DNA from: Rhodocyclales bacterium
GTDB taxonomy: Bacteria > Pseudomonadota > Gammaproteobacteria > Burkholderiales > Rhodocyclaceae
Reading direction: 5' to 3'
Length of the DNA stretch: 48,674 bases
Assembly: GCA_016177805.1 (NCBI GenBank)
Contig: JACOUN010000094.1
Location: 1 to 48,674 of the forward strand
Positions 1-48,674 of the stretch are shown here, piece after piece (position 1 is the first letter of the stretch; each line of letters opens with the position of its first letter). The notes beneath the pieces are model-generated. The model saw only the letters and a program-made list of their open reading frames with translations, was not told the DNA's origin and made no database searches. Made by a program: the position numbers and the translations under genes.

Positions 1-366
1 ATTGACCACTGGCGGCGGCAGGAACTGGAGCGCGCCTATCTCGATGCGCTGGCGCGATTGCCCGAGGCCGAGGCGCCGTCGGCGGAGGAGCAGGCGCTGC
101 TGCTAGAGCTGCTGGTGCGCATCGACACCGTGCTCGACGGGCTGCGCGCTCCGGTGCGCACCGCTTTCGTGCTGGCGCGGATCGAAGACCTGACGCATGC
201 CGAGATCGCGCGGCGCATGGGCGTGTCGCAGCGCAGCGTAGAGCGCTACGTAGCCGAGGCGCTGCTGCATTGCTACAGCCTGCGCTATGCGGTCGGAGAG
301 ACCGATATTGACGGCGCTGCGGGCGTTCCTGAGTCGTGGCGCGAAGGCTGCGGCCTGCAGGCCTGA
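1..366 (+). CDS. fecI: FecI-type ECF sigma factor, 3' part only
   Basis: The frame is open from the first base of the window, so the 5' end is missing; about 121 residues remain. ECF sigma factors of this group direct RNA polymerase to iron-uptake genes when a receptor and FecR signal across the envelope. The visible part is region 4: a linker with LRAPVRTAFVLARIEDLTH, then a helix-turn-helix with RRMGVSQRSVERYVAEALLH, close to the usual FecI ending. The last ~25 residues form a tail with no clear homology. fecR follows 17 bp downstream. A promoter-like element shared by three loci in this window is the likely target, which is inference. The family is clear; the exact signal is not. Confidence 0.9.
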   Translation: MDHWRRQELERAYLDALARLPEAEAPSAEEQALLLELLVRIDTVLDGLRAPVRTAFVLARIEDLTHAEIARRMGVSQRSVERYVAEALLHCYSLRYAVGETDIDGAAGVPESWREGCGLQA

Positions 367-383
367 GCGGCTCGCCCTGCCCC

Positions 384-1360
384 ATGAGCGCGCACTCGCG
401 GCAACCCGCGTCAGGACCGGCCATCGATCCCGCCATCGTCCGGCAGGCCGTGGCGTGGCTTGTCCGGCTGCAATCGGGCCAGCCCGATCAACGCGCGCAA
501 GCGGGCTGCCGCGCCTGGCGGTGCTCGATGGCGAGCTGCGCGGCGACGTCGCGCGGCTGCCGCCGGCCGCCAAGGACTGTGCGGTCCAGGCCCTGGCGGC
601 CGACCGCCGCGCCGAGCGGCGCCGCGTGCTCAAGGGGTTGGCGGTCGCGCTTGCGGTGGCACCCGCCGCGTGGCTCGCCGACGAACTGGCGCCGTGGCCG
701 CGCCCCAACGCCGACCATGCCACCGCCGTCGGCGAGCGGCGCGCCGTGACGCTGGCCGACGGCAGCGTACTGTGGCTCAACACCGACAGCGCGATCCAGG
801 TCCAATTCGACGACGAGCAGCGTCTGATCGTGCTGATGCGCGGCGAAGTCCACGTCAACAGCGGCGCGGACGGCGGTGCGGCGCGGCACCGGCCGTTGCG
901 CGTGCGCAGCCGGCACGCCTTGTTCGAGGCGCTGGGTACACGCTTTACCGTGCGCGACGACCCCGCATCCACGCGCCTGGTGGTCGAAGCGGGGGCGGTG
1001 GCGATGCGTCCTGACCGCGCCCGCGCCGAAGCCGCGACCGACCTTGCACGGGCTGGCGAGGCCTACCGGGTGGATCGTGAGCGGGTCACGCCGGCTGCCG
1101 CGCCGGACCATGGGGCGGCCTGGATCGACGGTCTGCTGGTCGCCGACGACATGCGCCTGGGTGAATTTCTCGCCGAACTGGCGCGCCACCGCCGAGGGCG
1201 CCTGTACTGCGACGAAGCGGTCGCCGCGCTGCGCTTGTCCGGTGTCTATCGGCTGGACGACTCCGACAAGCTGCTGGCCCTGCTGCCGCAGGTGCTGCCG
1301 GTGCGTGTCGAAACCCGCTTCGGGTTGTGGACGCGGGTGCTGCCGCGCGACCAAAAATAA
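384..1360 (+). pseudogene. fecR: fecR-like anti-sigma/signal transducer, frame broken
   Basis: FecR is an inner-membrane protein that passes the signal from a TonB-dependent receptor to FecI. The ATG at 384 opens a typical FecR N-terminus (IDPAIVRQAVAWLVRLQSG, then CRAWR) in one frame. From about base 512 the homology continues in another frame (RLAVLDGELRGDVARLPP) through a membrane helix and the periplasmic FecR domain (VTLADGSVLWLNTDSAIQV, RGEVHV) to the stop at 1358-1360. Family members usually have about ten residues between AWR and the next helix, and here they are missing. A short out-of-frame deletion near 512-520, at the motif cgcctggcg, would explain both facts. A sequencing error is the alternative. 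As read, no full-length FecR can be made. Confidence 0.8.
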
Positions 1361-1448
1361 TTTCGCGGCATGCTGTCGGGATGCGCGGTTTCGTCCGGCC
1401 TACAGGGGGAGCACTTTCCACGAACCTCGACCGGAGCCGGACCCCGAC
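1353..1448 (+). promoter_or_regulatory. FecI-type promoter/leader element, copy A
   Basis: This stretch matches bases 10729-10822 over almost its whole length. The core is gctgtcggg-N10-tcgtccggc followed by tacagggggagc, and both copies end in gaccccgac just before ATG. The CGTC (1392-1395) resembles the -10 element of ECF promoters and lies 57 bases before the start codon in both copies. A third, shorter copy lies at 8333-8377. Its place in front of receptor genes next to a FecI gene suggests it is that sigma factor's promoter; the -35 part cannot be fixed by eye. Confidence 0.65.
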
Positions 1449-3761
1449 ATGAGCCTTCACCACCCCCGACCATACAAACTCCCCATCGCGCTGGCGCTCG
1501 GTGTCGTGTGGGGTCTCGCGCCGCTCGCGGTGCTGGCCCAGCATGCTCAGTCCCACGAGGGGGGGGCCGACACAACCCTGCCGGCGGTCAACGTCAAGGC
1601 GGGCACCGAGGCGCCCTACAAGACCGACAGGGTCGCCAACCCCAAGATCACCCAGCCGCTGGTCGACACGCCGCAGACGTTCTCGGTAATCAACAAGGAG
1701 ATCCTGCGCGAGCAGGGGGCCGCCTCGCTGATGGAAGCCCTGCGCAACACGCCGGGCATCACCCAGCAGTTGGGCGAGGGGGGCAACACTTCGGCCGGCG
1801 ACGCGTTCCAGATGCGTGCGTTCTCGACCCAGACGGCCACCTTCGTGGATGGCATCCGCGACCTGGGCGCGATCACCCGTGACGTGTTCAACCTCGAACA
1901 GGTAGAAGTGGCGAAGGGGCCGGCCGGCGCCGACATTGGCCGGGGCGCGGCGTCGGGCTACATCAATCTGATCTCCAAGGTGCCGATGCTGGACGACGTG
2001 TACGGCGGCAGCGCGACCTGGGACAGCGCCGACCACAAGCGTCTGACGGCCGATGTGAACAAGCGGATCGGGCTAACCACCGCCATCCGCCTCAATGTGA
2101 TGACCCAGGGCGGCGGGGTCGCGGGGCGCGACTACGTCGAGAACAACGGCTACGGGGTCGCGCCGTCGCTGGCCTTCGGTCTGGGCACACCGACCCGCTT
2201 CTATCTCTACACCCAGCACATCCGCCAGGACAACGTGCCGGACGGCGGGATACCGACCATTGGCATGGACGGTTTCTACAACTCGAATGCCGCGATCCGT
2301 GGCGGCGCGAAGGTCGACCGGGAGAACTTCTACGGCAGCAAACGCGACGCCGAAAAGGTCGATGCCGACATGGCGACGGCCAGGGTCGAACATGACCTGG
2401 GCGGCGGGACGACCCTGCGGAACATGTCCCGCTACGGCCGCACCACCATGGATCGCGTCCTGACCAGCGTCAATAGCATCGCGGCCAAGAATGCCGCCGA
2501 TCCGTCCACCTGGACGGTGGAGCGCCGGCGCCAGCGGGTGGACCAGACCAACGACGTGCTCGCCAACCAGACCAACCTGACCACCGAGTTCGATACCGGA
2601 TCGGTGCGGCATTCGATGTCCGCCGGGCTGGAGTTCATCTACGAGCGTCAGAAGACCCTGGGCTTCGGCACGACCAAGCAGACCATCAACGGCGTGGACT
2701 ACGCCGCCATCAGCAGCCCGGCGGCCAGCCTGTACGACCCTGACCCCCGCGACGATCTCGGAATGCCGTACAAGACCGGCGCCGATACCGACGGCGACAC
2801 CCTGACCAGCGCCATCTACGCCTTCGATACGCTCAAGCTCAATGAGCGCTGGCAGTTGAGCGGCGGGCTGCGCTACGAGCACTACAAGACCAAAACGGAT
2901 GCACGGACGATCGTGACGGAGAGCAACGCCGCCACCTATCCGGGCTACACGCCCGGACAGCTCGCGCCCACCCGCTTCGACATCTCCGACAACCTGCTGA
3001 GCTGGAAGGTGGGGGTGTTGTTCAAGCCCGCCGCCAACGGCAGCATCTATGCCGCCGTCGCCAACTCGCTGACTCCGCCGGGCGGCGGCAACTTCGCCCT
3101 GTCGGCCAGTTCGACCAACCAGAACAGCGCGTCGATGGACCCGCAGAAAACCAGCAACATCGAGCTGGGCACCAAGTGGGATCTGCTCGACGAGCGCCTG
3201 AGCCTCAGCGGGGCGATCTACCGCACCGAGAACGACAAGCAGGTTTCCTTCAACCAGGACACCAGCACTTTCTCGCAGTTCGGCAAGACCCGCGTCGACG
3301 GCATCGAACTGGCCGTGGTCGGGCAGATCACCAACTTCTGGCAGGTCTCGGCCGGCGTGGCGAAGATGAAGACCAGGGCGCTCGACCAGGTCAGCCGCAA
3401 CAGCAGCGGCGTGGTGTCGGAGAGCGACGGGGTACGCTGGACCCCCGATCTGACGGCCACCTTGTGGACGTCCTACACCCTGGGCAAGTTCACCCTCGGT
3501 GGCGGCGCCCGCTACGTCTCCGACCAGAAGCGGGTGGTCACCAAGGGCACCGAGCTGGCGACCCAGAACATGCCGGAGATTCCGTCGTTCTGGGTGGCCG
3601 ACCTGATGGCTGCCTACAAGCTCGACAAGAACGTGAACCTGCGGCTGAACGTGTACAACCTGTTCGACAAGCGCTACATCAGCACCCTGAACAACAGTGG
3701 CGCGCGGATGGTGCTCGGTGCGCCGCGCTCGGCTTCGCTGACGGCGGAATTCCTGTTCTGA
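1449..3761 (+). CDS. TonB-dependent catecholate siderophore receptor (Fiu-like)
   Basis: Outer-membrane receptor of 770 residues for import of a ferric siderophore using TonB energy. A signal peptide of about 30 residues ends near VLAQ. The plug starts near LPAVNVKAGTEAPYKTDR and carries QVEVAKGPAGADIGRGAASG, the form typical of Fiu/CirA-type catecholate receptors. The beta-barrel follows and the protein ends in the expected aromatic residue (AEFLF). It has no N-terminal signalling (STN) domain, so it cannot itself feed the FecIR system. The ATG at 1449 was chosen because a signal peptide follows directly and the conserved leader ends there. The DUF1513 gene lies 38 bp downstream. Substrate is inferred from motif similarity only. 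Confidence 0.88.
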   Translation: MSLHHPRPYKLPIALALGVVWGLAPLAVLAQHAQSHEGGADTTLPAVNVKAGTEAPYKTDRVANPKITQPLVDTPQTFSVINKEILREQGAASLMEALRNTPGITQQLGEGGNTSAGDAFQMRAFSTQTATFVDGIRDLGAITRDVFNLEQVEVAKGPAGADIGRGAASGYINLISKVPMLDDVYGGSATWDSADHKRLTADVNKRIGLTTAIRLNVMTQGGGVAGRDYVENNGYGVAPSLAFGLGTPTRFYLYTQHIRQDNVPDGGIPTIGMDGFYNSNAAIRGGAKVDRENFYGSKRDAEKVDADMATARVEHDLGGGTTLRNMSRYGRTTMDRVLTSVNSIAAKNAADPSTWTVERRRQRVDQTNDVLANQTNLTTEFDTGSVRHSMSAGLEFIYERQKTLGFGTTKQTINGVDYAAISSPAASLYDPDPRDDLGMPYKTGADTDGDTLTSAIYAFDTLKLNERWQLSGGLRYEHYKTKTDARTIVTESNAATYPGYTPGQLAPTRFDISDNLLSWKVGVLFKPAANGSIYAAVANSLTPPGGGNFALSASSTNQNSASMDPQKTSNIELGTKWDLLDERLSLSGAIYRTENDKQVSFNQDTSTFSQFGKTRVDGIELAVVGQITNFWQVSAGVAKMKTRALDQVSRNSSGVVSESDGVRWTPDLTATLWTSYTLGKFTLGGGARYVSDQKRVVTKGTELATQNMPEIPSFWVADLMAAYKLDKNVNLRLNVYNLFDKRYISTLNNSGARMVLGAPRSASLTAEFLF

Positions 3762-3799
3762 GCCACGGCGCGTCAATCATCAAAGGGAGGCATCTCATA

Positions 3800-4936
3800 A
3801 TGAACAACGCAATCGGCCGGCGTCGCTTTCTGCTGACTCTCGGCGCCCTGGGCATCTTCCCCAAGACCGGCCTGACCCTGAGTCCGGCGGGCGAAGCAGG
3901 GCTGGTGACCCTGATCGGTGCCGCCTGGCGGGGCCCCAATGCCGGCGATACCCACTATGCCGGCGTGCTGGCGGCGGACTGGGAGCGCAAGCAGCTCGAA
4001 ATCCGCTATGCGGTCCCCCTGCCGACCCGCCCGCATGGCCTGGTGCCCCAGGCCGACGGCGGACTGCTGGTGAATGGGGTGCGCCCCGGCACCTGGTTGT
4101 TGCGTTGCGACGGCGGCGGCAAGGTCATGCAGCAGGTCAAGGTCGAGGAAGAATCCGCCTCGGTGCGCCTGAGCGGCCACATCGTCGTCGGCCGCGATGT
4201 CATGTACACCACCGAGATCGACTACAACAACGACCGCGGCCGGATCGGCGTGCGCGACCGCGTGAGCCTGAAGAAGCTCGACGAGTGGGACGCCGGTGGC
4301 ATCGAGCCGCACCAGGCGCTGCTCGATGAGGCGGGCCACCTGATCGTGGCCAATGGCGGCGTGCCGCGCACGCTGGCGGACAAGAAGTACGACCTGCAGC
4401 GCATGGATTCTTCCCTGGTCCGGCTGGATGGCCAGAACGGCCGCTTGCTGCGCCAGTGGAAACTGGACGATCCCCGGCTCAGCCTGCGGCACATTGCCTG
4501 GAGCCAGGCGCCGGTGGGCGGCAAGACCTTTCTCGGGGTCGCCATGCAGGCCGAACACGACGATGCGGCCCGGCGCGCCGGCGCGCCGATCCTGGCTGTG
4601 TTCGACGGCGAGCAACTGACCACGCCGACCCGAGCCAACGACGGGCACGGTTACGCCGGCGATATCACCGCTGCCTACAACGGCGGCTTTGCACTGTCCA
4701 GCAACAAGGCGGGGGTGGCCCAGCTCTGGCATCCGGGAGCGCCCGACAAGCTGAGCGCCATCGTCGAGCTGGATGATGCCTATGCGCTGGCCGACTGGCC
4801 GGGCGCCAGCCGCGCCGGCGGCGTGCTGGTCGCGACCGCCATCGGCCTGGTGCGCTGGCATCCGAGCGCGCCGCCGGTGCTCCTGCCCTGGCCCCAGCCG
4901 ATGGCCCTGGACAACCATTGGGTGCGGATGGCCTGA
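3800..4936 (+). CDS. DUF1513 family protein with Tat-type signal
   Basis: A 378-residue protein with a good ribosome site (aaagggagg, 3782-3790) before the ATG. The N-terminus GRRRFLLTLGALGIF is a twin-arginine-like export signal, so the product is probably periplasmic. The rest is repetitive and rich in Gly and Trp, fitting the beta-propeller fold expected for DUF1513 (PHGLVPQADGGLLVNGVRPG, GIEPHQALLDEAGHLIVANG). Members of this family usually sit beside iron-uptake genes such as imelysin/EfeO-type proteins; here it directly follows a siderophore receptor and probably shares its transcript. The biochemical role is unknown. Confidence 0.8.
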   Translation: MNNAIGRRRFLLTLGALGIFPKTGLTLSPAGEAGLVTLIGAAWRGPNAGDTHYAGVLAADWERKQLEIRYAVPLPTRPHGLVPQADGGLLVNGVRPGTWLLRCDGGGKVMQQVKVEEESASVRLSGHIVVGRDVMYTTEIDYNNDRGRIGVRDRVSLKKLDEWDAGGIEPHQALLDEAGHLIVANGGVPRTLADKKYDLQRMDSSLVRLDGQNGRLLRQWKLDDPRLSLRHIAWSQAPVGGKTFLGVAMQAEHDDAARRAGAPILAVFDGEQLTTPTRANDGHGYAGDITAAYNGGFALSSNKAGVAQLWHPGAPDKLSAIVELDDAYALADWPGASRAGGVLVATAIGLVRWHPSAPPVLLPWPQPMALDNHWVRMA

Positions 4937-4987
4937 GAGCTTGCAAGAATAGACGCACTTGCCGCGAACCCGCGCGTGTGCGCCGTA

Positions 4988-5031
4988 GCGGCTTCAGCCG
5001 CGGATGACGCCGCTGTCGCGGCTGAAGCCGC
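4988..5031. repeat. REP-like palindrome
   Basis: Two perfect 15-base inverted arms, gcggcttcagccgcg (4988-5002) and cgcggctgaagccgc (5017-5031), enclose a 15-base loop. The sequence resembles the REP palindromes common between genes in Pseudomonas and Xanthomonas. No T-run follows, so intrinsic termination is not supported. It separates the iron genes from the Nod-like pair. Confidence 0.75.
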
Positions 5032-5090
5032 GCCTATCGGAGCACGGCGCGGAAACTTTCACCGGCAACGGGCAATACCGGACCCGGCGC

Positions 5091-5117
5091 GATTGCGCAC
5101 CCCGGATTGCGCACCCC
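5091..5117 (+). repeat. Short tandem repeat upstream of the Nod-like operon
   Basis: Two copies of gattgcgcacccc (5091-5103 and 5105-5117) lie 25 bases before the ATG at 5142. This could be a binding site or a chance duplication. No FNR/Dnr box is seen between 4937 and 5141. Confidence 0.4.
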
Positions 5118-5141
5118 ACTCACCATGACCTATCGACTTCA

Positions 5142-5642
5142 ATGATCGCAAAACTCATCGTCGCGCTCGCGGCCGTGTACCACATCTTCGCCACCGTCGC
5201 GGCCATCATGGCGGTCTTTCACTTCGCGCGCGTCCTGCGCGGCGAGGAACGCAGCCATCCACTGTGGCGGCGCTTCTTCGACTGGGGTGAAATGCACTTG
5301 TGGATCTCGGGCGCCATACTGATCGGCGCCGGTATCTATCTGAGCAGCCTCGCGGAGTATCTGAACAATCCCAAGCTGTGGACCAAGGTCAGTCTGGTGC
5401 TGCTGTGGGGGGCAAACTCCTACGGGATCAGGAAGACGATCCGGACCGCCTCGACCGCGCGGCAAAACCTGATGTTCGGAATCTCCACCGGCAGCCTGCT
5501 CTACGGTACCTTTCTGGGCGTCGGCAAGCCGCTGGCCTACGGCGTTCTGCCATTCCCCTGGTTTCTCGCCGGGCTGCTGGCGACCGTGGCGGCGTGCACT
5601 TACGCCATGAGCCGCATCGTTCCGCCCGTCCAATCCGCGTAG
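5142..5642 (+). CDS. Four-helix membrane protein beside the Nod-like gene
   Basis: A 166-residue integral membrane protein with about four hydrophobic helices. Histidines sit at helix edges (AVYHIFATVAA, VFHFARVLRG, GEMHLWISGAILIG), which could bind heme or a metal, though this is only suggestive. The frame is open further upstream, but the ATG at 5142 is chosen because the first helix begins at once. The ribosome site is weak. It ends 24 bp before the Nod-like gene, on the same strand, so the two are probably co-transcribed. I do not recognise the family with confidence; a CopD- or DUF2214-like protein is possible. Context suggests an assembly or electron-transfer partner of the downstream protein. 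Confidence 0.7.
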   Translation: MIAKLIVALAAVYHIFATVAAIMAVFHFARVLRGEERSHPLWRRFFDWGEMHLWISGAILIGAGIYLSSLAEYLNNPKLWTKVSLVLLWGANSYGIRKTIRTASTARQNLMFGISTGSLLYGTFLGVGKPLAYGVLPFPWFLAGLLATVAACTYAMSRIVPPVQSA

Positions 5643-5666
5643 CACCTCATGTAATGGAGTCTCCCC

Positions 5667-8006
5667 GTGCATCATTCCGGACAACCCGGCATTGCCCGCC
5701 TGCTGTTGAGCAGGAAGTACTGGATGTCCTACTTCCTGTTCGTCACCCTCGTCAGCGTTGCTGGATTGCTCTACCTGGGCCGGGCGACCTACAGCGACGC
5801 ACCGCCGCTGGGCGATTTCGTCTCGGCGGCCGGCGAGGTGGTGGTCGCCCGGCACGACATCCAGCGGGGGCAGGAGGTGTTCCTGCAGCGTGGCTTGATG
5901 GCCTACGGCTCGTTCTGGGGCGATGGCGCCGAGCGGGGGCCGGATTTCAGCGCCGATGCGCTGCGCCAGACCACTCTGGCGATGCGGGCATTCCATGCCG
6001 CCAGGGCCGGGGGAACGCTTACCGAGGACGACCGCGACGCCATCGCCGCCCGCGTCATCCGCGAACTCCGGCACAACGGCTGGGACCGTGACAGCGGCCG
6101 CATTGCCATCGGCGAGGCGCGCGTTCACGCTTACGCGCGCCTGCGCGCGCACTATGCGAGCGTGTTTGGCGACGCCACCTATCCGGGCCACATCCGGCTC
6201 GGGCATGCGCTGGCGCCCGACGACATCCGCGCCCTGTCGGCCTTCCTGTACTGGGGCGCCTGGGTGGCGGTGGCCGAGCGCCCCGGCGAGCGCCACAGCT
6301 ATACCCACAACTGGCCTTACGATCCTGATGCCGGCAACACCCCGACGCCGGCCACCTATCTGTGGAGCGTCGTGTCCATCCTCGTGCTGTTCCTCGGCAT
6401 CGGTCTGGTGCTCTACGTGTATGGCCAGATGAAGGTCATTTTCCCCGAGCCGTTTGGCGATCCGGGCGGGCAGGGCGCGCGCCCGCTCACCACTTCCGAT
6501 TTCGAGCGCGGGGTGGTGCGGGCCACGCAGCGGGCGACCTTCAAGTTCTTCGCGCTGGCGATGATCGCGTTCGGGTTGCAGATCGTCGCCGGGATATTGT
6601 GCGCCACCGATTTCGTCCGCCCCTACGGCCTGTTTCTGGGAGACATCATTCCGTTCTCGGTGGCGCGCAGCTACCACACGCTGTTCCAGATCTTCTGGTT
6701 CTTCATGTGCTGGGTGGGCTATACCCTGTTCTTCCTGCCTCGCCTTGCGCCGGTTCCCGTGGGCCAGCGGTTGCTGATCGACATCCTGTTCGGCCTGTGC
6801 CTGCTCGTGGCGGTGGGGTCGCTGGCCGGCATCTATCTCGGCCAGACCGGGCTGCTGACCGGCGAGGCGGGCTACTGGCTGGGTAGCCAGGGGTGGGAAT
6901 TCATGGAGTTCGGCCGCGCCTTCCAGATTCTGTTGCTGCTCGCGTTCTCGCTCTGGATCTTGATCATCTACCGCGCCGTGAAGCCGTGGCTGACGCGCAA
7001 GAACCTGTGGTCGGTGCCGGCCTGGCTGCTCTACGGCAGCGGCGTCATGGTGTTCTTCCTGTTCTTCGGCCTGCTCGTGGCGCCCGAAACCAATTTTGCC
7101 GTGGCCGACTTCTGGCGCTGGATGGTCGTGCACATGTGGGTGGAAGTCACCTTCGAGGTGTTCACCACCGTGATCGTCGCCTACATGCTGGTGCAGATGA
7201 ATTTCATCACCCGCGCGATGGCCGAGCGCACCATCTTTCTGGCGGTGATGATGTTCCTGTTCACCGCCACGCTCGGCGTCGCCCACAACTTCTACTGGAT
7301 CGGCAAGCCGACCGGCATCATCGCGCTGGGCAGCGTGTTCTCGACCCTCCAGGTGCTGCCCCTCATCCTCCTCACCCTCGATGCCTGGGCGATGCGGCAG
7401 AAGGGGGCGCAGGCCGGCGCGCGCCTGGCCGACACCAGCAGCGTGTCGATGGGCGAGGTGTGGCTGTTCATTCTGGCGGTGAACTTCTGGAACGTGTTCG
7501 GCGCCGGCGTGCTCGGCTCGCTCATCAATCTGCCGATCGTCAACTACTTCGAGCACGCCACCTATCTCACCAACAACCACGCCCACGCCGCCATGTTCGG
7601 CGTCAAGGGCAACATCGCCCTGGGCGGCATGCTGTTCTGCTGCCAGCACCTGTTCCCGCGCGCCCGGTGGAATGCGCGGCTGGTGCGGCTGTCGTTCTGG
7701 TCGTTGAATATCGGCCTGGCGCTGATGATGTTCCTCGATCTGTTCCCGGTCGGGGTGTACCAGCTCATGGCTGTGTTCGAGCACGGATTCTGGTACGCGC
7801 GCTCCGCCGAGATCGTGGAAGGCAGCGTGTTCCGCACGCTTACCGCATTCCGCTCGGTCGGCGGCGCGGTGTTCGTGCTGGGCGGGCTGCTGCCGCTGAT
7901 GTGGTTCGTGCTGTCGCGCGCGGCAAGCCTGCTGTCCGAGTCGACGCGGGTGCAACACGAGCGCGCTTCGCGCGAGGGACTCTGGGCCGGTGAGACGAAT
8001 GGCTGA
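5667..8006 (+). CDS. nod: Putative nitric oxide dismutase (Nod-like, qNOR family)
   Basis: A 779-residue heme-copper superfamily protein with qNOR architecture: one N-terminal helix, a ~200-residue periplasmic domain, then a 12-13-helix core. Kept features are the low-spin heme ligand H337 (SVARSYHT), FeB ligand H489 with E493 and E497 (VHMWVEVTFE), H540 (GVAHNFYW), and H638/H640 (TNNHAHAAMFG). Changed features are three. The quinol motif HYYVE...F reads T314-D-F-V-R318...L322. The second FeB histidine of the HH pair is N541. The glutamate of the usual SALEV motif is Q562 (STLQVLPL). The spacings H489-H540-N541-Q562 equal those of Geobacillus qNOR H508-H559-H560-E581. From established knowledge, loss of the quinol site with these substitutions marks putative NO dismutases of Methylomirabilis and strain HdN1. 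The GTG start at 5667 follows tggagt. Activity is not proven; a divergent NO reductase is the alternative. Confidence 0.8.
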   Translation: MHHSGQPGIARLLLSRKYWMSYFLFVTLVSVAGLLYLGRATYSDAPPLGDFVSAAGEVVVARHDIQRGQEVFLQRGLMAYGSFWGDGAERGPDFSADALRQTTLAMRAFHAARAGGTLTEDDRDAIAARVIRELRHNGWDRDSGRIAIGEARVHAYARLRAHYASVFGDATYPGHIRLGHALAPDDIRALSAFLYWGAWVAVAERPGERHSYTHNWPYDPDAGNTPTPATYLWSVVSILVLFLGIGLVLYVYGQMKVIFPEPFGDPGGQGARPLTTSDFERGVVRATQRATFKFFALAMIAFGLQIVAGILCATDFVRPYGLFLGDIIPFSVARSYHTLFQIFWFFMCWVGYTLFFLPRLAPVPVGQRLLIDILFGLCLLVAVGSLAGIYLGQTGLLTGEAGYWLGSQGWEFMEFGRAFQILLLLAFSLWILIIYRAVKPWLTRKNLWSVPAWLLYGSGVMVFFLFFGLLVAPETNFAVADFWRWMVVHMWVEVTFEVFTTVIVAYMLVQMNFITRAMAERTIFLAVMMFLFTATLGVAHNFYWIGKPTGIIALGSVFSTLQVLPLILLTLDAWAMRQKGAQAGARLADTSSVSMGEVWLFILAVNFWNVFGAGVLGSLINLPIVNYFEHATYLTNNHAHAAMFGVKGNIALGGMLFCCQHLFPRARWNARLVRLSFWSLNIGLALMMFLDLFPVGVYQLMAVFEHGFWYARSAEIVEGSVFRTLTAFRSVGGAVFVLGGLLPLMWFVLSRAASLLSESTRVQHERASREGLWAGETNG

Positions 8007-8092
8007 CGCGGGGCGTGGGACTCGATCCGGCGGTGGCGGGGATGGCGGGCGAGGGTGGCGGAAGGTATCCGGCTGCAGGAATTCGTGGGAAC

Positions 8093-8111
8093 AAGAGTGA
8101 TTATCATTTAG
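8093..8111. promoter_or_regulatory. Candidate Fur box
   Basis: The bases tgattatcatt match the central part of the Fur consensus GATAATGATAATCATTATC; over the 19-base frame I count 12 matches. It lies between the Nod-like gene and the tonB locus. Fur binding is plausible in this iron region, but the gene it would control is not obvious. Confidence 0.45.
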
Positions 8112-8332
8112 TATACGGCTTGTAGCCAGCGACACGCCCGCGCGTTCTGCCCTCCGGTGGGTATGCGTGCGCGTGATGCCAGCCAGCGACCCCCAGTTGT
8201 CCGACTCATGGCCATACCCACCGATTCCGTGCTCGCCGCGCCTGCCTCGATCGCGCCGGGCGTCCAGCATGTTGCTCGCCGGCCTCACCGGCATCACCCT
8301 CAATCATGCCGCGCGGTCCGCGATATTGCACC

Positions 8333-8377
8333 GCGCTGTCGGGTTTCGCGGTCTCGTCCGGCCCAACAGGGTGAGCC
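8333..8377 (+). promoter_or_regulatory. FecI-type promoter element, copy C
   Basis: The bases gcgctgtcgggtttcgcgg and then tctcgtccggc, acaggg, gagc match copies A and B. The CGTC at 8355-8358 would place a start near 8365. Unlike A and B, it does not lead straight into a gene: a terminator stands at 8503-8539 and tonB starts at 8647. Confidence 0.6.
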
Positions 8378-8539
8378 CATCCAGCCGTTCCCGGTTGATG
8401 GTTGATGGCGATTGCGCGCGGGTCAGGCATGGCGCGATCGCCTGTTTCCTCCTCTTGTTTGATTGTTGCCCGCCGCAGGGTGGAATCGATTGAACGAGCT
8501 TGGTCGAGGAACCTGCAACAAGGTTCCTCGACATTTTTT
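8365..8539 (+). ncRNA. Candidate iron-responsive short transcript or tonB attenuator
   Basis: A transcript begun at element C (CGTC 8355-8358) and ended at the terminator 8503-8539 would be about 175 nt. It holds only a short open frame (8398-8493, about 31 codons) with no recognisable product. It could be a small RNA induced with the siderophore receptors, or an attenuated leader of tonB-exbB-exbD. No direct evidence of expression is available. Confidence 0.4.
8503..8539 (+). terminator. Rho-independent terminator upstream of tonB
   Basis: A perfect 12-base stem, gtcgaggaacct (8503-8514) and aggttcctcgac (8521-8532), with a 6-base loop gcaaca, is followed by a run of six T (8534-8539). There is no matching T-run on the other strand, so it acts on plus-strand transcription. 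Confidence 0.85.
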
Positions 8540-8646
8540 GCGACACGAACTCGACGGAACAAACCGATGTACGTACTTCATCCTTCCGTGGCGCGCGGCC
8601 GGCGCGCCTGCACCTCGAACGGCGTTGCGCCGAACGGTACCCCGGC

Positions 8647-9351
8647 ATGAGCACTTTCGAACGCACCATTACCGTCGTTGCGGTAGCCGTGCTCCACCTT
8701 GGACTGGTGGCCTGGGTTACGTCCAGCCACGGGCAGACGCCGCCCAAGGTCGTGCCGCCCGCGATTCAGGGGGTGTTGATTCCGGCTGAAGCGCCGACGC
8801 CGCCGCAACCGCTGCCGATGGCACCCGAGCCGCCGCCGCCCGAGCCTCCCGCACCTGAGCCGCCCAAACCGGTGCCCAAGCCCGAGCCGAAACCCAAACC
8901 GAAGCCGAAGCCCAAACCCCTCCCGCAGCCGCCGTCGGAAAAGGCGATCACCGTGCCGGAAGAGACGTCCGAGCCCGTGCCTGCATCGACGCCGCTTCAG
9001 CACGCGGCCGCACCGCGCGCCGAGCCCGCGCCGCGTCCGGCGCCCGGCCCTCCGGTCGAAGCGCCGGTCACGCCGCCCCGCGTGGATGCGTCGCACCTCG
9101 ACAATCCGGCGCCGCGCTACCCGCCGCTGTCGCGGCGAATGGGGGAAGAAGGGCGGGTGCTGCTCGATGTGCACATCATGCCGGATGGTTCGGTGAGTGA
9201 AGTGCGGCTGCGAAGTTCCAGCGGTTCCGAGCGCCTGGACGCGGCTGCGATCGCCGCCGTACAGCGTTGGCGCTACGTGCCGGCGCGCCGGGGCGACGAG
9301 AACATCGCGTACTGGTATGTGCAGCCCATCGTGTTCTCACTGACCAAGTAA
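8647..9351 (+). CDS. tonB: Energy-transducing protein TonB
   Basis: A 234-residue protein that spans the inner membrane and periplasm and hands proton-motive energy from ExbBD to outer-membrane receptors. It has an N-terminal anchor helix (TITVVAVAVLHLGLVAWVT), a long Pro/Lys/Glu-rich rod at about residues 45-110 with KP/EP repeats, and a TonB C-terminal domain (YPPLSRRMGEEGRVLLDVHI ending in YVQPIVFSL). The ATG at 8647 is chosen because the anchor helix follows at once; the frame is open further upstream without family features. exbB and exbD follow. This set can serve the three receptors in the region. Confidence 0.95.
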   Translation: MSTFERTITVVAVAVLHLGLVAWVTSSHGQTPPKVVPPAIQGVLIPAEAPTPPQPLPMAPEPPPPEPPAPEPPKPVPKPEPKPKPKPKPKPLPQPPSEKAITVPEETSEPVPASTPLQHAAAPRAEPAPRPAPGPPVEAPVTPPRVDASHLDNPAPRYPPLSRRMGEEGRVLLDVHIMPDGSVSEVRLRSSSGSERLDAAAIAAVQRWRYVPARRGDENIAYWYVQPIVFSLTK

Positions 9352-9424
9352 TCCGCGCCGCGCGGCGGGCGCGGGACGTGCCGCCGCGCACCCCGATCAG
9401 ACATAGCCAATCACAGGAGTCCTC

Positions 9425-10288
9425 ATGCAAGATCAACTCGCAACCCCCCCCCAAACCACCCGCTCCGGCCTCGACGCAGCGCCTGTTCCCGACGCCATCG
9501 CCTCGCCCGTGCCTGGTCCCGATGTGCTGCCGGCGGCGGGCGGCGCTCCCGGCGGTGACGAGGTGCTGCTGTCCAACCCCTATGGCGTCGAAGCGCTGTG
9601 GTCGCAAGGCGACCTGGTGATCAAGGTGGTGGCCGTGCTGCTGCTGTTGATGTCCATCGCCTCGTGGTACGTCATCGTCAGCCGGGGTATCCGTGCCGTG
9701 CGCCTGCGCCGTGCGGTCAAGCGCGCGCATCTGTTCTGGCACGCCCAGAACGTCGAGGAAGGTATGGACCTGATGGGTGGCGACGCGGCCCGCAATCCGT
9801 TCCGCCGCCTGGTCGAAGACGGCACGCACGCGTGCGACCACCATGCCGCGCGCAAGGAAGAGCTGCACGGCCAACTCAGCCTCAGCGACTGGCTGATCGC
9901 GTGCCTGCGCACCGCCATCGACGAAAGCGCCGAGCGCATGCAGAGCGGGCTGTCGGTGCTGGCCTCGGTGGGGTCGACCGCGCCCTTCGTCGGTCTGTTC
10001 GGCACGGTCTGGGGGATATACCACGCCCTGGTGGGCATCGGCGTGGCGGGGCAGGCCAGCATCGACAAGGTCGCCGGCCCGGTCGGCGAGGCACTGATCA
10101 TGACCGCCTTCGGCCTGGCGGTCGCGATCCCGGCGGTGCTCGGCTACAACGCGCTGGTGCGCAACAACAAGGGGGTGCTCGGTCAGCTCAACCGCTTCGC
10201 CCACCATCTGCATGCCTTCCTGGTGACCGGCGCGCCGGTGGCGAACCCCAGGCTCAAGGTCGCGCGGATCACCAGGGAGGCGTCCTGA
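9425..10288 (+). CDS. exbB: TonB-system energiser ExbB
   Basis: A 287-residue inner-membrane protein of the MotA/TolQ/ExbB proton-channel family. About 50 low-complexity Pro/Ala/Gly residues precede the first helix (VIKVVAVLLLLMSIASWYVI). The conserved block GSTAPFVGLFGTVWGIYHAL and a last helix (FGLAVAIPAVLGYNALV) mark the family. The start ATG at 9425 has caggagt just upstream. exbD begins one base after its stop, so the two are translationally linked. The N-terminal extension is longer than in E. coli ExbB (244 residues) but common in this order. Confidence 0.95.
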   Translation: MQDQLATPPQTTRSGLDAAPVPDAIASPVPGPDVLPAAGGAPGGDEVLLSNPYGVEALWSQGDLVIKVVAVLLLLMSIASWYVIVSRGIRAVRLRRAVKRAHLFWHAQNVEEGMDLMGGDAARNPFRRLVEDGTHACDHHAARKEELHGQLSLSDWLIACLRTAIDESAERMQSGLSVLASVGSTAPFVGLFGTVWGIYHALVGIGVAGQASIDKVAGPVGEALIMTAFGLAVAIPAVLGYNALVRNNKGVLGQLNRFAHHLHAFLVTGAPVANPRLKVARITREAS

Positions 10289-10289
10289 A

Positions 10290-10706
10290 ATGGCATTCGG
10301 CAACGGACTGGAGGACACCGGCGACAGCGAGATGAGCGAGATCAACATGATTCCGCTGGTCGATATCATGCTGGTGCTGCTGATCATCTTCATCATCACC
10401 GTGCCGGTGGTGACCCACACGGTCAAACTCGATCTGCCGCGTGCCACCAACGAACCCAACGTCGTCCCGCCGCGCTCGATCACGATCGCGATCACGGCCG
10501 ACGGTGAGGTGCATTGGGACAAGGAGAGCGTGGATGAGTCGCGCCTGATTGCCAACCTTGAAGCGGTGGCGAAACAGGACCCGCAACCGGAGGTGCACGT
10601 GCGCGGCGATCGGCGGGTGGAATACGAACGGGTCATCAAGGTCATGGCCGCCGCCCAGCAGGCGGGCCTGAACAAGCTCGGCTTCGTCACCTCGCCGGAC
10701 GACTGA
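10290..10706 (+). CDS. exbD: TonB-system protein ExbD
   Basis: A 138-residue single-helix protein, partner of ExbB. The motif EINMIPLVDIMLVLLIIFII holds the conserved aspartate in the membrane helix that carries the proton. The periplasmic domain (ITADGEVHWDKESVD, VHVRGDRRVEYERVIKVM) matches ExbD/TolR. A ribosome site (agggagg) lies inside the end of exbB. It closes the tonB-exbB-exbD operon; the next receptor has its own FecI-type element 23 bp downstream. Confidence 0.95.
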   Translation: MAFGNGLEDTGDSEMSEINMIPLVDIMLVLLIIFIITVPVVTHTVKLDLPRATNEPNVVPPRSITIAITADGEVHWDKESVDESRLIANLEAVAKQDPQPEVHVRGDRRVEYERVIKVMAAAQQAGLNKLGFVTSPDD

Positions 10707-10728
10707 ATTCGTCAGTTGCACGGCTGGC

Positions 10729-10822
10729 AAAAAACTTCGCGGCGCGCTGTCGGGTTTGGCGGTCTCGTCCGGCTTACAGGGGGAGCGCCTTACATAAACC
10801 CCGGACGGAGACCGACCCCGAC
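10729..10822 (+). promoter_or_regulatory. FecI-type promoter/leader element, copy B
   Basis: Near-identical to 1353-1448: ttcgcggcgcgctgtcggg, then tctcgtccggc, ttacagggggagc and accccgac before ATG. CGTC lies at 10766-10769, again 57 bases before the start codon. The similarity extends through the whole 5' leader, so the element was probably duplicated as a unit or is under selection beyond the core promoter. Confidence 0.65.
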
Positions 10823-13246
10823 ATGAGCCCCCATTTTCCCCGACCATCGCGCACCAGGCTGCCGTGCGCGGCCTTGCGCGCGGCGCTCGGTTGCGCGGTG
10901 TTCGGGGCGATGGTCGGCACGTCGGGCGCGCTGGCGCAGCAGGGCGCCGCGCCGGACGAGGGGGCGGCGGCGTTCGTGCGTGCCTACGACGTTCCCGCCG
11001 GACCGCTGGCCCAGGCCTTGAATCAGTTTGCCCGCAGCGCCGGGGTCACCCTGTCATTTACCCCGCAACAGGTGCAAGGCCGCTCCAGCCAGGGTTTGTC
11101 GGGGCGGCATTCGGTGGGTTCGGGGCTGGCCGCGCTGCTGGCCGGCAGCGGCCTGCGCGTGCGTGCCGATGCGGCGGGCTACGTGGTCGAAGCCGACCCC
11201 GTGGCGCCGCTTGAACCGGCTCGCCCGCCCGCGCGCACCGCCGAACTGGCCTTGCCCGAGGTGAAGGTGCGGTCCACGCCGGAACGCGCACCGTTGGTCG
11301 GGCCGGCGGGCGGCTTCATCGCCCGGACCGATACCCCGCTCATTGAAATCCCGCGCTCGATCCAGATCGTCGAACGCGAGACGCTGGAACGGCAGAACCC
11401 CGTGACGCTGCCGCGGGCCATGCGCAACGTCAGCGGCGTCGCCGAGGGCAGCGGCTCAACCTACGGGTTCTTCGACCGCTTCCTGTTGCGCGGGCTGGAA
11501 GCCAATTTCCTGCGTGACGGCCTGCCCGACGGCCCGGCCGTCAACGGCTACTCGCGCACGCTGCTGGGCATCGACCATATCGAGGTGCTCAAGGGACCGG
11601 GGTCGGCGCTGTTCGGTCAAGGCAACCCCGGCGGCTCGATCAACCTGGTGCGCGAGGCCGCCTCCGCCACGCGCGAGGGGCATGCCGGCATCAGCATCGG
11701 GTCGTTCGGGCGCAAGTCGGTGCGGGGCGATGTTTCGGGGCCGATCGGCGAGGGCGCGTTGCGTTACCGCGTCGATGCGCAGGTGGCCAGGGCGGATGGC
11801 TATCGTGGCCTCGACACCGGCTTCGATGAAGCCGTCGCGGCGCTCGAATGGCACTTGCCGCGACACACCGGCGCGGTGACGCTGGAGCATCGCCGGCAGG
11901 ACATCCTGGCCGACAACTACGGCATTCCGTTCCGTGGCGACACGCTGCTCGCGGTGCCGCTGGACAGCCGCTACTACACCCCCTTCGGCGGCGTGGACCA
12001 GCGCGTGACGCGCCTGGGCGCGGCCGACCGCTGGCGTTTGTCCGAGCACGTCGAGATCAACCACCGCTTCGCCTGGCTGAAGCGCGATGTCAGCATCCTG
12101 CGCAATGCCGGCGGCACGGTCAGCACCACCGACACCACGATGGGCGGGCGCCAGTTGCGCCGCCAGGTCGATGACGCCGCCGATCTCACCGTGCAGGTCG
12201 AGCCGGTGTTCCGCTTCACCACCGGACCGGTGCGCCACACGCTGCTGGGCGGCCTCGAATACCAGCGCCGCACCCTCGACGCGCGGCGCGAGACCGCCAA
12301 GCTCCCCGCGATTGCCGACGTGTTCGCGCCCGTCATTGTCGAGACCTCGCCCGCCGGGCTGGCGTTCACCAACAACTTCACGCGCGCGCTCACGCTGGCT
12401 ACCCGCGCGTTCTACCTCACCGACCAGCTCACCGTGGGTGAGCGGTTGAACCTGCGCGCCTCGGCGCGCGTGGACCGCTTCGCCACCGACGGCGAGGACA
12501 GCGCCACGGGCCGCAACACGCGGCGCGACACCAGGGTGAGCTGGGAGCTGGGCAGCAGCTACGAAGTGCTGCCGGGGGTGCTGCCCTTCGTCGGGGTGTC
12601 GCGCAGCCACCTGGTGCCGTTGTCCAGCGAGACCAGCAACGTCGACCGCGCACCCGAGCAGGCCACGCAGCGCGAGCTTGGGGTCAAGTTCAGGCTGCCC
12701 GCGTGGGGGCTGGAGGCCACGCTGGCGGCCTACGACACGCGGCGCGAGAACTTCCTGCAAACGGTGGGCGGGGAGGTCATGCCGGTGGGCGAGCAGCGCA
12801 CCCGTGGCCAGGAGATCGACATCGACTACCGTCCGCTGCCGTGGCTGCGCCTGTCCGGCAACCTCAGCCGCCAGGACGCCAGGCTCACCCACCTGCCGCA
12901 GACCCCCGCCGACCAGGGCAATCGTCCGGCCGGCGTGCCGCGCAACCTCGGTTCGCTGTGGGTCAATGCCGAATTCCCGGTGGCGCGGGCGCGCTGTGGC
13001 GCGCGCATCGGCGGTGGTCTGGGGGTGCGCAGACAAGGCGCGGTCCATGCCGACAACGCCAACACGCGCGTGGTGCCTGGCTACACGGTGGTTGATGCGG
13101 CGCTGTACTACCGCGCCAGCTTCGGCGAAGTGCGGCTTGATATGCGCAACCTGACCGATCGCCGCCACTACCGCTATGCACTGTTTGGCGGCGCCTTTCC
13201 CGGCGAGCCGCGTTCGGCGTCGGTGACGGCGCGCATCAACTTCTGA
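10823..13246 (+). CDS. TonB-dependent siderophore receptor with STN signalling domain (FecA/FpvA type)
   Basis: An 807-residue outer-membrane receptor. A signal peptide ends near GALAQ (residue 39). Residues ~52-125 form a secretin/TonB short N-terminal domain (YDVPAGPLAQALNQFARSAG, then GLRVRADAAGYVVE), the part that contacts FecR. The plug follows (IEIPRSIQIVERETLERQNP, IEVLKGPGSALFGQGNPGGS), then the barrel to the C-terminal ARINF. This is the only receptor here with a signalling domain, so it is the natural partner of the FecI/FecR pair at the left end, nine kilobases away. The siderophore is not known. The ABC transporter genes follow 25 bp later. Confidence 0.9.
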   Translation: MSPHFPRPSRTRLPCAALRAALGCAVFGAMVGTSGALAQQGAAPDEGAAAFVRAYDVPAGPLAQALNQFARSAGVTLSFTPQQVQGRSSQGLSGRHSVGSGLAALLAGSGLRVRADAAGYVVEADPVAPLEPARPPARTAELALPEVKVRSTPERAPLVGPAGGFIARTDTPLIEIPRSIQIVERETLERQNPVTLPRAMRNVSGVAEGSGSTYGFFDRFLLRGLEANFLRDGLPDGPAVNGYSRTLLGIDHIEVLKGPGSALFGQGNPGGSINLVREAASATREGHAGISIGSFGRKSVRGDVSGPIGEGALRYRVDAQVARADGYRGLDTGFDEAVAALEWHLPRHTGAVTLEHRRQDILADNYGIPFRGDTLLAVPLDSRYYTPFGGVDQRVTRLGAADRWRLSEHVEINHRFAWLKRDVSILRNAGGTVSTTDTTMGGRQLRRQVDDAADLTVQVEPVFRFTTGPVRHTLLGGLEYQRRTLDARRETAKLPAIADVFAPVIVETSPAGLAFTNNFTRALTLATRAFYLTDQLTVGERLNLRASARVDRFATDGEDSATGRNTRRDTRVSWELGSSYEVLPGVLPFVGVSRSHLVPLSSETSNVDRAPEQATQRELGVKFRLPAWGLEATLAAYDTRRENFLQTVGGEVMPVGEQRTRGQEIDIDYRPLPWLRLSGNLSRQDARLTHLPQTPADQGNRPAGVPRNLGSLWVNAEFPVARARCGARIGGGLGVRRQGAVHADNANTRVVPGYTVVDAALYYRASFGEVRLDMRNLTDRRHYRYALFGGAFPGEPRSASVTARINF

Positions 13247-13271
13247 CCCAACCCGAAAAAGAGACCCGACC

Positions 13272-13979
13272 ATGCTGCAAGCCACCCAACTGAGCAAGCG
13301 CTTTGGCGACCACCCGGCGCTCGACGCGCTCACGCTTTCCATCGCCCCCGGCGAGGTGTTCTGCCTGCTCGGCCCCAATGGCGCCGGCAAGACCACCACC
13401 ATCAACCTGTTCCTCGGCTTCCTGGCGCCCACCCAGGGCTTAGCGCGCGTGGACGGGCAGGACGTGGCCGCCGACCCCGACGCCGCGCGCGCGCGCCTGA
13501 GCTACCTGCCGGAACAGGTGGCGCTGTACCCGCATCTGTCGGGCCTGGAGAACCTGCGCTTCTTCGCCGGCGTCTCCGGGGCCGCCACCGATGCACCCAC
13601 CCTGAGGCAATGCCTGGCCGATGCCGGTCTGCAACGCGACGCGTTCGACCGGCGTGTGTCCGGCTACTCCAAGGGCATGCGCCAGAAGGTCGCGGTGGCG
13701 CTGGCGCTGCTGCGCGCGAGCAAGGCGCTGCTGCTGGACGAGCCGACTTCCGGACTGGATCCGCAGGCCTCGCGCGAGTTCGCCGGGTTGATCGGCAGAC
13801 TGCGCGAGCGCGGACTGGCGGTGCTGATGGCCACCCACGACCTGATCCACGTGAAGGACGTCGCGACCCGCATCGGCATCATGAAGGCCGGACGCCTGGT
13901 GACCGAGTTCGCCGCCGCCGACGTGTCGCATGAGCAACTGCAACAGGCCTACCTCGACCAGATCGGCGGTGCCGCATGA
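13272..13979 (+). CDS. ABC transporter ATP-binding protein
   Basis: A 235-residue ATPase with Walker A (GPNGAGKTTTINLF), a signature motif in the form YSKGMRQKVAVALALL, Walker B (ALLLDEPTSGLD) and the H-loop (MATHDLIH). It is closest in style to the CcmA/NosF group that energises ABC-2 type permeases. The stop overlaps the next ATG (ATGA), so it is coupled to the permease. It lies between two siderophore receptors and starts 25 bp after the first. Direction and substrate of transport cannot be read from the sequence. Confidence 0.93.
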   Translation: MLQATQLSKRFGDHPALDALTLSIAPGEVFCLLGPNGAGKTTTINLFLGFLAPTQGLARVDGQDVAADPDAARARLSYLPEQVALYPHLSGLENLRFFAGVSGAATDAPTLRQCLADAGLQRDAFDRRVSGYSKGMRQKVAVALALLRASKALLLDEPTSGLDPQASREFAGLIGRLRERGLAVLMATHDLIHVKDVATRIGIMKAGRLVTEFAAADVSHEQLQQAYLDQIGGAA

Positions 13980-15400
13980 AGCGCGCCGTCGCGATCGCCG
14001 CCAAGGACCTGCGCGAAGCCGCCGGTGATGGCCGCGCGCTGCTGGCCTGGGCGCTGGCCGTGGCGGTGCTGCTGGTGGCCGCGCTGCAAGGCTGGGCCAC
14101 CCAGCGACAGGCCGAAGCCGAACGCACCGAGGTCTCGGCGCGGGTGCGCGCGCAATGGGAAACGCAGGGCGACAAGAACCCGCATGCCGGCGCGCATTTC
14201 GGCCAGTACGTGTTCCAGTCCGCCGGCCTGGCCGCCTTCATCGACCCCGGCGTCAGCGCCGAGGCCGGGCGCGCCATCTGGCTCGACCCGCACCGGCGCA
14301 ACCTGGCGCGCTTCAAGCCGGCCGAGGACCAGTCGCCGGCGGCGCGGCTGGCGCGCGGCGGCGTCGATGCGGTGCTGCAATGGGTGCTGCCGCTGCTGGT
14401 GGTGCTGCTTGGCTTCGGCGCGGTGGCGGGCGAACGCGAGGCCGGCACCTGGCGCCTGCTGGCCAGCCTGGGGGTCACGCCGGGGCGGCTGTTCGCCGGC
14501 AAGCTGACCGGCCTGGGGCTGGTGCTGGTACCGATGCTGGCGTTCTTCGGCGCGGCGCTGGCGCTGGCCGCCGTGCAGGAAGGCGCGGGTGGCCCCGACA
14601 CGCTGGCGCGCATCGCGTTGCTGGCAGGGCTGTACACGCTGTATCTGGCGATCTTCGGCTTCATCGCGCTGGGTGTTTCGGCGCGCGCGGCCTCGGCCTC
14701 GCGATCGCTGGCGTTGCTGCTGGTGCTGTGGGGGCTGAACGGGTTCGTTGCGCCGCGCCTGGGGTCGGCCATCGCCGAGGCGGCCGTCAGCCTGCCCTCG
14801 TCGGAGCAGTTCCACGCCGCGATCCACCACGACATCCAGCACGGCATGGACCAGGACGGCGACGCGGACGCGCGCTATCAGCGCTTCCTCGCCGCCACGC
14901 TGGAGAAGTACCGCGTCAGTCGCGCCGAAGACCTGCCGGTGGGCCTGCGCGGTCTGCGCCTGCTCGATAACGACGGCTATTCCGCACGCGTGCACGAGAA
15001 GCACTTCAACGCACTGGAAGACCGCTTCATCGCGCAGGCCGACTGGCAACTCGCCGCCTCGCTCGCCGGTCCGCTGCTGCCGGTGCGAACGCTGTCCCAG
15101 GCGCTGGCCGGCACCGACATCCGCCACCACGCGCACTTCGCGCGCGCCGCCGAGGCGTACCGGCGCGGTTTTGTCGACGCCACCAGCGAGCGCATCGCGC
15201 AGCACAACGCCGGCACGGTCAACACGGCCCTGGCCGACAACACGTTCTGGAAATCGCTGCCGCCCTTCGACTACCAGCCACCCGCGTGGACCTGGGCCCT
15301 GGCCGGGCAGTGGCGGGCACTGGCGCTGCTGGCCGTCTGGCTGCTGGGCGCGGCCTGGTTCGCGGTCAGCGGGTTCAAGCGCCTGGCGCGGGAGGTTTGA
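13976..15400 (+). CDS. ABC-2 type permease, DUF3526-like (first)
   Basis: A 474-residue membrane protein: one N-terminal helix (LLAWALAVAVLLVAALQGWA), a large periplasmic loop, then about five helices starting near VLQWVLPLLVVLLGFGAVAG and the conserved EREAGTWRLLASLGVTPGRL. A second large soluble stretch precedes a final C-terminal helix. This layout is that of ABC-2 permeases with a DUF3526 region. The next gene begins at the base after its stop. It probably forms a heterodimer with that gene product on the ATPase at 13272. Confidence 0.85.
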   Translation: MKRAVAIAAKDLREAAGDGRALLAWALAVAVLLVAALQGWATQRQAEAERTEVSARVRAQWETQGDKNPHAGAHFGQYVFQSAGLAAFIDPGVSAEAGRAIWLDPHRRNLARFKPAEDQSPAARLARGGVDAVLQWVLPLLVVLLGFGAVAGEREAGTWRLLASLGVTPGRLFAGKLTGLGLVLVPMLAFFGAALALAAVQEGAGGPDTLARIALLAGLYTLYLAIFGFIALGVSARAASASRSLALLLVLWGLNGFVAPRLGSAIAEAAVSLPSSEQFHAAIHHDIQHGMDQDGDADARYQRFLAATLEKYRVSRAEDLPVGLRGLRLLDNDGYSARVHEKHFNALEDRFIAQADWQLAASLAGPLLPVRTLSQALAGTDIRHHAHFARAAEAYRRGFVDATSERIAQHNAGTVNTALADNTFWKSLPPFDYQPPAWTWALAGQWRALALLAVWLLGAAWFAVSGFKRLAREV

Positions 15401-16888
15401 ATGAAATCGATGACGAAGATCTTGAAGGCAGCGTACTTCAGGGCTGAGTGGCTGCGTTTCAGCCGCGACCGCGCCAACCTGCTGGTGCTGGCCCTGCTTG
15501 CGCTGCTGTGCCTGGGTGCGGCGCTCAACGGCCTGCACGGGGTGCGCCAGCGTGCGCACGCGCAGCAGCAGGCCACCGCCGGCACGCTGGAACGGCTGGG
15601 CGATATGCAGCGCGAGCTTGCCAGCTTGGCCCCCGACCGGCCGCTGGTGGCACAGGGCATCGACCCCGCCAGCCCGGCCAAGCTGGCCAATGGTGACGGT
15701 ACCTTCCGCGTCGGCCTGCCGCCGGCGCCGGGTGCCGCGCTGGCGCTGGGCACGGCCGGCGTGTTGCCGCAGTCGATCGAGGTCAGCACGCGCAGCCGCC
15801 ATACCCAGGCCGCGAACCAGAACCTCACCAACCCGGCGCTGGCCAGCAGCGGCGGTTTCGATCTCGCCTTCGTCGTCGTGGTGCTGCTGCCGCTGGCGGC
15901 CATCGCGCTGGCCTGGCGGGTGCGGGCGCATGACCAGGAACTGGGCACTTGGCGGTTGATCGCCGCGGTGCCCGGCGCCACGCGCGGCTTGTTCGGCGCC
16001 GCGCTGCTGCTGCGCCTCGCGTTGCTGTGCGGCACGCCGCTGCTGGCGGGGGCGCTGGCGGTGTTCGGCTATGCGGGCTTTGGCGTCGCGGCGTGGCTGG
16101 CGTGGGGCGGCTTCGCGTTGCTGGTGCTGCTGTACGCGCTGTTGTGGCTGGCCCTGGCCGGCGCTCTGAACCTGACGCCGGCGCGCTCGCCCTCGCTGGC
16201 GCTCGCCCTGATCGGGTTATGGCTGCTGGCGGTGTTCGTGTTGCCGGCGGCCATCGACGCCAGCGCGCCGCCGCTGCCTTCGCGCCTGGCCACCATCGCC
16301 GAGCTGCGCGCGCTCGACGCCGCCAGCCGGGTCGACGGCGAGGCGCTGGAACACGCGTATCGCGCCAGCCACCCCGACGCCATGCCGGGCGAACTGGCGC
16401 CGCAGCAGGGCGATCACCGCATCCGCCTGTTCTCCACGCAGCTCGCCTTCGACATGAAAGCCGCACCGGTCGTGGCGCGGGTGGACGCCGCCATTGCGCG
16501 CGAGAACCAACGCGTCGAGCGCCTGAGCTGGCTGTCGCCGGCTTTGGCCGTGCAACTCGCGCTAGAGGCCATCAGCGGCAGCGACCGGGGCCGCCATCAG
16601 GACTTCATGGCCCAGGCCGACGCCTACCAGTCGCGCTGGCGCGACTACTTCCGCCCGCTGGTGCTGTCGCTGCGCAACCTGCGCGTGGCCGATTACGACG
16701 GCATTCCGCGTTTCAGCTACACCGAGCCGCCGACCACGGTTGCGCCGCTGGCACGCGCCGCGACTGCGGTTGCCGCATGGCTGCTTGGTGCGCTCGCGCT
16801 CGCGCTGGCCCTGGCGCTGCGCCGTCGGCACGCGGCCAGGCGCAACGCGGCCGTGCGTGGCGCGCTGCTCGGGCAGTCCGCGCGTTGA
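15401..16888 (+). CDS. ABC-2 type permease, DUF3526-like (second)
   Basis: A 495-residue paralogue of the preceding permease with the same plan: a first helix near residues 28-48 (LLVLALLALLCLGAALNGLH), a periplasmic loop, a helix cluster from FDLAFVVVVLLPLAAIALAW with DQELGTWRLIAAVPGATRGL, a second loop and a C-terminal helix before an Arg-rich tail. The start ATG directly follows the previous stop. Tandem DUF3526 permeases with one ATPase occur beside TonB receptors in several Gram-negatives; the cargo is undescribed as far as I know. Confidence 0.85.
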   Translation: MKSMTKILKAAYFRAEWLRFSRDRANLLVLALLALLCLGAALNGLHGVRQRAHAQQQATAGTLERLGDMQRELASLAPDRPLVAQGIDPASPAKLANGDGTFRVGLPPAPGAALALGTAGVLPQSIEVSTRSRHTQAANQNLTNPALASSGGFDLAFVVVVLLPLAAIALAWRVRAHDQELGTWRLIAAVPGATRGLFGAALLLRLALLCGTPLLAGALAVFGYAGFGVAAWLAWGGFALLVLLYALLWLALAGALNLTPARSPSLALALIGLWLLAVFVLPAAIDASAPPLPSRLATIAELRALDAASRVDGEALEHAYRASHPDAMPGELAPQQGDHRIRLFSTQLAFDMKAAPVVARVDAAIARENQRVERLSWLSPALAVQLALEAISGSDRGRHQDFMAQADAYQSRWRDYFRPLVLSLRNLRVADYDGIPRFSYTEPPTTVAPLARAATAVAAWLLGALALALALALRRRHAARRNAAVRGALLGQSAR

Positions 16889-16980
16889 TCACGATTTCCT
16901 CCAACACCGCCTCATCGCCAGCCGCCAAGCCAGCCGGGGCACCGATCCATCAATCCATCCCGCACTTCGAGGTTTCAAGC

Positions 16981-19149
16981 ATGCCGTACAACGATCATCA
17001 ACACCCCTTCCGCCCCACGCTGCTCGCCGCCGCGTTGGCGCTGACCTGCCATACCGCATTCGCCCAGGGCACGCCGGCGGACGCTGCCGCGCCCGCCGGC
17101 AAGTCCGGCGACCAGGCCACCCGGTTGCCCGAGGTCAAGGTCAGGGCCAGTGCCGCGCCAGCGGTCACGCCCGGCACCATCACCAGCACCACCAAGGGCG
17201 AGACGCGCGCGCTGGAGACGCCGCAGTCGATCACTGTCATCACGCGCGAGAAGCTCGACCAGACCCAGGTCAAGTCGCTGGTCGAGGCCCTGTCCACGGT
17301 GGCCGGGGTGGTGGCCGGCGAGCGCGGCCGGCGCGGCTTCGACGACTTCGGCATACGCGGCCAGGTGTTCGGCCAGGAAAAGTACATCGACGGGCTGAAC
17401 ACCGTGCGCTCGGGTTACGTGCCGGCCGAGGAGATCTTCGGCGCCGAGCGCGTCGAGGTGCTCAAGGGTCCGGCCTCGCTGCTGTTCGGCAACGTGCGTC
17501 CGGGCGGGCTGGTCAATGTCGTGAGCAAGCGCCCCAAGCGCGAAGCCTTCGGCGAGCTGGGCGTGACAGTGGGCAACCTCGGTTTCAGGGAAGTCACGGC
17601 CGATGTGAGCCGCCCGCTGTCGTCCGACGGTCGCTCGGCCTTGCGCGTGGCGGCGCTGGGCAACGACAGCGACGATGCGACCGACCACGTTTTCTTCAAG
17701 AACAAGTACATCGCGCCGTCGTTCAGCGTCGCAGTGGGCGAGCGCACCGACCTGACCGTGCTGACCAGCTACCAGGAACGCGAGTGGCTGCGCAACCAGG
17801 GCCTGGCGCCCAAGGGCACGGTGCTGCCCAACAAGAATGGGCGCATCGACCGCAGCCTGTTCATCGGCGACCCGTCGTTCGGCCACAACGACGCCCGCCG
17901 CACCCGCGTGGGCTACGAGCTGCAGCACCGCTTCGGCGAGGACTGGAAGCTGCAGCAGAACTTCCGCTGGGACGACTACACGATGACGCAGCGCGGCACA
18001 GCATTTCACGGCGCGCTGGCGGCCGACGAAAGAACGCAGTCGCGCACCGGCAACGTCCAGCACGATGACCACCGTACCCTGGCGCTGGATACCTACGTCA
18101 ATGGCCGGGTACGGTCCGGCATCGGCACGCACGAGCTGACCTTCGGCCTGGACCTGAACGACAAGCATGGCCGGCTGTCCTCGCGCAGTTGCACCGCCGC
18201 CGATCTGGGCACCATCGACCTGTTCGCGCCGACCTACGGGCGCCTCGACGAATCCACCCCGTGCACCGGCGCCTTCAGCGACAACACGCAGGATATCCGC
18301 GCCGTCGGGGTCTATGCACGTGACCACCTGCGCATCGGCCAGCAACTGCACCTGACCTTCGGTGCGCGCCATGATCGCGTGACGACGCGCACGTTCAACG
18401 AAGTCAAGTCGGTGGTCTCCAGCGAACCCAAGGATAGTGCCACCACCGGCATGCTGGGCTTGGTCTACGAGGTCATGCCGGGCGTCGCGCCCTATGCCAG
18501 CGTGGCCAATTCCTTCGTGCCGCTGTCGGGCACCGATGCGGACGGCAAAGCCTTCGAGCCCGAGACCGGCAAGCAGATTGAAGCGGGGGTGAAGTTCGAG
18601 CGTGATGGCGGGCGGCAGGTGGCCAGCATCGCGGTGTACGACTTGAAGCGGCGCAACGTCACCACCAACGACCCGGTGAACGCCGGCTTCAGCGTGCAGC
18701 AGGGCGAGCACCATAGCCGCGGTCTCGAGCTGGAACTGGCGGCCGACCTGCGCAATGGCTGGAGTATCACCGGTGCCTATGCGTACACCGACGCCGAGGT
18801 CTCGAAGAGCAACAAGGCCAGCGAAGTCGGGCGCACGGTCAACAACGTTCCGCGCCACAGTGTGAGCGTATGGGGGCTGTATCGCGTCGCGGCCGGGCCG
18901 CTCGAAGGCTGGGGGTTCGGGCTCGGGCTGCGCCATGCGAGCAAGCGCACCGGCTACTCTTACGATTTCTCGATTCCGGGGTACACCGTGTTTGATGCGG
19001 CCGTGCATTACCAGGGCAAGGGTTGGCGTGCCGCGCTCAACGTCCGGAACCTGGCCGACAAGACCTACTACGGCGGCGCGCTGAGCAATAGCGTGGTGAC
19101 GCTGGGCGACACGCGCCAGGTGCGGCTGAACTTGGTGTACGAGTTGTGA
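16981..19149 (+). CDS. TonB-dependent siderophore receptor (FhuA-like)
   Basis: A 722-residue outer-membrane receptor. The signal peptide ends near TAFAQ. The plug contains LETPQSITVITREKLDQTQV and ERVEVLKGPASLLFGNVRPG, the pattern of the FhuA/ferrichrome group. The barrel runs to the C-terminus, which ends in LVYEL, so the last residue is not the usual aromatic one. There is no signalling domain and no copy of the FecI-type element upstream; the gene starts 92 bp after the second permease and may be read from the same transcript. A PepSY membrane protein follows. Confidence 0.9.
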   Translation: MPYNDHQHPFRPTLLAAALALTCHTAFAQGTPADAAAPAGKSGDQATRLPEVKVRASAAPAVTPGTITSTTKGETRALETPQSITVITREKLDQTQVKSLVEALSTVAGVVAGERGRRGFDDFGIRGQVFGQEKYIDGLNTVRSGYVPAEEIFGAERVEVLKGPASLLFGNVRPGGLVNVVSKRPKREAFGELGVTVGNLGFREVTADVSRPLSSDGRSALRVAALGNDSDDATDHVFFKNKYIAPSFSVAVGERTDLTVLTSYQEREWLRNQGLAPKGTVLPNKNGRIDRSLFIGDPSFGHNDARRTRVGYELQHRFGEDWKLQQNFRWDDYTMTQRGTAFHGALAADERTQSRTGNVQHDDHRTLALDTYVNGRVRSGIGTHELTFGLDLNDKHGRLSSRSCTAADLGTIDLFAPTYGRLDESTPCTGAFSDNTQDIRAVGVYARDHLRIGQQLHLTFGARHDRVTTRTFNEVKSVVSSEPKDSATTGMLGLVYEVMPGVAPYASVANSFVPLSGTDADGKAFEPETGKQIEAGVKFERDGGRQVASIAVYDLKRRNVTTNDPVNAGFSVQQGEHHSRGLELELAADLRNGWSITGAYAYTDAEVSKSNKASEVGRTVNNVPRHSVSVWGLYRVAAGPLEGWGFGLGLRHASKRTGYSYDFSIPGYTVFDAAVHYQGKGWRAALNVRNLADKTYYGGALSNSVVTLGDTRQVRLNLVYEL

Positions 19150-19183
19150 GCGCGCCGTCGTGCAACGAGGCGGGAGTTCGCCA

Positions 19184-19879
19184 GTGAGCGCAGTGCTTGA
19201 AGGCGTGGCCGGGGCCGAAGCCGATCGTCAGGTTTCGGCCCGGCGCGCCCACCGCCGCAGCGTGCTGTTCCTGCGCTGGCTGCGCAAGATCCATCTGTGG
19301 GTGGGCTTGTGGGGCGCAGCGCTGGGGTTGTTGTTCGGCGCTACCGGCATCTTGTTGAACCACCGCGCGATCCTGAAGATTCCGATCGACAAGACGGTGC
19401 AGACGAGTGCCGTGCTGCCAGTGCCGGGCGATGCTTCCGAGCGCTTCAGGAGCATCGACGACATGACCGCGTGGCTGCAGGCCGAGTTGAAGTTCGAGGG
19501 TATGCAGGTGAGGGGCAAGGCCGAGCCGGCGCGCACGGTGACGTGGGCCGACCGGGAGGTGCGGCAGCCGGCGCGCTGGGTGTTCAACATCGATAGCCCG
19601 CACCGGGGGGTAAGCGCCGAGTACATTGTCGGCAACCGCTATGTCAAGGTGGACACGCGGGACGCCACGCCCATCGGCACGCTGACACGGCTGCACATGG
19701 CCGTGGGCGTGAACGCGTTCTGGGTGCTGCTGTCCGACACCATCGCCGGTGGCTTGATCGTGCTTTGCCTGACCGGGCTGCTGTTGTGGTCGCGGATGCA
19801 CAAGCTGCGCCTGGCGGCGGTGGGCGCGAGCCTGGGTGCGCTGGTCGGAGCGGTGTGGTTTCTGTGGAGCACGGTGTGA
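19184..19879 (+). CDS. PepSY-associated membrane protein, possible siderophore reductase
   Basis: A 231-residue protein. The GTG at 19184 is chosen because gggag lies seven bases before it; an upstream GTG at 19160 is in frame but has no ribosome site. It shows a helix near WVGLWGAALGLLFGATGILLNH, a periplasmic domain with a PepSY-like segment (PARWVFNIDSPHRGVSAEYI), then LTRLHMAVGVNAFWVLLSD and two more helices. Members beside siderophore receptors (PiuB/FiuB/FoxB-like) are linked to iron release from siderophores at the inner membrane. The product is shorter than four-helix PepSY reductases (~370 residues). Confidence 0.8.
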   Translation: MSAVLEGVAGAEADRQVSARRAHRRSVLFLRWLRKIHLWVGLWGAALGLLFGATGILLNHRAILKIPIDKTVQTSAVLPVPGDASERFRSIDDMTAWLQAELKFEGMQVRGKAEPARTVTWADREVRQPARWVFNIDSPHRGVSAEYIVGNRYVKVDTRDATPIGTLTRLHMAVGVNAFWVLLSDTIAGGLIVLCLTGLLLWSRMHKLRLAAVGASLGALVGAVWFLWSTV

Positions 19880-19962
19880 TTGCCCGCGTCGGGCACCGAC
19901 CGGTTTGCCTGTGCCGAGACGCTGGTTTCGCGCACTGCAATGAGCACCGGAGCGAGGGTTTG

Positions 19963-19976
19963 TTGATATAGGTCAA
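19963..19976 (+). promoter_or_regulatory. Anr/FNR box with -10, promoter of the candidate sRNA
   Basis: TTGAT-atag-GTCAA fits the Anr consensus TTGAT-N4-GTCAA exactly. A -10-like CATACT lies at 19999-20004, so the box is centred about 41.5 bases before a start near 20011. That is the standard class II position for FNR activation. Confidence 0.7.
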
Positions 19977-20010
19977 AGGTGGTGACCATGACCAAAGGCA
20001 TACTTGGGCC

Positions 20011-20115
20011 ATGGTTTTTTCAGGGCTGTTCAGCACATCGCGGTAACGGTCCTGTAGCTGGTTTCAAGTCTCTCTGTTGGGGTTGGGGGTGCGTTTCGTG
20101 CGCACCCTTTTTTTT
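20011..20115 (+). ncRNA. Candidate FNR-induced small RNA (FnrS/AniS-like in setting)
   Basis: Between the FNR-type promoter (start near 20011) and a strong terminator lies a ~105-nt transcript with no plausible coding frame. It contains a pyrimidine-rich stretch (caagtctctctgtt) and ends in a hairpin with eight T, the kind of tail that binds Hfq. Size, promoter type and terminator resemble FnrS of enterics and AniS of Neisseria, both FNR-activated. I see no clear primary sequence match, so the likeness is in setting only. Alternatively the hairpin simply ends the upstream PepSY transcript. Confidence 0.5.
20087..20115 (+). terminator. Rho-independent terminator
   Basis: Stem gggtgcg (20087-20093) and cgcaccc (20101-20107), loop tttcgtg, then eight T (20108-20115). 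Confidence 0.85.
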
Positions 20116-20221
20116 GTCCGAGTAATGAGTGGCGTCCGTTATGTGCGGCGGTTCGGCCAAACATTAGACTGAGTTTATCAGTTAGAATCTGCAAAAAATA
20201 GTGCGGTGCAATACCGGGATT

Positions 20222-20235
20222 TTGACCGAGATCAA
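20222..20235 (+). promoter_or_regulatory. Anr/FNR box of the ccoNOQP promoter
   Basis: TTGAC-cgag-ATCAA is the reverse orientation of TTGAT-N4-GTCAA. TATCCT at 20257-20262 is a fair -10, placing the box about 40-41 bases before a start near 20269. This is the expected arrangement for oxygen-limited induction of cbb3 oxidase. Confidence 0.8.
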
Positions 20236-20321
20236 ATCTGGTACCCAGGTTGGGGGTATCCTTTGCTGCACGCGAGGGGACGGGCGCCGGCGCCGGGTTT
20301 TCATGACAAGGGGTGACTCAA

Positions 20322-21755
20322 ATGCAATCGCAAGCGACTTATAACTATCAAGTCGTTCGCCAGTTCGCCATCATGACGGTGGTGTGGGGGATCGTGGGAA
20401 TGCTGGTTGGCGTCATCATCGCCGCTCAGTTGGTCTGGCCCGCGCTGAACCTGAGCGATCTGGGAGAATGGTTCCACTTCGGGCGGCTGCGTCCGCTGCA
20501 TACCAACGCGGTGATCTTTGCCTTCGGCGGCTGTGCGCTGTTCGCGACATCCTATTTCGTGGTGCAGCGCACCTGTCACACCACGTTGTTCGCGCCACGG
20601 CTGGCCGCGTTCACCTTCTGGGGCTGGCAGTTGACCATCGTGCTGGCGGCGATCACGCTGCCCATGGGCTATACGTCCGGCAAGGAGTACGCCGAACTGG
20701 AGTGGCCGGTCGATATCCTGATCACGCTGGTGTGGGTGTCCTACGCCATCGTGTTCTTCGGCACCATCGCCAAGCGCAAGGTGTCGCACATCTATGTGGC
20801 CAACTGGTTCTTCGGCGGCTTCATCCTGACCGTGGCCTTGCTGCACCTGGTCAACAGCGCGGCGGTGCCGGTTTCAGTGTGGAAGTCGTACTCGGCCTAC
20901 GCCGGCGCGCAGGACGCGATGGTGCAGTGGTGGTACGGGCACAATGCGGTCGGTTTCTTCCTCACCGCCGGCTTCCTCGGCATGATGTATTACTTCGTGC
21001 CCAAGCAGGCCGGGCGCCCGGTGTATTCCTATCGCCTGTCGGTGGTGCACTTCTGGGCGCTGATCTTCACCTACATGTGGGCGGGTCCGCACCATCTGCA
21101 CTACACCGCGCTGCCTGACTGGACCCAGTCGGTGGGTATGGTGTTCTCGCTGATCCTGTTGGCGCCTTCGTGGGGCGGGATGATCAACGGCATCATGACG
21201 CTGTCGGGCGCGTGGCACAAACTGCGCACCGATCCGATCCTGAAGTTCCTGATCGTGTCTCTGTCGTTCTACGGGATGTCGACCTTCGAAGGCCCGATGA
21301 TGTCGATCAAGACCGTCAACGCGCTGTCGCACTACACCGACTGGACCGTCGGCCACGTGCATTCGGGCGCGCTCGGCTGGGTCGCGATGATTTCCATCGG
21401 GTCCATCTATTACCTGCTGCCGCGCATGTACGGCAAGACCGAGATGTATTCGGTCAAGCTGATCACGACCCACTTCTGGGTGGCGACGGTCGGCATCGTG
21501 CTGTACATCGCTTCGATGTGGATCGCCGGGGTGATGCAGGGACTGATGTGGCGTGCAACCAACCCGGATGGCACGCTGGCGTATTCGTTCATCGAAAGCG
21601 TCAAGGCGAGCTACCCGTTCTGGACCATACGTTTTGCGGGTGGGGTGCTGTTCCTCAGTGGCATGCTCATCATGTTCTACAACATGGTGAAGACCATCGC
21701 CGGGGAGAAGGCATACAACGCACCGGTGATCGCTCCCGCGGCGGCGCACGCCTGA
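20322..21755 (+). CDS. ccoN: cbb3-type cytochrome c oxidase subunit I
   Basis: The catalytic subunit (477 residues, about 12 helices) of the high-affinity oxidase that reduces O2 to water and pumps protons. Visible motifs are [20 protein letters not shown] (low-spin heme ligand), [11 protein letters not shown] with GMMYYFVP (CuB histidine and the family's tyrosine region), [10 protein letters not shown] (CuB His pair) and [14 protein letters not shown] (heme ligands). The ATG at 20322 follows aaggggtg; an in-frame GTG at 20313 is less well placed. It is first in ccoNOQP and under an FNR-type promoter. Confidence 0.97.
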
Positions 21756-21770
21756 TCGGAGAACAGGGAC

Positions 21771-22403
21771 ATGGCTAAATTCACACATGAAATGATAGAG
21801 CGCAGCGTCGGCCTGATGATCGTGCTGACGTTGCTGACGGTAAGCGTGGGCGGTCTGGTCGAGATCGTGCCGCTGTTCTTCCAGGACACGCTGACCAAGC
21901 CCATCGATCGCGAGGGCAACCCGCTCGACATCAAGCCCTACGGCGCGCTGCAACTGACCGGGCGCGACATCTACGTGCGCGAGGGCTGTTACAACTGCCA
22001 CTCGCAGATGATCCGTCCGTTCCGCGCCGAAACCGAGCGCTACGGGCACTACTCGGTCGCGGGCGAGTTCATCTACGACCGTCCGTTCCAGTGGGGGTCC
22101 AAGCGCACCGGGCCGGACCTGCAGCGGGTCGGCGGGCGTTACTCGGATGAGTGGCACCGGGTGCATCTGAACAATCCGCGCGACGTGGTGCCGGAGTCGA
22201 ACATGCCGGCCTTCCCGTGGCTGGAGCGCCCGGCCGATGCGGCGATCATCGAGCACAAGATGCGGACCCTGCGTGCCATGGGCCATCCCTACAGCGATGC
22301 GGATATCGCCGGTGCGCGCGCGGCGCTTGACGGCAAGACCGAGATGGATGCCCTGATCGCCTATCTGCAGGGCATGGGCACGGCGCTGTCCAACTTCAAG
22401 TAG
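21771..22403 (+). CDS. ccoO: cbb3-type cytochrome c oxidase subunit II
   Basis: A 210-residue membrane-anchored monoheme cytochrome c. One N-terminal helix ([20 protein letters not shown]) is followed by a periplasmic domain with the heme site [13 protein letters not shown] methionine in SNMPAFPW is the likely axial ligand. It passes electrons from CcoP to CcoN. It lies 15 bp after ccoN, with ccoQ 18 bp downstream. Confidence 0.97.
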
Positions 22404-22421
22404 CGCGTCGGGGGAGTGCTC

Positions 22422-22604
22422 GTGGATATCAATGACGCAAGAACGATCGTGACGGTGCTGGGATTGCTGTGTTTCATCGGAATCTGCACGTGGGCGTACA
22501 GCCGTCACGCCAAGTCCGGGTTTGATGAAGCGGCGCAACTGCCCTTTACAGATGACGATGTGCCGGATGCGCGCGAGGCGCGCCGGCATTCCAAGGAAGG
22601 ATAA
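22422..22604 (+). CDS. ccoQ: cbb3-type oxidase small subunit CcoQ
   Basis: A 60-residue single-helix protein (IVTVLGLLCFIGICTWAYS) with a short acidic cytoplasmic tail (FTDDDVPD), typical of CcoQ, which stabilises the complex. The GTG at 22422 is chosen over 22416 because the ribosome site gggggag ends at 22416. ccoP starts 4 bp later. Confidence 0.92.
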   Translation: MDINDARTIVTVLGLLCFIGICTWAYSRHAKSGFDEAAQLPFTDDDVPDAREARRHSKEG

Positions 22605-22608
22605 GAAG

Positions 22609-23514
22609 ATGGCTGACTTTGTGAGCGGTTTCTGGAACGCGTATGTGATCGGCCTGGTTGCCCTGAGCCTGCTGTTCTGCCTGTTCATCCTGTTGTCCAA
22701 CAACAAGCGTGAAACCGGCCCGGTCGAGTTGCACGGGCATGTGTGGGACGAGGATCTGGCTGAGTACAACAACCCGTTGCCGCGCTGGTGGCTCTATCTG
22801 TTCTGGATCACGCTGCTGTTCTCGGTGGTGTACTTGGTGCTGTATCCGGGATTCGGCAATTTCAAGGGGGTGCTGGGCTGGTCGTCCGTTGACTTGCAGT
22901 ACAAGACCGAACAGGCGCTGGCCGAACAGAAGTATGGTCCGATCTTCGCCAAGTATCGCGACATGGACGTGGCCGCGCTGGCTGCCGACCCGCAAGCGCG
23001 CGCCATGGGCAAGCGATTGTTCGTGACCTACTGTTCGCAGTGCCACGGCTCGGATGCGGGTGGCGGCAAGGGTTTCCCGAAGTTGAGCGATGCGGCGTGG
23101 AACTGGGGTGGAGATCCGGAAACCATCAAGGCGACGATCACGCACGGCCGGATGGGAGCGATGATTCCATTCGGGGCGACACTCGGCCCCGACGGCGTCA
23201 AGGACGCCGCCAACTATGTGCGCTCGCTCAGTGGCCTCGCGCATGACTCGCTGCGCGCCCAGCGAGGTGCCGAGTTGTTCCAGCAGAACTGCGCCGCATG
23301 CCACGGTGCCGATGCGAAAGGCACGCCCGCCATGGGGGCGGTGAATCTGACCGATGGCGACTGGCTGTGGGGTTCGTCCGAGAGGGTGATCAGCGAGACG
23401 ATATCCAAGGGGCGCATGAACCGCATGCCCGGCTTTGGTGAATTCCTCGGCGAAGACAAGGTCCATCTGTTGGCGGCTTACGTCTGGAGCTTGTCCAACA
23501 CGCCCGCGCAGTAG
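22609..23514 (+). CDS. ccoP: cbb3-type cytochrome c oxidase subunit III
   Basis: A 301-residue diheme cytochrome c. Two N-terminal helices (AYVIGLVALSLLFCLFILLS, WWLYLFWITLLFSVVYLVLY) flank the CcoP motif HVWDEDLAEYNNPLPRWW. Two heme sites follow: CSQCHG in the first half of the periplasmic part and CAACHG in the second, with methionines in MIPFG and MNRMPGF as likely ligands. It takes electrons from soluble cytochromes. A terminator follows at 23541. Confidence 0.97.
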   Translation: MADFVSGFWNAYVIGLVALSLLFCLFILLSNNKRETGPVELHGHVWDEDLAEYNNPLPRWWLYLFWITLLFSVVYLVLYPGFGNFKGVLGWSSVDLQYKTEQALAEQKYGPIFAKYRDMDVAALAADPQARAMGKRLFVTYCSQCHGSDAGGGKGFPKLSDAAWNWGGDPETIKATITHGRMGAMIPFGATLGPDGVKDAANYVRSLSGLAHDSLRAQRGAELFQQNCAACHGADAKGTPAMGAVNLTDGDWLWGSSERVISETISKGRMNRMPGFGEFLGEDKVHLLAAYVWSLSNTPAQ

Positions 23515-23540
23515 TTGCCGGCATCACCGGATCGCAGGGC

Positions 23541-23568
23541 ATCCCCGGACAAACGTCCGGGGATTTTT
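23541..23568 (+). terminator. Rho-independent terminator after ccoP
   Basis: Perfect 10-base arms atccccggac (23541-23550) and gtccggggat (23555-23564), loop aaac, then a T-run to 23568. Confidence 0.88.
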
Positions 23569-23602
23569 GAACTAGATAATCAGCATATACGGATATAGCG
23601 TT

Positions 23603-25039
23603 TTGTCGGACAAGGCGAGTTTCCCCAGCAAGAGTGTCCATATCCAGGCGGGTGAAGGCACGGGACAGGATGCTTTGTACGCGTCGAGACGCAAGCTGCA
23701 CGTGCGCTCGGTGCGCGGCCGGTTTGCGCGCTGGCGGTGGATTTTCGTGTGGCTCACGCAGGCCGTGTTCTACGGCTTGCCGTGGCTGCAGTGGAACGAC
23801 CGGCAGGCGGTGCTGTTCCACCTGACCGAGCGCAAGTTCTACCTGTTTGGCGCGGTGTTCTGGCCGCAAGATGTCGTCTATCTGGCGATCCTGCTGATCT
23901 TGTCCGCGTTTGCATTGTTCTTCTTTACCGCGATCGCGGGGCGATTGTGGTGTGGATATGCGTGCCCGCAGACGGTGTACACCGAGATCTTCATGTGGCT
24001 AGAGGAGAAGATCGAGGGCGACCACAACAGGCGGCGCAGGCTGGCCGCCGCCCCGATGGATGCACGCAAGTTCGGGCTGCGCTCGGCCAAGTATGCGAGC
24101 TGGGGGGTGTTGTCGCTGTGGACCGGGTTCACCTTCGTCGCCTATTTTTCCCCGCTGCGCGAGTTGCTCGCGGCGGCGGCGGCATTGTCGTTCGGCCCGT
24201 GGGAGTGGTTCTGGATATTCTTCTACGCTGGTTTTACCTACGCCTTCGCCGGGGTGCTGCGCGAACAGGTGTGTGTATACATGTGCCCGTACGCCCGCTT
24301 TCAGGGCGTCATGTTCGACCCGGACACGCTGGTCATCACCTACGACGAGGCGCGTGGAGAGCCGCGCGGGGCGCGGCGCAAGGGGGTGGCGCCGGCAGCG
24401 GTGGGTAAGGGTGACTGCATAGACTGTACGATCTGCGTGCAGGTATGTCCGACCGGCATCGACATCCGTAACGGCCTCCAGCACGAGTGCATAGGCTGTG
24501 CGGCCTGCATCGACGCGTGCGACGAGGTGATGGACCGGATGGAGTATCCGCGCGGGCTGATCCGCTACTCGACCGAGAACGCGCTGCGCCAGCATTGGGG
24601 CATGAAGGAGATCCTGGCGCATGTGGTGCGTCCGCGCACCCTGGTGTACGGGGCGCTGTTGCTGGCAATCACCGTTGCGACCGGCTATGGGCTGGCGACC
24701 CGTTCCGATTTGCGCGTGGACATCATTCGTGACCGCGCCTCGCTCGGACGCGAGATCGGCGACGGCCTGATCGAGAACGTCTACCGCCTGCAAATAATGA
24801 ACATGGTCGAGTTCCCGCGCGAAGTCGACATCAATGTCAGCGGTATCGAAGGCGCGCGCATCAACAGTACTCGGGTGATCCAGTTGCCCGCCGCGTCCAC
24901 CGAGTCGGTGACGGTGCAGGTGCGGGTGCCGGCCGATGCGGCGGGCCCAGGTTCGCACCCACTGTTCTTCGATGTCAGCGTGCGCGGCGATGAACGCCAT
25001 GTCGTTCATGAACCTTCCACTTTCCTGTTGCCGGAGTGA
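23603..25039 (+). CDS. ccoG: Cytochrome c oxidase accessory protein CcoG
   Basis: A 478-residue membrane iron-sulfur protein needed for cbb3 assembly, where it acts on copper (Cu2+ reduction in studied members). It has about five helices, a CGYACPQTVYTE motif, a CVYMCPYARFQGVMFD motif, and two ferredoxin clusters (CIDCTICVQVCP and CIGCAACIDACD), then a C-terminal periplasmic Ig-like domain. The start is uncertain: TTG at 23603 has no clear ribosome site, and a downstream in-frame GTG in KSVHIQ is possible. It has its own transcription start after the ccoP terminator. Confidence 0.93.
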   Translation: MSDKASFPSKSVHIQAGEGTGQDALYASRRKLHVRSVRGRFARWRWIFVWLTQAVFYGLPWLQWNDRQAVLFHLTERKFYLFGAVFWPQDVVYLAILLILSAFALFFFTAIAGRLWCGYACPQTVYTEIFMWLEEKIEGDHNRRRRLAAAPMDARKFGLRSAKYASWGVLSLWTGFTFVAYFSPLRELLAAAAALSFGPWEWFWIFFYAGFTYAFAGVLREQVCVYMCPYARFQGVMFDPDTLVITYDEARGEPRGARRKGVAPAAVGKGDCIDCTICVQVCPTGIDIRNGLQHECIGCAACIDACDEVMDRMEYPRGLIRYSTENALRQHWGMKEILAHVVRPRTLVYGALLLAITVATGYGLATRSDLRVDIIRDRASLGREIGDGLIENVYRLQIMNMVEFPREVDINVSGIEGARINSTRVIQLPAASTESVTVQVRVPADAAGPGSHPLFFDVSVRGDERHVVHEPSTFLLPE

Positions 25040-25062
25040 TTCACGATTCCGGGGAGTTTTGC

Positions 25063-25578
25063 ATGAGTCTGTCGGCCCCTCGAACCGCCATCGCCGCACC
25101 GTGGTACCGGCAGCGCTGGCCGTGGATACTGATCGCGATCCCGGCGGCCTCGGTGCTCGCCGGCATGCTGATGCTCTATCTCGCGCTGTCGACCTGGGAT
25201 GGGCTGGTGGTTGATGACTACTACCGTCAGGGGAAGGCCATCCACCAGGTCATCGCCCGCTCGGCCCGCGCGGCGGAACTGGGGCTGGCGGCGGACCTGA
25301 GTGTTACGGCAGAGAGGGTCTCGGTTCGCCTCGGTGCGTCTGATCCGGCGTCATTGCCGGATCTGCTCGTTGTCAGCATTACCCACCCGACGCGCGGCGG
25401 ACACGACCAGAAGCTGCGTTTGCGGGGGCGGGACGGGGTGTATGACGGAGAGGTGGCGCCACTGACCGCCGGGCGCTGGAAGATCCAGCTTGAAGACGGA
25501 TTGGAGTCGTGGCGTCTGAACGATGAGATATCCGTCCCGACCAGCGCGGACGTACGCATACGCCCCTACGGGTCGTGA
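25063..25578 (+). CDS. ccoH: FixH/CcoH family protein
   Basis: A 171-residue protein with one membrane helix (WPWILIAIPAASVLAGMLML) followed by the FixH hallmark VDDYYRQGKAIHQ and a periplasmic beta-rich domain. FixH/CcoH is required for maturation or stability of cbb3 oxidase. The start ATG at 25063 has ggggag upstream. It follows ccoG by 23 bp, matching the usual ccoG-ccoH order. No ccoI or ccoS is next to it. Confidence 0.88.
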   Translation: MSLSAPRTAIAAPWYRQRWPWILIAIPAASVLAGMLMLYLALSTWDGLVVDDYYRQGKAIHQVIARSARAAELGLAADLSVTAERVSVRLGASDPASLPDLLVVSITHPTRGGHDQKLRLRGRDGVYDGEVAPLTAGRWKIQLEDGLESWRLNDEISVPTSADVRIRPYGS

Positions 25579-25606
25579 CCCGCGCAAAGCTCAGACGAGG
25601 TGCGAC

Positions 25607-25828
25607 ATGCTGAAGTGGCTATTGATACTGTGGCCATCGTTCATGGTGGCAGTGGTTGCCGAGTTCGTGTTCTTCACCATCATCGACCCGCAACAGCTCT
25701 ACCTCTTCGGTGAGCCTGTGGCGTACTCGAAGATCGCGACCTGGTCAATCGGCTTTTTCGCGCTGTGGGCGCTCGGTGCCGCCTCCAGCCTGTTGACGGT
25801 GTTCCTGCTGCCGCCCGCGAAACGCTGA
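25607..25828 (+). CDS. Small two-helix membrane protein
   Basis: A 73-residue protein with two hydrophobic segments (LLILWPSFMVAVVAEFVFFT and WSIGFFALWALGAASSLLTV) joined by a loop with a DPQQLYLFG motif. It lies 28 bp after ccoH on the same strand, so it is probably part of the ccoGH transcript. I do not recognise the family. A role in cbb3 assembly or stability is inferred from position only. Confidence 0.75.
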   Translation: MLKWLLILWPSFMVAVVAEFVFFTIIDPQQLYLFGEPVAYSKIATWSIGFFALWALGAASSLLTVFLLPPAKR

Positions 25829-25849
25829 CGACAGCCACGATGACCGGGG

Positions 25850-26293
25850 CTAGCGGTAGATCAGGACCGGGATCTTGGTATGCGTCAGCACCTTGTTGGT
25901 TTCGCTGCCCAGCAACAGGCTGGCGATGCCCTTGCGCCCGTGAGACGCCATGAAGATCAGGTCGCAGGCGTGGCGGTTGGCCGCGTCTATGATCGCTTCG
26001 TAGGGGATTTCGTTGACCAGGGTGTCGGTGTCCGCCACCACCCCGGCCTCGTCGGCCTGCACCTTGGCCTTGTCCAGGATGCGCTGCGCCTCGTCGGATG
26101 CCGCCTTGGCGAACTGCTCCGGAGTGGTGGGGTCGATCAGCGCACCTTCGCCGTAGATCGGCATCGGAAAGCTCGGTTGTGCGTAAAAGAAGGTGATGCG
26201 CGCGTTGGCGTCCTTGGCGAATGAAACCGCCCTGGCAACGGTGGCGTCCGACAGCGATGAACCATCGGTGGGTACGAGCACGTGCTTGAACAT
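25850..26293 (-). CDS. Universal stress protein (UspA family)
   Basis: A 147-residue cytoplasmic UspA-fold protein. The N-terminal strand KHVLVPTDGSSLSD and the C-terminal motif GRKGIASLLLGSETNKVL (G-2x-G-9x-G-S/N type) suggest it binds ATP. It is convergent with the small membrane gene at 25607 and divergent from the beta-CASP nuclease. Usp proteins often belong to oxygen-limitation regulons in this class, which fits the neighbours. A near-perfect -10 box lies about 33 bases upstream of the start codon. Confidence 0.93.
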   Translation of the reverse strand: MFKHVLVPTDGSSLSDATVARAVSFAKDANARITFFYAQPSFPMPIYGEGALIDPTTPEQFAKAASDEAQRILDKAKVQADEAGVVADTDTLVNEIPYEAIIDAANRHACDLIFMASHGRKGIASLLLGSETNKVLTHTKIPVLIYR

Positions 26294-26325
26294 GGTGGGT
26301 TCCCCTGCGCTTGGCTGTATGCTTG

Positions 26326-26331
26326 ATTATA
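26326..26331 (-). promoter_or_regulatory. -10 box of the usp gene
   Basis: Read on the minus strand the bases are TATAAT, a perfect -10. A recognisable -35 is not seen at the right distance, so an activator may be needed. No full FNR box is present; TTGAT with a poor second half overlaps the region on the plus strand. Confidence 0.5.
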
Positions 26332-26424
26332 GCCACCATGTAGCATGCGTTTGCCAACTTCGGTCCGAAAATCGGACGGATCGGCGACTTACGCCGTACG
26401 CATCAGCGATGGAGAACCGTCATC

Positions 26425-27870
26425 ATGCAGATTACGTTTCACGGCGCCGCGGGCGAGGTCACGGGCTCGTGCGCCCGGGTCGAAACCGACAGTGGGACTT
26501 TTCTCGTCGACTGCGGCATGTTCCAGGGCGGGCGCGATGCGCGGATGAAGAACTTGCGTGCGCTGGGGTTTGATCTCAAGCGTATCGATTTCGTCCTAGT
26601 CACGCATGCCCATCTGGACCACTCGGGATTGCTGCCGAGACTGGTATCGCTCGGGTTTCGCGGGGCTATCCACACCACCTGTGCGAGCGTCGATCTGCTC
26701 GGAGTGATGCTGCTCGATTCCGGTTTCATACAGGAGAAAGAGGCCGAGTGGGCCAACCGGCGCCGGCGTTCGCGCAACGCCCGCAGTCTGTCGAACGAGG
26801 CGCCGCTATACACGGTGGAGCAGGCGCGCGCCAGCCTTGCCCGCCTCAAGGGCGTGGAGTACGACCGCGAGTTCAGTCCCCATCCCGGAGTGCGGTGTTG
26901 TTTCAGGGAGGCGGGGCACATACTCGGTTCGGCCATTGTCGAAGTGGATGTCGACAGCGGGGGTGAGCGTCACCGGCTGGTGTTCTCGGGCGACCTCGGC
27001 ATGAACGGGCGGCCGGTGGTGCGTGATCCGGCGGTGATCAGGCGCGCCGATACGCTGGTGGTCGAATCGACTTACGGCAACCGCAGGCACCGGAGCATGA
27101 GCGAGACTGAAATCGAACTGGTCGAGGTGCTGCGCGATACCCTGGAACGCCGTGGCGGCAACGTCATCATTCCGGCCTTTGCGGTTGGACGCACGCAGGA
27201 GGTGGTCTTCATTCTTGCCGATCTCGTCCGTCGGGGGCGCCTCGCCAACCTGGAAATCGTCGTGGACTCGCCGATGGCGACGGCGGTCACGGATATCACG
27301 CTGGAGTACGATCACCTGTGGGATGAGGAGACGCGCGCATTGCGCGACTGGGTGCTGGCCCATCCACAGCGGGTGCGCCTGCGTTTCGTGCAGAACGTGG
27401 AAGAATCCATGGCGCTCAACGAGCAGCGCAGCGGGTTGGTGATCATTTCCGCGAGCGGCATGTGCGATGCCGGGCGTATCAAGCATCACTTGCGGCACAA
27501 CCTCGGACGGTCGGAGTGCAGCGTGGTGATTTGCGGTTTTCAGGCCGGCGGCACTCTGGGCCGAAGGCTGGTCGACGGCGCGCGCCATGTCATGCTGTTT
27601 GGCGAGCGGGTGGTGGTGCGAGCGCACATCCACACCATAGGCGGGTTGTCGGCGCATGCGGACCAGAAGGAATTGCTCGAATGGCTGGGCCATTTCGACG
27701 CGCCGCCCAGGCAGACCTACGTGGTGCACGGCGAGATCGGCGCGGCGCAAGCGTTTGCCCAGGCCGTACGCACGGTGCATGGCTGGTCCGGCGTGGTCGT
27801 CGCGCAGCCGGGGCCAGGCTATTCGCTTGAGCGCGGCGGATGTCCGGACAACAGGGGCAGCGTGACATGA
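26425..27870 (+). CDS. MBL-fold beta-CASP RNA-processing exonuclease-like protein
   Basis: A 481-residue metallo-beta-lactamase with a beta-CASP domain. The zinc motif THAHLDHSGLLPRL (HxHxDH), later histidine GHILGS, and aspartate FSGDLG are all present, followed by the beta-CASP region (STYGNRRH, PAFAVGRTQEVV) and the terminal motif HIHTIGGLSAHADQKELLEW. Such proteins cut or trim RNA; bacterial members of this subgroup (YsnF/KsgA-unrelated, CPSF-like) are poorly characterised. The start ATG follows ggagaacc. The last four bases overlap the phaC start (ATGA), so translation is coupled. Confidence 0.92.
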   Translation: MQITFHGAAGEVTGSCARVETDSGTFLVDCGMFQGGRDARMKNLRALGFDLKRIDFVLVTHAHLDHSGLLPRLVSLGFRGAIHTTCASVDLLGVMLLDSGFIQEKEAEWANRRRRSRNARSLSNEAPLYTVEQARASLARLKGVEYDREFSPHPGVRCCFREAGHILGSAIVEVDVDSGGERHRLVFSGDLGMNGRPVVRDPAVIRRADTLVVESTYGNRRHRSMSETEIELVEVLRDTLERRGGNVIIPAFAVGRTQEVVFILADLVRRGRLANLEIVVDSPMATAVTDITLEYDHLWDEETRALRDWVLAHPQRVRLRFVQNVEESMALNEQRSGLVIISASGMCDAGRIKHHLRHNLGRSECSVVICGFQAGGTLGRRLVDGARHVMLFGERVVVRAHIHTIGGLSAHADQKELLEWLGHFDAPPRQTYVVHGEIGAAQAFAQAVRTVHGWSGVVVAQPGPGYSLERGGCPDNRGSVT

Positions 27871-29651
27871 ATATCCCGGAAGCACCGAAACGACGCACGC
27901 GTCGCGTAACCAGGCAAGCCGAGAACGGGCATGGCAAACATCCCGCCGGCGCCATGCGCAAGGCGGCGCGTGAGATACACGCCGCGGTGGAAGGGGCGGT
28001 CGACCCGCTGGGCATGGCTGCGCCCATCGTGCATGCGCAGTTGGCCTGGATGTCGCATCCGCAGGAACTGGCGGAGCGCCTGATGCATCTGGCGGGCGAT
28101 ATGTGGCAGCTCCAGTACCACTCGATGTGCCGCGCGGTAGGGCTGGCGCACCCCGATCCGGTGCACCCGAATCCGGACGATCAGCGCTTTTCCGATCCGG
28201 TATGGTCGGAGTCGGCGAGTTGGGACCTGACCAAGGAGTGGTATCTCGCCATTACCCACAATGTCCAGGATATGCTTTTTGAAACACCCGGCTTGTCGAA
28301 GAAGGAGCGGCGCCGTGCGGCGTTCTGGTGGCGCAAGTGGCTCAACCTGATGGCGCCGACCAACTTGCTGTGGACCAATCCCGTGGCGATGCGCAAGGCG
28401 CTCGAGACGCGGGGCGAGAGTCTGGTGCGCGGACTGAACAACATGGTCCGGGATCTGCAGGCCGGCGATGTCCGCATGACCGACCCCGATGCCTACACCG
28501 TTGGCGAGAATCTCGCCACCATGCCCGGCGCGGTGGTGTTCCGCAACGAGTTGCTCGAAGTCATCCACTATGCCCCGTGTTGCACGCACGTGCATGCCGA
28601 ACCGGTGGTGATCGTGACGCCGTGGATCAACAAGTTCTACATCCTGGATCTGAATCCCGACAAGAGCATGGTTGGCTATCTGCTGGAACAGGGGCTGGAT
28701 GTGTACATCACCAGTTGGAGGAATCCGGGCGCGGACATGCGCGATACGCGCTTTGACGACTATCTGATCAAGGGCGTGCACGCCGCAGTCGAGACGGCAC
28801 GCGGTTTTGCTCGGGTGGCCAAGGTACACGCGGTGGGTTACTGCATAGGGGGCACCGCGTTGTCGATGTACATGGCGTGGGCCAACCGGCACTTCGAGCC
28901 GGCAGAGGTGCCGGTGCGCGATTTCACCCTGCTCACGACGCTGGTCGACTTTCGCGCACCAGGCGACATCGAGGTCTTCATCGACGAGGCCAGCATTCGC
29001 TATCTGGTGGATGGCATGGCGCGCAAGGGCTACCTCGATGGCAAGGAAATGGCATCATCGTTTCGCCTGCTGCGCTCCAACGGCCTGATCTGGCATTACG
29101 TCGTGCATGGCTGGTTGTACGGTGAGGCGCCGCCGGCGTTCGACGTGCTGTACTGGAACATGGACACCACGCGCATGCCTTGTGCGATGCATACCTGGTA
29201 TTTGAACGAGTTGTATCTGCACAACCGCCTGGTCGAAGCCGATGCGCTGGAGGTAGCGGGAGAAAAGCTCGATCTGGCGCGCATCACCCAGCCCCTCTAC
29301 GCGGTGGGGGCCGAGGATGATCACATCGCCCCCTGGGCCCAGGCGTTCAGGATGAACAACCACACGACTGGCCCCAAGCGCTTCGTGCTGTCGAGTTCGG
29401 GGCATATCTTCGGCATCCTCAACCCACCGGTCGATCCACCCAAGCGTAGCTATCGCGCTGCCGAAGCACACAGATCGGACAACCCCGACGCGTGGCTGGC
29501 CCGCACCACGAGTTGCGGCGGGAGCTGGTGGGAGGACTGGATGACGTGGCTCAAACCGCGCTGCGGCGAGCTGATCAAGGCCCGCCCGGCCAGCAAGCAG
29601 GGGTACGTGAAACTGGCCGCGGCGCCAGGAACTTACGTTCTGGAGCGCTGA
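27867..29651 (+). CDS. phaC: Poly(3-hydroxyalkanoate) synthase, class I-like
   Basis: A 594-residue enzyme that polymerises hydroxyacyl-CoA into storage polyester at granules. The lipase-like box GYCIGG puts the catalytic cysteine at residue 326; the other triad members are aspartate ~484 (GAEDDHIAPW) and histidine 513 (SSSGHIFGILNPP). The conserved TPWINKFYILDL and WNMDTTRMP segments are present. The length fits class I synthases; no phaE partner is seen. A basic N-terminal tail (KRRTRRVTRQ) may bind nucleic acid or granules. It overlaps the beta-CASP nuclease gene, so the two are co-translated; a FNR box lies 22 bp after the stop. Confidence 0.93.
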   Translation: MNIPEAPKRRTRRVTRQAENGHGKHPAGAMRKAAREIHAAVEGAVDPLGMAAPIVHAQLAWMSHPQELAERLMHLAGDMWQLQYHSMCRAVGLAHPDPVHPNPDDQRFSDPVWSESASWDLTKEWYLAITHNVQDMLFETPGLSKKERRRAAFWWRKWLNLMAPTNLLWTNPVAMRKALETRGESLVRGLNNMVRDLQAGDVRMTDPDAYTVGENLATMPGAVVFRNELLEVIHYAPCCTHVHAEPVVIVTPWINKFYILDLNPDKSMVGYLLEQGLDVYITSWRNPGADMRDTRFDDYLIKGVHAAVETARGFARVAKVHAVGYCIGGTALSMYMAWANRHFEPAEVPVRDFTLLTTLVDFRAPGDIEVFIDEASIRYLVDGMARKGYLDGKEMASSFRLLRSNGLIWHYVVHGWLYGEAPPAFDVLYWNMDTTRMPCAMHTWYLNELYLHNRLVEADALEVAGEKLDLARITQPLYAVGAEDDHIAPWAQAFRMNNHTTGPKRFVLSSSGHIFGILNPPVDPPKRSYRAAEAHRSDNPDAWLARTTSCGGSWWEDWMTWLKPRCGELIKARPASKQGYVKLAAAPGTYVLER

Positions 29652-29672
29652 ACCGCGCCGCCGGTGGGTGCC

Positions 29673-29686
29673 TTGATTGGGGTCAA
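29673..29686 (+). promoter_or_regulatory. Anr/FNR box pointing toward the Dnr-like gene in antisense
   Basis: TTGAT-tggg-GTCAA fits the Anr consensus fully. On the plus strand CACAAT at 29709-29714 lies at the same distance (29.5 bases from the box centre) as the -10 of the box at 19963. That predicts a start near 29721, just before the 3' end of the minus-strand regulator gene. No suitable -10 is seen in the other direction. Confidence 0.5.
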
Positions 29687-29735
29687 TGCGGGCGCGCGGC
29701 GCGCTGCGCACAATCGGCCGCAGGGTTGGAGTACG

Positions 29736-30425
29736 TCATCCCTGGTGGCGGGCGAGGCGCGCTGGATCGTGCAGGGTGATGTGTTTGCCCTGCACCGAGA
29801 TCAGCCCGGCGTCCGACAGATCATGGAAGATGCGTGACAGCGTCTCGGGGGTGAGGTTCAGGCGCGAGGCGATGACCTGCTTGCTGGTTGGCAGTTCGAA
29901 GTGTGGCTGGGGTTCGGCGTCGCCCTGTTCGGGCTGTTGCAGCAGATACCCTATGACGCGCTGGGTGCTGGAGCGCAGGGAGTAGGTTTCGACGTCGGCG
30001 ATCATGCCGTGCAGGCGTATGGCCATGCCGGCCAGCAGCTTGCGGGAGAAGGCGGGGTCCTGGTCTATCAGTTCCGAGACCACGTTCTGGCCGATATGCA
30101 GCAGCACGGTCGGGTTGAGCGCTTCGGCGAACACCGGATAGGGGCGATCCATCAACATCACCGCCTCACCGAAGGTCTGCATGGGGCTGATGATCTCGAC
30201 GACTTTCTCATTGCCCTGGGCCGAGGATACGGCGAGTTTGATCTGACCGGAGACCACGAAGTAGAACCCGCTGGCAGGTGCGCCGCGCTGGAACAGCAGT
30301 TCGCCCTTCTCCAGCTTGCGCTCACGGGTATAGCGCGCGACGTTGCTGATCTCGTCATCGGACAGTTCGCTGAAGATGTGCACCCGGCGCAACAGCGCAA
30401 GGATATTTTTGGCGTCGTGGGTCAT
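29736..30425 (-). CDS. Crp/Fnr family regulator, Dnr-like
   Basis: A 229-residue transcription factor: an N-terminal cyclic-nucleotide-type sensor domain (LLFQRGAPASGFYFVVSGQI), the dimer helix with RSSTQRVIGYLLQ, and a helix-turn-helix (TSKQVIASRLNLTPETLSRI). The ETLSR recognition helix predicts TTGAT half-sites. It has no cysteines, so it is not an FNR-type O2 sensor. The sequence fits the Dnr/NnrR group, which respond to NO through heme. The ATG at 30425 starts the sensor domain; longer open frame upstream lacks homology. It is divergent from nnrS, a typical target of such regulators. Confidence 0.85.
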   Translation of the reverse strand: MTHDAKNILALLRRVHIFSELSDDEISNVARYTRERKLEKGELLFQRGAPASGFYFVVSGQIKLAVSSAQGNEKVVEIISPMQTFGEAVMLMDRPYPVFAEALNPTVLLHIGQNVVSELIDQDPAFSRKLLAGMAIRLHGMIADVETYSLRSSTQRVIGYLLQQPEQGDAEPQPHFELPTSKQVIASRLNLTPETLSRIFHDLSDAGLISVQGKHITLHDPARLARHQG

Positions 30426-30536
30426 GGCGTGCTCCGGAGTGTAACGGTAGCATTCTACCTTTCGGCAACCATCCCGGTTGCCATGGCATGAGCCCGAGGC
30501 GGTTGGCGGGCAGACAGAAGCAGGGACTATCTCGAC

Positions 30537-31760
30537 ATGCAGGAAAAATCGCCAGGCGGGTACATCAGCGCGCCATTGTTTGCCGCGCCGCACCGGTCGA
30601 TGTTTTTGACCGGCGGCATCATGTTGCTGATCGGTTTCGCGTTGTGGGCAGTGGAAATCGCGGCACGCGCGGGCGTGCTCGCGCCGGTGGCATGGCGCAT
30701 CGCGCCAGGAGCCATGCACGCGCTGCTGGTGTTGACGGGGGTCTTCCCGTTCTTCATGAAGGGCTTCGTCCTCACCGCGATGCCGCGCTGGCAAGGCATG
30801 AACGACCTCGGCTCCGAGTCATGGCTGAGTGCGTGGCACTTGCTCGCGGCCGGGTGGGTTGCCACCGTGATCGGCTTGCTGGTGCCCGGTTTGCTGGTGG
30901 GTGGCCTGATGGTGGTGACGGTGGGCTGGGTGATGGTGCTGCGGGTGTTGTGGATGGTGGCCCATCAACCGCGTGCCGACCGCGTGCACGCGCGCTGCGT
31001 GACTTATGCCATGACGGCCGGCGCGGTCGCGCTCGCGGCATGGACGTTGTTCGCGCTGACCGGTGACGGACGGTGGGTGAGACTGGCGGTCGATCTGGCG
31101 GTCTGGTGGTTTTTGCTGCCGGTATTCTTCACCGTGTGCCATCGCATGGTGCCGTTCTTCTCGGCCAACGTGATCGACAACTACGTCATGGTGCGGCCAC
31201 GCTGGTCGCTGGCGGTCGTGCTGGGCGCGAGCGTCGCGCACGGCTTGCTCAACATGCTGGGCAAGGGACAGCTTGCCTGGATGGTGGACGCCCCTGCGGC
31301 GGGCGTGGCGATCTGGTTGTCGTGGCGCTGGCGCCTGCTGCCGGCGCTCAAGGTGCCGCTGCTGGGCATGCTCCACGCCGGATTTGCCTGGCTGGGGGTC
31401 GCGCTGGTGCTGTTTGCGCTGCAGAACATGGCCGCATCGGCGGGCAAGTTCGTGTTCGGCATGGCGCCGCTGCACGCGTTGGGCCTGGGTTTCTTCGGTT
31501 CCATCCTGTTCGGCATGGTGTCGCGCGTGACCCTTGGGCACTCCGGTCAGGCGCTGCAGGCTGACCGCTACACCTGGGGCCTGTTCATTGCCATGCAGGC
31601 CGTCGTGGTGACGCGTCTGCTGGCCGATCTGGCGCCTTCGGCGTGGTCCAACGGCCTGATGCTGGTCGCGGTACTCGGCTGGCTCGGAGTCTTCGGTGCG
31701 TGGGCGCGGCGCTATCTGCCGACTTACTGGCGGCCGCGCAGCGACGGCAAGCCGGGTTGA
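30537..31760 (+). CDS. nnrS: NnrS family membrane protein
   Basis: A 407-residue protein with about 12 membrane helices. NnrS proteins carry heme and copper and protect cells from NO, lowering formation of iron-dinitrosyl complexes. Family features include MHALLVLTGVFPFFMKGFVL near the start, CHRMVPFFSANV in the middle and SILFGMVSRVTLGHSGQ near the end. It starts 111 bp from the divergent Dnr-like gene; that gap contains the inverted repeat ggcaacc/ggttgcc (30464-30482) but no clear TTGAT box. The SirB-like gene follows 18 bp later. Confidence 0.92.
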   Translation: MQEKSPGGYISAPLFAAPHRSMFLTGGIMLLIGFALWAVEIAARAGVLAPVAWRIAPGAMHALLVLTGVFPFFMKGFVLTAMPRWQGMNDLGSESWLSAWHLLAAGWVATVIGLLVPGLLVGGLMVVTVGWVMVLRVLWMVAHQPRADRVHARCVTYAMTAGAVALAAWTLFALTGDGRWVRLAVDLAVWWFLLPVFFTVCHRMVPFFSANVIDNYVMVRPRWSLAVVLGASVAHGLLNMLGKGQLAWMVDAPAAGVAIWLSWRWRLLPALKVPLLGMLHAGFAWLGVALVLFALQNMAASAGKFVFGMAPLHALGLGFFGSILFGMVSRVTLGHSGQALQADRYTWGLFIAMQAVVVTRLLADLAPSAWSNGLMLVAVLGWLGVFGAWARRYLPTYWRPRSDGKPG

Positions 31761-31778
31761 GCGGGCGGGGACGACGGC

Positions 31779-32162
31779 GTGTATTCCGTGTTCAAGAACC
31801 TGCATGTCTTCTTCGTCGCGCTCAGTGCGACGGGTTTTCTGCTGCGCGGCTACTGGATGATCTCGGGCAATCCGTTGAGCCGGCACAAGCTGGCGCGCCG
31901 CCTGCCGCACGTGATCGACAGCCTGTTGCTTGCCACGGCGCTGGTAATCGCGGTGATGGCGGCGCAGTATCCGTTTGTCGCGCCATGGCTGACCGCCAAG
32001 GTGCTGGGGTTGCTGGCGTACATCGTGCTGGGCGCGGTAGCGCTTACCTACGGCAGTACCCGGCGTGTGCGGGTTGCCGCGTTGGTCGGGGCGTTGCTGG
32101 TGTTTGCCTGGATCGTGTCGGTTGCGATCACCAAGCAGCCGGCGGGGTTTTTCGCCACCTGA
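31779..32162 (+). CDS. SirB2-like membrane protein
   Basis: A 127-residue protein with four helices starting from VFKNLHVFFVALSATGFLLR, the typical SirB/YchQ opening, and LPHVIDSLLLATALVIAV. The GTG start at 31779 has a weak purine-rich stretch (gggcgggg) upstream. The function of the family is not known; histidines in the helices may bind heme. It lies right after nnrS and converges on fnr with an 8-bp gap. Confidence 0.85.
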   Translation: MYSVFKNLHVFFVALSATGFLLRGYWMISGNPLSRHKLARRLPHVIDSLLLATALVIAVMAAQYPFVAPWLTAKVLGLLAYIVLGAVALTYGSTRRVRVAALVGALLVFAWIVSVAITKQPAGFFAT

Positions 32163-32170
32163 GGAGGCGC

Positions 32171-32917
32171 CTACCTGATCGCGGCGGGGTGCTGGATCAT
32201 CTGGCGCATGGCCTGGATGTCCAGCAGTCGCACATGCTTTTGTTGCACCGCGATCAGACCTTCTTCCTGGAATTTGGAGAACGCGCGCGATACGGTCTCA
32301 AGTTTCAGGCCCAGGTAGGAGCCGATCTCGTCGCGCGTCATGCGCAGGTGAAATTCCGAGGAGGCGAAGCCGCGCGCCGCGAAGCGCTGCGACATGTTGA
32401 GCAGGAACGCCGCGAGCCGTTCCTCCGCGCGCATCGAGCCCAGCAGCATCATGACGCCGTGGTCACGCACGATCTCGCGGCTCATGACCTTGTGGAACTG
32501 GTGCTGCAGCCCTTCGACCTGGCGCGACAGTTCTTCGAGCTTGTCGTAGGCGATCACGCAGACTTCGCTGTCTTCGAGGGCGATTGCATTGCACGAATGC
32601 GCTTCGGTGCTGATGCCGTCCAGTCCCAGCATCTCGCCGGTCATCTGGAATCCCGTGACCTGCTCGCGGCCGTCCTCCAGGACAACGTCGGTCTTGAACC
32701 AGCCGATACGGATGGCGTAGATCGCCTCGAAAGGGTCTCCGGCGCGATACAGATGTTGCTGCCGCTTGATCCGACGGCGCGTGCCCACGAGTTCGTCGAG
32801 GCGGTTGATCTCGGTTTCGGTCATACCGAACGGCAGGCACAGCTCAAGCAGGTTGCACTGCGAGCACGCCGACTTTATGTCAGCAACGGTGATCGGTATC
32901 GCCGCCTTCACTTGCAC
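32171..32917 (-). CDS. fnr: Oxygen-sensing regulator FNR/Anr
   Basis: A 248-residue Crp/Fnr regulator holding an oxygen-labile 4Fe-4S cluster. The cysteines are C18, C21 and C27 (CSQCNLLELC) and C120 (DSEVC). The recognition helix LKLETVSRAFSKF has the ExxSR pattern that reads TTGAT. The GTG at 32917 is chosen: aagggga lies upstream and the length then fits FNR (about 250); an earlier GTG at 32983 would add an unmatched, charged tail. It is divergent from hemN with a FNR box between them, so autoregulation is likely. It is the probable activator of ccoN and the candidate sRNA. Confidence 0.95.
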   Translation of the reverse strand: MQVKAAIPITVADIKSACSQCNLLELCLPFGMTETEINRLDELVGTRRRIKRQQHLYRAGDPFEAIYAIRIGWFKTDVVLEDGREQVTGFQMTGEMLGLDGISTEAHSCNAIALEDSEVCVIAYDKLEELSRQVEGLQHQFHKVMSREIVRDHGVMMLLGSMRAEERLAAFLLNMSQRFAARGFASSEFHLRMTRDEIGSYLGLKLETVSRAFSKFQEEGLIAVQQKHVRLLDIQAMRQMIQHPAAIR

Positions 32918-32965
32918 GATAGGTATGCTCCCCTTGCGGTCACGATCGATAAAGCAATCACTCCG

Positions 32966-32979
32966 TTGATCCACGTCAA
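32966..32979 (+). promoter_or_regulatory. Anr/FNR box between fnr and hemN
   Basis: TTGAT-ccac-GTCAA is a full match to the Anr consensus. TATACG at 33012-33017 or TTACAT at 33007-33012 could be the -10 for hemN, putting the box a few bases further up than -41.5. It also lies ~49 bases upstream of the fnr start codon and could repress or activate it. Confidence 0.75.
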
Positions 32980-33033
32980 CCACAAATCCGGTGCTTTCTG
33001 CGATCGTTACATATACGTTAGAATCAAGCGATC

Positions 33034-34425
33034 ATGACCAGCCAGACCGATCTCGTTTTTGACCCTCAACTGATCCGTCGCTTCGACATCAACGGGCCTC
33101 GCTATACATCGTACCCGACTGCCGATCGCTTCGTTGAAGCGTTCGATGCGCAGGCGCTGCAGGGTGCGTTGGCGAAAAGGGCCATAGGCGGCGTCAGTCG
33201 CCCGCTGTCATTATACTTCCACATCCCGTTTTGTAACACGATCTGCTATTACTGCGCCTGCAACAAGATCATCACCAAGGATCACGGGCGTTCGGCGCGT
33301 TACCTCAAGTACCTGGACAAGGAAATCGGCCTGCAGGCGGAGCACCTCGGTGGCAGCCGCCAGGTGACGCAGTTGCATCTGGGCGGCGGGACTCCGACTT
33401 TCCTGTCGCACGACGAAATGCGCTACCTGATGGACTCGGTGCGCTCGCGCTTCACCCTGATTCCCAATGGCGAGTATTCGATCGAAGTCGATCCGCGCAA
33501 GGTCGATTTCGCCACGGTCAAGATGCTCGCCGATCTCGGCTTCAATCGCATGAGCGTCGGCGTGCAGGATTTCAATGCCGAGGTCCAGGTCGCGGTCAAT
33601 CGCGTGCAGAGCATAGACGAGACCCGGCTGGTCATGGAGGCGGCCCGCGATACGGGTTTCCGCTCGATCAGCATGGATTTGATCTACGGCCTGCCCAGGC
33701 AGAACGTCATCAGTTTCAACCGTACGCTGGAGCATGTGCTCGAGCTATCGCCCGACCGCATTTCGCTGTACAGCTATGCCCACCTTCCGGGGTTGTTCAA
33801 GCCGCAACGGCGCATTGCCGTGGGTGAGTTGCCCAGTGCCGACGCCAAGCTGCAGATCCTGCAACTGGCGATCCGCCGCCTGACCGAGGCGGGGTATGTG
33901 TATATCGGCATGGATCACTTTGCCAAGCCCGATGACGAACTCACGGTCGCGCAGCGCCAGGGGCGCCTGCACCGTAACTTTCAGGGCTATTCGACCCAGG
34001 CCGAATGTGATCTGCTCGCCTTCGGGGTATCGGCCATCGGCAAGATCGGGCCGGTATACACGCAGAACGTCAAAACCCTGGACGAGTATTACGACATACT
34101 CGATCGGGGCGAGTTGCCGGTGTTGCGTGGTATCGAGCTGACTGCGGACGACCTGCTGCGCCGCTCCATCATCCAGTCGCTGATGTGCAATTTCGAGCTG
34201 TCGATGGCGGCGATCGAGATTGCCCACCTCATCGATTTCCGCGAGTACTTCGCGAGCGAGCTTGACGATCTGCGCGCCATGGCGACCGCTGGGCTGGTCA
34301 AGATCGACGACGAATGGATCAGCGTCGAGCCGGCCGGACGCCTGTTGGTGCGCGGCATCGCGATGCTGTTTGACCGCTATCTGCGCACCGATCGTGAGCG
34401 CGCACGCTACTCGAAAGTGATCTGA
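33034..34425 (+). CDS. hemN: Oxygen-independent coproporphyrinogen III oxidase
   Basis: A 463-residue radical SAM enzyme of anaerobic heme synthesis, converting coproporphyrinogen III to protoporphyrinogen IX. The cluster motif is in FCNTICYYCACNK (CxxxCxxC followed by the HemN-specific fourth cysteine). GGGTPTFL and the HemN C-terminal domain (LLAFGVSAIGKIG, LRRSIIQSLMCNFEL) follow. Length matches E. coli HemN (457). It serves the heme needs of cbb3 oxidase and the Nod-like protein under low oxygen, which fits the FNR box upstream. Confidence 0.96.
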   Translation: MTSQTDLVFDPQLIRRFDINGPRYTSYPTADRFVEAFDAQALQGALAKRAIGGVSRPLSLYFHIPFCNTICYYCACNKIITKDHGRSARYLKYLDKEIGLQAEHLGGSRQVTQLHLGGGTPTFLSHDEMRYLMDSVRSRFTLIPNGEYSIEVDPRKVDFATVKMLADLGFNRMSVGVQDFNAEVQVAVNRVQSIDETRLVMEAARDTGFRSISMDLIYGLPRQNVISFNRTLEHVLELSPDRISLYSYAHLPGLFKPQRRIAVGELPSADAKLQILQLAIRRLTEAGYVYIGMDHFAKPDDELTVAQRQGRLHRNFQGYSTQAECDLLAFGVSAIGKIGPVYTQNVKTLDEYYDILDRGELPVLRGIELTADDLLRRSIIQSLMCNFELSMAAIEIAHLIDFREYFASELDDLRAMATAGLVKIDDEWISVEPAGRLLVRGIAMLFDRYLRTDRERARYSKVI

Positions 34426-34503
34426 CGCAAGCAAAGTGTTTCAGCACCGGTTCCTCCGGTTCTTAGGCGGTGGTACAGTAGCCAACCCGTCTGTGTCGCC
34501 AGA

Positions 34504-34520
34504 CTCGCCTTCCGGGCGAG
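34504..34520 (+). promoter_or_regulatory. Hairpin covering the ribosome site of the SafE-like gene
   Basis: Arms ctcgcc (34504-34509) and ggcgag (34515-34520) form a 6-base GC stem with loop ttccg. The second arm is the only purine-rich stretch at the right distance (7 bases) from the ATG at 34528, so the stem would hide the ribosome site. No T-run follows. Confidence 0.4.
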
Positions 34521-34527
34521 CTTACCC

Positions 34528-35235
34528 ATGCCTGAAACCGGTTACATCGCGTTGTTCCTTGTAGGTCTGCTGGGCGGCACTCATTGCATGAGCATGTGTG
34601 GCGGCATCGTCGGTGCGCTCACGGCCCAGGCGCCCCTCCCGGCCCGGCGCGCATGGCCGGTTCATCTGGCTTACAACGTCGGGCGCATCACCACCTATAC
34701 GGCGCTTGGAGCGGTGCTCGGTTCCGCCGGGACCGTCGGGTTGCTATTCAACGACGTGCTGCCGGTACAACTGGGCTTGTACGTTTTTGCCAATCTGATG
34801 CTGATCGCACTGGGGTTGTACCTCACCGGGTTCACGCGATTGCTGGCGCCCATCGAGCGCGCTGGGCTGGTGGTGTGGAAGCGCGTCCAGCCGCTGACGC
34901 GCCGCTGGGTACCGGTGCGCGGCGTGCGGCAGGCGCTGCCCATGGGGTTGCTGTGGGGGTTCCTGCCCTGCGGGCTGGTGTACAGCGTATTGACCACCGC
35001 CTTGCTGACCGGCTCGGCCGGCCGTGGCGCGGCGATGATGCTGGCGTTCGGTCTGGGGACGTTGCCCAACCTGATGCTGGCCGGTCTGCTGTTCAAACGC
35101 TTTCGCGAAGTCACGCGCAATACGCGCGTGCGTTTCGTTGGTGGCATGCTGGTACTCGGATTCGGCCTGTTCGGGCTATATCACGCACCCACGCTCGGAG
35201 GCGCCCTGTGGAGCGGCGTCGTGTGTGAAGTGTGA
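34528..35235 (+). CDS. SafE/TauE-like membrane protein with His-Cys-Met motif
   Basis: A 235-residue protein with six or so helices. The N-terminal motif GGTHCMSMCGGIVGAL and PMGLLWGFLPCGLVYSVL mark the UreH/DUF2910 branch usually labelled sulfite exporter TauE/SafE. The His, Cys and Met side chains in the first helix suggest metal, probably copper, rather than sulfite; homologues often sit beside cbb3 and copper ATPase genes, as here. It precedes copA by 60 bp. The transport role is inferred. Confidence 0.85.
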   Translation: MPETGYIALFLVGLLGGTHCMSMCGGIVGALTAQAPLPARRAWPVHLAYNVGRITTYTALGAVLGSAGTVGLLFNDVLPVQLGLYVFANLMLIALGLYLTGFTRLLAPIERAGLVVWKRVQPLTRRWVPVRGVRQALPMGLLWGFLPCGLVYSVLTTALLTGSAGRGAAMMLAFGLGTLPNLMLAGLLFKRFREVTRNTRVRFVGGMLVLGFGLFGLYHAPTLGGALWSGVVCEV

Positions 35236-35295
35236 GCTGAATCTGCTTCTACCCGGTCTATGTTGCACCGACTCTGACGCTATTGGATCCCGCAC

Positions 35296-37707
35296 ATGAG
35301 CACCATGGTTTCCCCGACTCCCAGTTTGACCTTCGAGTTTCCGATCGCCGGCATGACCTGCGCCGCTTGCGCGACCCGCATCGAAAAGGTCCTGAACCGG
35401 CTGCCCGGTGTTAATGCGACCGTCAACCTCGGCACCGAGAAGGCGCGCGTGTCGATCGCCGATGCGGCGACGCAGCCCGCCGATGTTACGGCCGCGGTAC
35501 GCAAGGCGGGCTTCGAGGTGCCGGATGTATATACCGAGTTGGTGATCGGCGGGATGACCTGCGCTGCCTGCGCAACCCGCCTGGAAAAAGTGCTCAATCG
35601 TGTGCCGGGTGTCGAGGCGCAGGTCAGTTTCGCGACGGAAAGGGCGGCGCTGCGCTATCAACCCGGAGTGACGGATATCACCCGGTTGCAGGAGGTGGTG
35701 GCGCGTGCCGGCTTCGAAGCGCACGAGGGCGGTGCGACCGGGCGTGAGCAGGAGCGCCTGCGTCACGCCCAGGCGTGGGCGCACGATGTGCGCCGTTTCT
35801 TGATCGCGGTATTGCTGACGTTGCCGCTGGCGTTGCAGATGCCGGCGATGCTGGGGGCCGGACCGTTTGGCGACGCGCATCACGATATCGTGCCGCGCTG
35901 GCTGCAACTGCTGTTTGCGACGCCGGTGCAGTTCTGGATAGGTGCGCGTTTCTATCGTGGTGCGTGGTCGGCGCTGCGTGGCGGTGGGGCTAACATGGAC
36001 GTGCTGGTGGCGCTGGGAACCAGCATGGCTTGGATATTCAGCGCGGTCGTCACGGTGCTGGACCTGCATGGGCAACATGTCTATTTCGAAGCCTCGGCCA
36101 TGATCATCACCCTGATCCTGCTGGGCAAGCTGCTTGAGGCGCGGGCCAAGGCGCGCACCACGGCGGCGCTCGACGCGCTGGTGCGGCTGCAGCCCAGGAT
36201 GGCTTGGGTCGAACGCGACGGTGCGATCGTGGCGGTGCCGGTGGAGTCCTTGCATCCGGGTGACGGGTTTGTGGTGCGGCCGGGCGACGCGGTGCCGGTG
36301 GATGGCGAGGTGGTCGCGGGCGTGTCCACGCTGAACGAAGCCATGCTCACGGGCGAGAGCATGCCGGTGGGCAAGGAGGCCGGCGCCAAGGTGTTTGCCG
36401 CGACGCTCAACGGCGAAGGGGTGTTGCATTGCCGCGCAACGGGCGTAGGGGCGCACACCCTGCTGGCCGGCATCATCCGCATGGTGGAGCAGGCGCAGGG
36501 GTCGCGGGCTCCGGTGCAGCGGCTGGCCGACCGGATATCGGCGGTGTTCGTGCCGGTGGTGGTTACGATCGCGCTGGCCACGCTGCTCGGATGGTGGTGG
36601 GCGGGCGGCGACTTTACCCAGGCATTGGTGAATTCGGTCGCGGTGCTTGTCATTGCCTGCCCATGCGCGCTCGGCCTGGCCACGCCCACCGCGATCATGG
36701 TCGGCACGGGGCAGGGCGCGCGCGCCGGGATGCTGGTGAAGAATGCCGAGGCCCTGGAGCTGGCGGAGAAGATCACCGTCATGGCGGTGGACAAGACCGG
36801 CACGCTGACCGAGGGGCGCCCGGCGGTGACGGATATCGTTGCGCTTGAAGGCTGGCGTGATGTGGATCTGGTCGCGGTCGCCGCCGCCCTGGAGCAATCC
36901 AGCGCGCACCCGATTGCGGCTGCCGTCGCAGCCGAGGCCGCGCGCCTCGGCGCGGTGCTGCCTCTGTGTGAAGAAGCGCGCGCCGTGGCGGGCAAGGGGT
37001 TGAGCGGGCGCGTCGCGGGACGGGCGGTATTGCTGGGCACGCCTGATTTCCTGGTGTCGAACGGGGTGGATGTCGCGCAGAGCGTGTATGGCGCGCTTGC
37101 GGCGGAGGGCAAAACGCTGGTGGCGTTGGCGCAGGATGGGGTGCTGGCGGGGGTGATCGCGGTCGCGGACCAGGTCAGGGCCGACTCGCTTGCGGCGGTG
37201 GCGCGACTGCAGGCGCGTGGCATCAAGGTGGTGATGTTGACCGGCGATCACGCGGCCACTGCGGCCGTGATCGCGGCGCAAACCGGTGTGGATGAGTGGC
37301 ATGCGGGCGTGCTTCCGGGGGAGAAGGCCGATGCGGTGCGAGTCCTGGCGGCGACCGGAGGGCACGTGGGCATGGCGGGCGACGGGATCAACGATGCGCC
37401 GGCGTTGGCCGCTGCCGATGTTTCGTTCGCCATCGGTGTCGGCGCGGACGTGGCGGTTGAAGCGGCGGATGTCACGCTGGTCAGGAACAGCCTCAACGGG
37501 GTCGTCGACGCGATCGACCTTTCCCGTGCGACCTTGTCAAAAATCCGGCAGAATCTGTTCTTCGCATTCATGTATAACGTGTTTGGCATCCCGTTGGCGG
37601 TGTTCGGATACCTCAATCCGGTGATTGCCGGCGCGGCGATGGCAATGAGTTCGGTTTCGGTGGTCAGCAACTCGTTGTTGCTCAAGCGTTGGCGACCGGG
37701 CAAATAG
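35296..37707 (+). CDS. copA: Copper-translocating P1B-type ATPase
   Basis: An 803-residue ATPase with two N-terminal metal-binding domains (GMTCAACATRIEKVLN and GMTCAACATRLEKVLN), eight helices, the phosphatase motif TGESMPV, transport motif ACPCALGLATPT, phosphorylation site DKTGTLTEG, the HP motif (SSAHPIA) and GDGINDAPAL. The last helices contain YNVFGIPLAV and MAMSSVSVVSN, the signature of Cu+ exporters (CopA). In this setting it may also feed copper to cbb3 oxidase as a CcoI substitute, but the motifs favour CopA. copZ follows 29 bp later. Confidence 0.95.
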   Translation: MSTMVSPTPSLTFEFPIAGMTCAACATRIEKVLNRLPGVNATVNLGTEKARVSIADAATQPADVTAAVRKAGFEVPDVYTELVIGGMTCAACATRLEKVLNRVPGVEAQVSFATERAALRYQPGVTDITRLQEVVARAGFEAHEGGATGREQERLRHAQAWAHDVRRFLIAVLLTLPLALQMPAMLGAGPFGDAHHDIVPRWLQLLFATPVQFWIGARFYRGAWSALRGGGANMDVLVALGTSMAWIFSAVVTVLDLHGQHVYFEASAMIITLILLGKLLEARAKARTTAALDALVRLQPRMAWVERDGAIVAVPVESLHPGDGFVVRPGDAVPVDGEVVAGVSTLNEAMLTGESMPVGKEAGAKVFAATLNGEGVLHCRATGVGAHTLLAGIIRMVEQAQGSRAPVQRLADRISAVFVPVVVTIALATLLGWWWAGGDFTQALVNSVAVLVIACPCALGLATPTAIMVGTGQGARAGMLVKNAEALELAEKITVMAVDKTGTLTEGRPAVTDIVALEGWRDVDLVAVAAALEQSSAHPIAAAVAAEAARLGAVLPLCEEARAVAGKGLSGRVAGRAVLLGTPDFLVSNGVDVAQSVYGALAAEGKTLVALAQDGVLAGVIAVADQVRADSLAAVARLQARGIKVVMLTGDHAATAAVIAAQTGVDEWHAGVLPGEKADAVRVLAATGGHVGMAGDGINDAPALAAADVSFAIGVGADVAVEAADVTLVRNSLNGVVDAIDLSRATLSKIRQNLFFAFMYNVFGIPLAVFGYLNPVIAGAAMAMSSVSVVSNSLLLKRWRPGK

Positions 37708-37736
37708 TGAATCGCGTTGCGAGGGAGTGATCACCG

Positions 37737-37946
37737 ATGGCAGAAGTAACGATCAAGGTGGCGGGCATGAGTTGTGGTGGCTGCGTCCGCAATGTGACCG
37801 GCGTGCTCAAGGCCCTGCCGGGCGTGACCGACGCCGATGTGTCGCTCGACGACGGTACCGCGCGGGTGGTGTTCGATCCGGCGCTGGTGACGCAGGAGCA
37901 GTTGCGCCATGCCGTGACCGACGCCGGTTTCGATGCTCCGGAGTGA
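37737..37946 (+). CDS. copZ: Copper chaperone CopZ-like (HMA domain)
   Basis: A 69-residue ferredoxin-fold metal chaperone with the copper site GMSCGGC at residues ~10-16 and LPGVTDADVSLDDGTARV. It binds Cu+ and docks to the ATPase encoded just upstream. The ribosome site gagggagtga precedes ATG 37737 at good distance. It is a simple single-domain protein of the expected length. Confidence 0.93.
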   Translation: MAEVTIKVAGMSCGGCVRNVTGVLKALPGVTDADVSLDDGTARVVFDPALVTQEQLRHAVTDAGFDAPE

Positions 37947-38062
37947 GACGGACCGGCGGTGGCCTCTGGCTGCCGGCCCAGGGGACCCCGCGCCGGGATT
38001 GCGTTCGCGTGGGGTGCGGTTTGCACTTATAATCCCGCCCACGTTATACATGGGAGGGATGT

Positions 38063-38590
38063 ATGGGTTTTGAGAACGTCAGCGTCGGCAAGGACGTGCC
38101 GAACGACATCAATGTAATCATCGAGATCCCGGCGCAGGCCGATCCGATCAAGTTCGAGGTGGACAAGGACAGCGGCGCGATCTTTGTCGATCGTTTCATG
38201 GGTACCTCGATGCGCTACCCGATCAACTACGGGTATGTGCCACATACCGTCGCGGGTGATGGCGATCCGGTCGATGTGCTGGTGGTGACGCCGTTCCCGT
38301 TGCTGCCCGGCGTGGTGATACGCTGCCGCCCGGTCGGTGTGCTCAAGATGGAAGACGAGTCGGGCATGGATGCCAAGGTTGTGGCGGTGCCGGTGTCGAA
38401 GCTGACCCCGCTGTACGACAAGGTTCAGTCCATTGCCGACTTGCCTGATCTGCTGATGAAGCAGACCGTGCATTTCTTCGAGCACTACAAGGATCTGGAG
38501 CCGGGCAAATGGGTCAAGGTCATCGGTTGGGGTGACATTGCCGAAGCGCGACAGGAAATTCTCGACGGGATCAAGAACGCCGCCAAGTGA
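38063..38590 (+). CDS. ppa: Inorganic pyrophosphatase
   Basis: A 175-residue cytoplasmic family I pyrophosphatase, hydrolysing PPi to two phosphates. The signature [14 protein letters not shown] holds the metal-binding aspartates; [11 protein letters not shown] and [11 protein letters not shown] are also conserved. Length equals E. coli Ppa (176). The ATG follows gggaggg. A bidirectional hairpin terminates it against the convergent acyltransferase gene. Confidence 0.97.
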
Positions 38591-38618
38591 CCGCGTTCGC
38601 CTCGCTCGACCAATGATC

Positions 38619-38645
38619 AATGGCCCGCTGCGTGCGGGCCATTTT
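38619..38645. terminator. Bidirectional terminator between ppa and the acyltransferase gene
   Basis: Arms aatggcccgc (38619-38628) and gcgggccatt (38634-38643) with loop tgcgt. T-rich bases follow on the plus strand (ttttatt) and an outer tgatca/tgatca pair extends the symmetry. It overlaps the stop of the minus-strand gene. Confidence 0.8.
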
Positions 38646-39777
38646 ATTGATCAGGCGCCGGCTTGCGGAACGGCGAGCGCTCGTTCAGTTCATCCAGGTA
38701 CATGGAGATGGCACCCGCTTCGAGTGCCAGGTGGCGGTCGACCGAGTCACGAAAGCGTGGATCACCGATCCAGTGTGCCGAGCAGGTCGCAACCGGTTGC
38801 ATGCCACGCGCCAGCTTGTGCTCGCCCTGCGCGCCGCCTTCGAAGCGCGACAAGCCGTGTGCGATGCAGTATTCGATGGCCTGGTAGTAGCACATCTCGA
38901 AGTGCAGGAACGGCAGATGTTCGCTTGCGCCCCAGTAGCGGCCATACAGCGCCCCCTGGTCACACAGGAAAAACGCGCTCGCGACCCGTTGGTTGTTACG
39001 CTCGGCGAGCAGCAGTCGCACCGACTGCGGCGCGCGCGCTGCCAGCGTGACGAAAAATGCGAGATTGAGGTAGGGCGTAGAGCGGTGTCGCGCATAGGTG
39101 TTGGCGTAGCAGCGATGAAACCAGGCCCACTCGGCATGTGTCGCACTGCCGCCATCCAGCCAGCGGAAAGTCAGGGCATGTTCGGCGGCGCGGCGCCTTT
39201 CCTGGCGTATCTTCTTGCGCTTGTCGCGACTGAGGCGGTTGAGGAAAGCGTCGAAGTTTTCATCTCCGGCGTTGATCCAGTGAAACTGCACGCCATGCCT
39301 GAGCATGAGTCCCGCCTGCTGCAGCAGGTCACGCTCGGCGGGGGATGGAAACAGCACGTGGAATGAGGACTGGTTGTCGTGCTCGGCCAGGGTCAGGGCC
39401 TGGGTCAGCAGCGCACGGCGGGATTGCTCATTGACGGCGAGCAAGCGCTGGCCGGGTATCGGCGTGAACGGTACCGCCGCGACGCGTTTCGGGTAGTAAG
39501 CGAGGCCGTGGCGCGCGTAGGCGTCGGCCCAGGCCCAGTCGAATACGTATTCGCCGTAGGAGTGCTGTTTCTCGTACTGGGGTAGCGCGGCAAGCAGGGC
39601 ACTGCCATCACGAAGTACGAGATGACACGGGTTCCAGCCCGTACCAGGGCCAACGCAACCGGTATCTTCCAGCGTGGCGAGGAACGCATGGGTCAGGCAG
39701 GCCTGCTGGCCTGCCAGCGCATCCCATGCGTTGGCGTCGATGCCGGACAGGCGCTCGAGCTGCTGGAATTCAGACAT
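38644..39777 (-). CDS. GNAT/FemAB-like acyltransferase (DUF482 family)
   Basis: A 377-residue protein of the family often named peptidogalycan biosynthesis or GNAT acetyltransferase. Conserved segments are HAFLATLEDTGCVGPGTGW, FDWAWADAYARHGLAYYPK, DKRKKIRQERRR in the middle, and RFEGGAQGEHKLARGMQP near the end. The ATG at 39777 is preferred to a GTG two codons earlier. It is a common single-copy gene in Beta- and Alphaproteobacteria without a known substrate. Its gene stands alone and converges on ppa. Confidence 0.88.
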   Translation of the reverse strand: MSEFQQLERLSGIDANAWDALAGQQACLTHAFLATLEDTGCVGPGTGWNPCHLVLRDGSALLAALPQYEKQHSYGEYVFDWAWADAYARHGLAYYPKRVAAVPFTPIPGQRLLAVNEQSRRALLTQALTLAEHDNQSSFHVLFPSPAERDLLQQAGLMLRHGVQFHWINAGDENFDAFLNRLSRDKRKKIRQERRRAAEHALTFRWLDGGSATHAEWAWFHRCYANTYARHRSTPYLNLAFFVTLAARAPQSVRLLLAERNNQRVASAFFLCDQGALYGRYWGASEHLPFLHFEMCYYQAIEYCIAHGLSRFEGGAQGEHKLARGMQPVATCSAHWIGDPRFRDSVDRHLALEAGAISMYLDELNERSPFRKPAPDQ

Positions 39778-39990
39778 GCGCACTGCCGCGCCGGTGACTA
39801 CCGGACTGGGTGGGCGTGCCGAGGGGCGTTGCCGGTGCGATGCTGCATTGCCCCATTTTTGAGCAAGGGCCGTGACCCTTGCCCCGCACTAGGCATCGCG
39901 GCGTTGTCCAGTAGTTGTCCACAGGGTTGCGCACGCCGGTTGTGTACAGCTTCAGGCGGCGCCCGCCGCGCTGCGTGCGCGTGGCGTCGC
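39778..39990. other. Intergenic stretch
   Basis: 213 bases between two minus-strand genes. It holds a 7-base inverted repeat gcaaggg/cccttgc (39863-39882) without a T-run, and one DnaA-box-like ttgtccaca (39915-39923). I see no gene in it. Confidence 0.5.
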
Positions 39991-40389
39991 TCAGGTGATC
40001 TTGCAGTCGTTGGCAAGGGGCTTGTGCGTGCGCCCATCCAGCAATACGCTCTTCCACGGCAAGTCTATCCATACCAGTCCGTTGGCCTGGTCTTCGTAGC
40101 GTGGCAGGCCGGAGAAGGAGTGGTCGCGGTTGAGTTGATAACGTGTCCCGGTCCAGCCGATATTGATGCGATCGCTTTCCTGGCGGTTGCGTTCCACATC
40201 GACCTTGAGGCCCAGTTCGCAATGATAGGTTCCGCTGGCTAGATCGAACTGAAGCTGGCCGTCGCCGGTTTTGGGGCGTTCGACGATCGATGTGACTGCC
40301 GCGACTGGCGCTTCCGGTGCGGATGCGAGGGGGGGGGTGGAGCAGGCGCAAATGACGGGTAGCGCTGCGAACGCGATGGCACGGAGCAT
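39991..40389 (-). CDS. Small putative lipoprotein
   Basis: A 132-residue protein with a short signal peptide (MLRAIAFAALPVICAC) whose cysteines near residues 14-16 fit a lipobox, so it is probably an outer- or inner-membrane lipoprotein. The mature part has a Pro/Ala linker, then a small beta-rich domain with two cysteines (TYHCELGL, NDCKIT) that could pair. I do not recognise the domain; an MliC-like inhibitor fold is possible but not supported by a motif. It reads away from nadE. Confidence 0.7.
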   Translation of the reverse strand: MLRAIAFAALPVICACSTPPLASAPEAPVAAVTSIVERPKTGDGQLQFDLASGTYHCELGLKVDVERNRQESDRINIGWTGTRYQLNRDHSFSGLPRYEDQANGLVWIDLPWKSVLLDGRTHKPLANDCKIT

Positions 40390-40557
40390 GGATGGGAGAC
40401 CCCTGGAAAGGTTGGTGGCTGAACCCTGATCGGGGCATTCTAGCAGGGCGCCAGGCGCGGCTAGCAGGCATGTTCAAATTGTTACCAGTGTGGTTGTGCG
40501 CCTGCCCGCAGCGGCTGCGCACTGCGTGAAACCAGGGGAAAAGGTATAGTTGCGGCC

Positions 40558-42174
40558 ATGAATAAAACCTTGTCCATCGCACTGGCCCAGCTCAACTTCA
40601 CGGTCGGTGATTTAGCCGCCAATGCGGACCGTATCATCCGCGCGCTCGAGCAGGCGCGTGCCGCCGGAGCGGATCTGCTGATCACGCCGGAGCTGGCGCT
40701 GTCGGGCTATCCGCCCGAAGATCTGCTGCTGCGTCCTGATTTCCATCGCGCCTGCGCCCATCAGATTGCGCGCATCGCGGTGCATACCGAAGGTATTACC
40801 CTGGTGCTGGGGCATCCGCAGGAAAGTGGAGCGCGCCATTACAACGCGGCATCGGTGCTGCGCGACGGAGACGTCATCGCGACGTACTACAAGCAGTGTT
40901 TGCCGAACTATGAAGTGTTTGACGAAGAGCGCTATTTCGATCGCGGGGTGTCGGTCTGTGTGTTCGAGATCAATGGCGTCAAGCTGGGGCTGAACATTTG
41001 CGAGGACTTGTGGGAGGGCGGCCCGGCGCGTGCGGTCAGCGCCGAAGGGGCCGATCTGCTGATAGGGATCAACGCTTCGCCCTACAACGTGGGCAAGCAT
41101 CAGCGCCGCCTGGACGTGATGCGCCAGCGCGCGGCCGATACGGACATGCCTGCGGTGTACTGCAACATGGTGGGTGGGCAGGATGAACTGGTATTCGACG
41201 GGGCATCTTTTGCGCTGTCGGCGGATGGCGACATCGCCTATCAGGCGACGGCTTTCGCCGAGCATCTGGATGTTATCGAGTTCCGCGATGGACAGTGGGT
41301 GCCAGCCGACCTCGCGCCACCCGTGTGCGTCGAGGAAGAGGTGTACCAGGCGCTCAAGACCGGGGTGCGGGACTACCTGGGCAAGAACGGCTTCCCCGGT
41401 GCCATCATCGGCCTTTCGGGCGGCATCGATTCAGCCCTGACGCTGTGCATCGCCGCCGATGCGCTTGGGTCCGAGCGGGTGCGGGCGGTGATGATGGCTT
41501 CGCCTTATACAGCGCAGATGAGCTTCGACGATTCGCGTGAGCTGGTGGCCAACCTGGGTGTGCGTTACGACGAGATCCCGATCGACGGCGCGATGAAGGT
41601 GTTCGAGTCCCTGCTCGCGCCGCAGTTCGAAGGGCTGGCGGCGGATGCGACCGAGGAGAATCTGCAGAGCCGGATACGCGGCATGATTCTGATGGCGCTC
41701 TCCAACAAGACCGGTTCTCTGGTGCTGACCACCGGCAACAAGAGCGAGATGGCGACCGGCTATGCGACCCTGTACGGCGACATGGCGGGCGGGTTCGCGG
41801 TGCTCAAGGACTTGTACAAGACTTTTGTGTACAAGCTGGCGGCGTGGCGCAATACGGTCAGCCCGGTGATACCGGTCAACATCATCGTGCGTCCGCCCTC
41901 GGCCGAACTCAAGCCGGACCAGACCGACCAGGATTCGTTGCCGCCCTACGACACCCTCGATGCGATCATCGAGGCTTACATGGAGCGCGACGAGTCGCCG
42001 CGCGAGATCATCGCGCGCGGTTTTCTCGAAACCGACGTGCGGCGTGTGGTCGGCATGCTCAAGCGCAACGAGTACAAGCGGCGTCAGGCGCCGGTCGGGA
42101 TACGCGTGACGCGGCGCGGCTTCGGCAGGGACTGGCGCTATCCGATAACATCGCGCTACCAGGACGAATATTGA
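40558..42174 (+). CDS. nadE: Glutamine-dependent NAD+ synthase
   Basis: A 538-residue two-domain enzyme that makes NAD+ from nicotinate adenine dinucleotide. The N-terminal nitrilase-type glutaminase (TPELALSGYPPEDLLLR with the catalytic Glu, then LGLNICEDLWEG with the Cys) supplies ammonia. The C-terminal synthetase has the ATP loop GLSGGIDSALTL and TTGNKSEMATGYATLYGD. It starts 168 bp from the divergent lipoprotein gene; tatagt just before the ATG could be a -10. The PII gene follows 87 bp later, a pairing common in this group. Confidence 0.96.
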   Translation: MNKTLSIALAQLNFTVGDLAANADRIIRALEQARAAGADLLITPELALSGYPPEDLLLRPDFHRACAHQIARIAVHTEGITLVLGHPQESGARHYNAASVLRDGDVIATYYKQCLPNYEVFDEERYFDRGVSVCVFEINGVKLGLNICEDLWEGGPARAVSAEGADLLIGINASPYNVGKHQRRLDVMRQRAADTDMPAVYCNMVGGQDELVFDGASFALSADGDIAYQATAFAEHLDVIEFRDGQWVPADLAPPVCVEEEVYQALKTGVRDYLGKNGFPGAIIGLSGGIDSALTLCIAADALGSERVRAVMMASPYTAQMSFDDSRELVANLGVRYDEIPIDGAMKVFESLLAPQFEGLAADATEENLQSRIRGMILMALSNKTGSLVLTTGNKSEMATGYATLYGDMAGGFAVLKDLYKTFVYKLAAWRNTVSPVIPVNIIVRPPSAELKPDQTDQDSLPPYDTLDAIIEAYMERDESPREIIARGFLETDVRRVVGMLKRNEYKRRQAPVGIRVTRRGFGRDWRYPITSRYQDEY

Positions 42175-42600
<426 letters not shown>

Positions 42601-42634
42601 CCACGGGCGCGCGCGTCTTGGCCAGCGCATACAC

Positions 42635-43701
42635 TCAGCGGCTGGCGGCGGCCGGGCCTCTCAGCAGCACCATCAGCGCGCCCGAGCCGCCCTGGTTGGG
42701 GCCGGCCTGACAGAACGCGAGTATCTCCTCGCGCTGTGCGAGCCAGTTGCGTGACAGTTGCTTGAGGATGGACTCGCGACCCGGTGATCCAAGGCCCTTG
42801 CCGTGTATCACGCGCACGCAGCGGCGTCCGCGTTGCACACTGGCAGCGAGAAACCCGCCCAGCGCCAAGCGTGCCTCGTCGCGGTTCAGGCCATGCAGAT
42901 CCAGCTCCCCCTGCAGCACCCAGCGCCCCCGGCGCAAGTCGGTCAGCACCCGACGCGGCAGGCCGTGGCGCAGGAAAGCGGCTTCATCGCCGGCATCCAG
43001 CCTGTCCTCGAAGGACATCGGCTGCTCCATCGCGTCACGCAAGGTGGCCCGTTCGTCTTCGCTGCGTTTGATCGGCTCCGTACTTGGCGGGGTGCTTTCG
43101 ATGTGGGCGCGGTTGTGGCGGTCGATCGGCCGGGTACCCCGGTTGGCGTAGAGAAACAGTTCTTCCGGGCTGAGTCGGTCCGGGTTCGGGGGGAGCAGCG
43201 GCGGGCCGAAGGCGATATCGCCCCTTTCGTCACTGGTATCGGAGTGCGGGCGCAGGTGCGGGCGAGCGCGCAGGAGTTCGATGCGGTGAGCGTCCTTGAG
43301 CGGCGTTACATCGGACATCATCGCGCGAAACAGTTCCGGGCCCGAAGTCGCGGCAAGATTGGTGAGACCTGTCCGCGCGGGCGCCGGTTCGGATTCCCTA
43401 GGCCGGGGGCGCGGCAGTGGGGGCGGCTTGGGCCGTTCCAGTTCAGCCCGCTGGTTGTTGCGGATGGGCTTGACGTCGCGCAACGCGGCGCGCAGATCGG
43501 CGGTGCCGTCTTCGGTGGCGGGGCGTTGCGGCGGGGTTTCGCGTGCAGGCGCTCGTTGCGCATCGGTGGCCTGCTTGCGCGCCGGCGCCGAATCGGGGTC
43601 GAGCTTGCCGCGCAACGACTTGAGCGCTTCGAGTCCGCCTTTCGCCTTGGGCGTGCGCCCCATCCGGTCGGTGCCGGGGGCTGTCCGGGTGGGGCGCGCC
43701 A

Positions 43702-43702
<1 letters not shown>
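42635..43702 (-). CDS. Smr-domain protein with long disordered N-terminus
   Basis: A 355-residue protein. The last ~100 residues are an Smr domain (LDLHGLNRDEARLALGGFL, VRVIHGKGLGSPG), a nuclease-like fold related to the MutS2 tail. The first ~230 residues are Pro/Arg-rich with repeated units of the form LFRAMMSDVTPLKDAHRIEL and LRAALRDVKPIRNNQRAEL, each resembling the short helix that precedes Smr domains. The start codon overlaps the trxB stop, so translation is probably coupled. Smr proteins are thought to act on branched DNA or RNA; this one's role is not known. Confidence 0.88.
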
Positions 43703-44829
<1,127 letters not shown>

Positions 44830-44850
44830 TCAGGGCGCAGCCCTTCCCCG

Positions 44851-47145
44851 ATGTTGCCTCGTTCCACTTCCCGCCCCCGTTCCCAGCCGCTTCCGGAGAA
44901 GCTGACCTTGCTCCTGCAGGAGGCGCGCTGGCTGGTCTTGGGGGTCATGTCGCTTTATGTCGGGTTGATCCTGCTGGGCTATAGTCAGTCCGATCCGGGC
45001 TGGTCGCACGCCGCCGAGGTCGCCAAGGTAGCCAATCCGGGCGGGCGTTTCGGCGCGTGGCTGGCCGATCTGCTCTATTACCTGTTCGGTGTGTCGGCGT
45101 GGTGGTGGGTGATTTTTCTGGGCTATGGCCTGGTGTGGGGGTTTCGCCGCCTGCGCCATGAACTGCGTGCCGACAAGCGCTCGTTCTTCATCATACTTTC
45201 CGGTTTTCTGGTGCTGCTGCTGGCCAGCAGTGCCATCGAATCGCTGCGGTTCCATACCCATGGCGCGAGCGTGCCGCTGGCGCCCGGCGGGTTGATCGGG
45301 GTGGAACTGGGGCAGGTGGTGCAGCGCTATTTGGGGTTCACCGGTGGCACTCTGGTGCTGATCGCAATGCTCGCGTCCGGCTTGAGCCTGTTTTCCGGGT
45401 TGTCGTGGCTGTCGGTGGTCGAGCGTATCGGCGCGTGGGTCGAACGGATGGGGCTGGGCTGCGTCGCTGGCTGGTCGAAGTGGCAGGACCGGCGCGCGGG
45501 TCGCCGCGTCGCGGAGAAGCGCGAAGCGGTGGTTGAAACCAAACGGCGCAAGATAGAAAAATCGCCCCCGCCAACCTTGCGCATCGAGCCTGCGGTCGTC
45601 AGCGTGCCCAGGTCGGAGCGAGTCGAGAGGGAGCGGCAGCAAACGCTGTTTGCCGATCTGGGCGAAGGGGCGTTGCCGCCGCTGGCCTTGCTCGATCAGC
45701 CCAGCGCCGACATTGAGCCGCCGTCGGCCGAGGTGCTCGAATTCACGTCGCGCCTGATCGAAAACAAGCTCGCCGATTTCGGCGTGGTGGTGAAGGTCAT
45801 GGCGGCCTATCCGGGACCGGTGGTCACGCGCTACGAAATCGAGCCGGCCGTTGGCGTCAAGGGCAGCCAGGTGGTCAACCTGGCCAAGGATCTGTCGCGC
45901 GCGCTGTCGCTGGTGTCGATACGTGTGGTCGAGACGGTGCCGGGCAAGTCGTGCATGGCGCTGGAGCTGCCCAACCCGAAACGGCAGGTGGTACGGCTGT
46001 CCGAAATCCTCGGTTCCAAGGCCTACCACAGCATGCATTCACCGCTGACCGTGGCGCTGGGCAAGGATATCGGCGGTCTGCCGGTGGTGGCCGATCTGGC
46101 CAAGATGCCGCACCTGCTGGTGGCGGGTACGACCGGTTCGGGCAAGTCGGTAGGCATCAACGCGATGATATTGTCGCTGGTGTACAAGGCGGAGCCGTCG
46201 CGGGTGCGCCTCATCATGGTCGACCCGAAAATGCTGGAGCTGTCGATCTACGAGGGCATACCGCACCTGCTGGCGCCGGTCGTGACCGACATGAAGCACG
46301 CCGCCAACGCGCTCAACTGGTGCGTGATCGAGATGGACAAGCGCTACAAGCTGATGGCGGCGGTCGGGGTGCGCAATCTGGCAGGGTTCAACAAAGCCGT
46401 GAGCGATGCGGCCAAGGCGGGCGCGCCGTTGACCAACCCGTTCTCGATCACGCCCGAGAGTCCCGAACCACTCGACACTCTGCCGCATATCGTGGTCATC
46501 GTGGACGAGCTGGCGGACATGATGATGGTGGTGGGCAAGAAGGTCGAGGAACTCATCGCCCGGCTGGCGCAGAAGGCGCGCGCCGCCGGCATACACCTGA
46601 TACTTGCGACGCAGCGGCCGTCGGTGGACGTGATTACCGGGCTGATCAAGGCCAATGTGCCAACCCGCATTTCGTTCCAGGTGTCATCCAAGATCGACTC
46701 GCGCACCATCCTCGACCAGATGGGCGCCGAGGCCTTGCTGGGCATGGGGGACATGTTATACCTGGCGCCCGGCACGGGTTTGCCGGTGCGCGTGCACGGG
46801 GCCTATGTCGCGGATGAGGAAGTGCACAAGGTGGTTGAACACCTCAAGCGCCTGGGTCCGCCGGATTACGTCGAAGGCATCCTGGCGGCCGCCGAGGAGG
46901 ACATGGATGGCTCGGGCGGAGGTGTCGATGGCGGTGACGCCGAGGCCGACCCGATGTACGACCAGGCGGTCGAAGTGGTGCTCAAGACGCGGCGTCCGTC
47001 CATTTCCCTGGTGCAGCGCCATCTGCGCATCGGATACAACCGCGCGGCGCGTCTGATCGAACAAATGGAGCGGGCGGGACTGGTGTCGGCTATGGGGAGC
47101 AACGGCAACCGTGAGGTCATGGTGCCACCCAAGGAAGGGGTATGA
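44851..47145 (+). CDS. ftsK: DNA translocase FtsK
   Basis: A 764-residue division-site DNA pump that segregates chromosome ends and activates XerCD at dif. Four N-terminal helices (residues ~28-190) are followed by a short linker (~190-270) and the RecA-like motor with Walker A ([16 protein letters not shown]), Walker B ([14 protein letters not shown]), and the C-terminal gamma winged helix ([20 protein letters not shown]) that reads KOPS. The linker is much shorter than in E. coli FtsK, as in many Betaproteobacteria. Its stop overlaps the lolA start. Confidence 0.96.
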
Positions 47146-47804
47146 ACAAAGTGTATTTGGTGGGCCGTGGGGGGCAATGGCGACGCATGTTAGGGATGGT
47201 GGCACTGTGCGCGGCGGTGGTGCTGGCGGGCCAAGCCCGCGCAAGCGCGACCGGCGTCGAGCAGTTGCGCCGCTTCGTTGCCGATACCCGTAGTGCCGAG
47301 GGGAGTTTCGAGCAGGTGGTTACAGCCAGTTCGGGTGTGCGCCAGCAGCATGCGAGCGGCAGTTTTGCCTTTGCCCGTCCGGGCAAGTTCCGCTGGAACT
47401 ACGCCAAACCGTATCCCCAGTTGCTGGTGAGCGATGGTGTGCGGCTGTGGGCGTGGGACCAGGATCTGAATCAGGTGACGGTGAAGGTGCTGGGCGACGC
47501 CCTGGGCAGTACGCCCGTGGCGATACTTGCGGGCGATGGCACGCTCGATCGCGATTTCGATCTGCGCGAAGGCGGCGAAGCCGACGGCTACGCGTGGGTG
47601 GTGGCGAAGCCCCGGCAGGCCGACAGCGCGTTTGAGTCCATGCGGATCGGGCTGAGCGATGGACAACTCAGGCGCATGGAACTACGCGACAACTTCGGTC
47701 AGACCACCCTGATCGTGTTCACCAGGCTGATGGCCGGTGTTGATCCTGCGCCGGACCTGTTCCGCTTTGAGCCACCCCTAGGCGCCGACGTGATCGGTGA
47801 CTGA
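47142..47804 (+). CDS. lolA: Outer-membrane lipoprotein carrier protein LolA
   Basis: A 220-residue periplasmic chaperone that carries lipoproteins from the LolCDE complex to LolB. The signal peptide contains [20 protein letters not shown]. The mature part has the LolA pattern [19 protein letters not shown], then [39 protein letters not shown] and [11 protein letters not shown]. The start overlaps the ftsK stop; rarA follows 16 bp later. Confidence 0.95.
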
Positions 47805-47820
47805 GAAGGTGGTGTAGTTC

Positions 47821-48674
47821 ATGGCCGACTTGTTCGACGTCGCTGACTTTGGCAGCGCGCCACTGGCGGAGCGACTGCGCCCGACCTGTGTCGACGAGGT
47901 TGCCGGGCAGCGGCACCTGCTGGGGCCGGGCAAACCGCTGCGGCTGGCGTTTGAATCGCGCAAGCTGCACTCGATGATATTGTGGGGGCCGCCCGGAGTT
48001 GGCAAGACGACCCTGGCGCGGCTCATGGCCAAGGCCTTCGACGCTGGCTTCATCGCGCTGTCGGCGGTGTTCTCCGGAGTCAAGGACATCCGCGAGGCGA
48101 TCGAGCGGGCGCGGGCGATGAAGGCGATGGGGCGGCAGGTCATATTATTCGTCGATGAGGTCCATCGGTTCAACAAGGCGCAGCAGGATGCATTCCTGCC
48201 CTATGTCGAGGAGGGGTTGATCACCTTCATCGGCGCGACGACCGAGAATCCATCCTTCGAAGTCAATTCTGCGCTGCTGTCGCGGGCTGCCGTTTATGTG
48301 CTGGAACCGCTCGATGCAGCCGCCATGCATGAGTTGTTCGAGCGTGGGCACGCGGCGGCCTGTCCGCAACTGCGGTTTGACGAGACCGCACGTGAGCGTT
48401 TGACTGGGTTCGCCGATGGCGACGCACGCCGGCTCATGAATCTGATCGAGCAGGTGCACATTGCCGCCGCGGGAAGCGGCGTGGACGTGGTCACGGGCGA
48501 GTTCGTGGACAACGCGGTGGCGAGCAAGCTGCGCCGTTTCGACAAGGGCGGAGAAGCGTTCTACGACCAGATATCGGCGTTGCACAAGGCGGTACGTGGC
48601 TCGCACCCGGATGCGGCACTGTACTGGATGTGCCGCATGCTCGATGGTGGTGCCGACGCGATGTATGTCGGGCG
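47821..48674 (+). CDS. rarA: Replication-associated recombination ATPase RarA, 5' part
   Basis: The frame is open from ATG 47821 to the end of the window (284 codons), so the 3' end is missing. It is an AAA+ clamp-loader-like ATPase acting at stalled forks. Walker A (GPPGVGKTTLARL), Walker B (ILFVDEVHRFNKAQQDAFLP), sensor 1 (IGATTENPSFEVNSALLSR) and the start of the RarA-specific domain (DKGGEAFYDQISALHKAVRG, SHPDAALYW) are all visible. It ends the ftsK-lolA-rarA operon. Confidence 0.96.
   Translation, partial: MADLFDVADFGSAPLAERLRPTCVDEVAGQRHLLGPGKPLRLAFESRKLHSMILWGPPGVGKTTLARLMAKAFDAGFIALSAVFSGVKDIREAIERARAMKAMGRQVILFVDEVHRFNKAQQDAFLPYVEEGLITFIGATTENPSFEVNSALLSRAAVYVLEPLDAAAMHELFERGHAAACPQLRFDETARERLTGFADGDARRLMNLIEQVHIAAAGSGVDVVTGEFVDNAVASKLRRFDKGGEAFYDQISALHKAVRGSHPDAALYWMCRMLDGGADAMYVG

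Follow-up and report, generated by a model that had tools for sequence, protein, structure and literature searches.

The window analysed here, a stretch of 48,674 nucleotides from a Rhodocyclales genome (GCA_016177805.1, contig JACOUN010000094.1), carries a gene, nod, whose product is a putative NO dismutase (Nod). The gene lies within a segment of about 20 kb that is rich in iron-uptake genes and adjoins a cluster for a cbb3 oxidase (Table 1). Its protein has a PF22085 (NorB_cytochrome_c-like) domain at residues 51-218 and a PF00115 (COX1) domain at residues 290-734; it contains no CxxCH motif, so the hydrophilic domain is without heme c. A PDB search returned 13 matching sequences, all named NO reductases, the best being the quinol-dependent NO reductase (qNOR) of Geobacillus (3ayf, E 1.4e-136), and no NCBIfam model matched the protein at E 0.001. 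Where the 120 listed relatives are named, most are called "nitric oxide reductase subunit B" or "cbb3-type cytochrome c oxidase subunit I", and two (P0082, P0090) are called "nitric oxide dismutase". The gene is under purifying selection, with pN/pS values of 0.29 and 0.20 against the copies at loci L002 and L004, respectively, a third comparison (L003) being saturated. Its GC3 is 0.90, and that of seven other window genes is 0.77-0.89.

Table 1. Genes and diagnostic residues at the nod locus (positions in the window)
Feature	Position	Strand	Basis
FecR and TonB-dependent receptor genes, upstream of nod	287..3761	+	domain search
DUF1513 gene (domain part of ORF 3176-4936), upstream neighbour	4016..4936	+	domain search
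Small membrane protein gene; stop ends 24 bases before nod	5142..5642	+	relatives' names, searches
nod, putative NO dismutase	5667..8006	+	ORF, 779 aa, GTG start; PF00115 + PF22085; trees
T314, at quinol-binding His column (Geobacillus His328)	6606..6608	+	alignment, 32 qNORs
R318, at qNOR Glu/Asp column	6618..6620	+	alignment
H337, heme ligand retained	6675-6677	+	alignment
H489 to E493, metal-site His and Glu retained	7131..7145	+	alignment
H540-N541, second metal His retained, third replaced by Asn	7284..7289	+	alignment, best matches
Q562 for catalytic Glu (Geobacillus E581)	7350..7352	+	alignment, best matches
H638 and H640, heme b3 and heme b ligands retained	7578..7586	+	alignment; roles from available text of PMC13087809
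G733 for quinol-binding Asp (Geobacillus Asp746)	7863..7865	+	alignment
TonB, ExbB, ExbD, two TonB-dependent receptors and ABC transporter (iron-uptake-like), downstream of nod	8500..19149	+	domain/model search
cbb3 oxidase cluster	20313..25578	+	ccoN, ccoG, fixH recognised; ccoO, ccoP by position

The host genome is a 3.48-Mb MAG (91.15% complete, 0.36% contamination) of Rhodocyclaceae family group f1, which it has in common with the genomes that hold L002 and L004. Since its ccoN also scores above the curated cut-off, the host proposed in the original prediction, a member of the Rhodocyclales with a cbb3 oxidase, is supported. When positions 16001-36000 were searched against contig C43 of a same-genus genome (G037), positions 19963-35235 aligned as two collinear blocks with 75% identity at the DNA level, and the cbb3 cluster is common to both genomes. 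Positions 1-19962 had no match in the roughly 37 kb of that contig beyond the collinear point. This late onset of collinearity, together with the lack of a match for nod and the small membrane protein gene in the same-genus genome at the cut-offs used, is what one would see if the nod segment (1-19.9 kb) came from another organism through an error of binning or assembly. We regard such an artefact as very unlikely. The nod segment and the remainder stand on one contig, and the closest nod genes come from the same bacterial family. The tetranucleotide profile of 1-19900 correlates at 0.79-0.80 with that of the remaining window and at 0.78-0.84 with three other pieces of the host genome, while 14 stretches of other genomes range from 0.13 (L003) to 0.81 (L163), an overlap with family members that makes this a weak argument.

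The neighbours of nod point to no dedicated partner. When 19 other window genes were searched for close to nod at 72 other loci, the only matches were to an ABC ATPase (six loci), a receptor (one) and a regulator (two), and none of the window's nod neighbours recurs in these loci as a specific partner. Clustering of neighbours within 6 kb at 76 loci, with L165 and L166 in place of L002 and L004, did yield recurring families, which by names read from sequence are ferredoxin-like (18 loci), PAS-like (11) and cytochrome b-like (8); they occur mostly in gammaproteobacterial loci, and the window is not among them. The small membrane protein encoded directly upstream was considered as a partner of Nod. 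At none of the 72 other loci did a match to it lie close to nod. Two of the 297 genomes of the family contain it at E 1e-10, and one of these (G011) has no nod match at E 1e-200; the same-genus genome gave no match to it at E 1e-10. Some of its 54 relatives bear PF09980 or the name DUF2214, and those named to genus come from Uliginosibacterium, Vogesella and Roseateles. Since it occurs without a nod match in G011 and has relatives in other genera, it was dropped as a partner. Upstream of nod, neither an FNR/NnrR-type site (in the stretch between the upstream genes and nod) nor an NsrR half-site was found with the patterns used, and nothing therefore ties the gene to NO regulation. Two FNR-like sites (19963 and 20222) precede the cbb3 genes. 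The available text of a 2026 survey (PMC13386854) describes nod genes surrounded by iron-receptor genes in Steroidobacterales and flanked by cytochrome c peroxidases in Burkholderiales.

The active-site residues were compared between 72 full-length Nod rows with the His-Asn-Gln (H-N-Q) pattern and 32 qNOR rows. The Nod rows comprise the window protein, 66 rows from 65 named loci and five family relatives. The count omits the partial loci L064, L065, L066 and L069-L072, the contigs of L002 and L004 that recur as L074 and L075, and the window itself under L001 and L107. It likewise leaves aside a partial second stretch on L047, another containing stops on L059, and remote relatives (25-27%) with His-His-Glu on L018 and L070. 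All residues on which the original prediction was built (T314, R318, L322, H337, H489, E493, H540, N541, Q562, H638 and H640) are present in the open reading frame, and the spacing that it had matched to Geobacillus qNOR is exact, with H508, H559, H560 and E581 aligned to H489, H540, N541 and Q562 at a constant offset of 19. H337, H489, H540, H638, H640, E493 and E497 are identical in every Nod and qNOR row; the His residues of the H638/H640 type serve as ligands of heme b3 and heme b in the available text of PMC13087809. N541 together with Q562 occurs in 72/72 Nod rows and in none of the 32 qNOR rows, all of which have His and Glu instead. The same pair is found in all 121 proteins formed by the query and its 120 best database matches, and the pattern is not due to chance.

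The quinol site is altered as well, although not in quite the way first described, which was a lost motif at T314, R318 and L322. The first two of these stand: column 314 is His in 32/32 qNORs and in three of the 72 Nods (L076, L078, L079), and column 318 is acidic in all qNORs (Glu in 31, Asp in one) and Arg in 47/72 Nods, including the window protein. L322 falls away as a diagnostic residue because column 322 (Ile 16, Phe 7, Leu 6, Val 2 and Tyr 1 among the qNORs) does not separate the two groups. A third loss had been overlooked, at G733, where Geobacillus qNOR has Asp746, a residue that binds the quinol analogue (PMC3413370, in the part available). Column 733 is Gly in 69, Ala in two and Ile in one of the Nods; it is Asp in 31/32 qNORs, the remaining row having a gap. 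Arg729 is retained in 72/72 Nods. Column 727, to which the alignment maps Trp718 of the proposed outer quinol site of AxqNOR, is Trp in 31/32 qNORs and Ala in the window protein, but is not diagnostic since Trp persists in 18/72 Nods. In Persephonella qNOR, changes of the homologous His, Arg and Asp abolished activity, as cited in the available text of PMC13087809. The features that mark the Nod family are thus present in the window protein, namely Asn for the metal His, Gln for the catalytic Glu and the lost quinol residues T314, R318 and G733; the His-His metal site, catalytic Glu and quinol His and Asp of qNORs are not found in it. These same residue changes mark putative Nod according to Ettwig 2012 (PMC3413370, in the part available).

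Both trees place the protein with the Nods. In a quick IQ-TREE run on 86 rows (the 72 Nods and 14 of the 32 qNORs), the Nod rows, including those of HdN1 (L058) and Methylomirabilis (L047), split from the qNORs with an SH-aLRT of 99, and the run drew long-branch warnings, one of them at this very split. The window, L004 and L002, all from Rhodocyclaceae or Rhodocyclales, group together at 100 and are joined by three Bdellovibrionota loci (L003, L008, L010), also at 100; HdN1 and Methylomirabilis lie elsewhere within the window's clade of 66 rows. In a careful bootstrapped tree of 30 rows (19 of the 72 Nods and 11 of the 32 qNORs), the Nods form a single clade (100/100), in which the window pairs with L004 (97/96) and then with L002 (100/100). 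In both trees the window thus groups with the HdN1 and Methylomirabilis Nods, not inside the canonical qNORs.

A divergent yet canonical quinol-dependent NO reductase would share the predicted fold. An AlphaFold2 model from 48 sequences, built without hemes or metals (mean pLDDT 80.7, pTM 0.85; weak at 621-623 and 629-636), has a qNOR fold: Foldseek ranked qNORs 1-10 and cNORs 11-12, with 3ayf at the top (TM 0.87/0.90), and the identity to solved qNORs is about 29-32%. Nor is the border between qNORs and Nods empty, since two qNORs of the order (L152 and L155), with His-His-Glu and their quinol residues kept, branch in the careful tree between the remaining qNORs and the Nods. In 31 columns that separate the two groups, a measure that is partly circular because the columns were picked on those same rows, L152 and L155 agree with the Nods in 10, the window protein does so in 30 and L149 in two, and the remaining 29 qNORs do so in none or one. 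With the window protein outside the qNORs in both trees and N541 plus Q562 absent from all 32 of them, we consider a canonical qNOR extremely improbable. Membership of the Nod family, rather than of the respiratory qNORs, is supported for the nod product by the marks of PMC3413370 (in its available part) and by its placement in the trees, as had been predicted from the letters.

Within the family, nod is patchy. A search of 297 Rhodocyclaceae genomes at E 1e-200, a cut-off that weaker Nods would escape, found eight positive genomes, all with H-N-Q. Three hold the window's type (the window's own genome, G141 and G171) and five hold a second type (G073, G116, G120, G227 and G255) with 44-47% identity; the same-genus genome G037 gave no match. 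As the window type occurs in three of the 297 sampled genomes and not in the same-genus genome, nod was probably gained by transfer or has been patchily retained. At E 1e-60, 52 of 399 genomes of the order were positive, with at most 465 bits once the window's own is set aside, and the 29 matches that were read (L130-L158) all have His-His-Glu. The claim that this host would widen the known range of Nod proved overstated: Nod genes are found in records of several phyla, Burkholderiales are reported in the available text of PMC13386854, and two Rhodocyclales/Rhodocyclaceae copies are 82-84% identical to that of the window.

The host is likely to be a denitrifier. Pieces of narG lie on contigs C63 and C19, and C98 encodes a cytochrome cd1 protein (509.5 bits) with an N-terminal CAGCH heme motif; we read this gene as a putative nirS, although an NCBIfam search of the protein matched no model named NirS. 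The NirK model found no match in the host genome. NosZ is of clade I, the TAT-dependent kind (988.8 bits against a cut-off of 625). Six COX1-family matches were found, namely Nod, CcoN, L123:6477-8168, L123:12365-13759, L124:6451-8124 and L125:4900-6462. In B-type oxidases a Tyr follows the metal His, and NO-reducing members of that group are described as lacking it. It is also missing from the L123:6477 and L125 proteins (GHSSQQIN and GHVFINAT, versus GHPVVYFW and GHPIVYFW), which are thus likely, judging by this motif, to be NO reductases other than qNOR or cNOR; the L123:6477 protein is 62.6% identical to a nod neighbour on L069. No canonical qNOR or cNOR was found in the host genome at its 91.15% completeness. 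A 464-aa oxidase-like protein on L123 was rejected as a cNOR, as it had no PDB match at E 0.001 though the PDB includes cNORs. With nosZ and the two Tyr-less oxidases present, other routes probably allow the host both to produce and to consume N2O, and Nod need not be its NO sink.

These genes also bear on a different role for the protein, in which a Nod-family enzyme detoxifies NO by reducing it to N2O with electrons from some carrier and forms no O2. Such a reductase would fit the retention of the heme ligands, E493, E497 and Arg729 throughout the 72 Nods, its N2O could be used by the host's NosZ, and the nod contig also encodes NnrS and a Crp/FNR-type regulator; NO detoxification has been raised for Nod in the available text of PMC13386854. 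However, the window protein has other residues in place of the His, Glu and Asp of the quinol site and of the catalytic Glu, none of the genes beside nod was recognised as encoding an electron carrier, and its neighbours rarely recur near nod in the 72 loci. We judge NO detoxification to be rather unlikely.

We favour dismutation, with some confidence. The nod product likely binds two NO at a centre formed by heme b3 and the non-heme metal, and its predicted products are N2 and O2 in place of N2O. Judging from the retained ligands, the protein would bind heme b, heme b3 and the non-heme metal, while the lost His and Asp suggest that it does not accept electrons from quinol, and the change of Glu to Gln suggests an altered proton supply at the active site. 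With quinol electrons lost and the proton supply changed, the usual reduction of two NO to N2O and water would not be possible; instead, both N and both O atoms would be paired to give N2 and O2. NirS would supply the NO. The O2 would serve chiefly the cbb3 oxidase, whose genes stand 12 kb from nod, or else scattered oxygenases. Of those window proteins that were scanned, none could be assigned to an oxygenase family. The host genome has one Rieske oxygenase match, with a counterpart in the nod-less same-genus genome, and such matches occur in five of nine genomes, the nod-less one included; the Phenol_Hydrox profile (PF02332) had no match in the nine genomes, but its control likewise gave none, so that this result does not speak for absence. 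Dismutation was proposed by Ettwig 2012 and termed speculation there (PMC3413370, in the part available), and, according to the available text of PMC13386854, no Nod has been isolated and biochemically characterised and opposing results exist.

More tentatively still, the iron-uptake island beside the cbb3 genes may have given a denitrifying member of the Rhodocyclaceae a source of O2 from its own NO, and with it dark respiration without external O2 in addition to ordinary denitrification; we put this forward as a possibility with the odds against it. If Nod does make O2, denitrifiers of this family could produce oxygen without light, with the genes of a low-oxygen oxidase close by. Three records with nod are titled as named strains, Roseovarius amoyensis GCL-8 (L013), Terasakiella brassicae (L025) and Magnetovibrio blakemorei MV-1 (L068), which could make the product of Nod directly testable.

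Genomes with nod have been described repeatedly: in 66 of 1,362 MAGs (PMC13386854, 2026), in Sediminibacterium and Algoriphagus MAGs from groundwater (PMC10264387) and in MAGs of a denitrifying benzene culture (PMC8099898), in each case according to the available portion of the text. Literature on nitric oxide dismutase together with Rhodocyclaceae or Rhodocyclales, of which the accessible texts give partial coverage, yielded no report of nod in a Rhodocyclaceae genome. The putative Nods of HdN1 and Ca. Methylomirabilis resemble the window protein in the His-Asn pair, in Gln for the catalytic Glu, in the loss of the quinol His and Asp and in being full length, with 58% identity. They belong to other hosts, and the window's neighbours were not found near their nod genes; residue 318 is Lys in HdN1 and Gly in Methylomirabilis, compared with Arg in the window, and residue 733 is Ile in HdN1. 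The copies from Rhodocyclales/Rhodocyclaceae MAGs (L002, L004) are sisters of the window in the trees, yet none of the 19 other window genes searched was matched near them, and their genomes (G141, G171) also hold a canonical His-His-Glu qNOR (L109, L110), whereas none was found in the window's genome. The second type in the family (L076-L080) is like the window in H-N-Q and G733 and forms its own clade in the quick tree, as do three of the five in the careful tree; it keeps His at 314 in L076, L078 and L079. The qNORs 3ayf and 8bgw share the fold, heme ligands, E493 and E497 with the window protein, but differ from it in having His-His, the catalytic Glu and the quinol His, Glu and Asp. The family, its sequence marks and the idea of dismutation were already known, and the window protein joins a family found in many bacteria. 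To this the present analysis adds a third Rhodocyclaceae copy of the window type, a second type within that family, G733 as a further mark, the demotion of L322 and the setting of nod in an accessory island.

Two qNORs from the same order as the window, L152 (genome G352) and L155 (G304), retain His-His-Glu and the quinol residues, and the bootstrapped tree (19 Nods and 11 qNORs) places them between the remaining qNORs and the Nods. They carry 10 of the 31 Nod-like alignment columns, a count that is partly circular because the columns were picked on the same rows. It is possible that L152 and L155 are relatives of the ancestor that gave rise to Nod.

A two-subunit B-type oxidase was found near nod in 5 of the 76 loci (L019, L026, L032, L033 and L069), and in subunit I of these nod-adjacent oxidases the Tyr motif is replaced by GHSSQQ or GHMSQQ. 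The window's genome, G000, encodes one such oxidase on a different contig from nod (L123); it shares 62.6% identity with the L069 oxidase. The narG gene of G000 is split into pieces across contigs C63 and C19, which indicates that the assembly of this MAG is broken in places.

In a pattern search of the window with an FNR/NnrR-type pattern, TTGATNNNNATCAA-like sites were enriched (19 observed versus 6.2 expected); those starting at 19963 and 20222 lie shortly upstream of ccoN, and none was found in the stretch separating the upstream genes from nod. A GC-rich inverted repeat was spotted by eye between the DUF1513 and small membrane protein genes; a terminator and a repeat element are both possible readings of it.

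Elsewhere, nod occurs in three records titled with named strains, which are of use for direct tests. The two differing nod genes of a Flavobacteriales MAG fall into separate Nod clades, each on a long branch, in both the quick 86-row tree and the bootstrapped tree.

Coordinates and records of sites, repeat and nod genes
Feature	Source	Position
TTGATNNNNATCAA-like site	window	19963-19976
TTGATNNNNATCAA-like site	window	20222-20235
TTGATNNNNATCAA-like site	window	29673-29686
TTGATNNNNATCAA-like site	window	32966-32979
Inverted repeat	window	4987-5034
nod, tandem, first	Flavobacteriales MAG (L062)	7408-9684
nod, tandem, second	Flavobacteriales MAG (L062)	10001-12310
Second nod-like stretch with stops, directly after nod	deltaproteobacterial MAG (L059)	12381-14105
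nod	Roseovarius amoyensis GCL-8 (L013)	
nod	Terasakiella brassicae CGMCC 1.15254 (L025)	
nod	Magnetovibrio blakemorei MV-1 (L068)	

Within the window's own family, 5 of 297 genomes (G073, G255, G227, G120 and G116; loci L076-L080) encode a second type of Nod, which shares 44-47% identity with the window Nod, possesses H540-N541, Q562 and G733, and forms a clade of its own in the tree. In G073 (L162), a gene that is peroxidase-like, as read from its sequence letters, lies directly upstream of nod. This resembles the Burkholderiales arrangement reported in PMC13386854 (2026), where cytochrome c peroxidases adjoin nod.
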